Of a DNA stretch of 64,000 nucleotides, positions 1 to 64,000 are shown one piece after another. Every line of letters begins with the position of its first letter. Position 1 is the first letter of the stretch. Under the pieces are notes generated by a model. It searched no databases, had not been told where the DNA came from, and was given only the letters and a program-made list of their open reading frames with translations. Source of the DNA: Fundidesulfovibrio soli (GTDB taxonomy: Bacteria > Desulfobacterota > Desulfovibrionia > Desulfovibrionales > Desulfovibrionaceae); contig NZ_JAKZKW010000015.1 of NCBI RefSeq assembly GCF_022808695.1, positions 31,177-95,176 of the forward strand, in the 5' to 3' direction. The position numbers were made by a program, and so were the translations under genes.

Positions 1-74
<74 letters not shown>

Positions 75-156
75 GACCGTTTTCAGGCTCTATCCCCTTG
101 CCCCGGCCCGCCAGGGGGGGTAACAGGGAGCGTAATCGCAACCTTGGAGGTTCGGA

Positions 157-1080
157 ATGGCAGACGCGGCGCGCGCAATGGTGTTGGCCAGCTTCATCGG
201 GGACAGCCTGGCCCTGGGCGTCCACTGGATTTACGACCAGCAGCTCCTGGCCGAGGCTCACGGCCGCGTCGACAGGCTCAAGACCCCTGGGCCAGACTCC
301 TACCACCCGGGCAAGCAGGCAGGAGACTTCACCCACTACGGCGACCAGACCCTGGTGCTGCTCGAGTCCCTGGCGCGGGCCAAGGGCTTCGACCCCGAGG
401 ATTTCTCCCGCGCCTGGCGGGCCCACTTCGAGGGGGGCGCCCCCAGCTACGTGGACCGCGCCACCCGCAACACCCTGACCCAGCTGGCCGCCGGGTGGGA
501 ATACGGCGACGCGGGCTCGATTTCCGACGAGCTGGCCGGGGCTGCGCGCATCGCCCCGCTGGTCTATCTGCTGCACCATGACGAGGAGGCGCTCGTGGCC
601 GCCTGCCGCCGCCAGACCACCATGACCCACAACAACTCCAAGGTGGCGGACTCTGCCGAGTTCTTCGCCCGCACCACGGCAGCCGTCCTGGGCGGGACGC
701 CCCCCCGAGATGCCATGGCCCGGGCTCTCGAGGGCAGGCTGCCCGGCTCCCCGCTGCACCAGTGGTTCGCCGACGCCCAGGACCAGGCTGGCACGGATTG
801 CCTCACCGCCATCTACAGGTTCGGCCAGAGCTGCCACATCGACGGCGCGTTCCAGGCCACGGCGCAGGTGATCCTGCGCCACCAGGACTCCCCGGCCGAA
901 GCCCTGGTGGACTCCGCCATGGCCGGTGGCGATTCCGCCGCGCGCAACATGATCATCGGTATGGTCCTGGGGGCCTGGCGCGGGCTGGAGGCCCTGCCCC
1001 CGCACTGGCTGGAGGCGCTCAAGGCGCGCGGGAGGATCGAGGCCCTGTTGGACGAGTTGGACGCCGCATCAATGGCCTGA
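157..1080 (+). CDS. ADP-ribosylglycohydrolase family protein
   Basis: A 307-residue protein of the DraG/ARH fold, whose members hydrolyse ADP-ribose linkages on proteins or small molecules in the cytoplasm using Mg ions. The N-terminal block GDSLALGVHW matches the family's first metal motif (usually GDAxGxxxE). Around residue 65 YGDQT stands where TDDT is usual, and near residue 252 GGDSAARNMIIGMVLGA stands where GGDTDT is usual, so part of the acidic metal ligand set is changed. The start has a good ribosome binding site (TTGGAGG, 143-149). It is monocistronic, ending at a strong terminator. It may be a divergent hydrolase with a different substrate; family membership is firm, activity is not. 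Confidence 0.82.
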   Translation: MADAARAMVLASFIGDSLALGVHWIYDQQLLAEAHGRVDRLKTPGPDSYHPGKQAGDFTHYGDQTLVLLESLARAKGFDPEDFSRAWRAHFEGGAPSYVDRATRNTLTQLAAGWEYGDAGSISDELAGAARIAPLVYLLHHDEEALVAACRRQTTMTHNNSKVADSAEFFARTTAAVLGGTPPRDAMARALEGRLPGSPLHQWFADAQDQAGTDCLTAIYRFGQSCHIDGAFQATAQVILRHQDSPAEALVDSAMAGGDSAARNMIIGMVLGAWRGLEALPPHWLEALKARGRIEALLDELDAASMA

Positions 1081-1104
1081 TTCCGGCATCTTCATCACAA
1101 GATG

Positions 1105-1135
1105 AAAGCCCCGCGCACGGTTGTGCGCGGGGCTT
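1105..1135 (+). terminator. Rho-independent terminator
   Basis: Perfect hairpin: AAGCCCCGCGCAC paired with GTGCGCGGGGCTT around a short loop, followed by CTTGTT. It lies 25 bp after the ADP-ribosylglycohydrolase stop and could also serve the converging minus-strand gene that ends at 1168. Confidence 0.8.
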
Positions 1136-1167
1136 CTTGTTCCGTCAGGTATTCTCCGGCCGGACCG

Positions 1168-1944
1168 CTAGTAGGCGTAGGGCTCCTCGGGGTGCCACTC
1201 GTACATCATGCCCATGCCGGGAGGGGTCTCCGTCTCGATGAGCGTGGCCGCGATCCGGTACTCCTCCTGCACGGAGGAGAAGGCCGAGCCGCCGAGGGTT
1301 TCGCCGGTCTCGGGCCTGGGGCGGTCCATGCGATCGAGCTTTCCGTAGGCCACCACCCAGGCCCCGTTCTCCGGCAATTTTTCGCCCTTGGCCGGACGCA
1401 CCCGGAAGCCCACGGCGGTGGAATCCGCGTAGCAGCAGTAGAGGGCCACCCGGTAGAGCACGAACTCGCCCTCGGCATCCAGTTCGGGCGCGCGGCGAAC
1501 GAAGCCGCGCACGGCGTAATCCAGGCCGATGAGCTCCGGCCGGGGCTTGCCCACGATGTCGTACAGCTCTCCCAGGTTGATGCGGATGTACTCCACGCCG
1601 CGTTTTTTCACGCGCGGTTCCAGGGGCGTCTGCGCCTCCCGCATGGCCTGGGCCTCCACGCCCATCTTCTCGGTGCCCTCGCGTACGGCCAGCGCGCTCA
1701 CCACGCACAGGGCCAGCGTGAACACGTACAGCCCGGCGCGCAGCCAGGCGGCCCTGGGCGAGGGGCGCCACAATCCGTAGACGCCCAGCAGGGCCAGAGC
1801 ACCCGCGGCGGCCCAGGTGAAGGCCCTGAAGCGCGGATTGAGATACATCCAGTAGTCGCCGCCCAGCAGCAGCCAGACCATGAACCCGGCCAGGCCGAGC
1901 AGGCACAGCGATTCCACCGTGGCGGGCAGTTTGCGCGGCGTCAT
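1168..1944 (-). CDS. TIGR03943 family protein (YcgQ-like permease partner)
   Basis: A 258-residue protein with two or three N-terminal membrane segments (about residues 11-90) and a soluble, probably exported C-terminal domain. Paired with a UPF0718 permease, as here, this is the TIGR03943/UPF0703 (DUF1980) family, e.g. B. subtilis YcgQ beside YcgR. The C-terminal part has conserved-looking stretches YIRINLGELYDIVGKP and ALYCCYADSTAVGFRV. Its ATG overlaps the permease stop by 4 bp (ATGA, 1941-1944), so the two are translationally coupled and probably work as one membrane complex. In B. subtilis the pair is Zur-regulated; a zur-znu locus lies 3 kb away, but no copy of the local Zur palindrome is visible before this operon. 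Substrate unknown. Confidence 0.75.
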   Translation of the reverse strand: MTPRKLPATVESLCLLGLAGFMVWLLLGGDYWMYLNPRFRAFTWAAAGALALLGVYGLWRPSPRAAWLRAGLYVFTLALCVVSALAVREGTEKMGVEAQAMREAQTPLEPRVKKRGVEYIRINLGELYDIVGKPRPELIGLDYAVRGFVRRAPELDAEGEFVLYRVALYCCYADSTAVGFRVRPAKGEKLPENGAWVVAYGKLDRMDRPRPETGETLGGSAFSSVQEEYRIAATLIETETPPGMGMMYEWHPEEPYAY

Positions 1945-2915
1945 TGCGGCCCCCAGAGCTTCAAGGCCGCTCCCAGCAGCATGCAGATTGAAAAGACCAG
2001 GACCACGGGCACGAGCACCAGCAGCTTGATGACCCTGTACCGGAAAGCCCCCTGCCACATGAGCACGAGCTTGACGTCCAGCACCGGCCCCAGGGCCAGG
2101 AAGGCCAGCCGGGCGGCCAGGGGAAAGCCCGATAAGGATGCCGCCACGAAGGCGTCGGCCTGGGAGCACAGGGAGAGCAGCACGGCCAGGCCCATCATGC
2201 CCACCACCGAGAGCATCAGGTCGCCCTGCATCAGGCTCACGAAGCCCGCCGGAACGAAGGTCTTGAATGCCGCCGCCACCATGGCCCCCAGAATGAGGAT
2301 GCGGAACATGTCCAGGAAGTCCCCCTGGGCGTGGCGCAGGGCGTGCTCCAGCCGGGAGCCCAGGCTTGGCCCCTTGAGCGCCGAGAGGGGCGCGGCGTCG
2401 GCAAGGGAGCCGAACAGCCCCCCGGCGGCAGTCGCGGGTTCGTCGCCGCAGCCGCAGGCGGCCCCGGGCGCGGCGCCGGGCAGCAGGATGTCCTCCGGGG
2501 CCTTGTTGCGCAGGCAGAACCCTATTGCGACGGCCACGGCTGCCACAAGGGCGCAGCGCAGGGCCACCACGGTCAGGTCCCCCTGGAAGGCCACGAAGGT
2601 GGAGGCCAGCACCACCGGGTTGATGACCGGCCCGGCCAGCATGAAGGTCATGGCCGTGGCCGGGGGCACGCCCTTGGCGATGAGGCGGCGCACCAGGGGC
2701 ACGATGCCGCATTCGCAGCAGGGCATCATCAGCCCGAGCACCGTGCCGGCCAGCACGCCCGCCAGGGGGGAGCGGGGCATGAGCCGCTCGATCCAGTCCC
2801 TGGAGGCGAACACCTCGAACAGGCCCGAGGCCAGCGCCCCCAGAAGCAGAAACGGCGCGGCCTCCAGCAGGATGGCCACGCAGATCTGGGCGAAGATCTG
2901 AAAGGATTCGTACAT
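1941..2915 (-). CDS. UPF0718 permease (YcgR/ArsP family)
   Basis: A 324-residue polytopic membrane protein of COG0701. It has eight or so hydrophobic segments, the signature PCCECGIVPLVRRL near residue 62, and a second conserved block LSLCSQADAFVAASL. A cytoplasmic loop CGCGDEPA (about residues 150-160) may bind metal. Relatives include ArsP (organoarsenical efflux) and YcgR (Zur regulon of Bacillus). The start at 2915 gives the usual MYESFQIF N terminus; an upstream extension to 3005 would add a hydrophilic, poorly conserved leader and cover the palindrome at 2972-3005. First gene of a two-gene operon. The transported species cannot be told from the sequence. Confidence 0.8.
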   Translation of the reverse strand: MYESFQIFAQICVAILLEAAPFLLLGALASGLFEVFASRDWIERLMPRSPLAGVLAGTVLGLMMPCCECGIVPLVRRLIAKGVPPATAMTFMLAGPVINPVVLASTFVAFQGDLTVVALRCALVAAVAVAIGFCLRNKAPEDILLPGAAPGAACGCGDEPATAAGGLFGSLADAAPLSALKGPSLGSRLEHALRHAQGDFLDMFRILILGAMVAAAFKTFVPAGFVSLMQGDLMLSVVGMMGLAVLLSLCSQADAFVAASLSGFPLAARLAFLALGPVLDVKLVLMWQGAFRYRVIKLLVLVPVVLVFSICMLLGAALKLWGPQ

Positions 2916-2971
2916 GTTGGGGGACTGCTCCGGGGGCCTCAGCGCGCGGCGAGAGGGGTGAAACGTACGCC

Positions 2972-3005
2972 TTGTATTACATGTACGGCAGTATCTGTCA
3001 TACAA
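2972..3005. promoter_or_regulatory. Candidate operator palindrome upstream of permease operon
   Basis: TTGTATTAC (2972-2980) and GTCATACAA (2997-3005) form an inverted repeat matching at 8 of 9 positions with 16 bp between. It lies 57 bp before the permease start. A second short palindrome, AAACCG/CGGTTT (3015-3032), follows. The arms resemble NikR half-sites but the spacing does not fit. Regulator unknown. Confidence 0.4.
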
Positions 3006-3081
3006 ATCACAGCCAAACCGCTACAACGGTTTCAGGCACAACGCAAAGCCGGGGCCGGCGGTTGTGCGCCCGAGGCAGCCG

Positions 3082-3909
3082 TTAGAAGCGGTATTGCTTG
3101 TTGTCCTTGGAGAAATCCATTTCGGTCAGGCCGGAGTTGGGCTTCAGGTTTTTGTAGATGTATTCCTCCTGAAGTTCGCCCTTGTCGTCGTAGCAGGCGA
3201 TGCCCACGGGCAGCAGGAACTCCTTGTCCACGTGGAAGACGATGCGCGATGTGTAGTACTGGCGCCCCTCGTTCGATTTGAACTTGGCCTCGACCACGGT
3301 GGCTGGGCGGCCGTCGAACTGGTCGTCGGCCATCTTGACGATCTCCATGTCGCCGTTCTCGTGGGCCTTGGGGATGTTCTTGTTCATCACGTCCAGGATG
3401 AACCCGAAGCCGACCTCGGTGATGGGGTGGCGGCTCTCGCGCATGAGCGCGGAGCTCCTCGGGCTGAAGGACCAGGTCGCAAGGCCCAGCAGGCCGTCAC
3501 AACGGGCCAGCACCTTGTTGTTGTACTCCCCCTCGACGTAGAGGGCTTCCTTGGCCTCGCCCATCCATTTCATGTAGACCTTGAAGGGCTTCTGGAACTT
3601 GAGCTCGATGTGGTCGTCCCGGAACATCTTGTTGCCGACCTTCTCCTGCTTCTGGAAGGTGGCGGTGAAGTCCTTGAGAGAGGCGTAGCTGGATTTCATC
3701 CTGTCCAACAGGGCGAGCAGGGCCTTGCTGCGGTCCGGCGCGACCGTGGCCGCGGGCTTGGGGGCTTCCAAAGTCGCCTCGGGCGCGGGTGCGGCGGCGG
3801 CCTCCGCGCCGTCCTGGGCGGCCCTGGCCGGAAGGGCCGCGAGCGTCAGCGCCAGGCCCAGGAGCAGCGCCGCGAGCAGCACGGACAACCGGGTGGCGGG
3901 GCAGGTCAT
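3082..3909 (-). CDS. Exported DUF1571 family protein
   Basis: A 275-residue protein whose first 30 residues form a clear signal peptide ending ARA-A, then an Ala/Pro-rich linker to about residue 60. The rest matches DUF1571 (PF07608): LLDRMKSSYASLKDFTATF, the basic QKQEKVG stretch, LKFQKPFKVYMKWMGE and RHPITEVGFGFILD. The fold is thought to be LolA-like, suggesting binding of lipid or another hydrophobic ligand in the periplasm; no function is established. The start at 3909 is chosen because AAGGA precedes it and it begins the signal peptide; a longer start at 3990 has neither. Monocistronic. Confidence 0.75.
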   Translation of the reverse strand: MTCPATRLSVLLAALLLGLALTLAALPARAAQDGAEAAAAPAPEATLEAPKPAATVAPDRSKALLALLDRMKSSYASLKDFTATFQKQEKVGNKMFRDDHIELKFQKPFKVYMKWMGEAKEALYVEGEYNNKVLARCDGLLGLATWSFSPRSSALMRESRHPITEVGFGFILDVMNKNIPKAHENGDMEIVKMADDQFDGRPATVVEAKFKSNEGRQYYTSRIVFHVDKEFLLPVGIACYDDKGELQEEYIYKNLKPNSGLTEMDFSKDNKQYRF

Positions 3910-4328
3910 GATTCCTTCGCGCAGGGTCCCCTCCACGGGGCGAATCCTGCCGTTGTATCGGGCACTGGTTTTCTGACAGTGCTGCTTCATGCTGTGATCC
4001 TCTGAGTGATGACGTTTCCGGAATAGGCCTGGTTACCAAAGGCCGAATGCGCAAGCGTTTTCTTGCCGCCTGCGTCCGCCTGTTCATGTCGCTGCCCCCG
4101 TGCCGCGCCTTGCGGCGCGGGTCGTCCGGCCCGTGGGCGTGTCGCTTATGCCGGTTGCTTGAGCTTGTCCACCGGGGGCATTCATAAGATATAAGGCCGG
4201 AAAAATGGGATGGCTAGCGGGAGGGGCCAGGCAGCCCCTCCCGAAGTGCGTCACCTTGAGTAGCCGCAGGAGTCGGTAGTGGACGAAGCGCCTGTAAAAT
4301 CAAGCCCATGCGACAGTGATTCGGGCAA
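3910..4328. other. Intergenic region with a 9-bp stem hairpin
   Basis: No credible gene. A perfect hairpin GGGAGGGGC/GCCCCTCCC with a 6-nt loop occupies 4219-4242, downstream of the aldolase gene. On the minus strand it is followed about 13 nt later by TTTTT, so it is a possible but atypical terminator for the aldolase. The rest shows no clear promoter or repeat. Confidence 0.45.
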
Positions 4329-5384
<1,056 letters not shown>

Positions 5385-5470
5385 GAGCGTCTCCTGCTGG
5401 TGGGGATTTCAAGCCTCCATGTACTCCGAGGCATACCCACGGGCAACGAAAATCCTTCCCGGAACCGACC

Positions 5471-5890
5471 TCAGCCGCCCGCGCCCGTGCGGCAGCGCTG
5501 GCAGGTGCCGTCCAGGCGCACGCTCACGTGGCTCACGCCGGGCACATGGGTGCCCACGCTCACGGCGTCCTGCTCCAGGCAGTAGAGCCTGCGGCAGCTC
5601 AGGCAGTAGAAATGGTGATGGTCCGGGTGGGCTGGCCCGGCGGCGCAGTAGCGGACGCTGCCGTCCCCGGCCTCGTGGCGGGTGGCCAGCCCGGCCTGGA
5701 GGAGCGTCTCCAGGGTGCGGTAGAGGCTCACCTTGTCCGCCGGGGCCTCGCGGCGCAGCAGTTCGAGCAGGGCGGGCGCGCCCTGGGCCTCGCTTTCGCC
5801 CAGCAAGGCCGAGAGCACCCGCAGGCGCATGGGCGTGGCCTTGAGGCCGCCGCCCTCCAGCAGGCGCGCGGGATCGCAGGAGCCGCACAT
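5471..5890 (-). CDS. zur: Fur family regulator, probably Zur
   Basis: A 139-residue Fur-family repressor. The N-terminal winged helix (ATPMRLRVLSALLGES, VSLYRTLETLLQAGLA) is followed by a dimerisation domain with DHHHFYCLSCRRLYCLE and a final CQRC, giving the two CxxC structural zinc pairs. Its ATG overlaps the znuB stop (TGATG), making it the last gene of znuACB-zur; this placement is the main reason to call it the zinc sensor Zur rather than Fur or PerR. It should bind the palindrome at 8445-8461 and repress the locus when zinc is plentiful, including its own gene. Confidence 0.85.
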   Translation of the reverse strand: MCGSCDPARLLEGGGLKATPMRLRVLSALLGESEAQGAPALLELLRREAPADKVSLYRTLETLLQAGLATRHEAGDGSVRYCAAGPAHPDHHHFYCLSCRRLYCLEQDAVSVGTHVPGVSHVSVRLDGTCQRCRTGAGG

Positions 5891-6693
5891 CAGGCGCGCC
5901 TGCCCTTGAAGCCTTGGCTGGCGAAGAAGCACACCGTGGCCACCGCGATGATGCTCGCGCCCGAGGTCAGGTCGAAGGCGTAGGAGAGGGCCAGGCCGCA
6001 CAGGCAGAAGAACATGGAGTAGAGGGCGGATGTGACCATCATCCCGCCAAGGGAGCGCCCGCCGCGCTCGGCCAGGTAGGGCGGAATGGTCAGCAGGGCG
6101 ATCACCAGGATCAGGCCCACCACCCGGATGATCATCACGATGGACACCGCGATCATGCAGAGCATGGCCAGATGCAGGAGCTTGACCGGCACGCCGCGCA
6201 GCCCGGCGAACTCCGGGTCGAAGCTCATGGCCAGAAAGCCCCGGTAGCCGAAGGCCACCACGACGGCCAGCAGCGCGTCCAGCCCGGCCATGAGCCACAG
6301 GTCGGACTGGGGCACCGAGAGGATGGACCCGAACAGGAAGCTCATGAGGTCCACGTTGTAGCCGTGGGTCAGGTCCATGAGGATGATGCCGAAGGCCATG
6401 CCCGCGGCCCAAAGCACGCCCACCACGGTGTCGGCCCGCTCCCGCCGCCCGAAGGTCACTTTGGCCATGAGCGCGGCCACGCCCAGGGAGAAGGCCACCG
6501 TCACCGGCAGCACGGGCAGGCCCAGGAAGAAGGCCAGGCCCACGCCGCCGTAGGCCGCGTGGGAGATGCCCCCCGCCACGAACACCACCCGGTTGACCAC
6601 CACCAGCGTGCCGATGATCCCGCAGGCCACGCTGGCCAGCAGCCCGGCCATGAGCGCGTTGCGCATGAAATCGTAGGAGAGGATGTCGATCAC
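5890..6693 (-). CDS. znuB: Zinc ABC transporter permease ZnuB
   Basis: A 267-residue ABC-3 family membrane protein with about eight hydrophobic segments, the permease of a zinc (or manganese) uptake system in the inner membrane. Typical blocks are GGISHAAYGGVGLAF near the N terminus and RVVGLILVIALLTIPPYLA, which contacts the ATPase. It starts with GTG at 6693, overlapping the znuC stop by 4 bp (GTGA), and its own stop overlaps zur. Translation of the three genes is therefore tightly coupled. Confidence 0.9.
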   Translation of the reverse strand: MIDILSYDFMRNALMAGLLASVACGIIGTLVVVNRVVFVAGGISHAAYGGVGLAFFLGLPVLPVTVAFSLGVAALMAKVTFGRRERADTVVGVLWAAGMAFGIILMDLTHGYNVDLMSFLFGSILSVPQSDLWLMAGLDALLAVVVAFGYRGFLAMSFDPEFAGLRGVPVKLLHLAMLCMIAVSIVMIIRVVGLILVIALLTIPPYLAERGGRSLGGMMVTSALYSMFFCLCGLALSYAFDLTSGASIIAVATVCFFASQGFKGRRA

Positions 6694-7481
6694 GGCTTGA
6701 CCTCGTGCGGGGCCAGCACCCTGTGGGGGATGCCGTGGGCGATCATCTCCACGGGGCAGCCGTGGGGGCCGCACTGGTACATCATGCCGAACATCTCCGG
6801 CGTGACCTCGGGCCTGGGGTGGAAGTGCACGGTGCGGTTGATGCAGGCCACGCAGGTCACGTGACGCGAGATCACGGAGAGGTCGTGGCTGACCAGCACC
6901 ACGGTCAGGCTCTTGGCCAGCTCGCCCAGCAGCTCCTGCAGGGAGGCGCGGCCTTCGGGGTCCACGCTGGCGGTGGGCTCGTCCAGCAGGAGCATCCGGG
7001 GCTCCCCGGCCAGGGCCCGGGCGATGAACACGCGCTGGCGCTGGCCGCCGGAGAGGTCGGACAGGGGCCTGTCCGCCAGGTGGGCCACGCCCACGCGCTC
7101 CAGGCACTCCATGGCCTTGTCCCTGTCGCGGCGGGGCCAGCAGGGCCACCAGGAGCGGGAGTCCAGCCGCCCGAGCAGCGCGGTTTGCAGCACGGAGATG
7201 GGAAAGTTGCGGCCGTGCGTCGTGAGCTGCGGCATGTAGCCCACGAGGCGGGCGGCCTGCGAGGGCTCCTGCCCCAGCACGCGCACCGTGCCCGCGGTGG
7301 GCTGCTCCAGCCCCAGCAGGAGCTTGAGCAGCGTGGTCTTGCCGCCGCCGTTGGGGCCGAGCACGGCCAGGTATTCGCCCCCGGCCACGCTCAGGTCCAG
7401 CCCTTCGAGCACGGGCGGGCCGTCGTAGCCGAAGCTCAGGCCCTTGAGTTCGATGGCGGGTTGCTGCATGGGGCTGTTCAT
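6690..7481 (-). CDS. znuC: Zinc ABC transporter ATPase ZnuC
   Basis: A 263-residue ABC ATPase energising ZnuB. Walker A GPNGGGKTT (about 42-50), signature LSGGQRQR (about 141), Walker B MLLLDEPTA, and H-loop VSHD are all intact. The C-terminal tail is rich in Cys and His (TCVACINRTVHFHP, QCGPHGCPVE), a feature of metal-specific members of the family. A second in-frame ATG at 7469 is an alternative start; AAGGA fits neither perfectly. Lies 36 bp downstream of znuA. Confidence 0.92.
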   Translation of the reverse strand: MNSPMQQPAIELKGLSFGYDGPPVLEGLDLSVAGGEYLAVLGPNGGGKTTLLKLLLGLEQPTAGTVRVLGQEPSQAARLVGYMPQLTTHGRNFPISVLQTALLGRLDSRSWWPCWPRRDRDKAMECLERVGVAHLADRPLSDLSGGQRQRVFIARALAGEPRMLLLDEPTASVDPEGRASLQELLGELAKSLTVVLVSHDLSVISRHVTCVACINRTVHFHPRPEVTPEMFGMMYQCGPHGCPVEMIAHGIPHRVLAPHEVKP

Positions 7482-7517
7482 CCTTGGTTCGGGTGCGGGC
7501 GGGCCGCTACAGAGCCT

Positions 7518-8414
7518 CTACCGGGCGGCTTCCCTGAAGGCCTTGGCCACCTGGAGCAGGTTGGCGGCCCAGTCCTCGGCCAGGTCGTCGGCCACGGCCA
7601 GGGTGGCCCCGATGCCCTCGGCCACGGTCTGCGCCGCCTTGCGGGAGAACTGCGGCTGCACGAAGACCACCTTCACCCCCTTCTTGCGGGATTCGTCGAT
7701 GATCTTGCGAAGGATCCTCGGCCCAGGCTCCCTGCCTCCCACTTCGATGCCCACCTCGCGCAGGCCGTACTCCCTGGCGAAATAGGCCCAGGCCGGGTGG
7801 AAGGCCAGGAAGGAGGCCCCCTCGGGCAGGCCGCGCAAAGCCTCCCGGATGGCGGCGTCCAGGGCGTCGATCTCCCTGTTCAGGGCCGCCAGGTTGGACT
7901 CGTAGGCCTGGGCGTTGGCCGGGTCGGCCTGGATCAGGGCGCGGGCCATGTTGGCGGCCTCCACCTTGGCCAGGCGGGGGGAGGTCCAGGTGTGGGGGTC
8001 TGTCTCCTTGCCGGAGGGGGAGGCCGGCTTGGCGTGCTGGTGCCCAACCTCCTTCTCGTGGCCGTGCTCCTCGAGGGGCAGCAGCTCGATGCCGGCGGTG
8101 GCGTCCACCACGGTCAGCCCCTTGTTGGAGGCGGCCATCCTGGGCAGCCAGACCTGCTCGAACTCGACGCCCTGGGCGAAGTAGAGCCTAGCCCCGGCCA
8201 CCTGGGCCATCTGGCTGGCCTTCGGCTCGAAGGTGTGCGGGTCCGCACCGGGGGAGACCATCACGGAGACCCGAGCCAGCGGCCCGGCCAGCTTCTGGAT
8301 GAAATATTTCTGCGGCGCCACGCTGACCGCAACTTCGAGGGGTGCGGCCTGGGCGGCCACGCCCAGGAGCACGAAGGCCAGCAGGACGAGGATGCCTGCA
8401 AATGCGCGGATCAT
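7518..8414 (-). CDS. znuA: Zinc ABC transporter substrate-binding protein ZnuA
   Basis: A 298-residue cluster A-I (TroA/ZnuA) periplasmic binding protein that delivers zinc to ZnuBC. A signal peptide covers residues 1-23. Metal ligands are visible as His in DPHTFEPKASQM, His in DPHTWTSP and His in FLAFHPAWAYFA, with a C-terminal acidic ligand region. Between them lies a His-rich loop (EEHGHEKEVGHQH, about residues 110-122), a hallmark of zinc-specific members and thought to collect or sense zinc. First gene of znuACB-zur, directly behind the Zur-like palindrome. Confidence 0.93.
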   Translation of the reverse strand: MIRAFAGILVLLAFVLLGVAAQAAPLEVAVSVAPQKYFIQKLAGPLARVSVMVSPGADPHTFEPKASQMAQVAGARLYFAQGVEFEQVWLPRMAASNKGLTVVDATAGIELLPLEEHGHEKEVGHQHAKPASPSGKETDPHTWTSPRLAKVEAANMARALIQADPANAQAYESNLAALNREIDALDAAIREALRGLPEGASFLAFHPAWAYFAREYGLREVGIEVGGREPGPRILRKIIDESRKKGVKVVFVQPQFSRKAAQTVAEGIGATLAVADDLAEDWAANLLQVAKAFREAAR

Positions 8415-8444
8415 CTGAGAACCTCACGTTGGGATGTCCGGGTA

Positions 8445-8461
8445 ATGCAACTTGGTTGCAT
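8445..8461. promoter_or_regulatory. Zur box candidate
   Basis: Perfect 7-3-7 inverted repeat ATGCAAC-TTG-GTTGCAT, 31 bp upstream of znuA and 178 bp upstream of cbiM on the other strand. Fur-family proteins bind such A/T-rich dyads, and a zur gene ends the adjacent operon. Assignment to Zur is inference from context. Confidence 0.7.
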
Positions 8462-8638
8462 CGATGTCAACAAATCCCTTCGAGTCAGGTGCTTTTCCTG
8501 GAGGCACGAATCTGAAAAATGTATGCTTGCCCAAGCAGGCGGCACAGGGTACTGGTCAGGCTCCCGAAGGGGGAAACCCTCGCGGGGCGGTTCCTTCACC
8601 GCAACATTTTCAAGCAAAGCCTCTCCGGACGTATCACC
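8462..8638 (+). other. Leader region of cbiMQO with short palindrome
   Basis: A 177-bp leader between the Zur-like box and cbiM. It holds a perfect palindrome TGCTTG-CC-CAAGCA (8524-8537) and a downstream GC-rich stem-rich stretch. No cobalamin riboswitch B12 box and no convincing NiCo riboswitch core is visible. Control may come from the palindromes. Confidence 0.4.
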
Positions 8639-9229
8639 ATGCACATCTCAGAAGGCATCCTCTCAGCCCCGGTGCTGGCCACGGGCGCGGCCCTGGCCGC
8701 CGTGGGCCTGGGCGTGGGCATCCGCAAGCTGGAGGGGGAGGCCCTGGTGCGCACCGGCGTGCTCTCGGCGGCCTTCTTCGCCGCCAGCCTCGTGCATCTG
8801 CCCCTGGGGCCCGCCAGCGTGCACCTGATCCTCTCCGGGCTCATGGGCGCGCTGCTGGGCTGGGCGGCCTTCCCGGCCATCTTCGTGGGGCTTCTGCTCC
8901 AGGCGCTGCTCTTCCAGTTCGGCGGGCTCACGGTTCTCGGTGTGAACACCGTGGTCATGGGCCTGCCAGCCGCCCTCACTGGGCTGGCCCTGCGCCCGCT
9001 GCTGCGCAAGGGCGGCCCGGCCTTCCCGGTGGCCGCCTTCCTGTGCGGGGCGCTGTCCATCCTTGGCAGCCTGGCGCTGCTCTACACGGCCCTGGTGGCC
9101 AGCGGCGGTGAACTGGCCCTGTTCGCCGGGCTGTTCTTCTGGACGCACCTGGCGCTCATGGGCGTGGAGGGCGTCATCACCCTGCTCATCCTGGGCTTCA
9201 TCAAACGCCTGCGCCCGGAGTACCTGTAG
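8639..9229 (+). CDS. cbiM: ECF transporter substrate component CbiM
   Basis: A 196-residue membrane protein, the S component of a cobalt/nickel-type energy-coupling-factor transporter. It begins MHISEGILS, the family's N-terminal metal-chelating motif (MHIxEG; His2 is a ligand), and has six or so membrane segments. No cbiN gene follows and no fused CbiN-like tail is present, although CbiN normally assists cobalt uptake. Placement opposite znuA, sharing a Zur-like box, allows the alternative that it moves zinc. Stop and the next start are adjacent. Confidence 0.85.
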   Translation: MHISEGILSAPVLATGAALAAVGLGVGIRKLEGEALVRTGVLSAAFFAASLVHLPLGPASVHLILSGLMGALLGWAAFPAIFVGLLLQALLFQFGGLTVLGVNTVVMGLPAALTGLALRPLLRKGGPAFPVAAFLCGALSILGSLALLYTALVASGGELALFAGLFFWTHLALMGVEGVITLLILGFIKRLRPEYL

Positions 9230-9964
9230 GTGGCCCCGGCACCCGCTCCCGCACCCGCATTGGACGGCCGCTCCAGGCTGGCCGGGGCTGTGGCCCTCTG
9301 CGTGGCCGCCGCCGTCTGCAACAACTGGCTCGGGGCGGGCCTGGCCCTGGCCTGCGGGCTCACCGCCCTGGCCCTGGGCTGGGACGGCCCCGGGCCGCTC
9401 CTCAGGCGCATGGCCCTGGTCAACGTCTTCTTCCTGGGGCTTCTGGCCACGGTGCCCTTCGCGGTGCCGGGGTCGCCGCTCTTTTACATGGCGGGCTGGC
9501 CCTTCAGCCGCGAGGGCCTGGCCCTGGCGGCGCTGATGACCGCCAAGGGCAACGCCATCATGCTCATCTTCTGGGGGCTGGTGCGGCCGCTCAGCCCGGC
9601 GGAGTTCGGCGCGGCCCTTTCTGGGCTGGGCATGCCGGACAAGCTCTGCCTGATCCTGGCCCTGACCGCCCGCTACCTGGAGCTCATGCGCCGGGAGTGG
9701 GACCGGCTGCTCACAGCGGCCAGGCTGCGCGGCTTCGACCCAGGCACCAGCCGCCGGACCTGGAGCACCTACGCCCTGCTGCTGGCCCTGCTGTTCATCC
9801 GGGCCATGGACAGGGCAGGGGCCATCCACCAGGCCATGCTCTGTCGGGGCTTCGACGGCCGCTTCCGCAGCCTGGGAACCAGCGGCTGGCGCGCGGCGGA
9901 CACCGCCCTGTGCCTGGCCTGCGCCGTCCTGGCCTGCGCGGTGCTGTTCACGGAGGCGTTATGA
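9230..9964 (+). CDS. cbiQ: ECF transporter T component CbiQ
   Basis: A 244-residue transmembrane coupling protein linking CbiM to the ATPase. It begins with GTG immediately after the cbiM stop, with an Ala/Pro-rich leader. The two EcfT coupling-helix motifs are visible as AARLRGFDP (about residue 162) and MLCRGFDGRF (about residue 203), both ending in the Arg-Gly pair that docks on the ATPase. Its stop overlaps the cbiO start (ATGA). Confidence 0.88.
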   Translation: MAPAPAPAPALDGRSRLAGAVALCVAAAVCNNWLGAGLALACGLTALALGWDGPGPLLRRMALVNVFFLGLLATVPFAVPGSPLFYMAGWPFSREGLALAALMTAKGNAIMLIFWGLVRPLSPAEFGAALSGLGMPDKLCLILALTARYLELMRREWDRLLTAARLRGFDPGTSRRTWSTYALLLALLFIRAMDRAGAIHQAMLCRGFDGRFRSLGTSGWRAADTALCLACAVLACAVLFTEAL

Positions 9965-10674
9965 CGCTCATCGACATCGAGGACCTGTACTGCGGCTACC
10001 TCGGCCGCGAAGTGATCACCGGCCTGAACCTGAAGCTGGAGCCGGGCGGGCGCGTGGGCCTGGCCGGGCACACCGGCTCGGGCAAGACCACCCTGCTCAA
10101 GACCATCATGGGCCTGGTGCGCCCTGTGCGCGGCACGGTGCGCGTGGACGGCACCACCTGCTCCGACGCGGAAGGCCTGCGCTGCGCCCGGCGCGTGCTG
10201 GGCTACCTGTTCCAGCACCCCGACGACCAGCTCTTCTGTCCCACCGTCATCGAGGACGTGGCCTTCGGCCCGCTGAACCTGGGCCGCTCACCGCGCGAGG
10301 CCAAGGAGATCGCGGAGGAGTGCCTTGAGATGGTCGGGCTGGCCGGGTTCGGCCCCCGGCTCACGCACCGCCTTTCAGGCGGGGAGAAGCGCCTGGCCTC
10401 GCTGGCCGGGGTGCTGGCCATGCGCCCCAAGGCCCTGCTGCTCGACGAGCCCACCACCGGCCTGGACCCGGAGAGCAAGGCCCGCGTGGCCGAGGTGCTC
10501 ACCGGGCTGGACCTGGGGCTGCTGGTGGTCTCCCACGAGTGGGACTTCCTGCTGCAGGTGGCCGCGGAGCACTACATGCTCGACCACGGGCACCTGCACG
10601 CCGTGGCGGCCTCGCCCCACACCCACGTGCATGTGCACCCGCTGGGCGACGTGCCCCACAACCACGACGAGTAG
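9961..10674 (+). CDS. cbiO: ECF transporter ATPase CbiO with His-rich tail
   Basis: A 237-residue ABC ATPase. Walker A HTGSGKTT (about 38-45), Q-loop FQHPDDQLF, signature LSGGEKR, Walker B ALLLDEPTTGLD and H-loop SHEWDF are intact. The C terminus carries HTHVHVHPLGDVPHNH (about residues 219-234), seven histidines in sixteen residues, a plausible cytoplasmic metal store or sensor. Last gene of cbiMQO. Confidence 0.9.
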   Translation: MTLIDIEDLYCGYLGREVITGLNLKLEPGGRVGLAGHTGSGKTTLLKTIMGLVRPVRGTVRVDGTTCSDAEGLRCARRVLGYLFQHPDDQLFCPTVIEDVAFGPLNLGRSPREAKEIAEECLEMVGLAGFGPRLTHRLSGGEKRLASLAGVLAMRPKALLLDEPTTGLDPESKARVAEVLTGLDLGLLVVSHEWDFLLQVAAEHYMLDHGHLHAVAASPHTHVHVHPLGDVPHNHDE

Positions 10675-10699
10675 AACTGAGAGAACGTCAGGAGGGGAA

Positions 10700-10738
10700 G
10701 CCTCCGGCGGCCAAGGGGCTATGCCCCTTGGAACCCCT
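10700..10738. repeat. REP-like dispersed repeat, copy A
   Basis: GCCTCCGGCGGCC followed by the hairpin CCAAGGGGC/GCCCCTTGG and AACCCC. The same arrangement, in inverted orientation, occurs at 44032-44071, so this is a dispersed palindromic repeat family. Confidence 0.7.
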
Positions 10739-10935
10739 TCCGTCTTCGCGGGCCGATTGCAAGCGTGTCTTCTGACGGCTGCAATGGCCGCATATTCGGG
10801 CCGGAGTAAGTTCTGCTCATTTTGACGGGCAGCCTTTGACGGGGCGGCAACGGCAATGCCGCCCGCCATCCGTCCCAAGAATCCGGCTTCTTTTTCCACC
10901 CCGATCCATGGTTGCGATGCGCGCTCTGGCGGTCC

Positions 10936-11014
10936 GGCCCGGCGGGCTTGATCTTGCGCTGGCGCTTCGCCAGAGGGCCGAAGGCCCGGCAGCTTGGATC
11001 GTGCCCGCCGGGCC
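10936..11014. repeat. Cruciform element with two internal hairpins
   Basis: Perfect 12-bp outer arms GGCCCGGCGGGC (10936-10947) and GCCCGCCGGGCC (11003-11014) enclose two hairpins, CTGGCG/CGCCAG (10959-10973) and GGGCC/GGCCC (10975-10987). The layout suggests a mobile palindromic element or a structured RNA. Confidence 0.55.
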
Positions 11015-11249
11015 AGGCCGCCAGGACGAGCCACCCGAACATCAGTGTCCCCCTCCCCCAAATGGCATCGGACGTGCGAACCTCAAGGCGCGCCTTCACG
11101 GCGTGCCGCGGGCCTTTCCGAGCCGGAAACCGGTCCGCGCTTGACAGTGGCCGCGGTGTGCCTCATGGAGCATACATGGTGTTCCTTCCCGGCTGTTTCC
11201 GGGCAACCGCTCAACATAATTCACTCTGCGCACCACTACGGAGGTCTCC

Positions 11250-11984
11250 ATGAATCACTCGGAACATGACGAAGCCTCGCAGGGCGGCATGACCCGCCGC
11301 CAGTTCGGCGCCCTGGCCGTTTCAGCCGCAGCCGTGACGGCAGCGGCGAGTGCCTTCCCCGGCGTGGCCGGGGCCCAGGCCGGGCCGGGCGTCACCTTCC
11401 CCATGCCGGAGCTGGGCTATCCCCTCGAGGCCCTGGAGCCGGTCATCTCCGCAAAGACCCTGAGCTTCCACTACGGAAAACACACCAAGGCCTACTACGA
11501 CAACACCAACAAGGCCCTGGAAGGCAAGCCCACCGCCGGGCTCACCCTGGAGAAGGTCTTCATGGACGCCGCCAAGGATCCGGCCGCCGTGGGCCTGTTC
11601 AACAACGCGGCCCAGGCCTGGAACCACACCTTCTATTTCAACGGCATGAAGAAGGGCGGCGGTGGTGAACCCACGGGCAAGCTGGCTGAGAAGATCAAAG
11701 CCGCTTTCGGGGGGTACGACGGCTTCGTGAAGGAGTTCATGACCGCGGCCACGACCCAGTTCGGCAGCGGCTGGGCCTGGCTGGTCGCCGACGGCGACGC
11801 GCTCAAGGTGGTCAAGACCCCCAACGCCATGAACCCCCTGGTGAACAACCAGAAGCCGCTGCTCACGGTGGACGTCTGGGAGCACGCCTACTACCTGGAC
11901 TACCAGAACCTGCGCGGCGACTACGTGAAGGCCTTCCTGGACAAGCTGGTCAACTGGGATTTCGTGGCCAAGAATCTGGGGTAG
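11250..11984 (+). CDS. sodB: Tat-exported iron/manganese superoxide dismutase
   Basis: A 244-residue Fe/Mn superoxide dismutase converting superoxide to oxygen and peroxide. The N terminus has a twin-arginine signal TRRQFGALAVSAAAV (about 15-29) and a cleavage region near GAQA, so the enzyme is folded in the cytoplasm and exported. Metal ligands are His in SFHYGKHTKAYYDN, His in AQAWNHTFYFNGM, and Asp and His in DVWEHAYYLDY; FGSGWAWL is also typical. Fe-type residues suggest iron. Periplasmic Fe-SOD is known in Desulfovibrio vulgaris. GGAGG lies just before the start. Confidence 0.93.
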   Translation: MNHSEHDEASQGGMTRRQFGALAVSAAAVTAAASAFPGVAGAQAGPGVTFPMPELGYPLEALEPVISAKTLSFHYGKHTKAYYDNTNKALEGKPTAGLTLEKVFMDAAKDPAAVGLFNNAAQAWNHTFYFNGMKKGGGGEPTGKLAEKIKAAFGGYDGFVKEFMTAATTQFGSGWAWLVADGDALKVVKTPNAMNPLVNNQKPLLTVDVWEHAYYLDYQNLRGDYVKAFLDKLVNWDFVAKNLG

Positions 11985-12366
11985 GTCGAGCGGGCCTGGG
12001 GCTCCGCCCTGGTCGCACTGGCGGGCAGGGCGTTGGAGCGCGGCACCCAGCGGTATCCGCGCAGGATAGCGGGAAACCTGGCGTGTCCTCTTCGGCAGCC
12101 TGGGCGCTACCCTTAATCGAGCTGACCATGCCGGGGAGGCGCTGCCTCCCCGAGCCCCTCCGCCCAGAGTGCCGGGTAGCGGAGTGACTCCCCCGCACCC
12201 CCAACCGCTTCGCGCCCAGGCCAGCGCACATGGCGCTCGCCCGAACAACATTTCAGCCCGGGAGGCTCCGCCTCCCGGGCTGACTATTGCGGGGTCCAGG
12301 GGGATCATCCCCCTGGCGGGGTGCGGGGCAGGGCCCCGCTCTTCCCCCGGCTCTCGCCGCCGGGGC
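11985..12366. other. Intergenic region of stacked hairpins after sod
   Basis: Two strong hairpins in tandem: 12253-12283, a perfect 13-bp stem TCAGCCCGGGAGG/CCTCCCGGGCTGA, and 12296-12316, CCAGGGGGA/TCCCCCTGG. A GCGGGGC/GCCCCGC pair follows at 12323. They separate sod from the converging minus-strand gene; neither has a T tract, so palindromic repeats are as likely as terminators. Confidence 0.6.
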
Positions 12367-12945
12367 CTAAATGAACTTCAGCAGCAGATAGATCTGCGAC
12401 CCACCGTCGGAGAAGACCACGTTCATGTCCAGCTTGGTCTTCTCCACGGTGTATGTTTCCAGAGTCTTGACCTTGATGCTGGTCAGCTCTTTCTTATCGA
12501 AATTGATCGTCTTTTTGCCGCTGCCGATCTTGAACACCAGTTTCTTGCCGCCGTCGTACCAGAAGTAATACGACTTCTGCTGCGTGAAGTAGTACTCCGG
12601 CACCAAGTCGATGACGTCACGCTGGTATTTCTTCTTGAAGGTCAGGTCCAGGCGGTAAATGTCCGGGGCCACGGCGGTGATGGTGCTGCCCGCCATGAAG
12701 TAGCGCCCCGAGGACTCGGGCGATTCGGTGCGCAGGTCCGCGTAGCCGCCGGTGATCTGGAAATCCAGGGCCTTGGCCGAGGGCTTGGTCTCGGCCTTGA
12801 AGAAATCGTAGAGCCCCTGGGCGTTGGGGTCTGGCGCGGCCTCCTGCTGCGGGGCGGCGGGCGGTGGCGATTTCTTGGCTGCGGGGGCCTGGGCGGCAAG
12901 GCCGAGGACGATGAGTGCCGCGAGCACCAGCCGGATCATGTTCAT
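12367..12945 (-). CDS. Exported protein of unknown function
   Basis: A 192-residue protein I do not recognise. Residues 1-22 form a signal peptide ending near APAA. A Pro/Ala/Gln linker follows to about residue 40. The remainder alternates charged and hydrophobic residues (ITGGYADLRT, YRLDLTFKKKYQRDV, KKLVFKIGSGKKTINFDKK), suggesting a beta-rich periplasmic domain. GAGGT precedes the start. Not in an operon. Confidence 0.6.
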   Translation of the reverse strand: MNMIRLVLAALIVLGLAAQAPAAKKSPPPAAPQQEAAPDPNAQGLYDFFKAETKPSAKALDFQITGGYADLRTESPESSGRYFMAGSTITAVAPDIYRLDLTFKKKYQRDVIDLVPEYYFTQQKSYYFWYDGGKKLVFKIGSGKKTINFDKKELTSIKVKTLETYTVEKTKLDMNVVFSDGGSQIYLLLKFI

Positions 12946-13032
12946 GGCGACCTCGTGAGTGAACGGGTGGTTCCCCGAATACGCCCAATGCCCCCGCGAG
13001 GCAACGCCCGCCGGCCTGTCAGCTCAGGGAGG

Positions 13033-14592
13033 TCAGCCCTGCCCTGTCCTGCGCCCCGGCAGCTGGCAGGCCTCTGCGGATGGCGGGCTGAAGCGCCACG
13101 GCCCGCGAAGCACGCGCGCGCCGGCGGCCTGGGCCAGCCTGCGGATCAGCCCCGGGAACAGCACCAGGTGCGGCAGATACATGGCGTACCAGTAGGCCAG
13201 GCCAGCCAGGCCGCGCGGCTGGAAGCGGGGCAGCAGCGTCAGTTCGCAGCGCCCGCCCTCCATCGGGGCGAGGGTGAACTCCAGGGCCGCCTCCCCGGGT
13301 GACTTCATGGTGGCCAACAGGGTCAGGCGGGACGGCGGGCTGGCCTCGTGCACGCGCCAGCAGTCCAGGGCGTCGCCGGGGCGCAGTTCGCCCGGATGCC
13401 ACCTGCCGGGCCCCAGGCCTTCGCCTCCGGCCAGCCTGTCCATCAGGCCGCGCAGCTTCCAGAGGATATCGGCGAAGTACCAGCCGTTCTCGCCCCCGAT
13501 GCCTTGCAGCGCGGGCCAGACCAGCCGGGGCGGCCTGTCCAGCAGGGCCTTGAAGCCCATGTCGAACACGGGGCCGCCGGAGGAGGGCGCGTCGCCGCAG
13601 ATCAGCCACTCGGGCGGCTGCGCGGCCCCGGCGTCCGCCCAGCAGGTGGGAACCAGCCGCATGGCCAGATCCCGCCGGGCTGCGGCGAAGGTGTCGCGGC
13701 AGCTTTGCAGCTCCAGGGGGATGATCTCCCGGATGCGGTTCTCCCGGCAGACCACCTCGTTGCGCAGTCCTTCGATCAGGGGTGTTATCAGGGAGGGAGA
13801 CACCGGGGTGATCAGCCGCACCCACAGGCGCGACAGCCGTGGGGAGAGGAACGGCACGGGGATGATGATCCGGCGGCGCAGACCGGCCACCTGGGCGTAG
13901 AGCTGGAACAGTTCGCCGTAGGCCAGCACGTCCGGCCCGCCGATGTCGTAGGTCTGGCCCGCGGTCTCGGGATGCTCCAGGCAGCCCGCCAGGTACTCCA
14001 ACACGTTGCGGATGGAGATGGGCTGGCAGAGGGTGCGAACCCAGCTGGGGGTGATCATTATCGGGAGGCGTTCCGCCAGGTTCCGCAGGATCTCGAAGGA
14101 GGCGCTGCCCGCACCCAGGATGATGGCCGCGCGCAGGAACGTCACCGGCACCGGGCCGGAGGCCAGGGCCTTGGCCGTTTCCAGGCGGGAGCGCAGGTGG
14201 TGCGAGAGGTTGGCGTCGCGCTCGTCGCCCAGCCCGCCGAGGTAGATGATGCGCTCCACCCCGGCCTCGGCGCAGGCCTGGGCGAAGGTCCGGGCCGCGG
14301 CCAGGTCGGCTGCGGCGAAGTCCTTCGTGGCGGGGTTCATGGAGTGCACCAGGTAGTAGGCCGCGCGGCAACCGCGCAATGCCTCGCGCAGGGAGTCGGG
14401 GTCGTGCATGTCCGCCTTGGCCAGTTCGCAGCGGGGGTGGGAGGCGAAGGGGCGGCAGCCGAGCTTGTCCAGGGAGCGGGCCACGGCGCGCACGCGCCAG
14501 CCGCGCTCCAGCAAAAGGGGGGCGAGCCTGCCGCCCACGTAGCCCGTGGCCCCGGTGACGAGCACGGGTGCGTTGCGATCCGTTCCGGTCAT
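13033..14592 (-). CDS. NAD(P)-binding SDR protein with DUF2867 C terminus
   Basis: A 519-residue two-part protein. The N-terminal half is an atypical short-chain dehydrogenase/NmrA-like Rossmann domain: VLVTGATGYVGGRLAPLL carries the TGxxGxxG nucleotide-binding motif, and YYLVHSM and GGLGDE follow. The C-terminal half (from about residue 330) resembles DUF2867, a START-like fold that may bind a hydrophobic ligand. Such fusions are often called complex I intermediate-associated or YbjT-like; the substrate is unknown. The start at 14592 has GGAGG behind it. It stands alone between an exported protein and a tRNA. Confidence 0.75.
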   Translation of the reverse strand: MTGTDRNAPVLVTGATGYVGGRLAPLLLERGWRVRAVARSLDKLGCRPFASHPRCELAKADMHDPDSLREALRGCRAAYYLVHSMNPATKDFAAADLAAARTFAQACAEAGVERIIYLGGLGDERDANLSHHLRSRLETAKALASGPVPVTFLRAAIILGAGSASFEILRNLAERLPIMITPSWVRTLCQPISIRNVLEYLAGCLEHPETAGQTYDIGGPDVLAYGELFQLYAQVAGLRRRIIIPVPFLSPRLSRLWVRLITPVSPSLITPLIEGLRNEVVCRENRIREIIPLELQSCRDTFAAARRDLAMRLVPTCWADAGAAQPPEWLICGDAPSSGGPVFDMGFKALLDRPPRLVWPALQGIGGENGWYFADILWKLRGLMDRLAGGEGLGPGRWHPGELRPGDALDCWRVHEASPPSRLTLLATMKSPGEAALEFTLAPMEGGRCELTLLPRFQPRGLAGLAYWYAMYLPHLVLFPGLIRRLAQAAGARVLRGPWRFSPPSAEACQLPGRRTGQG

Positions 14593-14737
14593 TGTCTCCT
14601 CCGCGGTCGCCGCGCTCTGGGCGGCAACCGGAGCATACAGGGCCACGCCCGGCAAAGAAACGGAAAAATATTTCCTCCGTGCAGATTCCTGATTGACAGA
14701 CCCCGATTCCAGGGCTATTCAACGCTTCCTTTCGCGT

Positions 14738-14814
14738 CGGGATGTAGCGCAGCCTGGTAGCGCACCTGAATGGGGTTCAGGGGGTCGGAGGTTCAACTCC
14801 TCTCATCCCGACCA
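14738..14814 (+). tRNA. tRNA-Pro (anticodon GGG)
   Basis: A complete cloverleaf: acceptor CGGGATG/CATCCCG, D stem GCGC/GCGC, anticodon stem CCTGA/TCAGG with loop ATGGGGT (anticodon GGG at 14772-14774), T arm GGAGG-TTCAACT-CCTCT, and encoded CCA. Reads proline codon CCC. Confidence 0.97.
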
Positions 14815-14822
14815 GCTAGATT

Positions 14823-14856
14823 AAGGGCTTACGGTTAATCGCCGTGAGCCCTTTTT
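14823..14856 (+). terminator. tRNA-Pro terminator
   Basis: Twelve-pair stem AAGGGCTTACGG/CCGTGAGCCCTT with one wobble pair, 7-nt loop, and a run of T. Its 3' half reappears almost unchanged at 17084-17100. Confidence 0.85.
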
Positions 14857-14972
14857 CGCTGGGTCGGATTTTGTCCCGCCCCTGTCCCCTTTTCTCCGCT
14901 TGCCCGCCTTCGCGCCTCCTCGGTATAAGTTTCTCCAGGCCCGGAACGGCACTTCAAGCCTGGGGGAACTCC

Positions 14973-15389
14973 ATGCTGCGATGCTTCGAACAGAAAGACG
15001 CCAAGCCGCCCAGAGGCAAACACGGCAAGAGCGGCGGCCCTCGCCAGCTGAGCTTGTGGGGGGCGACGGCCAGGTCGGCCTCCAAGACCGCCAGGGCCCT
15101 GGAAGAGCACTCCCTCAGGGAGGTTGCGGTGCTCTGGACGCCCGCTGCGAAGAAGTTGGACTTACCTGCGGTCCAGGAATTGGAAGCCAGGTGCCGGGCT
15201 CTGGCCGACTCGGTGACCAGCGGCGCTGCAGCCACTCATGGCGCAATCAGAAACGCCGGGCTGACTCACCCTTCGGATGTGGCCGCCTACCTGACGCTCC
15301 GGGAACTGGATGACAAGGGGCGGAGCGAAGTTCCGCAGCACAGGCTGCAGGTGATCGACTTCGGCGTGAAGGCCCTGGTCGGGAGGTAG
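14973..15389 (+). CDS. Hypothetical protein, island-borne
   Basis: A possible 138-residue basic then helical protein, not recognised. The first 35 residues are rich in Lys, Arg and Gly (KPPRGKHGKSGG); the middle is probably helical (LPAVQELEARCRALADSV). The start at 14973 has a GGGGAA ribosome site; an earlier in-frame ATG at 14844 overlaps the tRNA terminator. Its position just behind the tRNA gene suggests an integrated-element remnant. It may not be a true gene. Confidence 0.35.
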   Translation: MLRCFEQKDAKPPRGKHGKSGGPRQLSLWGATARSASKTARALEEHSLREVAVLWTPAAKKLDLPAVQELEARCRALADSVTSGAAATHGAIRNAGLTHPSDVAAYLTLRELDDKGRSEVPQHRLQVIDFGVKALVGR

Positions 15390-15582
15390 GTTCAAAACCC
15401 AAGCCATTCGCTCGGGCCTGGCTTTTGACTCTCCGTTACAGGGTGCAGTTGATCCAATTCGCTGGACACCGTGGTACTCTATTCATCCAACACCTGGGCC
15501 GGGTGTGCCCGCTGCGTTGAATCACCCTTGGCCTTCCCGGGGAGATGTCCCCCTAGAGAGGCTCGGCCAGGAATTCCTCTGT

Positions 15583-16713
15583 TCAAGAATCGCGCATGCC
15601 CGGCACTCCCGTGGCCCTCGGCTGGCGCTTGCGGCGTCGGCCCTCGGCGTCGGCGGCCTTCAACGCCGCCCGCACCAGTGCGGGGGATATCTCCGCCGGC
15701 TCGTTGTGGATGCTCTCGCCTTCGGCGCAGGCCTTCTCCCCGACGCGCAGAAGATCGTGGTCCGTCACTCCATCAAGACCCAAGTCGGCCAGGGTCGTCG
15801 GCAGCCCCACGGCCTCGCACAAGGCGTAGACCTCATCCATGAGGGACACGGGCTTGTCCGTCAGGAAGAGGGAAGCCAGGACGCCGAAAGCCACCTTCTC
15901 CCCGTGCTGCCGGCTTCTGGCCTCGGGCAGGGCCGTCAGGCCGTTGTGGATGGAATGGGCGGCGCCCAGGCCGCCGCTCTCGAAACCCAGGCCGCTCAGA
16001 AGGGTGTTGGCCTCCACCACCCGCTCCAGGGCCGGGGTGACCACGCCGGCCTCGCAGGCCGTGAGGGCGGCCTGGCCCCAGTCCCGAACGGTCTCGTAGC
16101 AGAGGCAGGCCAGAGCGTGCGCGGTCATGGAGCCCGCGTCGCCGGCGATGTTCTTCGCTCGGCTGATCCGGCAGGATTCGGCCTCGAACCAGGTGGCCAG
16201 GGCGTCGCCCATGCCCGCCATGAGGAACCGCGCCGGGGCCTGGGCCACCACCGCGGTGTCCACCAGGACAAGATTCGGATTGCGGGGCAAAAACTCCACC
16301 CGTTGGAAGACGCCTTCCGGGGTGTAGACGATGCAGACGGAGCTGCATGGCGCGTCCGTGGAGGCGATGGTGGGCACGATAGCCACGGGGACTCCGGCGC
16401 GGGCAGCCACGGCCTTGGCCGTATCCAGCGTCTTTCCCCCTCCGACGGCGGTCACGGACTGCGCCTTGAAGTCCAGGGCCAGGGAAACAAGGCGTTCGAT
16501 TTCATGATCCGTACATTCCCGGCCGAACGGCTCCGTGCGTACCGCCCCGGCCTCATCCAGGCTCGGCAACACGGCTGGCAGCAGATGCTCGAGGGGGTGG
16601 GGGGAAGATATCAGGAAGTGCCGGTTTCCAAATCGGGAGAGCTCCGAGCCGAGACGGCTGAGCGCCCCGGCGCCCTGGACATAACGGCCAGGAAATAAGG
16701 TCGTGGTGATCAT
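15583..16713 (-). CDS. Glycerol dehydrogenase-like iron/zinc alcohol dehydrogenase
   Basis: A 376-residue group III metal-dependent alcohol dehydrogenase closest in layout to GldA, which oxidises glycerol to dihydroxyacetone with NAD. GGGKTLDTAKAVA (about 89-101) is the NAD-binding motif, PTIASTDAPCSS follows, and the three metal ligands are present: Asp in GMGDALATWFEA, His in AAHSIHNGLT, His in RQHGEKVAFG. The start at 16713 has AAGGAG behind it; a longer frame to 16863 lacks support. Other glycerol-1-phosphate or hydroxyketone dehydrogenases share these motifs, so the substrate is uncertain. It lies between tRNA-Pro and a relic of that tRNA. Confidence 0.82.
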   Translation of the reverse strand: MITTTLFPGRYVQGAGALSRLGSELSRFGNRHFLISSPHPLEHLLPAVLPSLDEAGAVRTEPFGRECTDHEIERLVSLALDFKAQSVTAVGGGKTLDTAKAVAARAGVPVAIVPTIASTDAPCSSVCIVYTPEGVFQRVEFLPRNPNLVLVDTAVVAQAPARFLMAGMGDALATWFEAESCRISRAKNIAGDAGSMTAHALACLCYETVRDWGQAALTACEAGVVTPALERVVEANTLLSGLGFESGGLGAAHSIHNGLTALPEARSRQHGEKVAFGVLASLFLTDKPVSLMDEVYALCEAVGLPTTLADLGLDGVTDHDLLRVGEKACAEGESIHNEPAEISPALVRAALKAADAEGRRRKRQPRATGVPGMRDS

Positions 16714-17509
16714 GAGGTCTCCTTCCCGGATGCCGCAGTGTTCAGACGTGAGAAACCGCACCCCGAAGTTTGAAACCGTAAGGCCTGGCCACTGTCGGAA
16801 GCCGCACAGCAAAACCGGCTCATGATCGAACGGGAGCGGCCTGGGAACAGGGAGCGAAGGCAACCAGTCCCCGTAGCCCTGGTTCCGCGCTTGGCGTCAG
16901 AAGGAGAGGGCTCCTCGCCACCGCTTCCTGCGCCCCAGTGCATATTTTGCAGCTCCGTGGGTGGTAATGCAATAATTTCGTTGGTTCTTCCCGCCTGTTG
17001 CCCTGCTGGCGCGTGAACGGGGTTTAGAGGGATAGAGCCAGCCTCTCACGCAAAGGTTGTTAATATCAGTGGCTTGCGGTTGGTCGCCGTGAGCCCTTTT
17101 GTTTTTTCAATGGTTGGTCACAGCTGAGCTGTCTGGCGTCACAAGAAGATGCTCATGGGTGATGATGCCGCCAGGCGGTGCGGGGGGGGGCACATGCGTC
17201 GCTGGCCACTGGGCCGCGGTTGTTGGTTCCAGGAAAATGACAGCCTGCGTTACGGATAGCCGGGGGGTGTCGCGAGTACGAACTTGCGCGCTGTACCCAC
17301 TTTCTTCACAGGGTGGGATCTTCAATGGGCCCGACTGGCCGACCGGGCCTGTCGGTTTGCATATCTTCAGCGAAGCAGCTATTAATCCTATGAGTTTGGT
17401 TTAGATGCCGCAGCCTGGCGTACCCATTCGGGAACACTTTGAACATGTGCTTTTCATGCCGCAGTGCGGCCATCAGTTGCGCTGCAAATTGACTTGGAAG
17501 GATGTCGGC
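16714..17509. other. Gene-poor junction of island-like segment
   Basis: About 800 bp without a convincing gene. It holds the degenerate tRNA/terminator copy (17014-17107). Short frames at 17107-17404 on both strands show no recognisable family and are likely debris. Base composition shifts toward A+T to the right. Confidence 0.45.
17014..17107 (+). repeat. Relic of tRNA-Pro 3' half and terminator
   Basis: TGAACGGGGTTTAGAGGG at 17014 resembles TGAATGGGGTTCAGGGGG of the tRNA at 14767, a CCTCTCA follows in both, and the exact 17-mer TCGCCGTGAGCCCTTTT is shared (14839-14855 and 17084-17100). The hairpin still forms (17071-17095) with trailing T. It could be an old attachment-site duplication. 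Confidence 0.55.
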
Positions 17510-18268
17510 ATGCCGTATCCGTTGGAATTTCTTCCTGGACATGAGGCGACATTTCTACTGGAAACCATTCAGAAACTCATAACAGCAGATTCAAGGGAGA
17601 CATACATATCGATCATAAAATCACTCAACAGCATAATCCCGTATGATTTTGCCACCTCAGGGTTGGTCACTCTCGACAATAGCGGAGCGGTCGTTGGCTA
17701 TGATCTGCTGAATATCAATTTTACGGAACAGTGGATCTCCGCTTATGCTGAGCAAAAAATGTACAGCATCGATGTGACTGTTGAGGAGAATTTTAGATAC
17801 TACAAAACGCAGTGCTGGCGCGAGACGTACAAGAAGTATGACAATCCCAGAAAATTGTTGTCCTTTGCGCATGACTTCAATTTGCTCAACGGCTACTCCT
17901 GTGGCGCGAAGGGTTTTGGCCTCTTTAAAAAGCCGAGCATGATTTCATTTGTTTGGAACTTCAATAAAAACTGCGAACATATTTCCGGGCTGATAGAATA
18001 TTTGACGCCGTTCATCCATGTCGCACTGAGCAACGTGTTGCATGCGCAAGCGGCAATGTCCGCCAGCGGTTTGTTGACCAAGAGGGAAAAGGAAGTTGTG
18101 TCGTGGCTTAAAGAAGGAAAAAGTTCATGGGAGATGTCAGAAATCTTGAAGGTGAGCGAGTCGACGATCAATTTCCATGTGAATAATATCATGCAGAAGC
18201 TTGACGCGGTCAATCGGGCGCAAGTCGTTGCTATTGCGTTACGGAATGGAATTATAGACTTTGATTGA
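17510..18268 (+). CDS. LuxR-type quorum-sensing regulator (solo)
   Basis: A 252-residue transcription factor with an N-terminal autoinducer-binding domain (about 1-165) and a C-terminal LuxR helix-turn-helix (LTKREKEVVSWLKEGKSS then WEMSEILKVSESTINFHV). Conserved ligand-domain aromatics are suggested by QWISAYAEQKMYSIDV and QCWRETYKK, though the usual DP pair is DV. No luxI synthase lies in the window, so it is a solo that may sense foreign or other signals. GGAAGGA precedes 17510; 17405 is an alternative start. Codon use and base content are clearly more A+T-rich than the neighbours, indicating transfer. Confidence 0.8.
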   Translation: MPYPLEFLPGHEATFLLETIQKLITADSRETYISIIKSLNSIIPYDFATSGLVTLDNSGAVVGYDLLNINFTEQWISAYAEQKMYSIDVTVEENFRYYKTQCWRETYKKYDNPRKLLSFAHDFNLLNGYSCGAKGFGLFKKPSMISFVWNFNKNCEHISGLIEYLTPFIHVALSNVLHAQAAMSASGLLTKREKEVVSWLKEGKSSWEMSEILKVSESTINFHVNNIMQKLDAVNRAQVVAIALRNGIIDFD

Positions 18269-18301
18269 TTTGAGAGGTTTCAAGTTCGTGCGAGCGGTGC
18301 A

Positions 18302-18550
18302 TTAGGTGTTGTTCCGTGGCCCGCGCAACTCCAGGCTGCTGCCGCCGGCCATGATGGATTGCGAATGATGCATTTTTGTGCCTGAATTGCTGCCGGCACC
18401 ACGTTTTGCAAACGAATGCCGTAGCGACTTGATCGTGTGAAGCTCAAGTTCTTTGTATTCAATGTCAATCTTGGCCTTCGTGATCTGCCTCCTGAAATAA
18501 TAGACGGCTACAGCGACAAGCACCAAGAGTATGGCTGTGAGAATATCCAT
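18302..18550 (-). CDS. Small single-pass membrane protein
   Basis: A possible 82-residue protein: a membrane segment at about residues 4-20 (ILTAILLVLVAVAVYYF), then a basic/acidic helix (RRQITKAKIDIEYKELELHTIK) and a polar tail. It resembles phage-shock or accessory small proteins only in shape; no family recognised. It converges on the LuxR gene and shares its lower GC. The ribosome site is weak. Confidence 0.4.
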   Translation of the reverse strand: MDILTAILLVLVAVAVYYFRRQITKAKIDIEYKELELHTIKSLRHSFAKRGAGSNSGTKMHHSQSIMAGGSSLELRGPRNNT

Positions 18551-18956
18551 GTCATGCGCTCTTCGTTGTTGTGCCGCCAGACGCAACCCGGAAGGGGCTT
18601 GGCCAGGCGCGCTTTGCTGCATTCCATCCACATCCGCCAACAGAGCGGGATTGGGTCATTCCTTAGGAAAACCGCGGGAGGGCGTCACCTGGCAAATCTT
18701 ACAGGTGGGTTCAGGCCGGGGTTTGCGGACCCGTTGCTGGCGCACGCTCTCAACGGGGGGGCGGAATTGTCCCTGGTTCAAAGGAAGGCCTGCCGGCCGG
18801 GCCTTCGAACCTGTGCCTGGAGGATTCCGGGGGCCACCGGGCCTGCATCCTTCTCGCGGCCACACGGATGCAAGGGCCAAAGGTGAAGCCCCCCGAGCCG
18901 TGTTCGTCTGTGGATACAGCGCGTCAGTCCGGTTCCCAGCAAGTGCGGGGCGAACG
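18551..18956. other. Intergenic region without recognisable gene
   Basis: About 400 bp. One GC-rich hairpin, GAAGGCC/GGGCCTTC at 18784-18806. No family or promoter recognised. Confidence 0.4.
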
Positions 18957-18988
18957 AAAAAAGGCCGGGGCTTTCGCCCCGGCCTTTC
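18957..18988 (-). terminator. Terminator of the aminotransferase gene
   Basis: Perfect stem AAGGCCGGGGC/GCCCCGGCCTT with loop TTTC; on the minus strand it is followed by six T. It begins 22 bp after the aminotransferase stop. Confidence 0.9.
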
Positions 18989-19010
18989 GCGTTCTATCAC
19001 CGCGCCCCGG

Positions 19011-20234
19011 CTAGATGTCCAGCGCGGCGCCGTTGGCGGGTGCGGCCTTGCCCTTGGAGGATTTGGCCAGCACCTCCTTGAGGCAGCGGCCCATGCGGGT
19101 GATGCCTTCCTCGATGCGCTCCGGCGTGGAGTTGGAGAAGTTGAGCCGGAAGGCGTTGTCCGTGCCGTCCACGTAGAAGGGGCGGCCGGGCACGAAGGCC
19201 ACCTTGTTGGCGATGGCCTTGTTGAACACCTCCTCGGAGTCCACGTCCTTGGGCAGCTCGCCCCAGAGGAACATGCCGCCTTCGGGCTCCGTGAAGCGGA
19301 CCTCCTCGGGGAATTCGCGCCTCATGACCGAAACCATCACGTCGCGGCGTTCGCCGTAGGCCGTGCGGATCGTGGCGATGTGGGCGTCGAGGTCGTTGGT
19401 CTCCAGGAAGCGGTGCAGCACGCGCTGGGCGAAGATGGAGGTGTGCAGGTCCGAGGCCTGCTTGGCCGTGACCAGCTTGTGCATCAGCTCGTTGCCCGTG
19501 GCGATCCAGCCGATGCGCATGCCGGGGCTGGCGATCTTGGAGAAGGAGCCCATCAGGGCCATGCGCTCGCCGTCCAGGAAGGCCCGGATGGGGGGGACGT
19601 CCTCGCCCTTGAAGCGCAGCTCGCCGTAGGGGTTGTCCTCCACGAGGATGGTGTCGCTGTTCTCCATCAGGCGGGCGACCTCGCGGCGGGTGTGGGCGTC
19701 GTAGGTGGCCCCGGAGGGGTTCTGGAAGCTGGGCACCGCGTAGAAGATCTTGGGCCGGGCGCGCAGCTGCTCGGCAAGCTCCACCAGGTCGATGCCGTGG
19801 GGCCCGAGCGAGGCCGTGAGGAAGTTGGCCCCGTAGAGCGAGAAGGCCTGGATGGCCCCCAGGTAGCCCGGACGTTCGATGAGGACGTCGTCGCCCACGT
19901 CGAGCATCACCTTGGCCATCAGGTCCAGCCCCTGCTGGGAGCCGGTGGTGATCAGGATGTTGTCCACCGGTACGTCCATGGACCACTTGCTCTTGTAGCG
20001 CTCCGAAATGAACTCCCGCAGCTGGGGGTAGCCCTCGGTGATGGAGTACTGCAGGGCCTGGGGGCCGCTGTCCTCCAATACTTCGGTGGCGGCGCGGGCG
20101 AAGGCCTTTGCCGGGAAGTGGTCGGGGCTGGGCAGGCCGCCCGCGAAGGAGATGATTTCGGGGTTCTGTGTGACCTTGAGGATCTCTCGGATGTAGGACC
20201 GGCGAACGCCGGCCATTCTGGCGCTGAACCGCAC
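19011..20234 (-). CDS. PLP-dependent aminotransferase (class I/II)
   Basis: A 407-residue fold-type I aminotransferase of the LysN/2-aminoadipate, aromatic-like MocR-related group. It shows EIISFAGGLPSPDHFP (about 26-41), TTGSQQGLDL, VPSFQNPSGATYD, VEDNPYGELRF and the PLP-lysine motif GSFSKIASPGMRIGW (about 228-242), with a C-terminal Arg in NAFRLNFSN for the substrate carboxylate. The start is GTG at 20234, preceded by TGGAGG at ideal spacing and giving VRFSARM; a longer frame to 20300 and ATG at 20216 lack ribosome sites. Amino donor/acceptor cannot be told. Monocistronic, with its own terminator. Confidence 0.88.
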   Translation of the reverse strand: MRFSARMAGVRRSYIREILKVTQNPEIISFAGGLPSPDHFPAKAFARAATEVLEDSGPQALQYSITEGYPQLREFISERYKSKWSMDVPVDNILITTGSQQGLDLMAKVMLDVGDDVLIERPGYLGAIQAFSLYGANFLTASLGPHGIDLVELAEQLRARPKIFYAVPSFQNPSGATYDAHTRREVARLMENSDTILVEDNPYGELRFKGEDVPPIRAFLDGERMALMGSFSKIASPGMRIGWIATGNELMHKLVTAKQASDLHTSIFAQRVLHRFLETNDLDAHIATIRTAYGERRDVMVSVMRREFPEEVRFTEPEGGMFLWGELPKDVDSEEVFNKAIANKVAFVPGRPFYVDGTDNAFRLNFSNSTPERIEEGITRMGRCLKEVLAKSSKGKAAPANGAALDI

Positions 20235-20325
20235 GATGGCCTCCAGATGGTCGATGATGTGCAAAGTTTGGACCCTAGCGGATTTGCCCTCCACCCACAA
20301 CCTCGCAGTGCGGAACAGGCGCCGC

Positions 20326-22005
20326 TCAGAGGCTGGAAGCCAGCAGGAGCACCAGCAGCTGGCCCGCCAGGATGCGCAGGATCATCACCAGGGGGTACAC
20401 AGTGGCGTACACCGCGGCCGGGGCGTCGCTGCCGAGCATCTGCCCGGCGAAGGCCAGGGCCGGGGGATCGGTCATGCTGCCCGCGAAGAGCCCGCACATG
20501 GAGGCGTAGTTGCACTTGAGGAAGATGCGCCCGATGAGCCCGGCCACGAGCAGCGGCAGGAAGGTGATGCAGGCCCCGGCGAACATCCAGTAGAGGCCGT
20601 CCCCGCTGGTGATCGCGCCCACGAAGCGGTCCCCGGCCTTGAGCCCCACGCAGGCCAGGAACAGGCAGATGCCTACCTCCCGCAGGACCAGGTTGGCGCT
20701 GGCGGGCATGTACCAGACCATGCCCCCGAAGTGGTGCAGGCGAGACAAAAGGATGGAGACCAGCAGCGGCCCGCCCGCCACGCCCAGCTTGATGCCCGAG
20801 GGCAGGCCCGGAAGCGCCACGGGGATGGCGCCCACCACCGTGCCCAGCAGGATGCCCAGGAAGATGGGCAGCACCTGGGGGTGCTCCAGCTCCTTGGCGG
20901 AGTTGCCAAGCACCGCTTCGGCAGCGGCGAGCTGCTCCGGTTGGCCCACGCACTGCACCGTGTCGCCCATGTGCAGGGGCAGCTCCGGCCCGGGGGCCAG
21001 CTCCGTGCCCGCGCGGGTGACGCGGGTCACGGTGACGCCGTACCGCTGCGACAGGGCCAGCTCCGGCACGCTGCGGCCGAGCACATCCCGGCGGGAGACC
21101 ACGAAGCGCCCGATGGCCAGGGGGCCGGGAACCTGGGGCAGATCCGTCTCGGAGCGCGGCCCCACGAGCACCCGCAGCTTTTCCAGGTCGGCCGGGCGGC
21201 CCACGGCGTGCAGCAGCATCCCGGAGCGCAGCACCGTGCCGGGGGCGGCCGCGCTCACCTGACCCGCGAGCATGGTTCGGGAGATGGCGACGCCCATCTC
21301 CGCCAGGCCGGGCACGGAGCCCAGGGCCAGCCCCTCCAGGTTGGGGTTGGCCACCTCCAGGGTCATGGTCTCAAGCGGCGGGGAGAGGGCCAGGGCCTGC
21401 TCCTGCATCTGGCGCAGCTCCTCGGCGGGGTCGATGCGGAACAGGGCGCGGATGAGCAGCATCACCAGGATGATGCCGAAGATGCCGAAGGGGTAGGCCA
21501 CGGCGTAGCCCAGCCCGGCCTGCCCCACGGCCTGCTCGGCCAGTGCGGGGGCCACCTCCTTGAAGGCCTGGGAGGCCGCCGCCAGGGAAGGGGTGTTGGT
21601 GGTGCCCCCGCTGAACAGGCCAACGGCGTAAGGCAGGGGGATGCCCCCGTAGACCGCGAAACAGACGGTGACGGCCACCCCCAGCAGCACGATCAGGGTG
21701 GCCACCGCGTTGAGGCGGAAGCCCCTGCGGCGCAGCGAGTCCGCGAAGCCGGGGCCCACCTGCATCCCGATGGAGTAGACGAAGAGGATCAGGCCGAACT
21801 CGCGGGCGTATTCCAGCACCTCGTGCTCAAGGGACAGGCCGAAGTGGCCCAGGGCCAGGCCGCTGAAAAGAACGCCGCCCACGCCCAGGCGGATGCCGCA
21901 GACGCGCACCTGCCCCAGGGCCAGGCCAAGCACCACCGCCAGGCCGAGAACGACCACGGCCTGGGCCGCGCCGTGGGCGAGAAACAATTGGGTGAACCAG
22001 CTCAT
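20326..22005 (-). CDS. AspT/YidE/YbjL family transporter with two RCK_C domains
   Basis: A 559-residue inner-membrane protein of the aspartate:alanine exchanger family. Two homologous membrane halves of about five segments each flank a central cytoplasmic region with two TrkA-C (RCK_C) domains (about residues 205-375), which bind ligands to gate transport. The paired family motifs are YSIGMQVGPGFADSLRRRG and GLFSGGTTNTPSLAAA in the first half, and CVGLKAGDRFV and GLFAGSMTDPPALAFA in the second. The substrate is unknown; AspT exchanges aspartate and alanine, and YidE/YbjL are uncharacterised. Start backed by GGAG. Confidence 0.87.
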   Translation of the reverse strand: MSWFTQLFLAHGAAQAVVVLGLAVVLGLALGQVRVCGIRLGVGGVLFSGLALGHFGLSLEHEVLEYAREFGLILFVYSIGMQVGPGFADSLRRRGFRLNAVATLIVLLGVAVTVCFAVYGGIPLPYAVGLFSGGTTNTPSLAAASQAFKEVAPALAEQAVGQAGLGYAVAYPFGIFGIILVMLLIRALFRIDPAEELRQMQEQALALSPPLETMTLEVANPNLEGLALGSVPGLAEMGVAISRTMLAGQVSAAAPGTVLRSGMLLHAVGRPADLEKLRVLVGPRSETDLPQVPGPLAIGRFVVSRRDVLGRSVPELALSQRYGVTVTRVTRAGTELAPGPELPLHMGDTVQCVGQPEQLAAAEAVLGNSAKELEHPQVLPIFLGILLGTVVGAIPVALPGLPSGIKLGVAGGPLLVSILLSRLHHFGGMVWYMPASANLVLREVGICLFLACVGLKAGDRFVGAITSGDGLYWMFAGACITFLPLLVAGLIGRIFLKCNYASMCGLFAGSMTDPPALAFAGQMLGSDAPAAVYATVYPLVMILRILAGQLLVLLLASSL

Positions 22006-22218
22006 GAAGGCTCCGTCGAGATGTCTCGGCCGGGGCGGCTGCTCCCGGCGCGGCTCGATGCTAGCCCACTTCGCCCCGGAACAGGAAGCGAAACCGGAGG
22101 ATTCCGGCGGCCGGCCCAGCGCGCGGACCGGAGCGCCGTTGACGCGGAGACGCGCCGGACGGTATGATGTGGGAACCGCCGTGCCTCCTGGCGCGGCGCG
22201 CCCCCCAGGAGGCACGCC

Positions 22219-22569
22219 ATGTGGATATTCACCCGAGACGGCTTCTTCTCCCTGTCCGTCACCCCGTTCTGCAAGCCCGGAGACGTGGCCGTGCGCGCCC
22301 GCAGGCGCGAGCACCTGGAGAACCTCATGGCCCGCCACGGCGTCCAGGCCGAGATCATGGTCTTCCCCGAAGCGGACTACCGCTTCCGCATCCAGATACC
22401 CAGGGAGCAGTGGGGCGGGATCATGCGGGCCGAGGGAGAGGGGCTGGACTACGAGTCCTTCAAGGACGCCATGGGCCAGACCGCCGACGACGCGGACTAC
22501 ATGCGGGCCATGTCCGCCACGCGCGCGGCCATCCGCAAGATCCAGATGCATGCCTTGCCCCAGGATTAG
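22219..22569 (+). CDS. Conserved protein of unknown function
   Basis: A 116-residue soluble protein. It matches by eye a widespread uncharacterised family beginning MWIFTxxGFFS and containing ADYRFRIQIP and DYESFKDAM. No catalytic motif is evident. AGGAGG precedes the start. It stands alone between the transporter and the chemotaxis-like group. Confidence 0.65.
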   Translation: MWIFTRDGFFSLSVTPFCKPGDVAVRARRREHLENLMARHGVQAEIMVFPEADYRFRIQIPREQWGGIMRAEGEGLDYESFKDAMGQTADDADYMRAMSATRAAIRKIQMHALPQD

Positions 22570-22668
22570 CCCTGGGGCCGCCGTCAGGACGCCTTCCGCC
22601 GGGCCGCTTGCCGCCGGGGGGAATAGCCGCTACTGTTCCGCCACGTTTTCAGGGGGCGGTTCCGCCCG

Positions 22669-23043
22669 ATGGTGCACCCAATGCCGCAGATCCTCATCGC
22701 TGACGACTCCATGTTTCAACGCTTCGTGCTCACCAAGCTCGTGAAGGACATGGGGTGCGAACCCCTCGAAGCCTCCAACGGGCAGGAGTGCCTGGACATC
22801 GGCCTGGCCGCCGATCCTGACCTCATCGTCCTGGACCTGAACATGCCCGTGCGCAGCGGGCTGGAGGTTCTTGAAGAGCTCCGCAAGGCCGGGCGGAAGG
22901 CGCCGACCCTGGTGGTCACGGCGGACATCCAGTCCACCACGCGCCAGCGCTGCGAGGAGCTGGGAGCGGCCCGGCTCCTGAACAAGCCCGTGGAGGAAGC
23001 CGACTTCCGCGAAGCCGTCCTCCAGCTGCTCGGAACGCGTTGA
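22669..23043 (+). CDS. CheY-like response regulator
   Basis: A 124-residue single-domain receiver. Acidic pair DD in IADDSMFQ, phosphoacceptor Asp in LIVLDLNMPVRSG (about residue 58), Thr in VVTADIQ and Lys in LLNKPVEE are all present. It precedes the CheA gene by 48 bp and is its likely target. The start is uncertain: 22669 has a GGGCGG/CCGCCC hairpin (22654-22667) directly upstream, and ATG at 22681 has no ribosome site. Confidence 0.85.
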   Translation: MVHPMPQILIADDSMFQRFVLTKLVKDMGCEPLEASNGQECLDIGLAADPDLIVLDLNMPVRSGLEVLEELRKAGRKAPTLVVTADIQSTTRQRCEELGAARLLNKPVEEADFREAVLQLLGTR

Positions 23044-23091
23044 GCGCGGGCAGCGCCTTCCCTCCCCCGGGGCCGCCGGACCCAGAACGTC

Positions 23092-24705
23092 ATGGACGAA
23101 TCAGCTCTGTTTGAAATCTTCAGGCTGAGCAGCCTGCAGCAGCTCGCCCAGGCTGAAACGGCCCTGCTCGACCTCGAATCGAGCCCGTCTTCCCCCGCAG
23201 GGTCCGCCCTGGAGGTCCTGTTCAGGGCAGTTCACACCGTCAAGGGCGACGCGGGTTCGCTCAAGCTCACCGGTCTCTCCCAGCTCTGCCACAGCGTCGA
23301 AAACGCGCTCTCCGGCCTGCGCGGCGAGGGGCGGACCCTCTCGCCCGGGGCCGTCACCAGCCTGTTGGTTGTGCTGGACGCCCTCAAGCAGGCCGTGGAG
23401 AGCGGGCAGGATGCTCCGATGACCTCCCTGCGGGGGGGGCTGTTCGCCGGGCTGCTGGAGGACGTGGCCGCCCACGCCCGGTCGGGGCAGCCCGCAGCCA
23501 GGGCCGCATGCGCCGGGCCCGCGCCCCAGGAGGAGCCTCAGCCCCAGGAGCGCGGCGCCGGTGACTTCACCGTGCAGGCCGAGCAGTTGGACCAGATGAT
23601 CGGCCACGCCAACGAGATCATGCTGCTCCAGTCCCGCCTGGCCGCCCTGGCCCAGCGCGACGGCCTGCACGAGTACGCCGCCCTGGCCGACGAGCTGGCC
23701 GGCCGGAACGCGGCCATGGGCCGGAGCGTGCTGGCCATGCGCATGATGCCTTTCTCCCGCGTGGTGCCCAAGTACCGGCGCATCGTGCGCGACGTGAGCG
23801 TGCGCACGGGCAAGAGCGCGGAGCTGCGCGTGTCCGGCGAGCTGACCGAGCTGGACAAGACCGTGGTGGAGAAGCTTAACGTGCCCCTGGTGCACCTGCT
23901 GCGCAACGCCGTGGGGCACGGGCTGGAGACCCCGGAGCAGCGCGCCCTGGCGGGCAAGCCGCCCACCGGAGTGGTGTCTCTGGACGCACGGCAGGAAGGC
24001 GGGGAGATCGTCATCGCCGTCAGCGACGACGGCGCTGGCATCGACCCGCAGGCCGTGCTCAAGCGCGCGAGGGGCATGGGGCTGGCGCCACAAGGCCATG
24101 ATCCGACGCCCCATGAGGCGCTGGAGCTGGTGTTTCTTCCGGGGCTCACGACCAGCGAGGCGGTGGACGACATCTCCGGCCGCGGCGTGGGCCTGGACGC
24201 GGTGCGCGCCGCACTGGCCGCCCTGGGCGGCTCCGTGGCGGTGGAAAGCGAACCGGGACGGGGCACATGCTTCACCCTGCGCCTGCCCGTGGCCCTCACC
24301 CTCATGGAGTGCCTGCGGCTGAGCGTGGCGGACCAGCAGTACTTCCTGCCCCTGGAGTGCGTGCTGCACTGCCAGGAAGGCTCCGGCATGGAGCCGGGAA
24401 CCGCGGCTCACCTGGGCAACTTCAGCCTGTTCGGGCGCAAATGCCCCTGTCTGGCCCTGGACGTGTACTTCGGCCTGCGGGAGCGCAGCCAGTCGCTCAC
24501 GATGGTGGCGGCCCGGCTGGGAGGGGCCGTGTTCGGGATCTGCGTGGACGGGGTGCCGGGGCTCGCCCAGGTGATGGTCAAGCAGCTGGACCGGCCCCTG
24601 ACGGCGGGCGGCTGTTTTCTCGGGGCCGCGCTCAACGACGAGGGCGGCATGTCGCTCATCGTGGATCCGCGCCACGTCCTGCGCCTGCTGCATCCGGAGC
24701 GCTGA
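23092..24705 (+). CDS. CheA-type histidine kinase
   Basis: A 537-residue chemotaxis-family kinase. Order: HPt domain (AVHTVKGDAGSL, phospho-His about 48), Pro/Glu-rich linker, dimerisation helices (about 165-240), HATPase (about 245-395; SDDGAGIDP, GRGVGLDAVRAAL) and CheW-like C terminus (about 400-530). No separate CheY-binding P2 domain is visible. The N-box reads RNAVGHGLE where RNAVDHGIE is usual. No receptor, CheW, CheR or CheB gene lies nearby, so it probably drives an output other than flagellar chemotaxis, perhaps through the neighbouring cyclase. Confidence 0.88.
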   Translation: MDESALFEIFRLSSLQQLAQAETALLDLESSPSSPAGSALEVLFRAVHTVKGDAGSLKLTGLSQLCHSVENALSGLRGEGRTLSPGAVTSLLVVLDALKQAVESGQDAPMTSLRGGLFAGLLEDVAAHARSGQPAARAACAGPAPQEEPQPQERGAGDFTVQAEQLDQMIGHANEIMLLQSRLAALAQRDGLHEYAALADELAGRNAAMGRSVLAMRMMPFSRVVPKYRRIVRDVSVRTGKSAELRVSGELTELDKTVVEKLNVPLVHLLRNAVGHGLETPEQRALAGKPPTGVVSLDARQEGGEIVIAVSDDGAGIDPQAVLKRARGMGLAPQGHDPTPHEALELVFLPGLTTSEAVDDISGRGVGLDAVRAALAALGGSVAVESEPGRGTCFTLRLPVALTLMECLRLSVADQQYFLPLECVLHCQEGSGMEPGTAAHLGNFSLFGRKCPCLALDVYFGLRERSQSLTMVAARLGGAVFGICVDGVPGLAQVMVKQLDRPLTAGGCFLGAALNDEGGMSLIVDPRHVLRLLHPER

Positions 24706-24728
24706 GCGGGGAGGAGGCCGGGAGGAGC

Positions 24729-25748
24729 TCAGGCTTGCGGCGGGGAAGGCTCCGGCGCGCCGGAATCCACATGGACGCGGTTACGCCCGCCGGCTTTTGC
24801 CGCGTAGAGGGCCTGGTCCGCCCGGTAGAGCAGGGCGTACATGTCCATGCTCTCGTGCAGGCTGGCCACGCCCAGGCTCACGGTGTAGCGCACCTCGTCG
24901 CCGTTGTCCGTTAAGTGCGTGCCCGCCTCCACCGACTTCCTGATGCGCTCGGCCACCCGGGCGGCGTCCCCGCTGCAGGCGGAGGGCAGGATGATGAAGA
25001 ACTCCTCGCCGCCGGTGCGCGCCAGCACGTCCGAGGCCCGCAGACCCTGCGAGGCCGCCTCCGCGAAATTCCTGAGCACGTCGTCGCCCACCTGGTGGCC
25101 GAAGCGGTCGTTGATGGACTTGAAGCGGTCCAGGTCCATGGCGATGAGCGCCAGGGGGTTGCCCGTTCGCCGGGACCGGCGGATCTCGGCGTCCAGCCGG
25201 TCGAAGAAGGCCCGGCGGTTGTCCAGCCTGGTCAGGTGGTCCTTGGTGGCCAGCTCGATGAGCTTGGCCTCCATGGCCTTGCGGTTCTCGATCTCGTTTT
25301 CCAGCTCCCTGGTGATGCGCAGGTTGTCGCGCAGGCGGTTGTGCAGCTCAGTGACGTCCTGCAGGGAGAGGATCACCCGCTCCACGTCTCCGTCCTGCCC
25401 CTTCACGCCGTAGGCCACCCCGTGCTGGAGCCGCAGGCTCCCGTCGGGCAGGGGGGAGGGGATCAGGTGGTTGTGCAGGTGGTAGGAGAACACGGCCGGA
25501 GGCCCGCCCAGGAAGATGTCCTCCAGGCGGGACAGCACCGTGCCCCGCTCCAGGTTGGGGAAGACCTCCTGCACCCGGCGGCCGAGCACCTTGTCCCTGC
25601 GCAGGCCGGACCAGAACTCCAGGCAGGAATTGAAGAAGCGGACGCGCATGCCCTGGTCGAGCACGAGGATGCCCAGGGGCAGGAAGTCCATGTGCCGGAA
25701 GGCCGCTTCCTCGTCGAGCTCCCCGGGGTCGCGCAGAAGGCCGTTCAC
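24729..25748 (-). CDS. PAS-GGDEF diguanylate cyclase
   Basis: A 339-residue cytoplasmic protein: PAS domain (about 12-130), short coiled coil (about 135-160), GGDEF domain (about 165-325). The active site is intact (TGGEEFFIILP) and an RxxD inhibitory site (RASD) lies five residues before it, so it should make c-di-GMP from GTP under product control. Start is GTG at 25748 overlapping the CheC-like stop (GTGA), so the pair is translationally coupled. It converges on the CheA gene. Confidence 0.9.
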   Translation of the reverse strand: MNGLLRDPGELDEEAAFRHMDFLPLGILVLDQGMRVRFFNSCLEFWSGLRRDKVLGRRVQEVFPNLERGTVLSRLEDIFLGGPPAVFSYHLHNHLIPSPLPDGSLRLQHGVAYGVKGQDGDVERVILSLQDVTELHNRLRDNLRITRELENEIENRKAMEAKLIELATKDHLTRLDNRRAFFDRLDAEIRRSRRTGNPLALIAMDLDRFKSINDRFGHQVGDDVLRNFAEAASQGLRASDVLARTGGEEFFIILPSACSGDAARVAERIRKSVEAGTHLTDNGDEVRYTVSLGVASLHESMDMYALLYRADQALYAAKAGGRNRVHVDSGAPEPSPPQA

Positions 25749-26362
25749 GAGAGGGTCCCGCGCTCGATGATGGCGTCGATCGAAGCCAGGAGGTTCTCGA
25801 AGGTGGCCACCTGGAAGATGATGATGATTTCTCCTTCCACCACGCCCGACTCCAGGGCGAGGCGGGTCTTGATCAGGAGCACCATGTTGCGCTGGTCGAG
25901 CTGCGGCGTGAAGAGACGCCGCAGGCTGGTTTCCTGGTAATCGGGGGGGAAGTAGTCCACCCGCAGGCCCAGCACATTGACGATGGCCCCCATCACGCCG
26001 TTGAGCACGATGTTGCCCACCTCCTGGATGGTGCCCACGTAGAGCGAGTCCATGTCCATCGTGGTGGTGTCGAAGCCGCCGCCCACCAGCTGGTTCACCA
26101 GCCAGTTGGCGCTGGATTTGGGGAAGAGCAGCCCGGCCCAGCCGCTGAAGCCGCCCTTGAAGCCCAGCCGAACCGAGGAGAGGGGGGTCTCTCCGCGCTG
26201 GGCCAGGAAGTCTCCGAAGTCCTGCGAGTCCCAGGCCAGAATCTCGGGGATGTCCAGCTGCACGTGGGCCTTGACCATCTGGTTGATCAGCCCGGCAGCC
26301 TTGCCGATGCCGATGTTGATCAACTCCCTGAGGACGTCGTGCTGGATGGGGGTGAGATTCAC
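25745..26362 (-). CDS. CheC-like phosphatase
   Basis: A 205-residue CheC/CheX-superfamily protein, which dephosphorylates CheY-type receivers. Both active-site elements (E-x-x-N) are visible: LRELINIGIGKAAGL near residue 12 and VGTIQEVGNIVLNGVM near residue 118. It is coupled to the diguanylate cyclase gene and is the natural counter-player of the CheY-CheA pair on the opposite strand. Confidence 0.82.
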   Translation of the reverse strand: MNLTPIQHDVLRELINIGIGKAAGLINQMVKAHVQLDIPEILAWDSQDFGDFLAQRGETPLSSVRLGFKGGFSGWAGLLFPKSSANWLVNQLVGGGFDTTTMDMDSLYVGTIQEVGNIVLNGVMGAIVNVLGLRVDYFPPDYQETSLRRLFTPQLDQRNMVLLIKTRLALESGVVEGEIIIIFQVATFENLLASIDAIIERGTLS

Positions 26363-26615
26363 TGGGGCGCTCCAGATTCCGGGGATGGGCGGAAAGCTCT
26401 TTTGACGGGGAGGTTTGTAGAACTGTTGCCCGGCCCTTGCAACCCCACATTCAGCCGCGTGCTCCGTTTCTGCATTGAGGCAGAATTCTTCGCGTGCCGT
26501 AACACTACGTATTTAAAAAACTTCACTTCACGACCAGCGCAGTTTGAGGCTATGGTGGGGCCGAAAGACCCGGGCACTCCGCCCTGGCGCAAGCTCATGA
26601 CTGCGGGAGCAAACC

Positions 26616-27437
26616 ATGAAGACCCATGCGAACCTCACCACCGACAACGAGCTGTTCACATCCACCCTGGAAAACGGCGTGCTGGTCATCAGGAAGAAGC
26701 GGCACATGCTGCACGTGGCCAAGGACATCGCCAGCGTCTTCTCGTTCTACGAATATCTCGAATCCATGCTGGCCAGCCGGGCCTTCAAGGCCCTGGTGGT
26801 CTTCGGCCACCCTGGCGAGGCGGGCCAGCTCGCGCACGGCAGGTTCCTGTGCAAGGCGCTCTCGGCCTCGCGGGAGAAGGCCATGGACATGCTCATCAAC
26901 GTGGTCAACAAATTCATGCTGACCCTCTCGGCCCTCAACAGCGTCACCGTGTACGCCGGGCGCGGCACCATGTCGCTCTTCAACCTGAACCTGGGCCTGG
27001 CCTACGACTACCGCCTGGCGGCCGACGACACGGTGATAGAGAACCCCAACGCGGCCCTGGGCATAGTGACCAAGGGCAGCGGCTACTTCATGCCGAGGCT
27101 GCTCGGGGTGCGCAAGGCCACCGAGGTGCTGCAGTGGAAGAGCTTCTCCGCCGAGGAGGCCCTGCAGCTCGGGCTCATCGACCGCATCGTGCCGGCGGCC
27201 CGTCTGGAGCAGGAAACCATTGAGTTCGTGGCCCAGAACCTGGCGGGCTCGCCCTCCAACCTGCTGGCCATCCGCAAGCTGCTCAAGTGCGACCTGCAGG
27301 AGCTGGAGCGCTCCCTCCAGCTGGAGGACCACCTCATCAAGGAGCGCCTGGAGTCGCCCGATTTCAGGCAGACCTTCGCCGAGCACTGCCGCAAAACCTA
27401 CGGCTGCGACATGGAGGCCCTGCTGGCTTCGGAATGA
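26616..27437 (+). CDS. Enoyl-CoA hydratase/isomerase family protein
   Basis: A 273-residue crotonase-fold protein. GRGTMSLFNLNLGLAYDYRLAADD corresponds in two parts (GRGTMSLFNLNLG, YDYRLAADD) to the oxyanion-hole region, followed by NPNAALGIVTKGSGYFMPRLLG and SAEEALQLGLIDRIVP. Such enzymes act on acyl-CoA thioesters, but this one lacks a clear match to the hydratase glutamate pair, so the reaction is open. GGGAG precedes the start. Monocistronic. Confidence 0.72.
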   Translation: MKTHANLTTDNELFTSTLENGVLVIRKKRHMLHVAKDIASVFSFYEYLESMLASRAFKALVVFGHPGEAGQLAHGRFLCKALSASREKAMDMLINVVNKFMLTLSALNSVTVYAGRGTMSLFNLNLGLAYDYRLAADDTVIENPNAALGIVTKGSGYFMPRLLGVRKATEVLQWKSFSAEEALQLGLIDRIVPAARLEQETIEFVAQNLAGSPSNLLAIRKLLKCDLQELERSLQLEDHLIKERLESPDFRQTFAEHCRKTYGCDMEALLASE

Positions 27438-27451
27438 ACCGCGCGGCGCGG

Positions 27452-28195
27452 CTACTCCTCCTGCAGGCCCCGGAGCAGGCAGGGGAAGTTGCCCTCGTAC
27501 ACGCGCCCGCCGGAGTGGGTGAAGCGGCTCATCACGTCGCCGTGGATCACGCCGCCGATGTCCGTCCAGCGCTTGCAGAAGGCGTAGTCCTCCGGGAGGT
27601 AGTCCCGGGTCTCGGGGTGGATCATGGTGTCGAAGAAGGCGTAGTTGTCGTACTGCTCGTCCTCTGAATTGATGAAGCTGTTGTGATACAGCAGCTGCGG
27701 ATAGGCCCTGGCCATCTCCTCCAGCACGTGCCGCCTGATGAGCATGAACCCCGTGGAGCCGTACTCCAGGGGGATCAGCCCGTGGTCGTCCACGGGGAAA
27801 CCCTTCCTGAACTTCACGGTGTAGCGCAGGGCGGCGGCCTCGGCCTCCAGGTCGCTCATGTCCTCAGGCATGCGGCGCAGTTTGGCGATATCCAGGTGCT
27901 TCACGGGGTAGATGCCGCAGGTCACGTCCTTGCCGGCCTCCAGGTAGCGCAGCACGGTCTGGGCCTCGAAGCCGATGTCCGCGTCGATGAAGAGCAGGTG
28001 GGTGTACTCCTGCTGGCGCAGGAAGGCGTTGGCGATGGTGTTGCGGGCCCGGGTGATCAGGCTCTCGTAGGAGGGCGTCTCGAAACCCACGCGCACGCCT
28101 TTCCCGCTCAACAAGTCCAGGGTCTCCAGCACGGAGCGCATGTAGGAGATGGTCACCGTGCCGTCGTAGCTGGGCGTGCCGATCAGGAGCTGCAC
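27452..28195 (-). CDS. GT-A-like glycosyltransferase family protein
   Basis: A 247-residue protein starting with GTG. LITRARNTIANAFL and the DxD-type motif HLLFIDADIGFEAQ (about 85-97) fit the small GT-A-like family related to Anp1/DUF glycosyltransferases; the C-terminal part has EDYAFCKRWTDIGG. A sugar donor and acceptor cannot be named. It lies 7 bp after the YbgF-like gene and ends the minus-strand sulfur/envelope operon. Confidence 0.65.
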   Translation of the reverse strand: MQLLIGTPSYDGTVTISYMRSVLETLDLLSGKGVRVGFETPSYESLITRARNTIANAFLRQQEYTHLLFIDADIGFEAQTVLRYLEAGKDVTCGIYPVKHLDIAKLRRMPEDMSDLEAEAAALRYTVKFRKGFPVDDHGLIPLEYGSTGFMLIRRHVLEEMARAYPQLLYHNSFINSEDEQYDNYAFFDTMIHPETRDYLPEDYAFCKRWTDIGGVIHGDVMSRFTHSGGRVYEGNFPCLLRGLQEE

Positions 28196-28202
28196 GCCGG
28201 GC

Positions 28203-29120
28203 CTACTTGATCTCGCGCAGCTGGATCTGGGCGCTGCGGGCCTCCGGGCTGTTGGGGTAGCGCTGGACCACGTCCTGGAAGAGGATCTTGGCCGCCTGGT
28301 TCTTGTTCAGCTTGCGGAAGGCCAGGCCCTGCTTGAGCATGGCCGCCGGGACCATGGTGCTGCTGGGATACTTCTGGATCAGGTCCTGGCAGAGCAGGGC
28401 GGAGCGGGCGAAGTCGCCCTGCTGGAAGTTGATCTCGGCCTGCCAGAACAGCGCGCCCGGGGCCTGCCTGGAGTTGGGGTAGCTCTTGAGCAGCTCGGAA
28501 TAGAGGCTGTTGGCCCGCTCGTAGTCGCGCTGGTTGAAGCTCTCCATGGCCATGTTGTAGACCGCCTCGGCCGGGTCCGTGGTGGTTGGCTCCTGATAGC
28601 GGCCGGAGGCCGGCGGCAGGTTGGGGGGCCTGTCCTCGTCGTCGTAGGCCGGGGTGCCGGAGCGGTAGCCCGGGTTGCCGGACGGGGCGACGTAGCCGCC
28701 CTGGTAGGTGTCGGGGTATCTGCCACCGGAGGGACCGCTCTGATACGCCCCGGTAGGCGGGGCCGAGGGGGCCACGGAAGGCCCGGAGGGATAGCCGGGC
28801 GAGGGATAGGCCCCCTGGGGCGGGGCCGACGGGGCGCGTGCGCCCGTGTCCACGCCCAGGGTGGCGGCGATGCGCGCCACGGTCTCCTCCAGGCGGGAGA
28901 CGCGGGCGTTCAGGTCCTGCAGGGAGTTGGCGTCGCCACGGTCGCCCAGGCGGGATTCCAGCTCCTCCAGGCGCATCCTGGTCTCCTGCTGTTTGGACTT
29001 GATGGCGTTTATGTCGGCAACGGCGTTGGCCTGGGCCATCTGCTGATCGTCCACCGACCGCGCCGGGGCGCAGGCGGACAGGGCGCACAGCAGCAGGGCG
29101 GCGGGAATGATACGGTTCAT
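28203..29120 (-). CDS. YbgF/CpoB-like TPR lipoprotein
   Basis: A 305-residue envelope lipoprotein: signal peptide with lipobox LSAC (Cys about 17), a coiled coil (about 25-75), a long Pro/Gly/Ser/Tyr-rich linker (about 85-180) and three TPR repeats (AEAVYNMAMESFNQRDY onward). Organisation matches the Tol-Pal accessory protein CpoB/YbgF, here without tol genes nearby. Start overlaps the previous stop (ATGA). Confidence 0.8.
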   Translation of the reverse strand: MNRIIPAALLLCALSACAPARSVDDQQMAQANAVADINAIKSKQQETRMRLEELESRLGDRGDANSLQDLNARVSRLEETVARIAATLGVDTGARAPSAPPQGAYPSPGYPSGPSVAPSAPPTGAYQSGPSGGRYPDTYQGGYVAPSGNPGYRSGTPAYDDEDRPPNLPPASGRYQEPTTTDPAEAVYNMAMESFNQRDYERANSLYSELLKSYPNSRQAPGALFWQAEINFQQGDFARSALLCQDLIQKYPSSTMVPAAMLKQGLAFRKLNKNQAAKILFQDVVQRYPNSPEARSAQIQLREIK

Positions 29121-29425
29121 GTGTCGCTCCGCAAGTGGGTTGCGACGGCCTCGGTCTTGGAGGCGAGGCCGCCTTGGCGGCCTTTGCGCCAATCGGCCTT
29201 GATCGTCAAATAAATCCTTTCGTGCCCGCCCTGCCTGAGGGCCTCGAAGCAGCGGTTGACCACGTCCATGACCTCCTCGAACTCCCCCTCGATGCACGTG
29301 CCCATGGGGCCGAGCTGGTACGGCAGCCCGGAGTCCCGAATGACGGCCACGGCCTTGGCCACGGCCGGGGAGAGGCTCCCGGCCTGGCCCATTGGGAAGA
29401 TCGAGAGCTCGGCGATGACGCTCAC
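29117..29425 (-). CDS. MTH1187/YkoF-type thiamine-binding family protein
   Basis: A 102-residue ferredoxin-fold protein of the DUF77 (MTH1187) family: MSVIAELSIFPMG at the N terminus and YQLGPMGTCIEGEFEEVM are characteristic. Family members bind thiamine or related ligands and form tetramers. Overlaps both neighbours by 4 bp, so it is inside the operon of the YeeE/rhodanese genes. Confidence 0.85.
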   Translation of the reverse strand: MSVIAELSIFPMGQAGSLSPAVAKAVAVIRDSGLPYQLGPMGTCIEGEFEEVMDVVNRCFEALRQGGHERIYLTIKADWRKGRQGGLASKTEAVATHLRSDT

Positions 29426-31617
29426 GGCTTTTTCTCCTGGCTCTGGGGCTGGGCCTGGCCCTGGGCCGGAGCCTGCTGCTCCTGGCCCTGCTGCTGGCCC
29501 TGCTGCTGGCCTTGCGCCTGGCTAGGAGCCTGGGGCTTGGGCGAGGTCACGGCGGGCCACTCGGGCCGGGCGGACCACTCGGTCCAGCCCGCGTCGTAGT
29601 ACTTCACGTTGGTGTAGCCCAGCAGGCGCGTGAGCACCCACCAGGTCTGGGAGGCCTGGTGCCCGGTGCGGCAGTGCACGATCACGGCCTGGTCCTTGGA
29701 GGGGATGATGGCCGCGTAGGCCTTTTCCAGCTCCTCGCGAGGCTTGATCACAGTTGCCTCGCCCGACTTGGCCTGGTCCTCGGTGAAGGGGCGGTTGACG
29801 GCGCCGGGGATGTGCCCGGGCCGGGCCTCGTCGCTCTTGGTCCCGGCGAAGTAGTCGGCCGGGCGCACGTCCAGGATGATGGTCTTGCCTCCGGCCATGG
29901 CGGCCTGCACCTCGCGCCCGGTGACGGTGAAGCCGTCCGGTCCCTCGGGGGCGTGGGGGCGTATGGCGGTGGCGGTGGCGGTGGGGAGCTGGGTGTCCTT
30001 CGGCAGGTTCGCGGCGCTCCAGGCCTTCATCCCGCCCTGCAGGATGGCGTAGCGTTTGTGGCCCAGGCGCTCCAGGGCCACTGCCACCAGGGTGGCGTCG
30101 ATGGGGGCTTCGCCCGTGACGATCACCACCAGGTCGCGCGCTCCGATGCCCATCTGCGCGAAGTGCTGGGCCAGCATGGGCGCGGGCAGCAGCATGGAGG
30201 GCAGCCCGGCCAGGTTGCCGCGCAGGCTCTCCACGTTGAGGGCGAAGCTGCCGGGGATGTGGCCGCCGTTGTACTGGGGCTGGGGCCGCAGGTCGATGAC
30301 CTTCAGCCCGGGCTTGCCCAGGTTGGCCGCCAGCCAGGCGGGCTCCACCAGGGCGGGCAGGACCGCGGGCGCCTGAAGCACGCCTGCGGCCGCCGCGCCG
30401 GAGGGGGCGGCGATTTCGGCGGGCAGGAAGAAGCTCCGGGCCGCTGTGATGGCCTTGGCCTGCTCGGCGCTCACCGGGCCGTCGCGCAGGGAGGCGGGCT
30501 TGAGCACGCGCTCGAAGAAGCCGCGCAGACCGTCGGTGAGCAGATAGACGTTGCCGAAGCCCAGGCGGGCCAGGGCGTCGCGGGCCTGGGCCGGGTGGGT
30601 CATGCCGTTGGAGTAGAGCACGATGATCCCGTGGCCGCGCTTGGAGGCCAGCTCCTCGGGCAGCTGCTGCACGGGGATGTTCACCGCGCCCTTGAGGTGG
30701 AAGGCGTCGAACTCGGCCTTGGAGCGGATGTCCACCAGGGTGAGCCCCTGCTCGCCGGCCATGAGGCGGCGGGCCAGCTCCTCTGGTTCGATGTGGTCCT
30801 TACCGGAGGCCATGGCCGCCAGCAGCTGGGCCTCGGGCGAGGCGGCCTGCCCGTTTTGCGCCTGGCCCTGGGGCGCGGCGGCGGGAGCGGGCTGGGCGGG
30901 CGCGCGCGAGGCCGTGAGCGCGGGGCCGCTGCCCGGGGCCAGATTGAGCCTGGGCAGGTTCAGGGCCACCACGGCGGCCAGACAGAGCAGGATGCTGAAC
31001 ACGGCCAGGAACACGCGGCTCACGCCCGGGCGGCCGATGGCCGGTCCGCGTTCGATGATTTCGCTGATCCAGAACATGACCACCGCGCCCACGGTCAGGG
31101 CCAGCACCAGCTGGTCGCGGGTGATGTCCAGCGACTGGTGCAGGAAGACCACCCCGCGCGAGCCGTAGCCCGCCAGGGGGGCCACCCAGGGGTAGGCCTC
31201 GTTGAAGCCGATGGAGCCCAGCACGACGCCCGTCAGGAACACCAGGGCGTCCATCCTGCCGGAGCCCAGGCCCACGGCGGCAGTGCCCGGGCACCAGCCG
31301 CCCATGGCGAAGCCAAGGCCGAAGAGCGCGCCCCCGGCGGCGTGGGCCCCGAGGATGGTGGGCATGAGGAAGAGGTCGTCCTGGGCCACGATGCCGAGCT
31401 TCTGCGCGGCCACCAGGCCAAGCGCGGCGGTGATGAGGGCCGAGAACATGACCTTCACCACGGACATGTCCGTGAAGTAGAACACCCCGGCCAGCCTGCG
31501 GGAGCTGCCGAAACCGGCCTTCTCCAGGCACAGGCCGAAGCAGAACCCGATGGCCAGGGCGGCGGCGAAGCCCAGGGGGGCGTTCAACTGCCCGGTGGAG
31601 TAGAGGGTGGCGATCAT
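29422..31617 (-). CDS. YeeE/YedE half-transporter fused to three rhodanese domains
   Basis: A 731-residue fusion. Residues 1-230 are a YeeE/YedE (sulf_transp) membrane unit with GGWCPGTAAVGLGSG, its key cysteine motif. Three rhodanese domains follow (about 270-370, 420-530, 560-680). Only the third has the catalytic cysteine (VIVHCRTGHQAS); the first (IIVLYSNGMTHP) and second (VVIVTGEAPID) lack it. A Gln/Ala-rich tail ends the protein. Probably imports thiosulfate or another sulfane-sulfur compound and passes sulfur to the rhodanese. Start set at ATG 31617, overlapping the previous stop by ATGA and well spaced from AGGAGG; GTG at 31623 is the alternative. Confidence 0.85.
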   Translation of the reverse strand: MIATLYSTGQLNAPLGFAAALAIGFCFGLCLEKAGFGSSRRLAGVFYFTDMSVVKVMFSALITAALGLVAAQKLGIVAQDDLFLMPTILGAHAAGGALFGLGFAMGGWCPGTAAVGLGSGRMDALVFLTGVVLGSIGFNEAYPWVAPLAGYGSRGVVFLHQSLDITRDQLVLALTVGAVVMFWISEIIERGPAIGRPGVSRVFLAVFSILLCLAAVVALNLPRLNLAPGSGPALTASRAPAQPAPAAAPQGQAQNGQAASPEAQLLAAMASGKDHIEPEELARRLMAGEQGLTLVDIRSKAEFDAFHLKGAVNIPVQQLPEELASKRGHGIIVLYSNGMTHPAQARDALARLGFGNVYLLTDGLRGFFERVLKPASLRDGPVSAEQAKAITAARSFFLPAEIAAPSGAAAAGVLQAPAVLPALVEPAWLAANLGKPGLKVIDLRPQPQYNGGHIPGSFALNVESLRGNLAGLPSMLLPAPMLAQHFAQMGIGARDLVVIVTGEAPIDATLVAVALERLGHKRYAILQGGMKAWSAANLPKDTQLPTATATAIRPHAPEGPDGFTVTGREVQAAMAGGKTIILDVRPADYFAGTKSDEARPGHIPGAVNRPFTEDQAKSGEATVIKPREELEKAYAAIIPSKDQAVIVHCRTGHQASQTWWVLTRLLGYTNVKYYDAGWTEWSARPEWPAVTSPKPQAPSQAQGQQQGQQQGQEQQAPAQGQAQPQSQEKKP

Positions 31618-32270
31618 GTCCACTGCCTCCTGAAGATCCAGGCCGTCAGGTAGCCCGTGGCGAACAGGCAGCCCATGAACAGGAAGCTGCCCGTGAGCAG
31701 CACGGCCCCGCCGGAGAGGCCCTGCCCGGAGGTGCAGCCCTGGGCCAGGCGTGAGGCGAAGCCCGCGATCACGCCGCCGATCAGGGCCAGGGCCAGGCGG
31801 CGGGCGCGCGAGGCCGTGGGCCCGCGCTCGATCATCAGGCGCAGCCGACCGCCCGAGGCCGCCGAGACCAGGCCGCCCACGAACGTCCCGGCCAGCATGA
31901 ACACCAGGTAATAGGAGAGCGGGTTGGGGAACCAGGGCCCGAAGTAGGCCGATGCCTCGGCGCGCGCGGGCAGCACGGCGTGCTCCAGCACGGCGCCCAG
32001 CCGGGCCAGGGCCCCGGAGGCCCCGAGGCCCGCGCCCAGGATCAGGTAGGAGGCCAGCAGGGTCAGGCCCAGCAGCACGCCCGCCAGGTAGGGGTTCATG
32101 GGGGCCTTGTCCTGCGGGAGGGCCACCTGGGGCCGGGGGGCCGCCGCGCGGGGCGACTCGACCTGCGGCTCGGGCGCGGCCTGCTCCGCAGAGGCGGCCT
32201 GGACGTCGGCCTCGAGAGCCTGGCTGTCGGCCTGGGGGGAAATCTCTTTCTCTTTATCGGTATCGCTCAT
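31614..32270 (-). CDS. YeeE/YedE half-transporter
   Basis: A 218-residue protein: a charged Ala/Glu/Pro-rich N-terminal extension (about 1-60) then four or five membrane segments with the family motif RLAQGCTSGQGLSGGAVLL (about 175-193), containing the conserved Cys. YeeE proteins are often split in two such halves; this one and the downstream fusion probably form one channel for thiosulfate or related sulfur anions. Three bp after the rhodanese gene. Confidence 0.82.
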   Translation of the reverse strand: MSDTDKEKEISPQADSQALEADVQAASAEQAAPEPQVESPRAAAPRPQVALPQDKAPMNPYLAGVLLGLTLLASYLILGAGLGASGALARLGAVLEHAVLPARAEASAYFGPWFPNPLSYYLVFMLAGTFVGGLVSAASGGRLRLMIERGPTASRARRLALALIGGVIAGFASRLAQGCTSGQGLSGGAVLLTGSFLFMGCLFATGYLTAWIFRRQWT

Positions 32271-32273
32271 GGT

Positions 32274-32891
32274 CTAGCATCCTGCGCTTTTGGAGGCCGG
32301 GGGTTGGGGAACATCGCCGGGTCCGGGCTGGCCGGGCTGGCCGGGCTGGCCCGGAGCGGCCGGGGCCGGGGGCGCGGGCTGCGCGGGGGGAGCCTGCTTG
32401 GCGGGCGCGCCCTGGGCCGGGCCTTGCGCCGGGGCGGCAGCGGGGGCGGGCGCGGAAGTCGGGGCCGCCTGGTTCAGGGGCACCTCCTTCACGGCCAGGC
32501 CCAACTCGCGGGCCTCCCACCAGCCCGCCAGTCCGCCGCGCAGCACCAGCACGGGGCGCGCGGTCTTCTGGGCCAGGGCTCCGGCCACGGCCATGGCCGT
32601 GGTGCCGTCCTTGTCCACCAGGAGCAGCGGGCCGGGGGCGGAGAGGAAGCTCTCGTCGCCGAGCACGGCCGAGGCCTCGATGTTCATGCTGCCGGGCAGG
32701 GCGTAGTCAGAGAATTCGCCCTGAGGGCGGATGTCCACGATTTCGAGCCCCGCCGGGGGCTTGGCGAGCATGGCCGCAACCTCGTCCGGCGCGGCGGCGC
32801 GGGGCAGATCCTGCTCCTTGGCCAGGGCCGGAGTCCGGGGGGCGAGCCCCAGCGCGGCCGCCAGGACCAACAGCAATAACGGGCGTTTCAT
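32274..32891 (-). CDS. Exported rhodanese-like protein without catalytic Cys
   Basis: A 205-residue protein with signal peptide (1-24) and one rhodanese domain (about 30-140): LEIVDIRPQGEFSDYALPGSMNIEA and VLVLRGGLAGWWEA are typical (the first in parts). The active-site loop reads LLLVDKDGTTA, with Asp where Cys is expected, so it probably binds rather than transfers sulfur. A Pro/Ala/Gly/Gln tail ends in a lone Cys (KSAGC), which could replace the missing thiol. First gene of the operon; GAAGGAG precedes the start. Confidence 0.75.
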   Translation of the reverse strand: MKRPLLLLVLAAALGLAPRTPALAKEQDLPRAAAPDEVAAMLAKPPAGLEIVDIRPQGEFSDYALPGSMNIEASAVLGDESFLSAPGPLLLVDKDGTTAMAVAGALAQKTARPVLVLRGGLAGWWEARELGLAVKEVPLNQAAPTSAPAPAAAPAQGPAQGAPAKQAPPAQPAPPAPAAPGQPGQPGQPGPGDVPQPPASKSAGC

Positions 32892-33082
32892 GAGGTGTTC
32901 TCCTTCGCTCATTGGTACCACCGTGCCGTTTTTTTGCAACCGGCCGGGCCCGGCGTGCGGCCCTGGCCGGGACTGACGCCCCTTTTGGGCGCGACAGGAT
33001 GCCCCGATTGTGCGAAGCTCCAATTGACCTTCCCCCCGCCATCTTTTAGAGGGCGTTTGCACATACGCCAACAGGTGAGTTC

Positions 33083-34885
33083 ATGGTAGACAAGTCGCGC
33101 ATAAGAAACTTCAGCATCATCGCCCACATCGACCACGGGAAGTCCACCCTGGCCGACCGCATCCTGGAGGTCACCAAGGTGATCACCCAAAGGGAGATGC
33201 GCGAGCAATATCTGGACAAGATGGACCTCGAGCGCGAGCGCGGCATCACCATCAAGGCGCAGACCGTGCGCATCCCCTACCGCGACCCCGAACACGGGGA
33301 CTTCGTGCTCAACCTCATCGACACCCCGGGCCACGTGGACTTCTCCTATGAGGTCTCCCGCTCCCTGGCCGCCTGTGAGGGCGCGCTGCTGGTGGTGGAC
33401 GCCACCCAGGGCGTGGAGGCCCAGACCCTGGCCAACGTCTTCCTGGCCCTGGACAACGATCTGGAGATCATCCCGGTCCTCAACAAGATCGACCTGCCCT
33501 CCGCCGACGCCGACCGCGTGAAGTCCGAGATCGAAGAGGCCATCGGCCTGGACACCAAGGACTCCGTGGCCGTTTCCGCCAAGACCGGGCTCAACGTGGA
33601 GCAGGTGCTCAAGGCCATCGTGGAGCGCCTCCCCGCGCCCAAGGGCGAGACCGACGCGCCCCTGCAGGCCCTGATCTTCGACTCCTGGTACGACGCCTAC
33701 CAGGGCGTGGTGGTGCTCTTCCGGGTCATGGAAGGCTCCCTCAAGGTGGGCCAGAAGATCAAGATGTTCTCCACCGGCGCGGTGTTCGAGGTGCTTCGCC
33801 TGGGCGTGTTCTCCCCGGGCCCGGTGGACGTGACCGACTTCGGCCCGGGCGAGGTCGGCTTCATGAGCGGGTCCATCAAGAACCTGCAGGAAGCCCGCGT
33901 GGGCGACACCATCACCCTGGCGGACAATCCCTGTTCCGCGCCGCTGCCCGGCTTCAAGGAAGTGAAGCCCATGGTCTTCTGCGGGCTCTACCCCGTGGAC
34001 GCCAACGACTACGAGCAGCTCAAGAACGCCCTGGAGAAGCTCCAGCTCAACGACGCGGCCCTCACCTACGAGCCCGAGACCTCCCAGGCCCTGGGCTTCG
34101 GCTACCGTTGCGGCTTCCTGGGCCTGCTGCACATGGAGATCGTGCAGGAGCGCCTGGAGCGCGAATTCCAGGTGGAGCTCATCGCCACGGCCCCCTCGGT
34201 CATCTACAAGGTGGAGCGCACCGACGGCTCCGTGATCTCCATCGACAACCCCTCCAAGCTGCCCAAGACGCAGGAGACGGCCACCCTCTACGAGCCCTAC
34301 GCCCGCGTGGAGATCCACGTCCCCAACGAGTACGTGGGCAACGTCTTCAAGCTCTGCGAGGAGAAGCGCGGCATCCAGAAGGACATCCGCTACCTCACGG
34401 CCACCCGGGTGATCATCACCTACGAGCTGCCCTTCGCCGAGATCGTCTACGACTTCTTCGACCGCCTGAAATCCGGCACGCGCGGCTACGCCTCGCTGGA
34501 CTACGAGCTCATCGACTACCGCGCCTCGGACCTGGTGAAGCTCGACATCCTGATCAACGGCGACCCCGTGGACGCCCTGGCCGTGATCGTGCACCGCGAG
34601 AAGGCCTACTACCTGGGCCGCGACGTGGCGCTCAAGCTCAAGAAGGTCATCCCGCGCCAGATGTTCGAGGTGGTGATCCAGGCGGCCATCGGGGCCAAGA
34701 TCATCGCCCGCGAGCGCATCGCGCCCCTGCGCAAGGACGTCATCGCCAAGTGTTACGGCGGCGACATCACCCGCAAGCGCAAGCTGTTGGAAAAGCAGAA
34801 GGAAGGCAAGCGCCGCATGAAGCGCATGGGCAACGTGGAGCTGCCCCAGGAGGCCTTCCTGGCCGCCCTCAAGGCCGGGGACTAG
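33083..34885 (+). CDS. lepA: Elongation factor 4 (LepA)
   Basis: A 600-residue ribosomal GTPase that promotes back-translocation or ribosome biogenesis. G1 AHIDHGKST (about 13-21), G2/RGIT, G3 DTPGHVDF, G4 NKID and the LepA-specific C-terminal domain with [18 protein letters not shown] are complete. Heads a plus-strand run with lepB and comM; a lepA-lepB pairing is widespread. Confidence 0.97.
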
Positions 34886-34922
34886 CCCCCGCATCCGAAG
34901 CCAAACAAAAGGACGCTACCGA

Positions 34923-35525
34923 ATGAATCCCCGTTGGCAGAAAGTGCTCAAGGAATACGTCGAAGCCCTGGCCGTGGCCCTGGTGCTGGCCCTGTTCATC
35001 CGCACCTTCGTTGTCCAGGCGTTCAAGATACCTTCCGAATCCATGGTGAACACCCTGCTGGTGGGCGACCACCTGCTGGTGAGCAAGTTCGCCTACGGCA
35101 TCAAGCTGCCCTTCGTGGAGAAGCCCGTCATCGACACGGGCAACCCGGCCCGCGGGGACGTGATCGTGTTCGAGTACCCCAAGAACCGCGAGCTGGACTA
35201 CATCAAGCGCATCATCGGCCTGCCCGGTGACGTGATCGAGCTCAAGAACAACGTGGTCTACCGCAACGGCCAGGCCGTGGACGAGCCCTACAAGCGCGTG
35301 GACGCCGCGCCCCTGGGCGGCGGCATCAAGGCCAACTACGGCCCCGTCACCGTCCCGGCGGACCAGTTCTTCGTCATGGGCGACAACCGCGACCACTCCG
35401 AGGACTCCCGCTACTGGGGCTTCGTGCCCCGCGAGTACATCCGGGGCAAGGCCTGGGTGATCTACTGGTCCTGGGGCGGGGGCGCCGAGATTCGCTGGGA
35501 CCGCATCGGCAAGACGATCCAATAA
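34923..35525 (+). CDS. lepB: Signal peptidase I
   Basis: A 200-residue membrane peptidase removing Sec signal peptides. One N-terminal membrane helix (about 14-31), catalytic Ser in KIPSESMVNTL (about 39), catalytic Lys in YIKRIIGLPGD (about 93) and box E GDNRDHSEDSRYWG are intact. Lies 37 bp behind lepA. Confidence 0.96.
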   Translation: MNPRWQKVLKEYVEALAVALVLALFIRTFVVQAFKIPSESMVNTLLVGDHLLVSKFAYGIKLPFVEKPVIDTGNPARGDVIVFEYPKNRELDYIKRIIGLPGDVIELKNNVVYRNGQAVDEPYKRVDAAPLGGGIKANYGPVTVPADQFFVMGDNRDHSEDSRYWGFVPREYIRGKAWVIYWSWGGGAEIRWDRIGKTIQ

Positions 35526-35538
35526 ACTAGGAGGCGCG

Positions 35539-37080
35539 GTGGCGCTGTCTCGGGTGCTGTCCGCCGCCCTGGCGGGGGTGGAGGCCCACACCATCGTCCT
35601 GGAATGCGACCTGGCCCGCCAGGGCATGCCGTCCTTCACCATGGTGGGGCTGGCCGAGGGGGCCGTGCGCGAGAGCAAGGAGCGCGTGTTCGCCGCGCTC
35701 AAGAACCGGGGCTTCAAGCTGCCGCCCTCGCGCATCACGGTGAACCTGGCCCCGGCAGACGTCCGCAAGGAGGGCAGCGGCTACGACCTGCCCCTGGCCC
35801 TGGCCCTGCTTTCCGCCGCCGAAATACTCCCCGCTTCGACCCTCACCGGCTACTTCCTGGCCGGGGAACTCTCCCTCACGGGCGAACTCAAGCCCGTCTC
35901 GGGCATCCTGCCCCTGGCCATCCGGGCCCGGCAGGAGGGCGCGCGCGGCCTGCTGCTGCCCGCAGAGAACGCCCAGGAGGCCAGCGTGGTCAAAGGCCTG
36001 GACGTGTTCGCCATCTCCAGCCTGGACGAGGCCGTGCGCTTCCTGGCCGGGGAGCAGACCCTGGCCCCCGTGGCCTTCGACGACTCCGTGCTGGCCCCGC
36101 CCGTGGAGGCCTTCCCCCTGGACTTCGCCGAGGTCAAGGGACAGGAGCACGCCAAGCGCGCCATCGAGATAGCCGCCGCCGGGGGCCACAACCTGCTGTT
36201 CATGGGGCCGCCGGGCTCGGGCAAGACCATGCTGGCCAAGCGCATCCCCACGGTGCTGCCGCCGCTGACCTTCGACGAGGCCCTGGAGGTCACGCGGGTC
36301 TATTCCGTTGCCGGGGAGCTGGCCCGGGGCGGCAGGCTCATCACCACGCGGCCCTTCCGCTCGCCGCACCACACCATCTCGGACGCCGGGCTCATCGGCG
36401 GAGGCGGGGTGCCCAGGCCCGGGGAGGTCTCCCTGGCGCACCGGGGCGTATTGTTCCTGGATGAATTGCCGGAGTTCAAGAAGAGCGTGCTGGAGGTGCT
36501 GCGCCAGCCCATCGAGGACGGCCGCGTGACCATCGCCCGCGCCGCCGTGAGCCTGACCTATCCGGCCGGATTCATGCTGGTGGCGGCCATGAACCCCTGC
36601 CCCTGCGGCTACCACGGCGATGAGCGTCACCCCTGCACCTGCACCGGGGCCAAGGTGCGGGCGTACCGCTCGCGGCTCTCCGGGCCGCTCCTGGACCGCA
36701 TCGACCTCCAGGTGGAGGTGCCCGCGGTGCCCTACAAGGACCTGAAGGCCGACTCCGGCCGCGTGGACTCGGCCACCATGCGCCACAGGGTGCTGGCTGC
36801 GCGGGCCGTGCAGGCCACGCGCTTCGCCGGAACCAGAATCCTCACCAACAGCCAGCTCTCGGGCAAGGCCCTGGGAACCTTCTGCCCCATCGGGGAAGAG
36901 GGACACCGCTTCCTGGAAATGGCCAACTCCCGCCTTGGGCTCTCCGCCCGGGCTCATACGCGCATCCTGCGCCTGGGCCGCACAATCGCCGACCTGGATG
37001 GAAGCAGCGACATCCGCGTGGAGCACCTGGCCGAAGCCATCAATTACCGGAATCTGGACAGGGGCGCGGGCGGTTCATAG
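35539..37080 (+). CDS. comM: YifB/ComM-type AAA+ ATPase
   Basis: A 513-residue Mg-chelatase-like AAA+ protein, homologue of ComM, a hexameric helicase that promotes branch migration in recombination of incoming DNA. N-terminal Lon-S5-like domain (about 1-150), Walker A GPPGSGKTM (about 226), Walker B GVLFLDELPEF, and the Cys-rich insert NPCPCGYHGDERHPCTC that probably binds zinc. GTG start with GGAGG ahead. Confidence 0.92.
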   Translation: MALSRVLSAALAGVEAHTIVLECDLARQGMPSFTMVGLAEGAVRESKERVFAALKNRGFKLPPSRITVNLAPADVRKEGSGYDLPLALALLSAAEILPASTLTGYFLAGELSLTGELKPVSGILPLAIRARQEGARGLLLPAENAQEASVVKGLDVFAISSLDEAVRFLAGEQTLAPVAFDDSVLAPPVEAFPLDFAEVKGQEHAKRAIEIAAAGGHNLLFMGPPGSGKTMLAKRIPTVLPPLTFDEALEVTRVYSVAGELARGGRLITTRPFRSPHHTISDAGLIGGGGVPRPGEVSLAHRGVLFLDELPEFKKSVLEVLRQPIEDGRVTIARAAVSLTYPAGFMLVAAMNPCPCGYHGDERHPCTCTGAKVRAYRSRLSGPLLDRIDLQVEVPAVPYKDLKADSGRVDSATMRHRVLAARAVQATRFAGTRILTNSQLSGKALGTFCPIGEEGHRFLEMANSRLGLSARAHTRILRLGRTIADLDGSSDIRVEHLAEAINYRNLDRGAGGS

Positions 37081-37125
37081 AGGTTTTGCATACGTTAGGT
37101 CACGACGTTGGGGTGAGGAAAAACT

Positions 37126-37911
37126 ATGAATAGCAAGATATCCCTGACGAAAGCAGATCTTGAGAAAAAGCTTCATCAGCAGCTTGAGTATATACAAAGA
37201 TCAGCGGAGCTGTTTGACGCAGGTCATGAAGATGAAGCAATTCGACTAGCTGTCCCAATTCGAGTTTTGGTTCATCAGACAAAACACTCTCATTCCCTGC
37301 TTGACCAACTCGGCATGAAGGGGGTGAAGTTCTTCGATTCTTCCTTTGTCTTGATCAGAGAGAGTTTGGTGCCGCATTCCGGGTTAGTTTTTATGGATGG
37401 AGCAGAGGCAAAATTTATTCCACCTCTCGATATGGCAGGCCTAGAGTTTAGGAAAGTCGATTTTGAGGACTGGTGGAATGGGAATGTTTTTCGAGACTCA
37501 AATGATAATTTGTACACTAGGAAAAACTTGATTCTTACTGCTGCAGACCAAGATGGTGGAGCCCATGTTGATCCTGCGCTAGAGCATATATATGAAGGCT
37601 TGCTTAGAAAAAATACACACGGATGGAATAGTAAGGATCAAGATGGTAAAGATGTTTTTTGGTCTCCAGTCTATCCATCTATCCGCCAAATTGCCCATGA
37701 GGTTCTAAAAACATTGATCGATGGGTATGGCAAGCAAACTTGCTATGCAGGGCCAATGCTCGTTGGTGGAGTATCAGTGTCGAATGACCCCCCTCCATGG
37801 GCGGCTTATATGCAGGCAAAAGGTAAGAATAAAATTCAACGAAACGGCCCTTGTCATTGTGGGAGTGCGAAGAAATATAAGGCGTGCTGCTATTTGACTA
37901 AAAATACTTGA
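37126..37911 (+). CDS. SEC-C motif protein, AT-rich
   Basis: A 261-residue protein. The body (about 1-235) is not recognised: a helical N terminus (LEKKLHQQLEYIQRSAELF) and a mixed middle. The C terminus is a SEC-C zinc motif (NGPCHCGSAKKYKACC), as in SecA and many stand-alone or defence-associated proteins. Base content is plainly lower in GC than comM just upstream, and codons end mostly in A/T, indicating recent acquisition. GTGAGGA precedes the start. No mobility gene is near. Confidence 0.75.
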   Translation: MNSKISLTKADLEKKLHQQLEYIQRSAELFDAGHEDEAIRLAVPIRVLVHQTKHSHSLLDQLGMKGVKFFDSSFVLIRESLVPHSGLVFMDGAEAKFIPPLDMAGLEFRKVDFEDWWNGNVFRDSNDNLYTRKNLILTAADQDGGAHVDPALEHIYEGLLRKNTHGWNSKDQDGKDVFWSPVYPSIRQIAHEVLKTLIDGYGKQTCYAGPMLVGGVSVSNDPPPWAAYMQAKGKNKIQRNGPCHCGSAKKYKACCYLTKNT

Positions 37912-38104
37912 AATTCATGGGTGGTAGATCTTCATTGGCGAAAGTGAAACGGTCACAAATCTTTCTCCAAGGTCTTTTGTAAAACTCAAACACAAATCTT
38001 GCTACAATAGAGTGAGCCGCTTCCATAAGGTGCTCCGTCCCGTTGTGGGTTCCGGGCATTCGCCGGATTGATGAACACACATCATACCCAGGCCGGGCGG
38101 CGTG

Positions 38105-38132
38105 TCTCCCCATATAGGGCTATGTGGGGAGA
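38105..38132. terminator. Hairpin between convergent genes
   Basis: Twelve-pair stem TCTCCCCATATA/TATGTGGGGAGA with a 4-nt loop, between the SEC-C gene and the converging histidine kinase gene. No T tract; terminator role likely only from position. Confidence 0.5.
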
Positions 38133-38155
38133 AAGTTGAAATTATCCGCTGCGCC

Positions 38156-40315
38156 TCACTCCACCCCCAGCGGCAGCCTGATGATGAACGTGGTCCCCTC
38201 GCCGGGGGCCGAGCGCACCTGGAACGTCCCGCGGTGGTTGCCGGTGACGATGAAGTAGCTCACGGAAAGCCCGAGCCCCGTGCCCGCCCCCACGTCCTTG
38301 GTGGTGAAGAAGGGCTCGAACACCTTTTTGCGCACGTCCTCGTCCATGCCGGGACCGTTGTCCTCCACCTCCAGCACGGCGTAGTCGCTCCCGGCGCGCA
38401 GGCGCAGCGTGATGCGCAGGGGCTCGTCCTTGACGGGCCGGTCCACGCCGGCCTGGGCGGCGTTGTCCAGCAGGTTGAAGACCACCTGCTGGATCTCCTG
38501 GGGCGAGCAGGGCACCTTGGGCATTCCGGGCTGGTAGTCCCTCACGATCTCGATGCGCCTGAAATCGTACTTCTTTTTCAGGTCGTAGTGGGTGGCTGCG
38601 ATCTCCAGGGTGTTCTCCAGCAGCTCGGCCATGTCGGTGGGCGCATGCCTGGAGGAGCTCTTGCGCGTGAAGCTGAGCATGTTCTGCACGATCCTGGCGG
38701 CGCGCTCCCCCGAGTGTTTGATGGCCTCCAGGAATCCGAGGATCTCGCGGTTCTCCAGATAGCGGCGCATGGCCTCCAGGTCGACCCCGGCCTCCGTCGC
38801 GGCCTTGGCGTTGGCGGGCAGCTCCGGCGCGAACCTGCGCAGGATGTTCTGCACGGACTGCAGGATGCCGGCCAGCGGGTTGTTGATCTCGTGCGCCACG
38901 CCCGCAGCGAGCCCGCCCACGCTGAGCATCTTTTCGGTCTGCACCATGAGCTCGCGCATGCGGATGCGCTCGGAGATCTCCGTGAAACTGACCACGAGCA
39001 TGTTCTCCCCTGTCTTGAAGGCGTGCACCTCGAAGGTCCCGGAGATGGCGCCATCCTTGTAGGGGGTCTCGAAGGACTGGGGGGGCAGCTCGCCCAGGGC
39101 GACACGCAGGTATGTCTCGGGGATGTGGGTGTTCTGCAGGGCCGGGAAGGCCTGCAGCAGCGTCTTGCCGTAGAGCTCCTTGTGGTTGATGCCCAGGATG
39201 CGGTCCGCCGTGAGGTTGGCCAGGGTGAAACGAAGTTCGCCGCTCTGTTCCAACGTATAGAGATGCATGGCCGACGGGGAACTCTCCACGATGCTTCGGA
39301 ACCGCTCCTCCGAGCGGCGCAGTGCCTCCTCCGCGCGGATGCGCTCGGAGAGGTCAACGAGCATGACCACCGCCAGCCTGCCGAAGCGCGACACATGGAA
39401 CCCGAGGTTGCGTACCTTGCCGGACTTGTCGGTCACCTCCCATTCGGAAGGCGGAATCGTTTCGCCGGACGGCTCGGTGCTGGAGAACCGCTCTTTCCAG
39501 CTGTTCCTGACCCTCTCCCGCAGATCCGGGTCAGGGTAGGCCTGCGGCCACCATGCGTCGATGGTGGGCACGTCTTGGGGCATATAGCCCAGCAGCCGCG
39601 TGAAGGCGGGGTTGATGCTGAGCGACCCCGACGTGAGGTCTGTGACGGCGATGGGCAGGGGCGACGCCTCGATGAGCCTGCGGGAGTATTCCTCCTGCTC
39701 GCGCAGCAGCAGCTCGGCGTGCTTGCGGGTGGAGATGTCCATGGTGAAGCCGTGGATGGTCTCCTCGCCGGTGAGCGGGTCGGCTATCAGGCTGGCGCTG
39801 GTCGAGACCCAGACGGTGCCCCCGTCCGAGCGTTTGCGGAGGCTCTCGAAGTTGTACACGGAACCGTGTTCACGCAGGCTCGCCAGCAATTGGTCGCGGC
39901 GCTGCGGGTCGACGTAGAGGTCCTCCCCGATTTGAGTGACGGCGCGAAGCAGGGCTTTGGGGCTGTCGTACCCGTGGATGCGGGCCAGGGCGGGGTTCGC
40001 GAAGAGGAAGCGGCCTTCGGGGGTGGTGCGGAAGATGCCGATGGGCGCGGTCTCCACGAGGTGGCTCAACCGCTCCTCCGCCGTGCGCACGGCGGAGCCC
40101 TGGGTCTCGGCCTGGCGTTTCACCTGGATCAGGGCCAGGTAGAGCAGGATCGCGGTAATCACCACGAAGAACCAGCCCTTGAACATGCCTGCCAGGACCA
40201 GCATGCCCGGGGCGTTGGCGAAGAGCGCCCCCATGAGCTTGTCGGACGTGAAGATCCACAGCGCGCTCAGCACGGCGTACGTGACGGCGACCCTGGTCGG
40301 GGTCGGGTTGAACAT
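38156..40315 (-). CDS. Membrane PAS sensor histidine kinase
   Basis: A 719-residue kinase. Two N-terminal membrane segments (about 10-25, 40-62) with almost no periplasmic loop, three PAS domains (about 80-200, 205-325, 340-450), the phosphoacceptor box GVAHEINNPLAGIL (His about 473) and HATPase domain (NLLDNAAQAG, EDNGPGMDE, GTGLGLSVSYFIV). HEINNPL-type kinases belong to the NtrB/ZraS-like group. No response regulator gene is adjacent, so its partner is elsewhere. GGGAGG precedes the start. Confidence 0.9.
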   Translation of the reverse strand: MFNPTPTRVAVTYAVLSALWIFTSDKLMGALFANAPGMLVLAGMFKGWFFVVITAILLYLALIQVKRQAETQGSAVRTAEERLSHLVETAPIGIFRTTPEGRFLFANPALARIHGYDSPKALLRAVTQIGEDLYVDPQRRDQLLASLREHGSVYNFESLRKRSDGGTVWVSTSASLIADPLTGEETIHGFTMDISTRKHAELLLREQEEYSRRLIEASPLPIAVTDLTSGSLSINPAFTRLLGYMPQDVPTIDAWWPQAYPDPDLRERVRNSWKERFSSTEPSGETIPPSEWEVTDKSGKVRNLGFHVSRFGRLAVVMLVDLSERIRAEEALRRSEERFRSIVESSPSAMHLYTLEQSGELRFTLANLTADRILGINHKELYGKTLLQAFPALQNTHIPETYLRVALGELPPQSFETPYKDGAISGTFEVHAFKTGENMLVVSFTEISERIRMRELMVQTEKMLSVGGLAAGVAHEINNPLAGILQSVQNILRRFAPELPANAKAATEAGVDLEAMRRYLENREILGFLEAIKHSGERAARIVQNMLSFTRKSSSRHAPTDMAELLENTLEIAATHYDLKKKYDFRRIEIVRDYQPGMPKVPCSPQEIQQVVFNLLDNAAQAGVDRPVKDEPLRITLRLRAGSDYAVLEVEDNGPGMDEDVRKKVFEPFFTTKDVGAGTGLGLSVSYFIVTGNHRGTFQVRSAPGEGTTFIIRLPLGVE

Positions 40316-40446
40316 GCTGCGCGCCTCCCGAAAAGTATGGCCGAAGTTATGAAGCCAGAGGCTTCGGGCCGGAAGCCTGATTCTTGGGATAAACTATACG
40401 ATGGAGGTGGCGGGGTCCAGCCTCAAGCCCTGTGCGGGCATGAGGC

Positions 40447-40839
40447 TCAGGCCACGGCCAGGCTGGAGCGGGAGCGGGCGGCGTCCGAGCGCAGCAGGTC
40501 GCGGGCCTTGGCGTAGGCGCGCAGGCCCTTGCGCCAGGCTGGGTCGGGATGGTCGGGAGGCGGGGCCGCCAGGTCAGGCCCGGCTTCACTCCAGGCGGCC
40601 TCGAAGACGCGTTCGGAGGCTTTCTGGGCCTCGCTTCCGGTCTGTGCGGCCAGCGCCGACTTGGCCAGGGCGCCTCCCAGGCTCGAACCGTTGCGGCTGT
40701 CGGGGTCGATGAGCACCTGGCGGGAGCTGTAATCCAGCCCGAAGCCGCCGATGCGCATGCCGAAAGCCCGCGTGACCACGCGCGCCGAGAGAGCGTCGAA
40801 GGGGGGATTGGCGGTGTTGCCGGTACGTGAAACTTCCAT
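40447..40839 (-). CDS. Hypothetical small protein
   Basis: A 130-residue soluble protein, not recognised. It has a short N-terminal part with RIGGFGLDYSSRQVLIDP and an Ala-rich helical C terminus. AGGAG precedes the start at 40839. It lies 131 bp upstream of the kinase gene on the same strand. Confidence 0.5.
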   Translation of the reverse strand: MEVSRTGNTANPPFDALSARVVTRAFGMRIGGFGLDYSSRQVLIDPDSRNGSSLGGALAKSALAAQTGSEAQKASERVFEAAWSEAGPDLAAPPPDHPDPAWRKGLRAYAKARDLLRSDAARSRSSLAVA

Positions 40840-41263
40840 GGACGGACTCCTGGGGCGGTGGCCCCGATCGATGTGCGCCACGACAAGAGGGCGCGGTTCC
40901 CGTCCATGGAAACCGAGTGAGGCGAACAAAAGATAGGCTGGAGTCGGAAGTTTGGCAAGAGGTGGGAAAAATCTTCATCTCAAGCGAAATCCGTGCCATG
41001 GTGGTCTCGAAACCTGCGGGGGCGGGCCCTTCTTCCGCGCCGTCATCTCCGCCCGATGCGGGTTTGCTGCGTCCGTAACAATACGATCGTTGCGTTGGCG
41101 TCCGTAACTGCCCGTCAGCCCTGATCTCCGGTGGGCTTCGCCGGGAATGTCACGCATTCTCCGGTGGGGCGTCACAGAAACGTCACATACTGTTTTTAGC
41201 TTCCGCAGGTCGCCGGAGAGCTTCTCCGGCTGTCAACCATCCACCCTCAGGGAGGCTCATCCA
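40840..41263. promoter_or_regulatory. pstS upstream region
   Basis: About 420 bp with no gene; it separates divergent transcripts and carries the Pho box of pstS. No other element recognised. Confidence 0.5.
41149..41187 (+). promoter_or_regulatory. Pho box upstream of pstS
   Basis: Two identical 7-mers CGTCACA (41170-41176 and 41181-41187) separated by GAAA: the 7-4-7, 11-bp direct-repeat layout bound by PhoB. A third GTCAC at 41149 is exactly 22 bp further upstream. Ends 76 bp before pstS. Confidence 0.85.
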
Positions 41264-42073
41264 ATGAAAAAAATTTCCGCATTCCTCTTCGCCATGCTGC
41301 TCATGGCGGGTGTCGCCCAGGCACAGTCCATCCGCATCGACGGCTCCACCACCGTGCTGCCCGCCATGCAGAAGATCGTCGAGGCCTACATGAAGGCCAA
41401 CCCCGGCGTGAACATCACCGTCTCCGGCGGCGGCTCCGGCAACGGCATCAAGGCCATCATCGACGGCACCACCGACATCGCCATGTCCTCGCGCGAGATG
41501 AAGCCCAAGGAATTCGACGCCGCCAAGGAAAAAGGCCGCGTGGTCAAGCCGGTGGAGATCGCCATGGACGCCCTGGCCCCCATCGTCAACCCGGCCAACC
41601 CCGTCACCAGCCTGACCGCCGAGCAACTCCAGGGCATCTACGCCGGCAAGATCAAGAATTGGAAGGAAGTGGGCGGCGACGACAAGGAGATCGTGGTCAT
41701 CTCCCGCGATACCTCCTCCGGCACCTACGAAGCCTGGCAGGAGCTGATCATGAAGGACCAGAAGGTCACCCCCGCCGCCCTGCTGCAGGCCTCCTCCGGC
41801 GCGGTGCTCCAGGTGGTGAGCAAGAACAAGTACGCCATCGCCTACGACGGCTACGCCTACGTGAACAACACCGTGAAGGCCCTGAAGGTCAACGGCGTGC
41901 AGGGCGGCGAGAAGTCCGTGGCCGACAAGAGCTACCCGGTCTCCCGCCCGCTGTTCATCATCCTGCCCGAATCCGCCTCCGCCGACGCGAAGAAGTTCGT
42001 GGACTTCATCATGGACCCGGCCAAGGGCCAGAAGATCATCGCCGAAGTGGGCTACTTCCCGGTCAAGAAATAG
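41264..42073 (+). CDS. pstS: Phosphate ABC transporter binding protein PstS
   Basis: A 269-residue periplasmic phosphate-binding protein. Signal peptide 1-20; phosphate contacts in IDGSTTVLPAM, SGGGSGNGIKAIIDGTTDIAMSSR (in parts SGGGSGNG and DGTTDIAMSSR) and SRDTSSGTYEAWQE are typical. The start at 41264 is chosen over an upstream frame because it begins the signal peptide. Followed by a strong hairpin that would make it more abundant than the permeases. Confidence 0.95.
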   Translation: MKKISAFLFAMLLMAGVAQAQSIRIDGSTTVLPAMQKIVEAYMKANPGVNITVSGGGSGNGIKAIIDGTTDIAMSSREMKPKEFDAAKEKGRVVKPVEIAMDALAPIVNPANPVTSLTAEQLQGIYAGKIKNWKEVGGDDKEIVVISRDTSSGTYEAWQELIMKDQKVTPAALLQASSGAVLQVVSKNKYAIAYDGYAYVNNTVKALKVNGVQGGEKSVADKSYPVSRPLFIILPESASADAKKFVDFIMDPAKGQKIIAEVGYFPVKK

Positions 42074-42089
42074 GTTCACAACCTGAAAC

Positions 42090-42123
42090 GGCCCTCCCCC
42101 GCGAACCGGGGGAGGGCCTTTTT
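42090..42123 (+). terminator. Intra-operon terminator/attenuator between pstS and pstC
   Basis: Perfect 12-bp stem GGCCCTCCCCCG/CGGGGGAGGGCC, 5-nt loop, then five T, ending 10 bp before pstC. It should reduce read-through so that PstS exceeds PstCA. Confidence 0.9.
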
Positions 42124-42133
42124 CGGAGCTTAC

Positions 42134-43027
42134 GTGGCAATCAACAGAAAGCTCAAGGACGACCTGATCCGGTACTTCTTCCTGGTCACGGCCATGATCT
42201 CCATCATCGCCCTGGGGCTGATCATGGTCTACCTCTTCCTGGAAGGCCTGCCGCTCTTCAAGACCGTCACCGTGAGCGACTTCCTGTTCGGGCGGTTCTG
42301 GTACCCCACGGCCGACCCGGGCGAATTCGGCATCATGCCGCTCATCGTGGCCTCTCTGGCCGTCACCCTGCTGTCGTCCTGCATCGCCATCCCGCTCGGG
42401 GTGATGACGGCGGTGTACCTGGCGGAGATCGCCGGGCCGAAGACGCGCAGCATGTTCAAGCCCATGGTGGAGCTCCTGGCCGCGCTGCCCTCGGTGGTCA
42501 TCGGCTTCTTCGGCATGGTCGTGGTCGCGCCCTTCCTGCAGGACAATTTCGACCTGGCCACCGGCCTGAACATGTTCAACGCCGCCCTGATGCTGGCCTT
42601 CATGTCCGTGCCGACGATCTGCTCCGTCTCGGAGGACGCCATCTACGCCGTGCCCCGCGAACTCAAGGAGGCCTCCCTGGCCCTGGGCGCCACCCACTGG
42701 GAGACCATCCGCCGGGTCGTGCTGCCCGCCTCGCTCTCGGGCGTGTCCACGGCCATCATCCTGGGCATGTCGCGCGCCATCGGCGAGACCATGGTCGTGC
42801 TCATGGTGGCGGGCGGCGCGGCCATGGTGCCCACATCCATATTTTCGGCCATCAGGCCCATGCCTTCCTCCATAGCCGCCGAAATGGCGGAGGCCCCCTT
42901 CCGCTCGGACCACTACCACGCCCTGTTCGCCATCGGCGTGGTGCTGTTCCTGTTCACGCTCGTCTTCAACATCATCGCCAGCCACATAGCCGAGAAGCAC
43001 AAGCAGGTCGGCGCGGCGACACTCTAA
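42134..43027 (+). CDS. pstC: Phosphate ABC transporter permease PstC
   Basis: A 297-residue inner-membrane permease with six segments. The ATPase-docking EAA-like loop is ELKEASLALGATHWETIRRVVLP in parts (EASLALGAT, WETIRRVVLP), followed by SRAIGETMVVLMVAGG. GTG start. PstB must be supplied from elsewhere. Confidence 0.92.
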   Translation: MAINRKLKDDLIRYFFLVTAMISIIALGLIMVYLFLEGLPLFKTVTVSDFLFGRFWYPTADPGEFGIMPLIVASLAVTLLSSCIAIPLGVMTAVYLAEIAGPKTRSMFKPMVELLAALPSVVIGFFGMVVVAPFLQDNFDLATGLNMFNAALMLAFMSVPTICSVSEDAIYAVPRELKEASLALGATHWETIRRVVLPASLSGVSTAIILGMSRAIGETMVVLMVAGGAAMVPTSIFSAIRPMPSSIAAEMAEAPFRSDHYHALFAIGVVLFLFTLVFNIIASHIAEKHKQVGAATL

Positions 43028-43039
43028 GCGGAGGCGGCA

Positions 43040-43909
43040 ATGGAAATCAGCTCCACACTCGTGCGCAGGAGAAAATTCGCCCAGTGGTCCATGTGGAACG
43101 TGTTCCGGGGGGCCTCCCTGGTGAACGCGGCCGCCCTGGGCCTGATCTGCGTGTTCCTGCTGGTCAACGGCCTGCCGGCCATCTCCTGGGAGTTCCTGAC
43201 ACAGCCCCCGCGCGACTCAATGACCGCCGGCGGCATCATGCCCTGCATCGTGGGCACGGTGATCCTTTCGGTGGGGGCCATGCTGGTGGCCTTCCCCTTG
43301 GGAGTCTGCGCGGCCATCTTCCTCAACGAATACGCCCGCCCCGGCCTGACCGTGCGCATCATCCGCCTGGGCATCGCCAACCTGGCGGGCGTGCCCTCGG
43401 TGGTGTTCGGCCTCTTCGGCCTGGCCTTCTTCGTCACCTTCTTCGGCATGGGGGTGAGCATCCTCTCGGGCGTGCTGACCCTGACCATCCTGGTGCTGCC
43501 GGTGATCATCGGCACCGCCGAGGAGGCCCTGAAATCCGTGCCCAACACCTACCGCGAGGCCTCCCTGGGCCTGGGGGCCACCAAGTGGCAGACCATCCGC
43601 CTGGTGGTGCTGCCCGCGGCCCTGCCCGGCATGCTCACCGGGGCCATCCTGGGCCTTTCGCGCGCGGCGGGCGAGACGGCTGCCATCATGTTCACGGCGG
43701 CTGTGTATTACGCCCCGCAGCTGCCCAAATCCATATTCTCAGACGTCATGGCGCTGCCCTACCACATCTACGTGCTGGCCACGGCGGGCACGGACATCGA
43801 GAAGACCCGCCCCCTGCAATACGGCACCGCCCTGGTGCTCATCGCCCTGGTGCTGGGCATGAACCTGATCGCCATCATCTACCGGGCCAAGCTGCAGAAG
43901 AAGCGCTGA
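43040..43909 (+). CDS. pstA: Phosphate ABC transporter permease PstA
   Basis: A 289-residue permease partner of PstC, with six segments. LANLAGVPSVVFGLFGLAFF, TYREASLGLGATKWQTIRLV and SRAAGETAAIMFTAAVYY are characteristic (20 residues or less each). Twelve bp after pstC. The operon ends here with a hairpin; pstB and phoU, normally next, are absent. Confidence 0.93.
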   Translation: MEISSTLVRRRKFAQWSMWNVFRGASLVNAAALGLICVFLLVNGLPAISWEFLTQPPRDSMTAGGIMPCIVGTVILSVGAMLVAFPLGVCAAIFLNEYARPGLTVRIIRLGIANLAGVPSVVFGLFGLAFFVTFFGMGVSILSGVLTLTILVLPVIIGTAEEALKSVPNTYREASLGLGATKWQTIRLVVLPAALPGMLTGAILGLSRAAGETAAIMFTAAVYYAPQLPKSIFSDVMALPYHIYVLATAGTDIEKTRPLQYGTALVLIALVLGMNLIAIIYRAKLQKKR

Positions 43910-43945
43910 TCCGGCCGCCTGTTCTCCTGTCCTCCCGCCACGCGA

Positions 43946-43973
43946 CAGCCCCCGGTTCCAGGACCGGGGGCTG
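43946..43973 (+). terminator. pst operon terminator candidate
   Basis: Perfect 11-bp stem CAGCCCCCGGT/ACCGGGGGCTG, 36 bp after pstA; only a short T run follows. Confidence 0.65.
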
Positions 43974-44226
43974 CCGCCGTTTCGGGGCTGTTCAACCCTC
44001 GTCAACACCTCGGGAGAACGCGAACCCATGTGGGATTCCAAAGGGGGGAACCCCCTTTGGCCGCCGGAGGCGATCCAGGGGCTGCCGGTTCCGGCTAGGC
44101 CATTGTCCGCGTCGCAAGTGAGTCACCCTCGACGGGCTGTGGCCGTTTCCGCGAGGCGGAGGGGGGGCGGGGAGGCTCGGGCCTCCCCGCATCATGTCAC
44201 GGGCGGGAGTGCGCGCAGCCCGGCTG
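43974..44226. other. Intergenic region between pstA and MCP gene
   Basis: Contains REP-like copy B and a further perfect hairpin at 44167-44190 (GCGGGGAGGC/GCCTCCCCGC), which may end the converging chemoreceptor transcript. No gene. Confidence 0.55.
44032..44071. repeat. REP-like dispersed repeat, copy B
   Basis: Inverted copy of the element at 10700-10738: GGGATT, CCAAAGGGGG/CCCCCTTTGG hairpin, then GCCGCCGGAGGC. The changes keep the hairpin paired. Confidence 0.7.
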
Positions 44227-46827
44227 CTACATGGGCACGCTGGGCAGGGCGGCGGTGACGCGCGTGGGGCGGTCCAGCAAGGATTTGGCTGTCTTACGCT
44301 GGTGGTTCGAAACTTTGGCGCCGGGAGCGGGCAACGCTGCCGGCCCACCGTGCAGGGCTGAGGCGTCCAGCTCATCCACTCCAGCGTCAGGATTGACCAT
44401 GGAGTCGATGAGCGCCTTGAGCCCGCCAGCCTGGGAGGCCAGGTAGACCACCGCCTCGGCGGTCTGGACCATGCCCTCGCTGGTCTCCTGGGCGATGGCG
44501 CTCACGTCGGCGACGGCGGCGTTGACCTGCTCGTGCGCGGAGGACTGCTCCTCGGCAGCGCGGGCGATGTGGCGCACCTCCAGGGCCGTGGCCGAGGTGA
44601 ACTCCACGATGCTGGACAGGGCCTCGCCCGAGCGCTGCACCAGCTCGTTGGCCTGGCGGATGGCCTGGAAGGATCGCTCGCTGCCGTCGATGTTGAGCCT
44701 GGTGAGGCCCTGGATGGAGCTGATGGCCTGGTCCACCTCGCGGGTGGCGGCCATGGTCTTCTCGGCCAGCTTGCGAACCTCCTGGGCCACGACGGCGAAA
44801 CCGCGCCCGGCCTCGCCCGCGCGGGCGGCTTCGATGGCGGCGTTGAGGGCCAGCAGGTTGGTCTGGTCCGCAATGTCGTCGATGACCCCGATGATCCTGC
44901 CGATGGCCCCGGCCTGGCCGCCCAGTTCGTGCATGCTCCCCAGCTGCTCCTGGGAGAGGCGGAACACGCTGTCGATGGAGTTGATGCACTCCGACACCAC
45001 CTCGGAGCCCTTGCGGGCCTGCTCCTGTGCGGCGTCCGAGCTGGCGGCGGCATCGGAAGCGCCGCCCGCAACCTCCACCAGAGACGCGTTGACCTCCTCC
45101 ATGGCGGTGCTGGTCTCGGCCAGACGCGCGGTCTGGTGGAGCGCGCCGGTCTGGATGCTCTCCACCTGCCCGGAGAGCTCCTCCGCGCCCTGGGAGACGT
45201 GCAGGGCGATCAGGTTGGCCTGCTCGGCCACGCGGGTGATCTTGCGGTTCTGCGCGGCGATCAGGTCCTGCTGGCGGCGGATCTCGGTGAGGTCGGTGAA
45301 GAGGGTGAACACGCCCAGGGGCGCGCCGTCCAGGTCGTGCAGGGGGGCGCAGTCCTGGCGGACGAAGAAGGCGCGGCCCTTGGCGCCCGTGCCGGGGGTC
45401 TGGGCGTCCAGCGCGGGCTCGCCTCGCTCGTGGGAGCGCCTGGGGGCTGCGGCCAGGCCGGGGCAGGCGGCGAAGAAGGCATTCAGCTCGCGGCCCGAAT
45501 ATTCCTCCGGCTCGCCGTCCAGCTCCATGAGCTCGAGCAGGGCGGTGTTGACGAAACTTACGCGGCCCTGCGTGTCCGTGACAAGGCAGGGCACGGTCAT
45601 GGCTTCGAGGATGCCCTGGGAGAAGCCGAGCTTGTTCTTGAGTTCGCCCACCATGCGGGTCAGGCCGGTCGCAAGGGTGGCCAGCTCCGCCTTGAAGCGG
45701 CCGGAGAGCTCGGCGTGCAGGTCGCCCTCCGCGATGCGCTCCAGGAACACGCGCAGGGATTCGAACGGCGCGCGGATCTCGCGGTTCACGAAACCCAGGG
45801 TGGCGAAGAGCACGATGACGGCGGTGACGAGCCCGAGCACCAGGCTGGCCTTGGTCAGGCGGCTCACGGCGGCGAAGGCTTCGGCCTCGTCCACCACGGT
45901 CACCAGGGCCCAGGTCACGTCCCCGGCTTTGACGGGCGCGTAGGCGGCCAGGACGTTGCGCCCGGTGACGCCGGTCATGACGCCGCTGCCCGTAGCCCCG
46001 GCCAGGGCCTGGGTCACTGCGGCCATGTCCATGCGCCCCTTGGCGGGGTCCGCGAAGGAGGCCGCCACCGAGTGGGTCTCGGGCCGGGCGGCGAAGTCCG
46101 AGCGCATGAGCATGTCCGCCCCCACCAGGAAGCTCTCGCCGGAGCCGCCATCGCGCAGGCCGGTGGCCATGACCGCGGCCAGGTCCTTGGGGGTGAGGCG
46201 CAGCAGGGCCACGCCGTCGATGCCGCCCACGTGGTTGCGCACCGGACAGGCCACGAAGGCCGTGGGCGCGCCGTCCAGGGGGGCGTAGGGGGCGAAGTCC
46301 TCGAACACGGCCTCGCCCTTGAGGGCGCGCCGCCAGGCCCTGCCCAGTGGGGAATCCTTGAGGGGGCCCTTGTCCAGGTCCTCCCCGAGTTCGCGGCCGT
46401 TTCCGGCGGAGAAGAGCACGCGGCCGTAATCGTCGGTGAGCAGGGCGTCCTCGTAGCCGAGAACCTTGACGAAGGGGGTGAAGGCCGGGGCCACGAACTG
46501 GAGCAGGTCCGCGTATTCGGGGTCGGTCACGTCGGCGCGCACCCCGGGCCTGACCTTGCCGGTGAAGCTGTCGCGCAGCATGCCGATGGCGTTGTAAACC
46601 TCCTTGACGGAGGCGTAGATGCGCACCTCGGCCATCCAGCGGGCCACGAGCTGGGCCAGGGCCTGCCCCCGGGAGTCCCGCACGGACTCGACCTGGCTGA
46701 AGGCCTGCCGGGCCAGGCTGTCCGAAGCCTGGCGAACGCTGTAGACCCCCATAAACAAAAGGGGCACAATGCCGATGAGCAGGCAGAAGCCCACCAGTTT
46801 GGACCGCAGGGTGAGGCGTGTTTTCAC
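44227..46827 (-). CDS. Methyl-accepting chemotaxis protein with Cache and PAS domains
   Basis: An 866-residue receptor: membrane segment (about 12-31), periplasmic double-Cache sensor (about 35-310), second membrane segment (about 318-338), HAMP (about 340-395), PAS (about 410-520) and signalling domain with tip [19 protein letters not shown]. No CheR-binding pentapeptide at the C terminus. Start GTG at 46827 with AAGGAG; a longer frame to 46956 would run through the Pho boxes. The divergent promoter region and a minus-strand Pho box suggest phosphate-controlled expression, so phosphate or an organophosphate taxis is a reasonable guess. Confidence 0.9.
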
Positions 46828-46893
46828 GGTGTACTCCTTGAAGAAAGACGGCCGCGAAACTAGCCCCGGAGGATGATGGCTTGAAGGAAACAA

Positions 46894-46911
46894 GGTGACG
46901 CTTGTGTGACG
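46894..46911 (-). promoter_or_regulatory. Pho box upstream of the chemoreceptor gene
   Basis: On the minus strand CGTCACA, CAAG, CGTCACC: a 7-4-7 repeat with 11-bp period, 66 bp before the chemoreceptor start. Same consensus as the pstS box. Confidence 0.72.
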
Positions 46912-46950
46912 ATGCGTACGTTCCTGCGCGGCCGCGCGCCGGATGGAGCG

Positions 46951-46968
46951 GGTCATGGTTTCGTCACA
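46951..46968 (+). promoter_or_regulatory. Pho box upstream of phoH
   Basis: GGTCATG, GTTT, CGTCACA: 7-4-7 repeat with 11-bp period, 63 bp before phoH and 40 bp from the oppositely oriented box for the chemoreceptor. Confidence 0.72.
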
Positions 46969-47031
46969 TGGCGGGGATAGGCTGCAATTGCCGCGTGAAC
47001 GCGGTCATACCGTCCGGACAAGGAAGGCTTT

Positions 47032-48240
47032 ATGACCCCAGAAGGCAGCGTCAAGCGCAAGAATTACGTCATCGACACCAACGTCCTCATCGAAAATCCC
47101 AACTCGGTCATGGCGTTGCGCAACGGCAACGAAAACAACATCTTCATCCCCTACCACGTGCTCATGGAGCTTGAGACGCTCAAGAACACTCCCAAGCTCC
47201 GCCACATCGTCTCCAAGGTGATCGCCAACCTCATCGAAAACCGCGAGCACATCACCTTCATCCGCAACGGCGAGTCCGAATCCCCCTTCACCAACATCGT
47301 CGACAACTACATCCTGCGCGAGATCGAATCCGCCCAGGACATCCCGGACCCCATCCTCGTCACCAACGACCGGCTGCTCCAACTCCAGGCCTCGCTGCGC
47401 AACATACGCAGCGAGGAGCTGCGCGACTCCAAGCCCTTCGAGTCCGAGTCGCAGCTGTACACGGGCATCGTGGAAGACCCCGCGGACGCCCCGCCCAACT
47501 CCTTCTTCTGGCGCGACGGCAAGGCCGTGCTCCTGGCCCCGGACGGTGAGAAGACCATCGGCTACGTCAACGACGTCTGGAACCTCAAGCCGCGCACCGC
47601 CTACCAGAACCTGGCCCTGGAGCTGATCGTTGCCGGGCACGTGGACCTGGTCTCCATCCAGAGCGAGGCCGGGTTCGGCAAGACCTACCTGGCCCTGGCG
47701 GCCGCGCTCTACCTGACGCTTGAACGCAAGCTCTACGACAAGATCTTCGTGGTGAAGCCCACCATCGAGATCGGCGCCAAGATGGGCTTCCTGCCGGGCG
47801 ACGTCTCGGAGAAGATGGAGCCCTACATGAAGTACGTGTTCGACCTGCTGCTCAAGCTGCACAGGCTGCGCCCGGCCAACAAGCTCTTCCACAACCCCAA
47901 CGAGGAAGTGCTGCGCTTCAACGCCAAGAAGTTCGAGGTGCTGCCCCTGGCCTACGTGCGGGGCATGAACATAGAGAACGCCGTGGTGATCATCGACGAG
48001 GCCCAGAACCTCTCCAGGACGGAGGTGCGGGCGGTGCTCACCCGCATGGGCGAGGGCGTGAAGTGCGTGTGCCTGGGCGACACCTCGCAGGTGGACAACC
48101 CCTACTTGAACGAGGCCAACAACGGGCTCAACTGGATCGTGCGCAAGTTCAAGGGGTTCGCCAACTACGGGCACATCGTGCTCAAGGGCGACCGCTCGCG
48201 CGGGCCCATCACTGACATGGTGCTGAAGAGCAAGCTGTAG
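47032..48240 (+). CDS. phoH: PIN-PhoH (PhoH2-type) RNase/helicase
   Basis: A 402-residue fusion: PIN nuclease domain (about 10-140; acidic residues in YVIDTNVLIENP, LMELETLKN, ILVTND) and PhoH ATPase (about 180-400; Walker A QSEAGFGKTYLA about 211, KPTIEIGAKMGFLPGD, Walker B VVIIDEAQN about 320). PhoH2 proteins unwind and cut RNA. PhoH is phosphate-starvation-inducible in E. coli, and the Pho box here agrees. AAGGAAGG precedes the start. Confidence 0.93.
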   Translation: MTPEGSVKRKNYVIDTNVLIENPNSVMALRNGNENNIFIPYHVLMELETLKNTPKLRHIVSKVIANLIENREHITFIRNGESESPFTNIVDNYILREIESAQDIPDPILVTNDRLLQLQASLRNIRSEELRDSKPFESESQLYTGIVEDPADAPPNSFFWRDGKAVLLAPDGEKTIGYVNDVWNLKPRTAYQNLALELIVAGHVDLVSIQSEAGFGKTYLALAAALYLTLERKLYDKIFVVKPTIEIGAKMGFLPGDVSEKMEPYMKYVFDLLLKLHRLRPANKLFHNPNEEVLRFNAKKFEVLPLAYVRGMNIENAVVIIDEAQNLSRTEVRAVLTRMGEGVKCVCLGDTSQVDNPYLNEANNGLNWIVRKFKGFANYGHIVLKGDRSRGPITDMVLKSKL

Positions 48241-48261
48241 GATCGATCAGATAATGAAAAG

Positions 48262-48298
48262 GCCGCCAGCCGGGACGGACCGGTTGGCGGCGTTTTTT
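48262..48298 (+). terminator. phoH terminator
   Basis: Stem of about 12 pairs GCCGCCAGCCGG/CCGGTTGGCGGC (one wobble), 6-nt loop, then GTTTTTT. Begins 21 bp after the phoH stop. Confidence 0.92.
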
Positions 48299-48320
48299 GT
48301 TGGCCCGGATGATTGCATTG

Positions 48321-48409
48321 CGCCCCGGAGGCGGTTGCGGCGGTCGCACGGCGGTGCTGTATTTGAAGAACATCCCCGCCACGCGACCGCCGCAACCGCC
48401 TCCGGGGCG
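48321..48409. repeat. 27-bp perfect inverted repeat with 35-bp loop
   Basis: Arms at 48321-48347 and 48383-48409 are exact reverse complements over 27 bp; the left arm begins CGCCCCGGAGG. The 35-bp loop can itself pair weakly (GGCGG/CCGCC). It sits between two terminating genes. Length and perfection exceed a terminator and suggest a mobile palindromic element. Confidence 0.85.
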
Positions 48410-48415
48410 TACAGA

Positions 48416-49165
48416 TTACTGCGCGCCAAGCAGCGCCGCCCCGCCCTGCCAGAGCATGGCCATGCCCGAGGCGGCCAACAGGGCCAGCAACGCGCGCCGG
48501 AACGCCTTGTCCCCCACGCGGCCGCAGAGCGCCGCGCCCGAATACAGCCCCAAGGCCAGCGCGGGCATTGACCAGGCGTACATGGCCAGCACCGGGGGCG
48601 TCACCAGCCCCTGCAGGCCCTGCACGCTCACCGCGCCCACGCCCGCGAGCAGGAAATAGGTGGTCAGGGTGGCGCGCACGGCGTCGCGGCCCCAGGGCTG
48701 GCAGGCGATCCAGGCCACCACGGGCGGCCCGTTGACCCCGATGCTCACCCCCATGCAGCCCGAAACGAGGCCCGCCACCGTGGCCCAGGCCGGGCGCGGC
48801 GGCCCGGTGCATCTGGGCGGGCGCAGCGACTGCGCGGTCAGCGCCAGGATCGCCGCCCCAAGAAGCGCCTTCAGGGCCGAGTCCGGGGCGTTGCGCAGCA
48901 TGAGCCCCCCAACCGCCATGCCGGGCACGGCCCCCAGCAGCAGCCTGCGCACGGCTCCGCCTTGGATGTGGTGGCGCAGCCGCTGCGTGAGCATCACGTT
49001 GATGGTCACGGCCATGAGGCAGCCCACGGGCACGGCCGCTCGGATGCCCAGCAACGCCACCAGCAGGGGCATGGCCACCAGGGTGGAGCCGAACCCGGCG
49101 AAGCCCTGGGTGAACCCGGCCAGCGCGGCGATGCCCGCCAGGGCCGCTATCAGGGGTGCATCCAC
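48416..49165 (-). CDS. TauE/SafE family exporter
   Basis: A 249-residue membrane protein of the TSUP family with about eight segments, which moves sulfite, sulfoacetate or similar anions. GFAGFGSTLVAMPLL at the N terminus and GCMGVSIGVNGPPVVAWI in the second half are the duplicated family motif. GTG start with GGAG. It shares an operon with a CMD protein and is divergent from a LysR gene that probably regulates it. Substrate unknown. Confidence 0.85.
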   Translation of the reverse strand: MDAPLIAALAGIAALAGFTQGFAGFGSTLVAMPLLVALLGIRAAVPVGCLMAVTINVMLTQRLRHHIQGGAVRRLLLGAVPGMAVGGLMLRNAPDSALKALLGAAILALTAQSLRPPRCTGPPRPAWATVAGLVSGCMGVSIGVNGPPVVAWIACQPWGRDAVRATLTTYFLLAGVGAVSVQGLQGLVTPPVLAMYAWSMPALALGLYSGAALCGRVGDKAFRRALLALLAASGMAMLWQGGAALLGAQ

Positions 49166-49174
49166 GTCCGGCTC

Positions 49175-49549
49175 CTACCGCCCGGCGCCAGCGCGAAGCG
49201 CTTCGGGGCCGAACACGTCGGCCATGACGTCCAGGGCGAAGCGCGCCGACACCGTGGCCGGGCCGCCGCCCATCTCGATGCCCACCTCCACGGCCTCCAG
49301 CACCTGCCGGGGGCCGGCCCCGGCGGCGGCCGCCTGCTCGATGTGCCACTGCATGCAGGAGCGGCAGTCGATGACCACCGAGATGCCCACGGCGATGAGC
49401 TCCTTGGTCTGCTTGGGCAGCGCGCCGTCGGAGTAGGCGGCCTGCTCCATGTCCAGAAAGGCCTTGTACACCGGGCTGCCCATGGCCAGCAGCCGGGCGT
49501 GGGCCTTCTTGCGCTCCCTGGTGAGCCGGGAAAGTTCCTCGTCGGGCAT
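49175..49549 (-). CDS. Carboxymuconolactone decarboxylase/AhpD-like protein
   Basis: A 124-residue CMD-family protein with the redox motif CRSCMQWHIEQA (CxxCxxxH, about residue 70), as in AhpD, so more likely a peroxidase or disulfide reductant than a decarboxylase. Ten bp upstream of the TauE/SafE gene in the same operon. GGGAGGA precedes the start. Confidence 0.85.
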   Translation of the reverse strand: MPDEELSRLTRERKKAHARLLAMGSPVYKAFLDMEQAAYSDGALPKQTKELIAVGISVVIDCRSCMQWHIEQAAAAGAGPRQVLEAVEVGIEMGGGPATVSARFALDVMADVFGPEALRAGAGR

Positions 49550-49677
49550 GGCCGTCCTCCCTGTTCGCTGAATCAGAACGATGCGTGGTTGCCAAAGCCG
49601 TTGCCTAGAGGGGTAATCCCGGGGTAGGCCGATGGCAAACGAATAGTCTCGAACACTCAGTTCAAGGAAATCGAACA

Positions 49678-50631
49678 ATGCTGGACCTGCACCTTTTGCG
49701 CACCTTCCTGGCCGTGGCCGCCGGGCTCTCCTTCCGGCAGGCGGCGGCGCGGCTGCATTACGCCCCCTCCACGGTCACGGCGCAGATCAAGGCCCTGGAG
49801 GAGCAGGCGGGCCAGCCCCTGTTCGTGCGCTCTGGCCGGACGGTGCTGCTCACGGAGCACGGGGCGCGCCTGGTGCCCCAGGCCCGCAGGCTGCTGGACG
49901 TGGAGCGCGAGGCCCGGGCCGCGCTCACCGGCGGGGAGGGCGAGCCGGGGGAGCTGGCCGTGCGCGTGTCCGAGAGCCTGGGCATCCGGCTGATGCCGCG
50001 CGTGCTGCCCATGCTGCGCGTCCGCTTCCCGCATGTGCGGGTCTCCCTCTCCACGCGGTCGCTGCACGGGCTGGCGCGCGACGTGCTCCACGGGGTCACG
50101 GAACTGGCCGTGATCCTCTCGGAGCCGTTCGCGGCGGAGGGTGTGGAAGTGGAGGCGCTGCGCAGGGTGCCGCTGGTGGTCATCGCCGCGCCCGGGACGG
50201 CCCCCGGCGGGGGTGGGAAGGTCTGCGCGCGGGACCTGGACGGGGTGCCCCTGGTGCTCACGCCCCACGTCTGGAGCGCGCGCGGGCTGCTGGACCGATC
50301 CCTGGCCAGGGCCCACGCCAGCACGCCGGGCGTGGTGGAGTGCGCCAGCGTGGAGATGGTCAAGCGCTGCGTGGCAGCCGGGCTGGGCATCTCCCTGGTG
50401 CCGGGGTTCACGGTGGAGCGCGAGGCCGCTCGTGGGGAGCTGGAAGTTCTGGGCTGGGCCGGGGAGGAGCTTTCCGTGCCCGTGCTGCTGGTCAAGGCCG
50501 GGGGGAGGAGACTGTCCGGGGCGGCGGCGGCCTTCGAGGAGGCCGTGCGCCGCTGCGTGGGGGACGACCCCGGTTTGGGCGGGGTTGTGCCGGCTGCCGG
50601 CCCGCCATGCGGCGGGCCTGCGCCCGGCTAG
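49678..50631 (+). CDS. LysR family transcriptional regulator
   Basis: A 317-residue regulator: winged helix-turn-helix at 1-60 (FRQAAARLHYAPSTVTAQIKALEE in parts) and a periplasmic-binding-type effector domain (about 90-295). It is divergent from the CMD-TauE/SafE operon, the usual arrangement for a LysR and its target; the effector may be a sulfur or organic anion. The C terminus has a Gly/Pro-rich extension. Confidence 0.9.
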   Translation: MLDLHLLRTFLAVAAGLSFRQAAARLHYAPSTVTAQIKALEEQAGQPLFVRSGRTVLLTEHGARLVPQARRLLDVEREARAALTGGEGEPGELAVRVSESLGIRLMPRVLPMLRVRFPHVRVSLSTRSLHGLARDVLHGVTELAVILSEPFAAEGVEVEALRRVPLVVIAAPGTAPGGGGKVCARDLDGVPLVLTPHVWSARGLLDRSLARAHASTPGVVECASVEMVKRCVAAGLGISLVPGFTVEREAARGELEVLGWAGEELSVPVLLVKAGGRRLSGAAAAFEEAVRRCVGDDPGLGGVVPAAGPPCGGPAPG

Positions 50632-52109
50632 CCTGCCATGCGGCGGGGTTCGGCGGCGCGCTGGTCCTCGCGGGTGGGGATCATGCCCACGCGGTCGCGC
50701 CCGGCGTTCTTGGCGGCGTAGAGGGCCTGGTCCGCCTGGCTGAGCAGGCTCGCGGGGGTGGCGGCCTGTCCGGGCACGAACGAGGCCAGCCCGATGGAGA
50801 CGGTCACGGGTATGACGCGCCCGGCGTAGCGCGTGGCGGCGTCCGCCACGCGGCGGCGCAGCCTCTCGGCCAGCATCCAGGCGTGGGCCTGCCCGGTGTG
50901 CGGCAGGATGACGGCGAACTCCTCGCCGCCGAAGCGGGCCACGAAATCGGTCTCGCGCAGGCCGGTCTCCAGGGCCTGGGCGGCGTTGCGCAGCACGGCG
51001 TCACCGGCCAGGTGGCCGTGGGTGTCGTTGACCTGCTTGAAGTGGTCCAGGTCCGCCATCATGAGCACGAAGCCTTCCTTGTGGCGCATGTGGCGCTTGA
51101 GCTCGTGGTCGAGGCGGGCGTCAAAGCTCCGGCGGTTGAAGAGGCCGGTGAGCCCGTCGCGGTCCGCCCTCTGCTTGAAGCGCAGGAAGTCCAGCACGTT
51201 GCGCAGCCAGGGCGCGAGCTGGTGCACGGCCTGGCGGGCCAGCTCCTGCTCGTTGCGGTCCAGGTCGCGCTCCAGAAGGACGGAGACGCAGCCGAAGGGC
51301 TTCTCACCGTTGTGCAGGGGCACCAGCAGCGCCAGGCCGGGTTCGGTGCGGGCTGCCGGATTCCCGCCGGGAAATTCATGGACGCTGTACGCGCGCGAGG
51401 GCAGCCCGCCGATGCGGGAGGCCAGGTCCTGCAGGTAGTCCAGCCGGGTTGCCTTGGCCGCGTCGGGCACCTCCGCGGGCAGGAACATGTGCATCTCGGG
51501 GTCGCCGTCCCAGAATACGCCCAGCACCTCAGTGACGGGGAAGAGCCGGGCCAGGCCGTCGCTCAGCGCGGCCAGCACCTCGGGCATCTCCAGGCTGGAG
51601 ATCGCCTTGGAGAGCAGACCCTGGCGGAAGGCCAGCATGGAGTTCTCGTGGGCCATCTGGTCGCGCTCGCGCTGGGCGTCGGCCAGCAGGGCGGACATCT
51701 CGTCGAAGAGCTGCGCGGCCTGGCGGGCGTTCTCCAGCGCGGAGACGATGCGCGCCTTGGCCATGGGCGGCTTGAGGCAGGCCACGAAGCCTTGGGCCAG
51801 CACCTCCTCGCGCGAGGGCGGGGGCGAGTCCCCGGCCACCAGCACCTTGCGGGCCCCCGCCATCCAGGAGGGCGGGGCGTGGCGCAGGGAGCGCCAGAGG
51901 TCAAGGTCCACGAACACGGCCAGGGGCGCGGCGCGGTCGAAGTCGGCCTGGCTCGGCAGGTCGCGGGCCTCGAAGCGCTGCAGCGGTTCGCTCTCTCCGA
52001 CAGCCAGGCGGATCTTCCGGGCCGGCTGGCCGGAGACCCCCAACAGCCAGACCGGACGGGTCCGCTTGCCGGTGGCGCGCTTGCGCGTGGTGCGTGGTGC
52101 GGTGCTCAT
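50628..52109 (-). CDS. Diguanylate cyclase with receiver-like and GAF-like N terminus
   Basis: A 493-residue protein: a degenerate receiver-like domain (about 20-125, VFVDLDLW without a full acidic pocket), a coiled coil (about 125-170), a GAF-like domain (about 175-310) and a GGDEF domain (about 325-480). The active site FGGEEFAVILP is intact with inhibitory RETD five residues before it. Its stop overlaps that of the LysR gene. It is divergent from the GAK operon. Confidence 0.88.
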   Translation of the reverse strand: MSTAPRTTRKRATGKRTRPVWLLGVSGQPARKIRLAVGESEPLQRFEARDLPSQADFDRAAPLAVFVDLDLWRSLRHAPPSWMAGARKVLVAGDSPPPSREEVLAQGFVACLKPPMAKARIVSALENARQAAQLFDEMSALLADAQRERDQMAHENSMLAFRQGLLSKAISSLEMPEVLAALSDGLARLFPVTEVLGVFWDGDPEMHMFLPAEVPDAAKATRLDYLQDLASRIGGLPSRAYSVHEFPGGNPAARTEPGLALLVPLHNGEKPFGCVSVLLERDLDRNEQELARQAVHQLAPWLRNVLDFLRFKQRADRDGLTGLFNRRSFDARLDHELKRHMRHKEGFVLMMADLDHFKQVNDTHGHLAGDAVLRNAAQALETGLRETDFVARFGGEEFAVILPHTGQAHAWMLAERLRRRVADAATRYAGRVIPVTVSIGLASFVPGQAATPASLLSQADQALYAAKNAGRDRVGMIPTREDQRAAEPRRMAG

Positions 52110-52269
52110 GCCTGCGGGCAAGCAAGTTTGGTGCCGGAAAATCTTGCCGGTGGGCCGCGCGAGGGGCGGCGGCGGTAACATGTTCGTCATGATGGCGGGG
52201 TAGAGAATAGTTGGACATCCGTTCGCCGGGTGCTAGAAAGTGAGCCTGGAACATCGGGAGGATCAACTC

Positions 52270-52857
52270 ATGAGCATGACAGGGAAACACAAGGTCGAAT
52301 TCGCGATCCCCGAGAACGGGCTGGCCGACTGGCTGCGCACCTTGGCCGACCAGATCGAGGCGGGCGCCCTTGGCGCTGGCGAGGCTCCGGTGAGCCTGGA
52401 GGGTTACCGCGGGCTCAAGATCGCCGTGAAGCCTTCCGTGGAGGGCGAGCTGCGCGCCAAACTCTCCATCAAGTTCCCCAAGCCTGCGCGGAGCGCGGCG
52501 GAGTTGCTGGAGCCGGGCATCCTGGAACCGGGAATCATCGAGGGCGAGGAAGACGAGGAAGAGGGCGAAATGCCCAAGTACAAGTCGCTCAAGAAGCACA
52601 TGAAATCCACCTTCAAGGCCATCGGCACAGCGCTCGCGGCCGGGCAGACGCCCCCCGCCGCGGAATTCGCCAGCTTCATCGCCGATTCCAAGCTGATGGT
52701 GGCCTACCCGGGCAAGGGCGACGAGTTCTATCCCGAATACCTCGAGAAGACGCAGGCCCTTGAAGCGGCCTTCGCCGCGGGCGACCTGGAGGCAATGAAG
52801 GCCATGCACCAGGAGCTTGCCCGGCTCAAGCGGGAGTGCCACTCCCGCCACGCGTGA
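52270..52857 (+). CDS. GAK system XXXCH-domain protein
   Basis: A 195-residue acidic protein. N-terminal part (about 7-77) looks like an amphi-Trp-type domain (GLKIAVKPSVEGELRAKL then SIKFPKP); an acidic linker (EGEEDEEEGE) follows; the C-terminal part is helical and ends ELARLKRECHSRHA, the Cys-His ending that names the XXXCH domain (TIGR04358). No enzyme motif. It heads the GAK operon with GGGAGGA ahead of the start and could be a substrate, carrier or scaffold. Role unknown. Confidence 0.75.
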   Translation: MSMTGKHKVEFAIPENGLADWLRTLADQIEAGALGAGEAPVSLEGYRGLKIAVKPSVEGELRAKLSIKFPKPARSAAELLEPGILEPGIIEGEEDEEEGEMPKYKSLKKHMKSTFKAIGTALAAGQTPPAAEFASFIADSKLMVAYPGKGDEFYPEYLEKTQALEAAFAAGDLEAMKAMHQELARLKRECHSRHA

Positions 52858-52947
52858 GGCCCGCGCAACCCGCTTCGGCACATCACCTTTTCCGCACCGG
52901 GCGCGCCCGCTCTTGCCGCGCCCGGGGCGAAAGCATAGAGGCGTCGC

Positions 52948-54123
52948 ATGTCCACACCATCCATCGAACTGGTGAAGCCGGGCTCCCCGGCCTGCGCCAG
53001 CATTGACCTGTCCTCCATCCCCCGCGAGGTCACCGACTGGGACCTGGAGACCTACCTGGGCCTCACCTGCGCCGGGGTCACGCCCGAGCAGGCCGAGTCC
53101 ATCAGAAACCCCAGGACCCGCTATCCGCGCCAGGAATACGTGCTGGCGGTGCACTGGCACCCCGAACAGGTGCCCATGCCCATCATCAGGGAGCGCATCG
53201 CGGCCATGTTCCCCTCCAGCCGTGACGAGCTGATCATCCCCACCCAGCACAACCAGCTGCTCACCTGGGGCGACTACGCGGGCGTGGAGGTGGACTGCTA
53301 CTCCCACGGCTTCAACCGCAAGGTGCAGCTGCTCATCCACCTGCGCGCCGACAGGCTGGAGCGCGCGGGCGTGCTTTCCAACATGCTGCGCCACACCTTC
53401 AAGTACCGTTCGTCCCAGCTCTACGAATACCTCGACGCCATGTGCGAGCCCGAGTGGGCCGAGCGCCGCCAACAGGCGGCGGGCATGGCCGGCTCCGACG
53501 AGGACGTGGTGGAGTTCGTCTCCATCTACGCCCGCAGGCTCAAGGAACTCGTGATCATGAACGAGTCCCGCACGCCGGAGGACGCCTTCAAGAACAAGCT
53601 GGTGCGCAACTATTTCGACTGCCTGCGCCAGATCCACGACCCGCGCCTGGTGAACAAGGCCCAGGTGTTCGCCAAGGCCGTGAAGGAGGTCGTGAAGGAG
53701 AACTTCTCCCTGGCCTACTTCTACCGCGCCTCCGAGGTGGTGGAGGAAGCCCGCTCCATCGGCGCGGGCGTCGTCATCCCGCACCCGGAGCAGTTCTGGC
53801 CCATCCTGCTGCGCAACTACGACGTGGACGGCATCGAGGTCTGGAACCCGCAGTCGCAGCAGTACACCGAGTTCCTCATCAACGTGGTGATCGACCAGAA
53901 CAGACGCGGCTACCACAAGGACAGGCCCATGCTCATCTTCATGGGCGACGACTGCCACCTGAGCGAGAAGCTCAAGGCCCCGGACGAGCAGGACAAGGAC
54001 AAGGTCTCCCGCGAGGTGGGCCTGCAGCCCGCCTGGGACGACCTCGGCATAGCCAAGGGGCTGATCATGTCCGGCGTGAGCCGCAAGACCGTCATGGACG
54101 AATACCGCGCGCGGCTCGGCTAG
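52948..54123 (+). CDS. PHP-like metal-dependent phosphoesterase, GAK-associated
   Basis: A 391-residue protein. An HxH motif in VLAVHWHPEQVP (about 70), central HTFKYR and IPHPEQF, then GIEVWNPQSQQ and a final MGDDCHLSEK correspond to the metal-site order of PHP domains (HxH, E, H, GSDxH). A C-terminal helical tail follows (DDLGIAKGLIMSG). PHP enzymes hydrolyse phosphate esters. Ninety bp after the XXXCH gene, it probably removes a phosphate that the kinases of this locus add; that is inference. Confidence 0.65.
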   Translation: MSTPSIELVKPGSPACASIDLSSIPREVTDWDLETYLGLTCAGVTPEQAESIRNPRTRYPRQEYVLAVHWHPEQVPMPIIRERIAAMFPSSRDELIIPTQHNQLLTWGDYAGVEVDCYSHGFNRKVQLLIHLRADRLERAGVLSNMLRHTFKYRSSQLYEYLDAMCEPEWAERRQQAAGMAGSDEDVVEFVSIYARRLKELVIMNESRTPEDAFKNKLVRNYFDCLRQIHDPRLVNKAQVFAKAVKEVVKENFSLAYFYRASEVVEEARSIGAGVVIPHPEQFWPILLRNYDVDGIEVWNPQSQQYTEFLINVVIDQNRRGYHKDRPMLIFMGDDCHLSEKLKAPDEQDKDKVSREVGLQPAWDDLGIAKGLIMSGVSRKTVMDEYRARLG

Positions 54124-54194
54124 GCCGCGCGGGCACAGCAACACCCCCGGCCGGGCGGTACCGCCGCCTCCGGCTGGATCAGGAGACCATCGTC

Positions 54195-54512
54195 ATGCAG
54201 TGCGACGACAAGGACAAGGCGGAACAGCCCTCCACGGAGGGCAAGTTCACCTTCGAATCAGCCCAGGACGTCAAGACCCTGGTGGGCTACCTCCGGGCCA
54301 TCACCGACGGCTTCGAGGCGGGCTCCATGCGCTTCACCCGCAAGGACCTTGATCTGGTGCTCTCCCCCAAGGGGCTCGTCGGCTTCGCCGTGGAGGCCAA
54401 GGGCAAGGAGGGCCGCATGAAGCTCACCCTCAAGTTCCACTGGCGCGAGAACGTGGAGGCCAAGGAACCCGAGGAGGACACCCTCTCCATCACTCCCGGG
54501 GATGCGAGGTAG
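54195..54512 (+). CDS. amphi-Trp domain protein
   Basis: A 105-residue protein matching the amphi-Trp domain (TIGR04354), named for amphipathic strands and a conserved Trp: KFTFESAQDVKTLVGYLRA, GFEAGSMRF, RMKLTLKFHWREN. Its last strands (MKLTLKF) mirror AKLSIKF of the XXXCH protein, so the two share this domain. AGGAG precedes the start; the next gene starts 3 bp after its stop. Function unknown; a GAK-system marker. Confidence 0.78.
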   Translation: MQCDDKDKAEQPSTEGKFTFESAQDVKTLVGYLRAITDGFEAGSMRFTRKDLDLVLSPKGLVGFAVEAKGKEGRMKLTLKFHWRENVEAKEPEEDTLSITPGDAR

Positions 54513-54515
54513 GCG

Positions 54516-56171
54516 ATGAAGTTTTTGGACGGCGTGGAGGAGAACTTCCGCTTCATGGTCCTGGAAGTGACCAAGCAGGTGGAGAACGCCCTCAAGGTCC
54601 TCGAACACCCGGACCCCGGCCTCGTGGTCAAGATCGAGAGCCGGGACGACTACATAGACAACCTCAAGAGCGTCATCGAGAACAAGTGCTTCTCGCGCAT
54701 CCACACGGGCTTCGGGGGCGACAAGCGCGCCATCGACCAGGCCCGGGCCGTGAACATCATCACCGCCAACCTGGAGCGCATGGCCGACCACGCCGTGAAC
54801 ATCGTGATGCAGCAGCAGTACCTGCGCGATCCGGCGTTCATCAAGCGCTACGACTACCGGGCCTTCTTCGCCGAGATCATGAAGGCCCTGCACCTGGTGA
54901 TCCGGGCGCTCTACAACCAGGACATCGCCCTGGCCTTCAAGATCTGCCGTGTGGAAGTGACCCTGGACACCCTGTTCAAGACCAACTTCGACGCCATCCT
55001 GGCGGACCTGCGCAAGGGCGAATCCCCCGAGAACTGCATCACCTGCCACAACATCTTCCGCTACCTGGAGCGCATGGGGGACACCATCCTCAACATCGGC
55101 GAGGCCATCATCTTCGCCGCCGTGGGGGAGAAGTTCAAGATCCACCAGTATGAGGCCCTCAAGCAGACCCTGAACCAGCTGGGGCAGGAGGTGCCCATCT
55201 CCGACGGGGAGTTCCACTCCATCTGGGGCACGCGTTCGGGCTGCCGCATCGGCAAGGTGGAGGGGACGGGCGGCAGGCAGCGCGGCTCCCGGACCAGCGG
55301 CGTGCTCTTCAAGGAGGGCAACGCGGCCAAGCTGCGCAACGAGGCCCAGAACATCAACCGCTGGAAGTCCGTCATGCCCGGGCTGCCGCCCACCATTCAG
55401 GCCTTCCAGGAGGACGGCGACTCGGCCTCCATGCTCATGGAGTACCTGGGGGGCTGCACCTACCAGGAGGTTGTGCTCACCGGCGCGCCGGACATCGCCG
55501 CCAACGCCACCTTCATCCTGCTGCAGACCGTGCACCAGCTCTGGAGCGACACCATCAGGAAGGAGTCCGTGCGCGGCGGCTACATCAGGCAGCTGCAGAG
55601 CCGCCTGGAGGACGTCTACCGCATGCACCCCTCCTTCAAAACTCCGCGCATGGGCCTGGAGGGCATGGAGATACCCGCCTTCGAGGAGCTGCTGGCCAGC
55701 GCGGCGGAGATCGAGCAGGGGCTTGAGGCTCCGTTCTCGGTGTTCATCCACGGCGACTTCAACATCAACAACATCGTCTACAACCACGAGGAACAGCGCA
55801 TCCACTACATCGACCTGCACCGCTCCAAGGACCAGGACTACGTGCAGGACGTCTCCGTGTTCCTCATCTCCAACTTCCGGCTGCCCGTGCTGGACCTCCG
55901 CCTGCGCGAACGGCTGGACCGCGTGATGCGCGAGTTCCTGCACTTCACCCGCGCCTTCGCGGCGGAGTTCGGCGACGACACCTTCGAGGCCCGCCTGGCT
56001 CTGGGCTTGGTGCGCTCCTTCATCACCTCCAGCAGGTTCGAGTTCAACCAGCGCTTCGCCAAGGAGATGTACCACCGGGGCGTGTTCCTCATGCAGGACC
56101 TGCTGGCGCACAGCCGCAGCAGCTGCCCCTGGCGCGGCTACCGCCTGCCCGAGGCCGTGCTCATCTACTGA
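54516..56171 (+). CDS. PhoU domain fused to APH-like kinase
   Basis: A 551-residue fusion. Residues 1-230 are PhoU-like, with both three-helix repeats and their metal motif: ANLERMADHAVNIV (about 84) and RYLERMGDTILNIGEAI (about 181). Residues about 260-551 form an aminoglycoside/choline-kinase-like domain: LMEYLGGCTYQEVV hinge, catalytic FIHGDFNINNIVYN (Asp about 411) and IHYIDLHRS metal Asp (about 432). PhoU normally reports phosphate status to PstSCAB/PhoR; joined to a kinase it may switch phosphorylation of a small molecule or peptide with phosphate supply. The local pst operon lacks phoU. Confidence 0.82.
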   Translation: MKFLDGVEENFRFMVLEVTKQVENALKVLEHPDPGLVVKIESRDDYIDNLKSVIENKCFSRIHTGFGGDKRAIDQARAVNIITANLERMADHAVNIVMQQQYLRDPAFIKRYDYRAFFAEIMKALHLVIRALYNQDIALAFKICRVEVTLDTLFKTNFDAILADLRKGESPENCITCHNIFRYLERMGDTILNIGEAIIFAAVGEKFKIHQYEALKQTLNQLGQEVPISDGEFHSIWGTRSGCRIGKVEGTGGRQRGSRTSGVLFKEGNAAKLRNEAQNINRWKSVMPGLPPTIQAFQEDGDSASMLMEYLGGCTYQEVVLTGAPDIAANATFILLQTVHQLWSDTIRKESVRGGYIRQLQSRLEDVYRMHPSFKTPRMGLEGMEIPAFEELLASAAEIEQGLEAPFSVFIHGDFNINNIVYNHEEQRIHYIDLHRSKDQDYVQDVSVFLISNFRLPVLDLRLRERLDRVMREFLHFTRAFAAEFGDDTFEARLALGLVRSFITSSRFEFNQRFAKEMYHRGVFLMQDLLAHSRSSCPWRGYRLPEAVLIY

Positions 56172-56191
56172 TCGGATTTCTGGAGAGTGAC

Positions 56192-57067
56192 ATGAAAAAG
56201 ATTGGCGTTGTGGGCATTACGGACGGCTGGTCCTCCGAGGTGTTGGCGGACGCCTGCCGCAAGCACACGGGCTTCCGCCTGCTCATCGACATGGACAAGG
56301 CCGTGCTGGACCTGCAACACGGCACCGTGAGCTACAACGGGCAGGACCTGCTGGAGCTGGACGCGCTCATCGTCAAGAAGATCGCGCCGCAGTACTCCCC
56401 GGACGTGCTCGACCGGCTGGAGATGCTGCGCTTCCTGGAGCTCAAGGGCCTGCCGGTGTTCTCCAAGCCCTCCTCCATCATCAGGCTCATCGACCGCCTG
56501 AGCTGCACCGTGACCCTGCGCGCGGGCGGCCTGCCCATGCCCGCCACGGTCATCACCGAGGACGTGGGTGAGGCCCTGCACGCCGTGGAGCGCTTCGGCA
56601 AGGCCGTGTTCAAGCCGCTCTATTCCACCAAGGCCCGGGGCATGGAGGTCATCACCGCGGGCGACGGAGCCAGGGAGCGCATCGAGGCATTCAAGCAGGC
56701 GGGCAACGCGGTCATGTACCTGCAGAAGATGCTGCCGCCCCTGGAGAAGGACCTGGGCGTCACCTTCCTGGGCGGCGAGTACCTGGCCACCTACGCCCGC
56801 AAGTCGGGCGGCTCCAGTTGGAACACCACCACCAACGCCGGGGGCAAGTACGTGGCCGTGGAGCCCTCCCCCGAGATCGTGGCGCTGGCGCGGAAGGCCC
56901 AGTCCCTCTTCGACATGGCTTTCACCTGCGTGGACATCGCTGAAACGGCCGACGGCCCCATCGTGTTCGAAGTATCGGCCTTCGGCGGGTTCCGGGGCCT
57001 CCTCGACGCCTGCGGCATCGACGCCGCGGACGCTTACGTCAAATTTGTTCTGGAGCGCCTCGCATGA
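56192..57067 (+). CDS. GAK system ATP-grasp enzyme
   Basis: A 291-residue RimK-like ATP-grasp protein (TIGR04356 type). Central ATP-binding strands are VFSKPSSIIRLIDRL, AVFKPLYSTKARGMEV and VMYLQKMLPP; C-terminal IVFEVSAFGGFRGL holds the metal-binding acidic/Asn position (here ES instead of the common EVN). Such enzymes form amide or ester bonds via acyl-phosphates. Its stop overlaps the next start (ATGA). Confidence 0.85.
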   Translation: MKKIGVVGITDGWSSEVLADACRKHTGFRLLIDMDKAVLDLQHGTVSYNGQDLLELDALIVKKIAPQYSPDVLDRLEMLRFLELKGLPVFSKPSSIIRLIDRLSCTVTLRAGGLPMPATVITEDVGEALHAVERFGKAVFKPLYSTKARGMEVITAGDGARERIEAFKQAGNAVMYLQKMLPPLEKDLGVTFLGGEYLATYARKSGGSSWNTTTNAGGKYVAVEPSPEIVALARKAQSLFDMAFTCVDIAETADGPIVFEVSAFGGFRGLLDACGIDAADAYVKFVLERLA

Positions 57068-58134
57068 ACCTCACCCTGAAGGGGGTCCTTGCCCCCATCC
57101 TCGCCGCCAACCCCTGCCCGCACACCCTCGGCCTGCGTTTCGGAAGCTACCCGCTTGACGTGCGTTCCAACGAGCCCGCGCTCATCGCCTGGCTTGCGGA
57201 CTACTTCCGCGACTTCCTGCGCCAGGGCGGCCCGGCCGTCTGCGAGGTACTGGCCATAGAGGGCAAGCCCCAGAGGCTGCATCTGGACTACCAACTCAAG
57301 GAGCCCGAGCCGGGCAAGACCAAGATCAAGGAGGAATGGGCGGCCCTCGAGGGCGGACGGGCGGTGCACAAGCGCCTCACCGGCATGGCCTTCCTCTTCG
57401 GCGAGGGCCTCAACGTGGCCGTCGGTCCCTGCCTGGAGAACCCCAACCAGGTGGTCAACTTCATCAACAACCGCTTCATCGAGCACAGGCTCAACGAGGG
57501 CTGCCTGCTGGGCCACGCGGCGGGCGTGTCGCACGAGGGCGCGGGCCTGAGCCTGGCAGGGTTCTCGGGCATGGGCAAGTCAACCCTGGCCCTGCACATG
57601 ATGAATCACGGCCTGCATTTCGTCTCCAACGACCGGATCATGCTGGGCCGCAGCAACGGCGACCTCATGATGTACGGCGTGGCCAAGATGCCCCGGGTGA
57701 ACCCCGGCACCGTGCTCAACAACCCGAGCTTGGCCTCGGTGATGCCCGAATCCGACAGGGCCGCCTTCAAGGACCTGCCCCTGGAGGAGCTCTGGAGCCT
57801 GGAGCACAAGTACGACGCCTTCATCGACACCTGCTACGGCCCCGGCCGCTTCGACCTGGAAGCCCGCATGAAGGGCCTGGCCATCCTGAACTGGACGCGC
57901 AGCGGCGGCGAGCACCGCGTGGCCCCGGTGGACATCGGCCAGCGGCGCGACCTGCTCCCGGCCTTCATGAAGAGCACGGGGCTCTTCTTCGAGTCCACCG
58001 GCGACCTCACCGTGCCGGACTTCTCCGAGGATGCCTACGTGGAGATGCTCTCGGGCTGCGCCGTGCTGGAGGTGACCGGCAGGATCGACTTCGAGAAGGC
58101 GGCCGCCGAGCTGGCCGCGTTCCTGAGAGGCTGA
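57064..58134 (+). CDS. HprK-related kinase B (GAK)
   Basis: A 356-residue protein of the HprK-related kinase B type (TIGR04355). The P-loop GFSGMGKSTLALHMM (about 166) and following HFVSNDRIML resemble HPr kinase/phosphorylase (GxSGxGKS; SDD). HprK phosphorylates Ser of HPr; no ptsH is present in the window, so a different Ser/Thr or small-molecule acceptor is likely. Translationally coupled to the ATP-grasp gene. Confidence 0.85.
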   Translation: MNLTLKGVLAPILAANPCPHTLGLRFGSYPLDVRSNEPALIAWLADYFRDFLRQGGPAVCEVLAIEGKPQRLHLDYQLKEPEPGKTKIKEEWAALEGGRAVHKRLTGMAFLFGEGLNVAVGPCLENPNQVVNFINNRFIEHRLNEGCLLGHAAGVSHEGAGLSLAGFSGMGKSTLALHMMNHGLHFVSNDRIMLGRSNGDLMMYGVAKMPRVNPGTVLNNPSLASVMPESDRAAFKDLPLEELWSLEHKYDAFIDTCYGPGRFDLEARMKGLAILNWTRSGGEHRVAPVDIGQRRDLLPAFMKSTGLFFESTGDLTVPDFSEDAYVEMLSGCAVLEVTGRIDFEKAAAELAAFLRG

Positions 58135-58144
58135 ACACATAGTC

Positions 58145-58175
58145 GGCGTCCGGCCGGCAGTGCCGGCGCGACGCC
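58145..58175 (+). other. Intercistronic hairpin
   Basis: Stem GCCGGC/GCCGGC with loop AGT, extended by GGCGTC/GACGCC across a small internal loop, between the kinase and CofD-like genes. It could stabilise or attenuate the message. Confidence 0.45.
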
Positions 58176-58187
58176 CAGGGCCCGCGC

Positions 58188-59384
58188 ATGACCAAAGTAT
58201 CCGTCACACACACCGTCACACTGCCGGACCCGGTGCGCATCGCGCGCTACCTCAAGGCCCCGGAGCTGGGGCCCAAGGCGCTCTTCTTCAGCGGTGGCAC
58301 GGCCCTGCGCGACCTCTCGCGCGAGCTGGTGCGCTACACGCACAACTCCGTGCACCTGATCACGCCATTCGATTCCGGCGGCTCATCGGCCAAGCTGCGC
58401 AAGAGCTTCCACATGCTGGCCGTGGGCGACCTGCGCAACCGGCTCATGGCCCTGGCGGACCGCACCCTGCACGGCAACCCGCAGATCTACCGCCTCTTCG
58501 CCCACCGCCTTCCCAAGGACCAGTGCCAGGACGATCTCGCCGCCATGCTCGACGAGATGATCTCCGGCAAGGCCCCCCTGGTGGCCGACGTGCCGGACCC
58601 CATGCGCAAGATCATCCGCACGCACCTGGGGTTCTTCCGCCACGCCATGCGCGATCACAAGTTCGACCTGCGCGGCGCGAGCATCGGCAACCTGATCCTG
58701 GCCGGGGGCTTCTTCAACTACAACCGCCAGATCGACCCGGTGATCTACATGTTCGCCATGATGGTCAAGGCGCGCGGCACCGTGCGGCCCATCGTCAACC
58801 GGGACCTCACCCTGGCCGCCGAGCTGGCGGACGGCACCGTGCTGGCCGGGCAGCACCTGCTCACCGGCAAGGAGGAGGGGCCGATCAAGAGCCCCGTGAA
58901 GCGGGTCTACCTCTGCGCCAGCCAGAAGGACACGACCCCCGTGGAGGTGGAGATCCGCCGAAAGATCAAGGACTCCATCCGCTCCTCTGAGCTGATCTGC
59001 TACCCCATGGGCAGCTTCTATTCGAGCCTGGTGGCCAACCTGCTGCCCAGGGGCGTGGGCGATGCCGTGGCCAAGGCCCAATGCCCCAAGGTGTTCGTGC
59101 CCAACCCGGCGGGGGACCCGGAACAGCTTGGCCTGGGCCTGGGCGAGAGCGTGCGGCGGCTGGTGGAGTACCTGCGGGCCAGCTGCTCCAAGCCGCGCCC
59201 CACGAGCGCGCTGCTCAACTTCGTGATGCTCGACAAGAGGCTTGAGATCTACCAGCACCCGCTGGCGCTCAAGCAACTGGAAGGAATGGGGATAGGGATC
59301 ATCGAGTGCGACCTCGCCAGCGAGGAGAACGCCCCCCTGTTCGACGAGTGCAAGGTCATCGAGCATTTGCTGTCGCTGGCGTGA
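58188..59384 (+). CDS. GAK system CofD-like protein
   Basis: A 398-residue protein of the CofD/YvcK superfamily (TIGR04357 type). KALFFSGGTALRDLSREL (about 30) and TPFDSGGSSAKLRKSF (about 59) are the nucleotide and substrate loops seen as GGT and DDGGSSGRLR in relatives; GASIGNLILAGGFF follows. CofD transfers phospholactyl groups from a nucleotide to a deazaflavin; YvcK/GlmR binds UDP-sugars. Activity here is unknown. Last gene of the GAK run. Confidence 0.85.
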   Translation: MTKVSVTHTVTLPDPVRIARYLKAPELGPKALFFSGGTALRDLSRELVRYTHNSVHLITPFDSGGSSAKLRKSFHMLAVGDLRNRLMALADRTLHGNPQIYRLFAHRLPKDQCQDDLAAMLDEMISGKAPLVADVPDPMRKIIRTHLGFFRHAMRDHKFDLRGASIGNLILAGGFFNYNRQIDPVIYMFAMMVKARGTVRPIVNRDLTLAAELADGTVLAGQHLLTGKEEGPIKSPVKRVYLCASQKDTTPVEVEIRRKIKDSIRSSELICYPMGSFYSSLVANLLPRGVGDAVAKAQCPKVFVPNPAGDPEQLGLGLGESVRRLVEYLRASCSKPRPTSALLNFVMLDKRLEIYQHPLALKQLEGMGIGIIECDLASEENAPLFDECKVIEHLLSLA

Positions 59385-59395
59385 GGGGTGGCGCC

Positions 59396-60178
59396 TTACC
59401 TCGCCTTCAACCAACTGAGCGCCCGCCGGGCCTCCTCGGGGCGCAATCTGCTGATGGCGCTGCTCAGGGCGTCCAACTGCACCTCCACGTCGTCCAGCGG
59501 GGGGATGTCCGGCAGCTCGGGCAGGCCCAGCGCGTCCAGGTCGATGGCCTTGAAGGCCAGCTCCCTGTCCAGCTTCCTTACGTCCTCCCATCCCGTGCCG
59601 CCCACCACGGCCTCCTTCTCCACCTCGGCCGGGTCCATGGACTTGGCGAAGGAGAGCACCGCGCTGGGCGACTGACCGCTGTTCACCCCCTCCACCTCGG
59701 CGTTGATGGTCTCGGCCAGGGCCTTGAGGCTGTCCAGGTTGGGCAGGAGGATCTTGCGCGCCGGGTTGTGCGGGTCAGGTCCGTAGGCGCCGTGCAGGTA
59801 GTCCTGCGTGGCCGCGCGCACGGCCATGTAAACATAACGCACGCTCTTGGCGTAGCGCCCGGCGAAGGTCAGGGCGAAGGGCGGGGTGAAGCGCCAGGGG
59901 TCGCCCGCGGCGGCGGCCAGGGCGGGCAGGGCGCCCGCGTCCACCCCGCATTCCCGGAAGAAGCCGATAGTCAGTTCCTCGTCGACCAGCAGGCCGAACA
60001 ACGCGCCCCAGTGCTTCAATGCGCGCAGCCCCATCCCGCGCACGTCTCCCGCCAATGCGGCGAACCCTTCCAGCCGCGCCTCCACTTTGCGGCGGCGCGA
60101 AAAGAAGTTGTCCGCCATCTCGGTCATGGTCTCGGTGTAGAAATCTTCCAGGAACGACTTGTTCTTGGGCATGCGCAA
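59396..60178 (-). CDS. Conserved hypothetical protein facing GAK
   Basis: A 260-residue soluble, mostly helical protein, unrecognised. Features: basic N terminus (NFFSRRRKVEARLEG), YAKSVRYVYMAVRAATQDYL in the middle, and an acidic, Leu/Pro-rich C terminus (DLDALGLPELPDIPPLDD). It converges on the CofD-like gene with 11 bp between stops and is divergent from the EAL/GGDEF gene. ATG at 60172 is an alternative start. Confidence 0.6.
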   Translation of the reverse strand: MRMPKNKSFLEDFYTETMTEMADNFFSRRRKVEARLEGFAALAGDVRGMGLRALKHWGALFGLLVDEELTIGFFRECGVDAGALPALAAAAGDPWRFTPPFALTFAGRYAKSVRYVYMAVRAATQDYLHGAYGPDPHNPARKILLPNLDSLKALAETINAEVEGVNSGQSPSAVLSFAKSMDPAEVEKEAVVGGTGWEDVRKLDRELAFKAIDLDALGLPELPDIPPLDDVEVQLDALSSAISRLRPEEARRALSWLKAR

Positions 60179-60252
60179 CCTCTTTCCAGTGATTCACCCC
60201 TACGGGGCGGTGGCGATCTTGGCAAGGCCCGGCGCAGGGATGTAACAATGAC

Positions 60253-60281
60253 CGTCACACGTTCTTCACATTCCTTTCACG
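60253..60281 (+). promoter_or_regulatory. Pho box (three repeats) upstream of EAL/GGDEF gene
   Basis: CGTCACA (60253), CTTCACA (60264) and TTTCACG (60275), each 7 bp with 4-bp spacers, thus an exact 11-bp period. It ends 42 bp before the start of the gene. Same layout as the pstS box. Confidence 0.78.
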
Positions 60282-60323
60282 CTTCCGCCAAGCTGCGAGT
60301 GCATTTGGGTATACCAAGACAGC

Positions 60324-62660
60324 ATGGCAGTGAGCATCATGGACTTCAAGCCGCGTCTGGAGCAGCGCTTTCTGCGCACCGGCAAGCCCGCCCCTTCCCT
60401 GGGGCGGACGCTGTCACTTTTCGACCCCCCGCATCGCGACATCCTGGAAAACATGCTCTCCCTGGGCCAACCCGTGGGCGTCATGCTCTTCGAAATCCAG
60501 GACTTCTACATGTTCTCGCGCATCTATGGGCAGGATATATCCGACGCCCTGGCCACGGCCATGGAGGCCGCGCTGGCCTCCCTTGCCAGTGAGCAGGTGC
60601 AGGGGCTGCCCCTGGTGCTCCTCGAGCGCCTGGAGGGCGACAAGCATCTGCTGGTGCTTGGGGGCGTGGGGCTGCGGCAGGAGGCCCTGACGCACACGGC
60701 CTCCATCATGCGCCTGAACCTGCGCGCCCGCCTGAAGCGGGAGGCGCTCAACCTCACCGGCCAGGACCTGGAGCTGGCGGTGGGCGTGGCCCGGCTGCAG
60801 AAGGGCTCGGGGCGCAAGGGGCTGGAGCAGGCCATGCACACGGCCCTGGCCGACGCCCACGGCATGATCCGGGGCACGGCCAACCCCACGGCGGGCGGCC
60901 TGCTGGGCGAGTTCCGCTCCGTGCTGGAGACCGGCGGGGTCCGCGCCGTGTACCAGCCCGTGGTGGACCTGCGCGGCGGGGGCATCTTCGCCTGGGAGGC
61001 CCTGGCGCGAGGCCCGGCCGGGAGCACCTTCGAGAATCCGGCCATGCTCTTCGGCTTCGCCGAGGAGAACAACCTGGTCTTCCCCCTGGAGCGGGCCTGC
61101 CGCGCCGCCGCGCTCAAGGGCTTCGGCAACCCGGGCGCGGGGCGAAAGCTCTTCCTCAACGTGCACCCGCGCACCCTGGTGGACCCCCAGTTCAACCCCG
61201 GCGAGACGGTCAGGCTGCTGGATTCCCTCGGCCTGGAGCCCCACGACGTGGTGCTCGAAATCACCGAGCGTCACTCCACCAAGGATTTCTCGCTCTTCCA
61301 CCGCACCCTGGACCACTACCGGGGCGAGGGCTACAAGGTCGCCGTGGACGACGTGGGCACCGGTTATTCCGGCCTGTGGTCCATCGCGGAGATCCGCCCG
61401 GACTTCATCAAGCTGGACATGTCCCTGGTGCGCGGCATCGACTCCAACCCGGTGAAGCGCGCCCTGATCGAGACCTTCCTGACCTTCTCCGACAAGGTGG
61501 GCTGCAAGGTGGTGGCCGAGGGTATCGAGACGCCCACCGAGCTCACCTCCCTGGTGGCCATGGGCGTGCACTACGGGCAGGGCTACTTCCTGGCCCGGCC
61601 CGGCGCGCCGCGCCCGGAGCTGAGCCCCGAGGCCGCCCGCCTGATCGTCACGGGCAACCGCCGCTCCATGGCCGAGTTCAAGTGCTCCGCGCCCATCGGC
61701 AGCCACGCGGACCAGGCCGTGCAGGTGCAGGCCACGGCCAACGTGGGCGAGGTGAAGCGCTTCCTGGAGCAGCACCCCCAGGTGAGCTCCGTGGCCGTGA
61801 TCTCCGGCAGGCGCCCGGTGGGGCTGGTGACGCGCCACCAGATGGACAGGGTGCTCTCCTCCCAGTACGGGCTGGCGCTCTACACCAACCGGCCCGTGAC
61901 CAGGATCATGGACAGCCAGCCCCTCATCGTGGACTGGAACACCCCCGTGGAGGTGGTGGCCCAGGCGGCCATGAACCGCGAGGGCTACAAGGTCTACGAC
62001 CACGTCCTGGTCACGAGGGAGGGGAAGCTCTCTGGGCTGGCCTCGGTGCAGAAGATCCTGGACGCCCTGGCCCAGGTGCAGATGGAGCTGGCCAAGGGGG
62101 CCAACCCGCTCTCGGGCCTGCCCGGCAACGTGGCCATCGAGCGGGAGATGGAGTCCAGGGTGGGCAGCGGTGAGCCGGTGAGCTTCATCTACGCCGACCT
62201 GGACAACTTCAAGGTCTACAACGACTCCTACGGCTTCAAGGCGGGCGACGAGATCATCCTCATGGCCTCGCGCATCATGGCCTGGGCCCTGCGCCGCCAT
62301 GGCTCCCCCAAGGACTTCCTGGGCCACGTGGGAGGGGACGACTTCGTGCTGGTGACCACCCCGGACAGGGCGGAGCGCATCTGCCGGGCCGTCACGCGCT
62401 GCTTCAAGCGGCTGGCCCCCTCCTGCTACGGCGACCAGGACAGGGCGGCGGGCTACATCACGGGCAAGGACCGCTCCGGCAAGGAGGGGCGCTTCGGGTT
62501 CGTGAGCGTCTCCCTGGCCATCGTGGACTGCCAGGGCAACTGCACGCTCGATTCCATCTCGCACCGCTCGGCCGAGATGAAGAAGTACGCCAAGATTCAG
62601 CCCGGCAACGTCTGGGTTCGCGACAGGCGCGGCCCCTCCGGGCTCGCCTCCCTCTGCTGA
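60324..62660 (+). CDS. GGDEF-like/EAL/CBS/GGDEF c-di-GMP protein
   Basis: A 778-residue protein. Order: degenerate GGDEF-like segment (about 45-190), EAL phosphodiesterase (about 200-435; WEALARGP, LNVHPRTL, LEITER, VDDVGTGYSGL, KLDMSLVRGI, AEGIETP), two CBS domains (about 460-580), and a C-terminal GGDEF domain (about 590-770) with VGGDDFVLV. The EAL site is complete, so hydrolysis of c-di-GMP is likely; GGDDF may make it or bind GTP. CBS domains bind adenosine nucleotides. The Pho box suggests induction on phosphate shortage. Confidence 0.9.
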   Translation: MAVSIMDFKPRLEQRFLRTGKPAPSLGRTLSLFDPPHRDILENMLSLGQPVGVMLFEIQDFYMFSRIYGQDISDALATAMEAALASLASEQVQGLPLVLLERLEGDKHLLVLGGVGLRQEALTHTASIMRLNLRARLKREALNLTGQDLELAVGVARLQKGSGRKGLEQAMHTALADAHGMIRGTANPTAGGLLGEFRSVLETGGVRAVYQPVVDLRGGGIFAWEALARGPAGSTFENPAMLFGFAEENNLVFPLERACRAAALKGFGNPGAGRKLFLNVHPRTLVDPQFNPGETVRLLDSLGLEPHDVVLEITERHSTKDFSLFHRTLDHYRGEGYKVAVDDVGTGYSGLWSIAEIRPDFIKLDMSLVRGIDSNPVKRALIETFLTFSDKVGCKVVAEGIETPTELTSLVAMGVHYGQGYFLARPGAPRPELSPEAARLIVTGNRRSMAEFKCSAPIGSHADQAVQVQATANVGEVKRFLEQHPQVSSVAVISGRRPVGLVTRHQMDRVLSSQYGLALYTNRPVTRIMDSQPLIVDWNTPVEVVAQAAMNREGYKVYDHVLVTREGKLSGLASVQKILDALAQVQMELAKGANPLSGLPGNVAIEREMESRVGSGEPVSFIYADLDNFKVYNDSYGFKAGDEIILMASRIMAWALRRHGSPKDFLGHVGGDDFVLVTTPDRAERICRAVTRCFKRLAPSCYGDQDRAAGYITGKDRSGKEGRFGFVSVSLAIVDCQGNCTLDSISHRSAEMKKYAKIQPGNVWVRDRRGPSGLASLC

Positions 62661-62664
62661 GCGT

Positions 62665-64000
62665 TCAAGCCGCGCCGAAGCGGCGCAGCCACAGCTCCAG
62701 CGCGGCAAGGGCCCACAGGCGCTTGCCGTGGTCCGCGCGGCCCCCGGCGTGCTCCTCCAGCACGCGCGCCAGCTCCTCCGGCCTGAACCAGCGCCGCGCC
62801 GCCACCCCCCCCAGCAGCAGCTCCCGGCACCAGCCGGAGAGGTCCTCCCGCAGCCACTTGCCCACCGGGATGCCGAAGCCCCGCTTGCCCCCGGCCAGCA
62901 CCTCTGGCGGCAGCACGTCCGCGAAGGCCCGGCGCAGCAGGTGCTTGCCCGTGCGCCCGCGCATCTTCATGTTCCCGGGCAGCCTCGCGGCCCAGTCGGC
63001 CAGGTCGGCGTCCAGCAGGGGGGAGCGGCCCTCGAGCCCGTGGGCCATGCACATGCGGTCGGCCTTCACCAGCAGGTCGCCGGGCAGGTAGGCGGCCATG
63101 TCCACGGCCAGGGTGCGGTCCAGGAAGCTCGCGGCGCGGGCCTCATCGAAATATCCGGCCAGCAGGGCCTCCGCGCCGTCCCCGGCCAGGGCCTGCCCGC
63201 GCGGCTCGTCCCGCCAGAGCGCGGCAGCCTCCCAGGGCGCGAAGTAGGAGCCCCAACGCACGATGCTGGCCTTGGGGCTGATCCGGGCCACCTGGGCCAG
63301 GCGCTTGAGCCCGGCCACCCAGTCGGCCTCGATGGGCTTGTCCCCGCGCTGGGGCAGGCGGTCCAGCAGGGCGGGCAGCAGGCGCTGCGTGAGCGCGGCG
63401 GGCAGCGAGGCGTAGATGTTGGCCAGGGGGTCCAGCCAGTAGCGCTGGTAGCCCGCGAACAGCTCGTCCCCGCCGTCGCCGTTCAGGGCCACGGTGACGT
63501 GCTCGCGGGTCATGCGCGCCAGGAACCAGGAGGGCAGGGCCGAGGGGTCGGCGAAGGGCTCGCCAACGTGGGCCACCACCTCCTCCAGGGTGTCGGGCAC
63601 GTGGCCGTACTCCAGCTGGAACTCGTGGTGCTCGGTGCCGTAGCGGCGGGCCACGGCCCTGGCCTTGGGCAGCTCCGAGAAGGCCTGCTCCTTGAAGCCG
63701 ATGGAGAAGGTCTTCACCGGTTCGGCGCAGAGCCCGGCCATGATGGCCGTGATGATGCTCGAATCGATCCCGCCTGAGAGGTGCGCGCCCAGCGGCACCT
63801 CGGACATCAGCCGGATGCGCGTGGCCTCGGTGAGGCGTTCGCGCAGCTCTTCCGCAAGCAGTTCCTCGCTCTGGGTCCATTTGGGTTCGAACTCGGGCCG
63901 CCAGTAGCGCGTGAGGCGCAGCCCGGACACGTCCCAGGTCAGGTGGTGCGCCGGGGGCAGCTTGGACACGGCCCTGAAGGCGCAGAGCGGGTCGGGCACG
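62665..64000 (-). CDS. asnB: Asparagine synthetase (glutamine-hydrolysing), partial
   Basis: The C-terminal 444 or so residues of an AsnB-type enzyme; the N-terminal glutaminase domain lies beyond the window. HLSGGIDSSIITAIM is the PP-loop of the synthetase domain, and ALNGDGGDELFAGYQRYW and CMAHGLEGRSPLLD are family motifs. AsnB-like enzymes make asparagine or modify peptides and sugars in surface polysaccharide loci. Convergent with the EAL gene, 4 bp apart. Confidence 0.92.
   Translation of the reverse strand, partial: VPDPLCAFRAVSKLPPAHHLTWDVSGLRLTRYWRPEFEPKWTQSEELLAEELRERLTEATRIRLMSEVPLGAHLSGGIDSSIITAIMAGLCAEPVKTFSIGFKEQAFSELPKARAVARRYGTEHHEFQLEYGHVPDTLEEVVAHVGEPFADPSALPSWFLARMTREHVTVALNGDGGDELFAGYQRYWLDPLANIYASLPAALTQRLLPALLDRLPQRGDKPIEADWVAGLKRLAQVARISPKASIVRWGSYFAPWEAAALWRDEPRGQALAGDGAEALLAGYFDEARAASFLDRTLAVDMAAYLPGDLLVKADRMCMAHGLEGRSPLLDADLADWAARLPGNMKMRGRTGKHLLRRAFADVLPPEVLAGGKRGFGIPVGKWLREDLSGWCRELLLGGVAARRWFRPEELARVLEEHAGGRADHGKRLWALAALELWLRRFGAA

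Follow-up and report, generated by a model that had tools for sequence, protein, structure and literature searches.

A split YeeE-type channel with tethered and exported rhodaneses in Fundidesulfovibrio soli: a possible extracytoplasmic sulfur relay

The stretch of Fundidesulfovibrio soli DNA analysed here (64,000 nt, referred to below as the window) carries a three-gene set on its minus strand at 29422-32891. The gene order is exported carrier, YeeE C-half and then the YeeE N-half fused to rhodanese domains, so that the C-half gene lies ahead of the N-half gene. These coordinates and the three genes had been proposed in a sequence-only reading of the same DNA, and all of them were found. The features are as follows.

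32912..32939, minus strand: likely promoter of the set, a candidate picked by eye (TTGCAA, 16 bases, TACCAA)
32274..32891, minus strand: exported carrier with a signal peptide (by eye), a degenerate rhodanese domain (residues 35-126), a Pro/Ala-rich arm and Cys205; PF00581 at 37.5 bits
32277..32279, minus strand: codon of the carrier's terminal Cys205 (..SAGC)
31614..32270, minus strand: YeeE C-half; Cys179 codon at 31734-31736
29422..31623, minus strand: YeeE N-half fused to three rhodanese domains; start at GTG 31623 or ATG 31617
30961..31623, minus strand: membrane N-half, residues 1-221; Cys111 codon at 31291-31293
30508..30816, minus strand: rhodanese domain 1 of the fusion; Tyr337 (30613-30615) at the catalytic position
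29989..30363, minus strand: rhodanese domain 2 of the fusion; no catalytic Cys; first domain of the predicted tandem sulfurtransferase
29539..29946, minus strand: rhodanese domain 3 of the fusion; catalytic Cys651 in CRTGHQAS, codon at 29671-29673
29117..29425, minus strand: MTH1187-family thiamine-binding protein gene; 4-base overlap; TIGR00106 over the cut-off

For the fusion the ATG at 31617 is a likelier start than the GTG at 31623; it overlaps the stop of the preceding gene, and two more distant orthologs start there. Of 8 upstream regions that were aligned, 7 keep the candidate promoter, namely those of six loci of the genus and that of L054; G230 lacks it. A consensus promoter scan returned no sigma-70 match upstream of the set, and an Rfam search of 27900-33200 gave no match. 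The MTH1187-family gene adjoins the set in 6/8 orthologous loci; next to the sets of G227 and G230 it was not found. It is a neighbour in the window's genus, outside the conserved set. There is no YeeD/TusA partner gene beside the set, and the genome's TusA matches are only on other contigs. A YTD cluster or a YeeD partner was considered and rejected, neither being present at the locus. Over-cut-off dsrA in the same genome makes the host a sulfate/sulfite reducer by gene content, in agreement with the earlier suggestion of a sulfate reducer.

A single scan across bacterial genomes yielded 80 loci from several phyla, with the whole fusion in one match in 40, and the degenerate rhodanese recurs beside the transporter across loci. 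Loci of several phyla repeat these three gene families in one and the same order, so that the three-gene observation is beyond chance; the set is common to anaerobes and PVC bacteria. When the 645 ORFs of 53 loci (L053-L105) were clustered, three families were present in 49, 48 and 41 loci and the next in <=6, the latter resembling shadow ORFs or genes without relation to the set. L053, L059, L080 and L083 fell outside the first family, probably because the ORF picker took longer overlapping frames; tblastn shows the gene in all four. No selenium, Sox, TusA, DsrE or Chp genes were among the conserved neighbours in these 53 loci. Selenocysteine in the rhodanese of L004 and L009 was considered; by ORF coordinates the stops inside these matches fall beyond the gene ends, and a Sec in a rhodanese was therefore rejected. 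Conservation was counted in alignments A4 (the window and 35 of the 80 loci, with the single-match fusions L059, L074, L076, L080 and L083 left out), A5 (the window and 34 loci) and A6 (37 of 48 partner ORFs, short forms and cut ones left out). A further alignment, A2, in which rows L044-L046 are shortened at their ends and L040 starts inside a longer gene, was used only as the query for a phylum survey, and tails were therefore read outside it. That survey gave strong matches (>110 bits) in 7/297 genomes, and the rest look like ordinary rhodaneses.

The two membrane proteins had been read as YeeE halves, and this is borne out by Pfam, in which both exceed the gathering score of 27 bits for Sulf_transp/YeeE (PF04143), the N-half with 41.5 bits over profile positions 4-150 and the C-half with 63.4 bits over positions 163-309. 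They are the only PF04143 matches in the genome. The profile aligns Cys179 of the C-half, present in 35/35 rows, on Cys293 of TsuA. Cys111 of the N-half corresponds to TsuA Cys91 by the offset of the aligned range and is present in 36/36 rows of A4; this column count was used instead of a regular expression, which missed 15/80 loci on account of letters like AWCP and of interrupted frames. The cytoplasmic Cys22 of TsuA has no counterpart in the N-half, where G/S, S, S stand in 36/36 rows of A4 (position by offset). A comparison with TsuA structures had been suggested beforehand, and when the N-half model was run against 176 solved chains in a second aligner, the TsuA chains 8k1r, 6leo and 6lep ranked first, with middling Z scores of 8.4, 7.8 and 7.8. 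Run on the N-half model alone, Foldseek gave no hit at E<=0.001, and at E<=10 its list still contained no TsuA chain; run on the whole fusion, it returned rhodaneses only among the matches listed. A phmmer search with the N-half alone gave no match. Against the TsuA-specific model NF052577 (cut-off 400) the N-half scores 14 bits and the C-half 19 bits; for NF041049 the score is 19.6 bits against a cut-off of 645.

Pfam finds three rhodanese stretches in the fusion, of which only the last had been read as keeping its catalytic Cys, as is confirmed by Tyr in domain 1, the lack of Cys in domain 2 and Cys651 in domain 3. The Tyr and Cys651 are each present in 36/36 rows of A4, and the ortholog L040/L059, outside A4, has Cys at the domain 1 position. 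A model of domains 2 and 3 (415-693) matches 1e0c with Z 32.6 and 2.2 A over 271 aligned residues, and the pair is predicted to be an ordinary tandem thiosulfate sulfurtransferase. The first domain of such tandem enzymes is usually inactive, and "three domains, one catalytic" therefore means a single tandem enzyme accompanied by an additional dead domain. No Cys tail is found on the fusion protein itself. Mean K+R per loop over the 36 rows is 2.31, 1.03 and 2.94 inside and 0.14, 0.25 and 0.75 outside, and the linker to the rhodaneses comes after an inside-to-outside helix; charge pattern and model together predict that the rhodanese domains of the fusion lie outside the membrane. The sequence-only reading had missed this predicted extracytoplasmic side, as well as the Cys-ended flexible arm of the carrier and the spread over several phyla.

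The carrier had been described as an exported rhodanese with Asp in place of Cys and a lone C-terminal Cys, and both details hold: its catalytic column in A6 is Asp in 36/37 relatives and Cys in 1/37, and its sole cysteine is its last residue, Cys205. An ending in -GC is shared by 8/8 orthologs, the window included, and by 49/50 loci. The terminal Cys is present in 37/37 rows of A6 on an arm without any other Cys, and the mean majority fraction in A6 is 0.31 for the arm against 0.73 for the domain. By these counts the terminal Cys is the most conserved feature of a flexible Pro/Ala-rich arm.

In the majority of relatives, a larger exported persulfide-dioxygenase-like protein bears the carrier as its tail. 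The best solved relatives of this larger protein are 3tp9 (317.5 bits) and 3r2u (258.4 bits), and its metal ligands are kept in 36 or 37 of the 37 rows of A6. The window's genus lacks the dioxygenase part, as do L054, L067, L101, L105, G230 and G532, and on the tree the short form requires two changes. All short forms keep the degenerate rhodanese domain, and all except L101 keep the terminal Cys. No metallo-beta-lactamase dioxygenase domain was matched in the window, nor in its own genome at E<=0.001.

We propose, at roughly even chances, that the three genes form an extracytoplasmic sulfane-sulfur relay loading a two-piece YeeE channel, for which we infer both the substrate and the inward direction. 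The proposal starts from the observed homologies, gene order, conserved cysteines and absence of other parts. The two membrane proteins would form one YeeE-type channel with cysteines in line, Cys179 of the C-half on the outer side and Cys111 of the N-half on the inner, and the periplasmic side of the N-half would bear one dead rhodanese domain together with an entire tandem thiosulfate sulfurtransferase, whose active residue would be Cys651. The carrier would be mobile and would dock through its rhodanese fold, which lacks the catalytic Cys, while Cys205 on its arm may hold sulfur as a persulfide or thiosulfonate, like the arm of SoxY, in which the Cys of the C-terminal GGCGG is reported to bind the sulfur substrate (PMC6067878). 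Cys651 and/or Cys205 could take sulfur from thiosulfate, polysulfide or persulfides, and the sulfur would then pass to Cys179, to Cys111 and to a cytoplasmic thiol acceptor. In most relatives an exported CstB-like persulfide-dioxygenase/rhodanese would make or consume persulfide, and the window's genus would work with the carrier only. Import of zero-valent sulfur has been reported for a split YedE1E2 pair (PMC10812762), and sulfur import across the inner membrane is described as poorly understood in the SoxT paper. If right, the relay would represent a novel route by which cells are loaded with sulfur. Little is understood of what hands sulfur to YeeE channels on the outer side, and the set offers a candidate carrier and one residue, the terminal Cys, within a three-gene unit in which general family models recognise no more than individual "rhodanese" and "sulphur transport" domains.

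Import of whole thiosulfate ranks second to the relay. The split YeeE would pass thiosulfate inwards like TsuA and the rhodaneses would only bind or pre-concentrate it, which would suit the YeeE homology, a tandem domain closest to thiosulfate sulfurtransferases and dsrA in the genome. We consider this rather unlikely, because the Cys22 counterpart is missing in 36/36 rows, the halves are far below the TsuA-specific cut-offs, and the set has no YeeD beside it, a protein that E. coli is reported to require for YeeE-mediated uptake (PMC11073785); an active outer sulfurtransferase would also be expected to split thiosulfate before entry. The earlier idea of binding-only domains and one catalytic carrier for thiosulfate is thus retained for the one catalytic sulfurtransferase and the conserved non-catalytic domains, but not for thiosulfate, given the lack of Cys22 and YeeD and the low TsuA scores. 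The dioxygenase-like partner of most relatives tells against the relay, since it could mean detoxification and not uptake: an exported metallo-beta-lactamase/rhodanese protein (3tp9, 3r2u), fused to the carrier and with its metal ligands kept, would act with the rhodaneses to convert persulfides to sulfite or thiosulfate on the outside, the channel would let sulfur out, and the window would be a remnant. CstB is reported as part of a sulfide-to-thiosulfate oxidation system (PMC5480029). Such sulfide/persulfide detoxification or export is nevertheless distinctly unlikely in our judgement, as the window's genus and others without the dioxygenase keep both carrier and channel, and the split YedE1E2 is reported to import (PMC10812762).

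Selenium (or tellurium) handling, with a YedE-type selenium importer and rhodaneses as Se carriers, is suggested by sub-cut-off matches of both halves to selenium YedE models and of the tandem domain to ExtH. These scores (22.8 of 200, 29 of 350 and 46 of 200 bits) are far below the curated cut-offs, and with no selenium gene as a conserved neighbour of the set we regard this as very improbable. The terminal Cys might also be an anchor, a disulfide tether or a metal ligand and not a sulfur carrier, as a C-terminal Cys could serve any of these; its place on a long, poorly conserved arm and the similar tails on rhodanese partners of split YeeE, as in SoxY, make such a role unlikely.

Cys tails occur on other rhodaneses beside split YeeE. 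The complete N-half and rhodanese fusions (L106-L110, L112) end in GGCGG/GGCG in 6/6 cases, and the rhodaneses of L113 and L122 in EGC. Within the window's order, 6/14 rhodanese rows near YeeE have Cys in the last 3 residues, with the tail SCGG, a count on a small set in which the 14 rows include the window's own fusion as well as L020/L192, which share contig and tail and appear to be a single gene cut out twice. No Cys tail was found in the other 8/14 rows, nor in L124, L127 and L130. Rows sharing their last 14 residues and length were dropped from this count. Control rows, mostly the strongest rhodanese matches and not a random draw, also have Cys in the last 3 residues in 4/34 cases, outside Gly- or Lys-rich arms, and the order tail statistic is therefore weak alone. 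We tentatively raise the possibility that rhodaneses serving split YeeE have on several occasions acquired C-terminal thiol arms like that of SoxY (SAGC, GGCGG, GGCG, SCGG, EGC) and make up a general class of extracytoplasmic swinging-arm persulfide carriers loading membrane sulfur channels. The window would then hold the minimal form (carrier, channel and tethered sulfurtransferase); in most relatives this form would be enlarged by an exported dioxygenase.

Among known systems, TsuA (YeeE) with YeeD of Spirochaeta thermophila and E. coli belongs to the same channel family; the outer Cys293 and middle Cys91 are kept here and the N-half matches in fold. The set differs in having two polypeptides with the C-half gene first, in lacking Cys22 and an adjoining YeeD, and in its sulfur-handling domains, which are predicted to be outside and not inside. 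CstB and other persulfide dioxygenase-rhodaneses resemble the relatives' long form, which aligns with 3tp9 and 3r2u but has in addition a signal peptide, a further degenerate rhodanese and the SAGC arm; in the window there is no dioxygenase at all. SoxY likewise has a C-terminal Cys in a short conserved tail, reported there to be sulfur-binding, whereas the carrier has a rhodanese fold and a SAGC tail. Pfam finds only rhodanese in the carrier and no SoxY domain, GGCGG is confined to relatives, and there are no conserved Sox neighbours. The YTD cluster of sulfur disproportionators is reported to place a YeeE-type protein in Desulfobacterota sulfur metabolism too (PMC13047784, PMC12998232), but the set is without TusA, DsrE or Chp as conserved neighbours. 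Domains 2 and 3 are like the tandem thiosulfate sulfurtransferases of Azotobacter (1e0c) and M. tuberculosis (CysA2/CysA3/SseA), with Cys in the second domain only, but are tethered to a transporter half and by prediction lie outside the membrane. In layout the set resembles split YedE1E2 and PmpA-PmpB, reported as two halves with one conserved Cys each (PMC11582611, PMC10812762), a pattern that the present pair shares. Those halves are ~130 aa each, whereas here one half is fused to three rhodaneses, which exceeds that definition, and an exported Cys-tailed rhodanese stands ahead of the pair. A split YeeE pair is already known; judged by sequence, the exported Cys-armed rhodanese and the rhodanese-fused half appear to go beyond the described pairs.

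The locus comprises three tightly packed genes on the minus strand.

Genes of the set (32891-29422, minus strand)
Gene 1, minus strand: carrier, 205 residues, with a signal peptide (assigned by eye), one degenerate rhodanese domain and a long Pro/Ala-rich tail whose last residue is Cys
Gene 2, minus strand: membrane protein, 218 residues, matching the C-terminal half of the YeeE family
Gene 3, minus strand: fusion, 733 residues (731 if the start is the ATG at 31617), with the YeeE N-terminal half followed by three rhodanese stretches

Directly upstream of the set lies TTGCAA-16-TACCAA, kept in seven of eight aligned upstream regions, and a divergent plus-strand gene next to the set, at 33083, is, judging from its translation, presumably lepA. 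In this genus the fusion gene overlaps at its end with a gene for an MTH1187-family thiamine-binding protein (29117-29425 in the window), an arrangement found at 6/8 orthologous loci. Elsewhere in the window, a tRNA-Pro (ggg) at 14738-14814 is followed by ORFs that have no Pfam match, and G+C drops at 16-18 kb, which possibly marks an inserted element; the gene at 17405-18268, where G+C is lower, encodes a LuxR-type regulator that has an autoinducer-binding domain.

The membrane part is YeeE. The sequence-only reading had recognised two YeeE halves, which is borne out: both halves pass the YeeE Pfam cut-off, the C-half profile places the invariant Cys179 on Cys293 of TsuA, the YeeE-type thiosulfate transporter (E 0.0076), and when the N-half is modelled by itself (mean pLDDT 82.6, pTM 0.73) its best matches among 176 chains are the three TsuA entries (Z 8.4, 7.8 and 7.8; 162-176 residues). 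A profile of the whole fusion matches TsuA at E 0.001. Foldseek by itself, however, returned no TsuA chain at E<=10 for the N-half model. The TsuA relay, according to the passages available from PMC11073785, runs inwards from Cys293 through Cys91 and Cys22 to Cys17 of YeeD, the cytoplasmic partner. Counterparts of Cys293 and Cys91 are invariant in the two halves (35/35 and 36/36 rows), whereas a Cys22 counterpart is absent from 36/36 N-half rows of the fusion alignment; the outer two relay cysteines are common to both systems and Cys22 belongs to TsuA only.

Since TsuA has nine helices (PMC11582611, in part) and its C-terminus bears YeeD in the cytoplasm (PMC11073785, in part), its N-terminus lies outside. 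By analogy, helix 203-221 of the fusion would lead outwards, to the side of the exported carrier. Model helices and loop charges are concordant on topology, with mean K+R over 36 rows of 2.31, 1.03 and 2.94 for the putative inside loops and 0.14, 0.25 and 0.75 for the putative outside ones, and the rhodaneses of the fusion are predicted to lie outside the membrane.

These rhodaneses had been described as a triple relay. All three stretches are present, but they are better read as one tandem enzyme plus one dead but conserved domain, since domains 2 and 3 form a single tandem thiosulfate sulfurtransferase (1e0c, Z 32.6, 2.2 A over 271 residues) and Tyr replaces Cys in domain 1 in 36/36 rows, in a loop that is otherwise conserved. 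The first domain of tandem sulfurtransferases is usually inactive. One ortholog outside the alignment (L040, genome G227) keeps Cys at the catalytic position of domain 1. Between domains 1 and 2, the alignment column of P0001 residue 373 holds Cys in 31/36 rows and Val in the window.

Most relatives have the carrier domain as the C-terminal part of a protein some 680 residues long, consisting of a signal peptide, a metallo-beta-lactamase, a rhodanese-like domain, an active rhodanese, the degenerate rhodanese and the arm. This long form can be aligned with 3tp9 and with 3r2u, which we take to be CstB, the persulfide dioxygenase-rhodanese of S. aureus; of its 37 rows, 36 or 37 retain each metal-ligand motif residue, and all 37 the Cys of the active rhodanese. 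The arm is variable (36-66 residues, median 49; 27% Pro, 20% Ala; mean majority fraction 0.31 per column), yet it ends in SAGC in 35/37 rows, with PAGC and SGGC once each. By tblastn, such a protein is present at 50 loci and has -GC as its last two residues at 49 of them; at the remaining one, L101, reading frames within the set are broken. Only a short form is found in the window's genus, L054, G230, G532 and the Accumulibacter/Burkholderiales loci L067, L101 and L105, with no dioxygenase domain in the stretch examined around each; in the window's own genome the dioxygenase part is unmatched at E<=0.001. The distribution of the two forms needs two changes on the tree, a count that does not by itself distinguish gain from loss; but the short forms sit inside groups of long ones, which makes loss of this part likelier. 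Carrier and channel persist where the remainder is absent.

Full-length orthologs occur in 8 of 247 genomes of the order, six of them in the window's genus (its own genome included), and a strong carrier match in 7/297 genomes of the phylum sample. One scan of a bacterial genome collection gave 80 loci, 40 of which match the fusion end to end in one piece. By submitters' titles, and with many rows being metagenome bins, the rows that carry a phylum name belong to Thermodesulfobacteriota, Planctomycetota, Lentisphaerota, Verrucomicrobiota, Myxococcota, Pseudomonadota and Kiritimatiellota; among named relatives, Fundidesulfovibrio agrisoli is the closest (93% over 675 columns). On the tree these labels are intermingled, Accumulibacter for example falling within a clade of PVC rows, which suggests transfer, although bins can contain stray contigs. 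The three-gene set is real, conserved and broadly distributed, and family models recognise only its separate domains.

The set probably works as a relay, in which, beyond the homologies, each step is inferred. Outside, sulfane sulfur would be picked up by Cys205 of the carrier and Cys651, and passed to Cys179 and Cys111 of the channel; a cytoplasmic thiol may then act as acceptor at the point where TsuA uses Cys22 and YeeD. The split YeeE could instead import whole thiosulfate, a reading we favour less because the split YedE1E2 is reported, in the passages available from PMC10812762, to bring in zero-valent sulfur, with glutathione persulfide formed inside. A relay of zero-valent sulfur is therefore preferred. 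The genome contains dsrA and, away from the locus, a TusA gene, making a cytoplasmic use of sulfane sulfur possible.

Cysteine tails also occur on other YeeE-associated rhodaneses. In Planctomycetota and Chloroflexi, 6/6 complete fusions of an N-half to one rhodanese (L106-L110, L112) have GGCGG or GGCG at the C-terminus, and separate rhodaneses after an N-half end in EGC at L113 and L122. Within the window's order, 6/14 rows near YeeE end in SCGG, all six being tandem enzymes directly before a C-half; the complete sequences of two, L033 and L035, show what by eye is a signal peptide. At L033 and L035-L038, which come from other Desulfovibrionales, the gene directly before the split YeeE pair encodes a separate tandem rhodanese whose Gly/Ser-rich tail ends in YVSCGG or YISCGG; the gene order matches that of the window. 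No such tail was found in the other 8/14 rows or in L124, L127 and L130, and among 34 other rows of the order Cys is among the last three residues in four, none in such an arm.

The set is not described in the titles or abstract openings found in the open-licence literature, nor in the available passages of PMC11582611, PMC13047784, PMC11073785, PMC10812762, PMC12998232, PMC6067878 and PMC5480029. The tails of the Planctomycetota and Chloroflexi fusions are very like that of SoxY, whose GGCGG Cys binds the sulfur substrate (PMC6067878, in part). The individual parts are already known; what is new is the combination of an exported, Cys-armed rhodanese with a sulfurtransferase tethered to the channel and predicted to lie outside the membrane.

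Follow-up and report, generated by a model that had tools for sequence, protein, structure and literature searches.

Within the NCBIfam collection, families TIGR04354 to TIGR04358 define the so-called GAK system, a set comprising an ATP-grasp protein, an HprK-related kinase B (HprKB), a CofD-like protein, and the amphi-Trp and XXXCH proteins. The set is named in annotation, but no function is attached to it in the papers searched. More is known about the wider families to which these proteins are related. The HprK-like kinases of lasso-peptide systems phosphorylate serine in precursor peptides, in most reported cases the C-terminal one (PMC10368454). Known members of the RimK/LysX/MptN group of ATP-grasp ligases add amino acids to protein C-termini or cofactors, the biology of the CofD-related YvcK/GlmR proteins has been described (PMC7525490, PMC10128056), and enzymes of the APH and CofD families mostly act on small molecules. 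In D. vulgaris the PhoB targets include pst, phoU, HD/EAL genes and pta-ack (PMC3333781).

The DNA analyzed here, hereafter referred to as the window, is a stretch of 64,000 nucleotides from Fundidesulfovibrio soli. It contains a GAK locus of seven co-directional genes (52270-59384), with spacing that runs from a 4-bp overlap to gaps of about 90 bp. The features of the locus and its surroundings are as follows.

52270-52857, plus strand: XXXCH protein (195 aa), with a degenerate amphi-Trp-like N-terminus, an acidic linker and an XXXCH domain ending in Cys-His
52948-54123, plus strand: PHP-like protein (391 aa), phosphoesterase-like by predicted fold, a new sequence family
54195-54512, plus strand: amphi-Trp protein 1 (AMT1, 105 aa)
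54483-54494, plus strand: codons of the tail motif L-S-I-T in AMT1
54516-56171, plus strand: PhoU-APH fusion (551 aa), with a PhoU N-terminal half and an aminoglycoside-phosphotransferase-like kinase C-terminal half
56192-57067, plus strand: ATP-grasp ligase of the RimK/LysX/MptN group
57064-58134, plus strand: HprK-related kinase B
58188-59384, plus strand: CofD-like, YvcK/GlmR-type protein
52175-52191, minus strand: PhoB-box-like direct repeat CATGACGAACATGTTAC, 79 bp before the XXXCH start
41170-41186, plus strand: exact 11-bp-period repeat CGTCACAGAAACGTCAC just before pstS, which served as a positive control
41264-42073, plus strand: pstS, phosphate-binding protein, about 10 kb upstream, its start taken at the ATG after the repeat
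42134-43027, plus strand: pstC
43040-43909, plus strand: pstA

The original prediction, made from the sequence alone, listed these seven genes, and that observation is confirmed. Profile searches, which together with the clustering of the genes in relatives had been set beforehand as a test, gave scores over the curated cut-offs for all five GAK families: 102.4 bits for TIGR04358 (XXXCH, residues 104-193; cut-off 40), 62.7 bits for TIGR04354 (amphi-Trp; 31), 451.5 bits for TIGR04356 (ATP-grasp; 300), 505.2 bits for TIGR04355 (HprKB; 200) and 528.3 bits for TIGR04357 (CofD-like; 340). The XXXCH protein additionally shows a weak match to TIGR04354 at residues 8-69 (17.6 bits), which is below the cut-off, and a Pfam match suggestive of a cytochrome b562-like protein likewise fell below the cut-off (E 0.037). 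The AlphaFold2 model of AMT1 consists of a helix plus four strands (pLDDT 84). Searches of the PDB with amphi-Trp sequences gave only weak, chance-like hits and Foldseek returned no fold match, so no carrier fold can be named.

The PHP-like protein matches no Pfam, NCBIfam or PDB entry by sequence, and hence is called PHP-like by fold alone. Its AlphaFold2 model (pLDDT 91) aligns by VIA-align with five PHP-type structures with Z values of 14-16 and deviations of 2.6-3.8 Å over 178-247 residues; these include 3o0f (Z 15.9), RNase AM (9etk, Z 14.9) and 2yb1, solved with Mn, AMP and phosphate (Z 14.4). The residues His 69, His 71, His 101, Glu 114, His 131, His 279, Glu 297, Asp 334, Asp 335 and His 337 are invariant; of these, all except Glu 297 and Asp 334 were assigned to the metal-binding PHP motifs, although by eye rather than by superposition. 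The PhoU-APH fusion contains both of its domains (PF01895, E 9e-26; EcKL, 3.8e-8; APH, 3.6e-5). The lysine, HGDxxxxN and metal-binding aspartate elements of APH-type kinases are conserved in the fusion, with Lys 266, Glu 276, His 412-Gly-Asp 414, Asn 419 and Asp 433 found in at least 95% of 41 sequences.

The ATP-grasp protein scores 146.9 bits against MptN (cut-off 350), its second-best family, and 101 bits against rimK_fam (cut-off 143), and is thus related to these ligases but below their cut-offs; its best PDB matches are 3vpd and 1uc8. In HprKB, His 151, Gly 166, Gly 169, Gly 171, Lys 172, Ser 173, Asn 189 and Asp 190 are invariant, and the PDB hits are HPr kinases. For the CofD-like protein, the only NCBIfam match besides its own family is the YvcK-type TIGR01826 (111 bits), and the PDB hits are YvcK/UPF0052 proteins with no canonical CofD among them. 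It thus appears nearer to YvcK/GlmR than to true CofD, although the matching Pfam family, CofD (PF01933), covers both kinds.

The same gene order recurs in dozens of loci from the Desulfobacterota, Zixibacteria, Nitrospirota, SAR324 and an actinobacterial MAG, at about 50% protein identity across phyla and without conserved flanks. HprKB occurs in 24 of 395 genomes of the phylum, always with amphi-Trp, and HprKB and the PHP-like protein co-occur with a Fisher p of 1e-23, a value not corrected for kinship. The genes are, however, partly scattered in some relatives: in G277 the locus is split in two, and in Desulfovibrio the CofD-like gene stands alone in a housekeeping cluster. Furthermore, the genes for the PHP-like, amphi-Trp and PhoU-APH proteins form a core that also occurs without the GAK enzymes, being found alone in the family designated f82. 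The NCBI set therefore names only part of the system.

The genomic surroundings point to phosphate. The genes pstC-A-B-phoU run directly into GAK in one locus (L055), as do pstB-phoU in a second (L037) and pstC-A in a third (L053). CofD-like genes are also found near Pst or Pit genes, following pstC-A-B-phoU in G161 and lying two genes from PhoU_div-PHO4 in Desulfovibrio. Six phosphate genes were counted in 116 kb within 1 kb of the block, as opposed to none in 293 kb at 4-12 kb, although most loci have no phosphate gene beside them. In addition, pta-ackA lies inside the G277 cluster, and ackA lies beside three of the core trios. In the window, the pst genes upstream of the locus were identified by TIGR02136 (275.7 bits for the open reading frame from 41147), TIGR02138 (293 bits) and TIGR00974 (286 bits) for pstS, pstC and pstA, respectively.

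E. coli-type and N4-spaced PhoB patterns gave only chance-level matches in the window, a scan for sigma-70 promoters gave none, and terminators were at chance level. The pattern YGTNAC-N5-YGTNAC was chosen after the copy before pstS had been seen, and was then tested on the regions upstream of GAK operons. It was found upstream of the first gene in 7 of 37 loci, against 0.62 by shuffling, whereas other spacers gave 0-2 and internal genes 1 of 142. A second set gave 4 of 25, against 0.35 by shuffling, but the two sets share genera and are not fully independent. Only 11 of 62 upstream regions thus carry the repeat, and other genes of the same loci have it in 13 of 224 cases (p 0.013). The copy before the XXXCH gene has one mismatch to the pattern, and about 4.9 such matches are expected in the window by chance, so that it is weak alone. 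No GAK gene appeared in the portions consulted of a transposon fitness study of D. alaskensis G20, which may or may not carry the set, under phosphate limitation (PMC5193443).

A tail alignment and a shuffle test revealed a motif, PHI-x-I-x-S/T, after the amphi-Trp domain. It is present in 55 of 88 amphi-Trp proteins of GAK loci and in 0 of 13 from GAK-less genomes, where the flanking genes are mixed and gave no indication of function. The hydrophobic-x-I tail of AMT1 occurs in 28 of 29 loci with HprKB and in 1 of 7 without, but the loss of HprKB together with the AMT1 tail is confined to one clade of the operon tree and perhaps reflects one event. Ser/Thr is missing from some AMT1 tails in loci with HprKB. 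The other amphi-Trp protein, AMT2, is encoded directly downstream of the CofD-like gene even in Uabimicrobium, where no HprKB or ATP-grasp was found, and it keeps its motif (ISS) without HprKB. The notion that HprKB alone reads the tails was accordingly abandoned.

On the basis of these observations, the locus is best explained, albeit tentatively, as a phosphate-linked protein-modification or signaling module acting on amphi-Trp tails. In this view, the PhoU half of the fusion would read phosphate or Pst status and control its kinase half, and HprKB would phosphorylate Ser/Thr in the short C-terminal tails of AMT1 and AMT2, which would act as substrates or adaptors. The PHP-like protein would reverse or trim a phosphorylated product, the ATP-grasp enzyme would add an amino acid to a carboxylate, probably on a protein tail, and the YvcK/GlmR-like protein would couple the output to nucleotide-sugar or envelope metabolism. 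What the computations show are the families, the putative catalytic residues, the predicted PHP fold, the conserved operon, the phosphate-gene neighborhood, the PhoB-box-like repeats and the tail motif. Every enzymatic step, every substrate, any UDP-GlcNAc binding or uridylyltransferase activity and the direction of signaling are inferred without expression or biochemical data. The link to phosphate is moderately supported. A bolder version, which is doubtful on present evidence, is that of a new class of bacterial phosphate signaling in which the PhoU-kinase fusion and the HprK-like kinase, with a RimK-like ligase and a PHP hydrolase, write and erase modifications on the Ser/Thr tails of amphi-Trp proteins, which pass the state to a GlmR-like effector.

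The interpretation given in the original prediction is partly supported. It was right about the genes and their families, the PHP assignment (by predicted structure only), the conserved set, the absence of a described function in the papers searched and the YvcK-like nature of the CofD gene, but incomplete in regarding the GAK families as the co-occurring set. The resemblance it drew to the Firmicute hprK-yvcK neighborhood is inferred from family membership only. Its suggestion that the genes direct the synthesis and turnover of a phosphorylated conjugate, with the small proteins as carriers or targets, is neither shown nor excluded; the neighbors and the tail motifs point more to phosphate-linked protein modification. 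In such a pathway the kinases would phosphorylate a metabolite, the ATP-grasp enzyme would add Glu as do MptN or CofF, the CofD-like protein would transfer a nucleotidyl or phospho-acyl group, the PHP-like protein would hydrolyze intermediates, and the small proteins would carry the product. The similarity to MptN, a tetrahydromethanopterin:glutamate ligase, the usual small-molecule substrates of APH and CofD enzymes, and the resemblance of the PHP model to 2yb1 are in keeping with this possibility. The CofD-like protein, however, appears nearest to YvcK/GlmR, the genes decompose freely (core trio alone, CofD alone) unlike an obligate pathway, no user enzyme was seen to travel with the operon, and the Ser/Thr tail motifs suggest that the small proteins are themselves modified. 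The idea thus remains possible but less likely than a protein-modification module.

Less likely still is a GlmR-like envelope or nucleotide-sugar checkpoint, in which the CofD-like protein would be a UDP-sugar sensor or uridylyltransferase tuned by the kinases and amphi-Trp proteins, with phosphate entering only because envelope lipids and phosphate supply are coupled. The YvcK-type similarity, the position of AMT2 in Uabimicrobium, the solitary CofD-like gene of Desulfovibrio and the described biology of GlmR (PMC7525490, PMC10128056) favor this view, but it does not explain the PHP-amphi-Trp-PhoU-APH trio in genomes without the CofD-like protein, and no recurrent envelope gene family was found beside most of the operons. 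That the genes are unrelated and merely kept together by linkage or horizontal transfer is very unlikely. Whereas loci from outside the Desulfobacterota nest among those of the Desulfobacterota in the operon tree, consistent with transfer, the shared order across phyla, the strong co-occurrence, the absence of conserved flanks and the overlapping genes argue against it.

The analysis enlarges a set known only by name, supports a PHP fold for a family that no profile recognizes, provides a candidate physiological setting (phosphate) and identifies a concrete candidate substrate site (the amphi-Trp tails). It thereby turns an orphan operon into one that a few experiments can settle, and could add a kinase-based arm to bacterial phosphate control. 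As far as could be found, no characterized system has this combination.

In comparison with the GAK set as named by NCBIfam, all five families are present in one operon, but the named set leaves out the PHP-like and PhoU-APH genes, which belong to the core that can stand without HprKB and CofD. Like HPr kinase/phosphorylase and the lasso-peptide kinases ThcoK, SyanK and BsfK, known members of which have protein or peptide Ser substrates, HprKB has the P-loop kinase pattern H...G..G.GKS...D. It differs in having Asn-Asp in place of Asp-Asp (Asn 189-Asp 190, against His 148 and Asp 186-Asp 187 of BsfK) and a long N-terminal region of its own, and there is no HPr, Crh or lasso precursor in the operon. 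The CofD-like protein matches the YvcK/GlmR-type entries 2o2z and 2hzb over two long stretches, yet contains D-S-G-G-S-S instead of D-D-G-G-S-S, and its partners are amphi-Trp, HprKB and ATP-grasp rather than YvcJ/GlmS. The ATP-grasp protein matches the RimK/LysX/MptN ligases along most of its length but has a conserved EVSAFGGF with Ser 262 at the position of the expected metal-binding Asn. The PHP-like protein shares with RNase AM/YciV, BAD_1165 and 2yb1 the predicted fold and, as placed by eye, the HxH and D/H motifs, but it has no detectable sequence-profile similarity to PHP phosphoesterases and contains a long helical stretch around residues 141-251. Finally, the fusion protein has two PhoU repeats, and the pst/phoU neighbors and PhoB-box-like repeats of some relatives recall Pst-PhoU-PhoB phosphate control, but here PhoU is joined to an APH-type kinase, and the genome has an ordinary pstB-phoU pair elsewhere.

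The genome under study is Fundidesulfovibrio-like, and its CofD-like protein is 99% identical to that of F. agrisoli SG106. The features of the window that are referred to in this section are as follows.
41264-43909: pstS-C-A
50628-52190, minus strand: diguanylate cyclase (GGDEF) gene, divergent from the operon
52175-52191, minus strand: PhoB-box-like repeat
52270-59384, plus strand: the seven-gene GAK operon
52270-52857, plus strand: the XXXCH protein, first gene of the operon
59396-60178, minus strand: 260-aa protein, convergent with the operon
60324-62660, plus strand: EAL-CBS-GGDEF protein, downstream of the operon

Five of the seven proteins match the NCBIfam GAK families above their curated cut-offs, and the fusion protein contains PhoU and APH/EcKL domains. 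The PHP-like protein has no sequence match in Pfam, NCBIfam or the PDB. AlphaFold, however, provides a confident model (pLDDT 91), and the structures nearest to it are PHP phosphoesterases, namely 3o0f (Z 15.9), RNase AM (9etk, Z 14.9) and 2yb1 (Z 14.4), with a Foldseek E-value of 9e-5. The seven-gene locus described in the original prediction is confirmed. The XXXCH domain displays a conserved C-terminal Cys-His and a sub-threshold match to cytochrome b562 (E 0.037), and no signal peptide is apparent by eye. The convergent 260-aa protein has no Pfam or NCBIfam match and few relatives beside other GAK loci.

To define the distribution of the system, 80 loci were retrieved by similarity to the CofD-like protein, with flanks of up to 10 kb, and 395 genomes of the phylum were scanned for four of the genes. 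The order (XXXCH)-PHP-AMT1-PhoU-APH-ATP-grasp-HprKB-CofD-AMT2, where AMT1 and AMT2 are amphi-Trp proteins and HprKB is the HprK-related kinase B, recurs with small variations in Desulfobacterota, Zixibacteria, a Nitrospirae MAG, a Lambdaproteobacteria (SAR324) MAG and Geothermincola. A Coatesbacteria contig holds the part from the ATP-grasp gene on. In an approximate tree of PHP, PhoU-APH and ATP-grasp, the other phyla nest among the Desulfobacterota, consistent with transfer. Apart from the families of the system itself, no gene family recurred in the flanks of most loci. A low-molecular-weight protein tyrosine phosphatase-like gene does lie close to, and co-directional with, the operon in seven of the loci (L039, L044, L049, L050, L060, L067 and L071), and proteins related to the EAL/GGDEF neighbors in the window sit near GAK genes in loci L083 and L166.

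Within the 395 genomes, HprKB occurs in 24, all of which contain amphi-Trp, and PHP occurs in 28, of which 27 contain amphi-Trp. HprKB and PHP are found together in 20. Four loci of family f82 carry PHP, amphi-Trp and PhoU-APH without the rest, and neither HprKB nor the CofD-like protein was found in those genomes. One genome, G118, has PHP, PhoU-APH and ATP-grasp, whereas another, G277, splits the set over two loci. In G277, a peroxiredoxin-like gene and pta-ackA lie between HprKB and the CofD-like gene (locus L168, 6329-13716). Eleven Desulfovibrio-type genomes have the CofD-like gene but no amphi-Trp, PHP or HprKB. The Desulfonatrono-type loci lack HprKB, and a genome search found none in nine of ten such genomes, several of them small MAGs. 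Hence PHP, amphi-Trp and PhoU-APH form the core, and the NCBI GAK name covers the add-on enzymes and small domains.

Following the domain, the amphi-Trp proteins of GAK loci have a short motif, hydrophobic-x-I-x-S/T. The AMT2 proteins often have ISSxEP, and several AMT1 proteins end in ISS, IGS or IRS. The pattern, which was defined after inspection of the tails such that its counts are descriptive, is found in 55 of 88 such tails but in none of 13 tails from genomes where no CofD-like gene was found, which end in forms such as PLTLG or VTIE. The shared hydrophobic part may be structural; it is the Ser/Thr that is specific. In the window the tail is LSITPGDAR, with T100 being the candidate residue. 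In seven loci lacking HprKB, AMT1 has lost the motif in six and has no Ser/Thr in the seventh, but these loci form one clade. AMT2 retains the motif there, as it does in Uabimicrobium, which has the CofD-like protein but no HprKB or ATP-grasp. In locus L041 (1823-3210), four amphi-Trp genes lie in tandem downstream of the CofD-like gene, three of them with ISS tails. Further amphi-Trp-like matches are present on other contigs of the same genome as the window (L002, L003 and L004). That of L003 has an FTISPTEP tail and a lysine-rich C-terminus, and that of L004 scores below the cut-off. Amphi-Trp genes of genomes without GAK lie next to a P-type cation ATPase gene in L121, as identified by Pfam, and next to a putative one in L137 and L138.

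A link to phosphate is suggested by the gene neighborhoods. In locus L055, pstC-pstA-pstB-phoU runs straight into XXXCH-PHP-AMT1 and the rest, followed by mgtE. Loci L037 and L053 have pstB-phoU and pstC-pstA, respectively, in the same place, and genome G161 has pstC-pstA-pstB-phoU-CofD-mgtE. The gene mgtE (magnesium transporter) directly follows the CofD-like gene in two separate lineages (L055, 11303-12844, and L172, 9528-10880). In Desulfovibrio, the CofD-like gene is followed by a pseudouridine-synthase gene, PhoU_div and PHO4. Phosphate genes number 6 in 116 kb within 1 kb of the block, 5 in 106 kb at 1-2 kb and 0 in 293 kb at 4-12 kb, and a rough estimate from assumed gene counts gives 0.26 loci expected against 4 seen. 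In the genome under study, pstS-C-A are in the window, whereas pstB-phoU lie on another contig (L175), after a histidine-kinase-like ORF. As noted for G277, pta-ackA lies inside the cluster, and ackA is beside three of the core trios. In D. vulgaris, PhoB targets include pst, phoU, HD/EAL genes and the pta-ack operon (PMC3333781), the same kinds of neighbor.

The D. vulgaris PhoB box is given as a YGTNAC repeat with a 4-bp spacer (PMC3333781), whereas the exact copy in front of pstS in the window has a 5-bp gap (11-bp period). This latter form was searched for within 150 bp upstream of the first GAK gene, allowing at most one mismatch. It was found in 7 of 37 loci against 0.62 in shuffled sequences, 0-2 for other gaps, 1 of 142 internal genes (p 7e-5) and 13 of 224 other genes of the same loci (p 0.013), which can include phosphate genes. 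A second set, which shares genera with the first, gave 4 of 25 against 0.35, with 0-3 for other gaps; these figures carry no correction for phylogeny. Some sites are triple repeats (L045 and L191). Note that the match at 52175-52191 in the window is not significant alone.

Taken together, a phosphate link is moderately supported by four lines of evidence that are not fully independent: the fused PhoU domain, the neighbors, the repeats and the shared neighbor types. The chemistry is inferred. Protein modification on the amphi-Trp tails is favored, because both HprK-like and RimK-like enzymes have known protein substrates and the small proteins have modifiable tails. A small metabolite remains possible, however, and the interpretation in the original prediction, namely synthesis and turnover of a phosphorylated conjugate, is neither shown nor excluded.

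With respect to known enzymes, HprKB retains H151, G166, G169, G171, K172, S173 and D190, but has an invariant N189 where the lasso-peptide kinase BsfK has D186 of H148-G163-G166-G168-K169-S170-D186-D187 (PMC10368454). The PhoU-APH protein retains an APH catalytic set, with the roles of the residues assigned by analogy. The ATP-grasp enzyme is of the RimK/LysX/MptN group. The CofD-like protein appears to resemble YvcK/GlmR rather than canonical CofD, and one GlmR is an accessory uridylyltransferase (PMC10128056).
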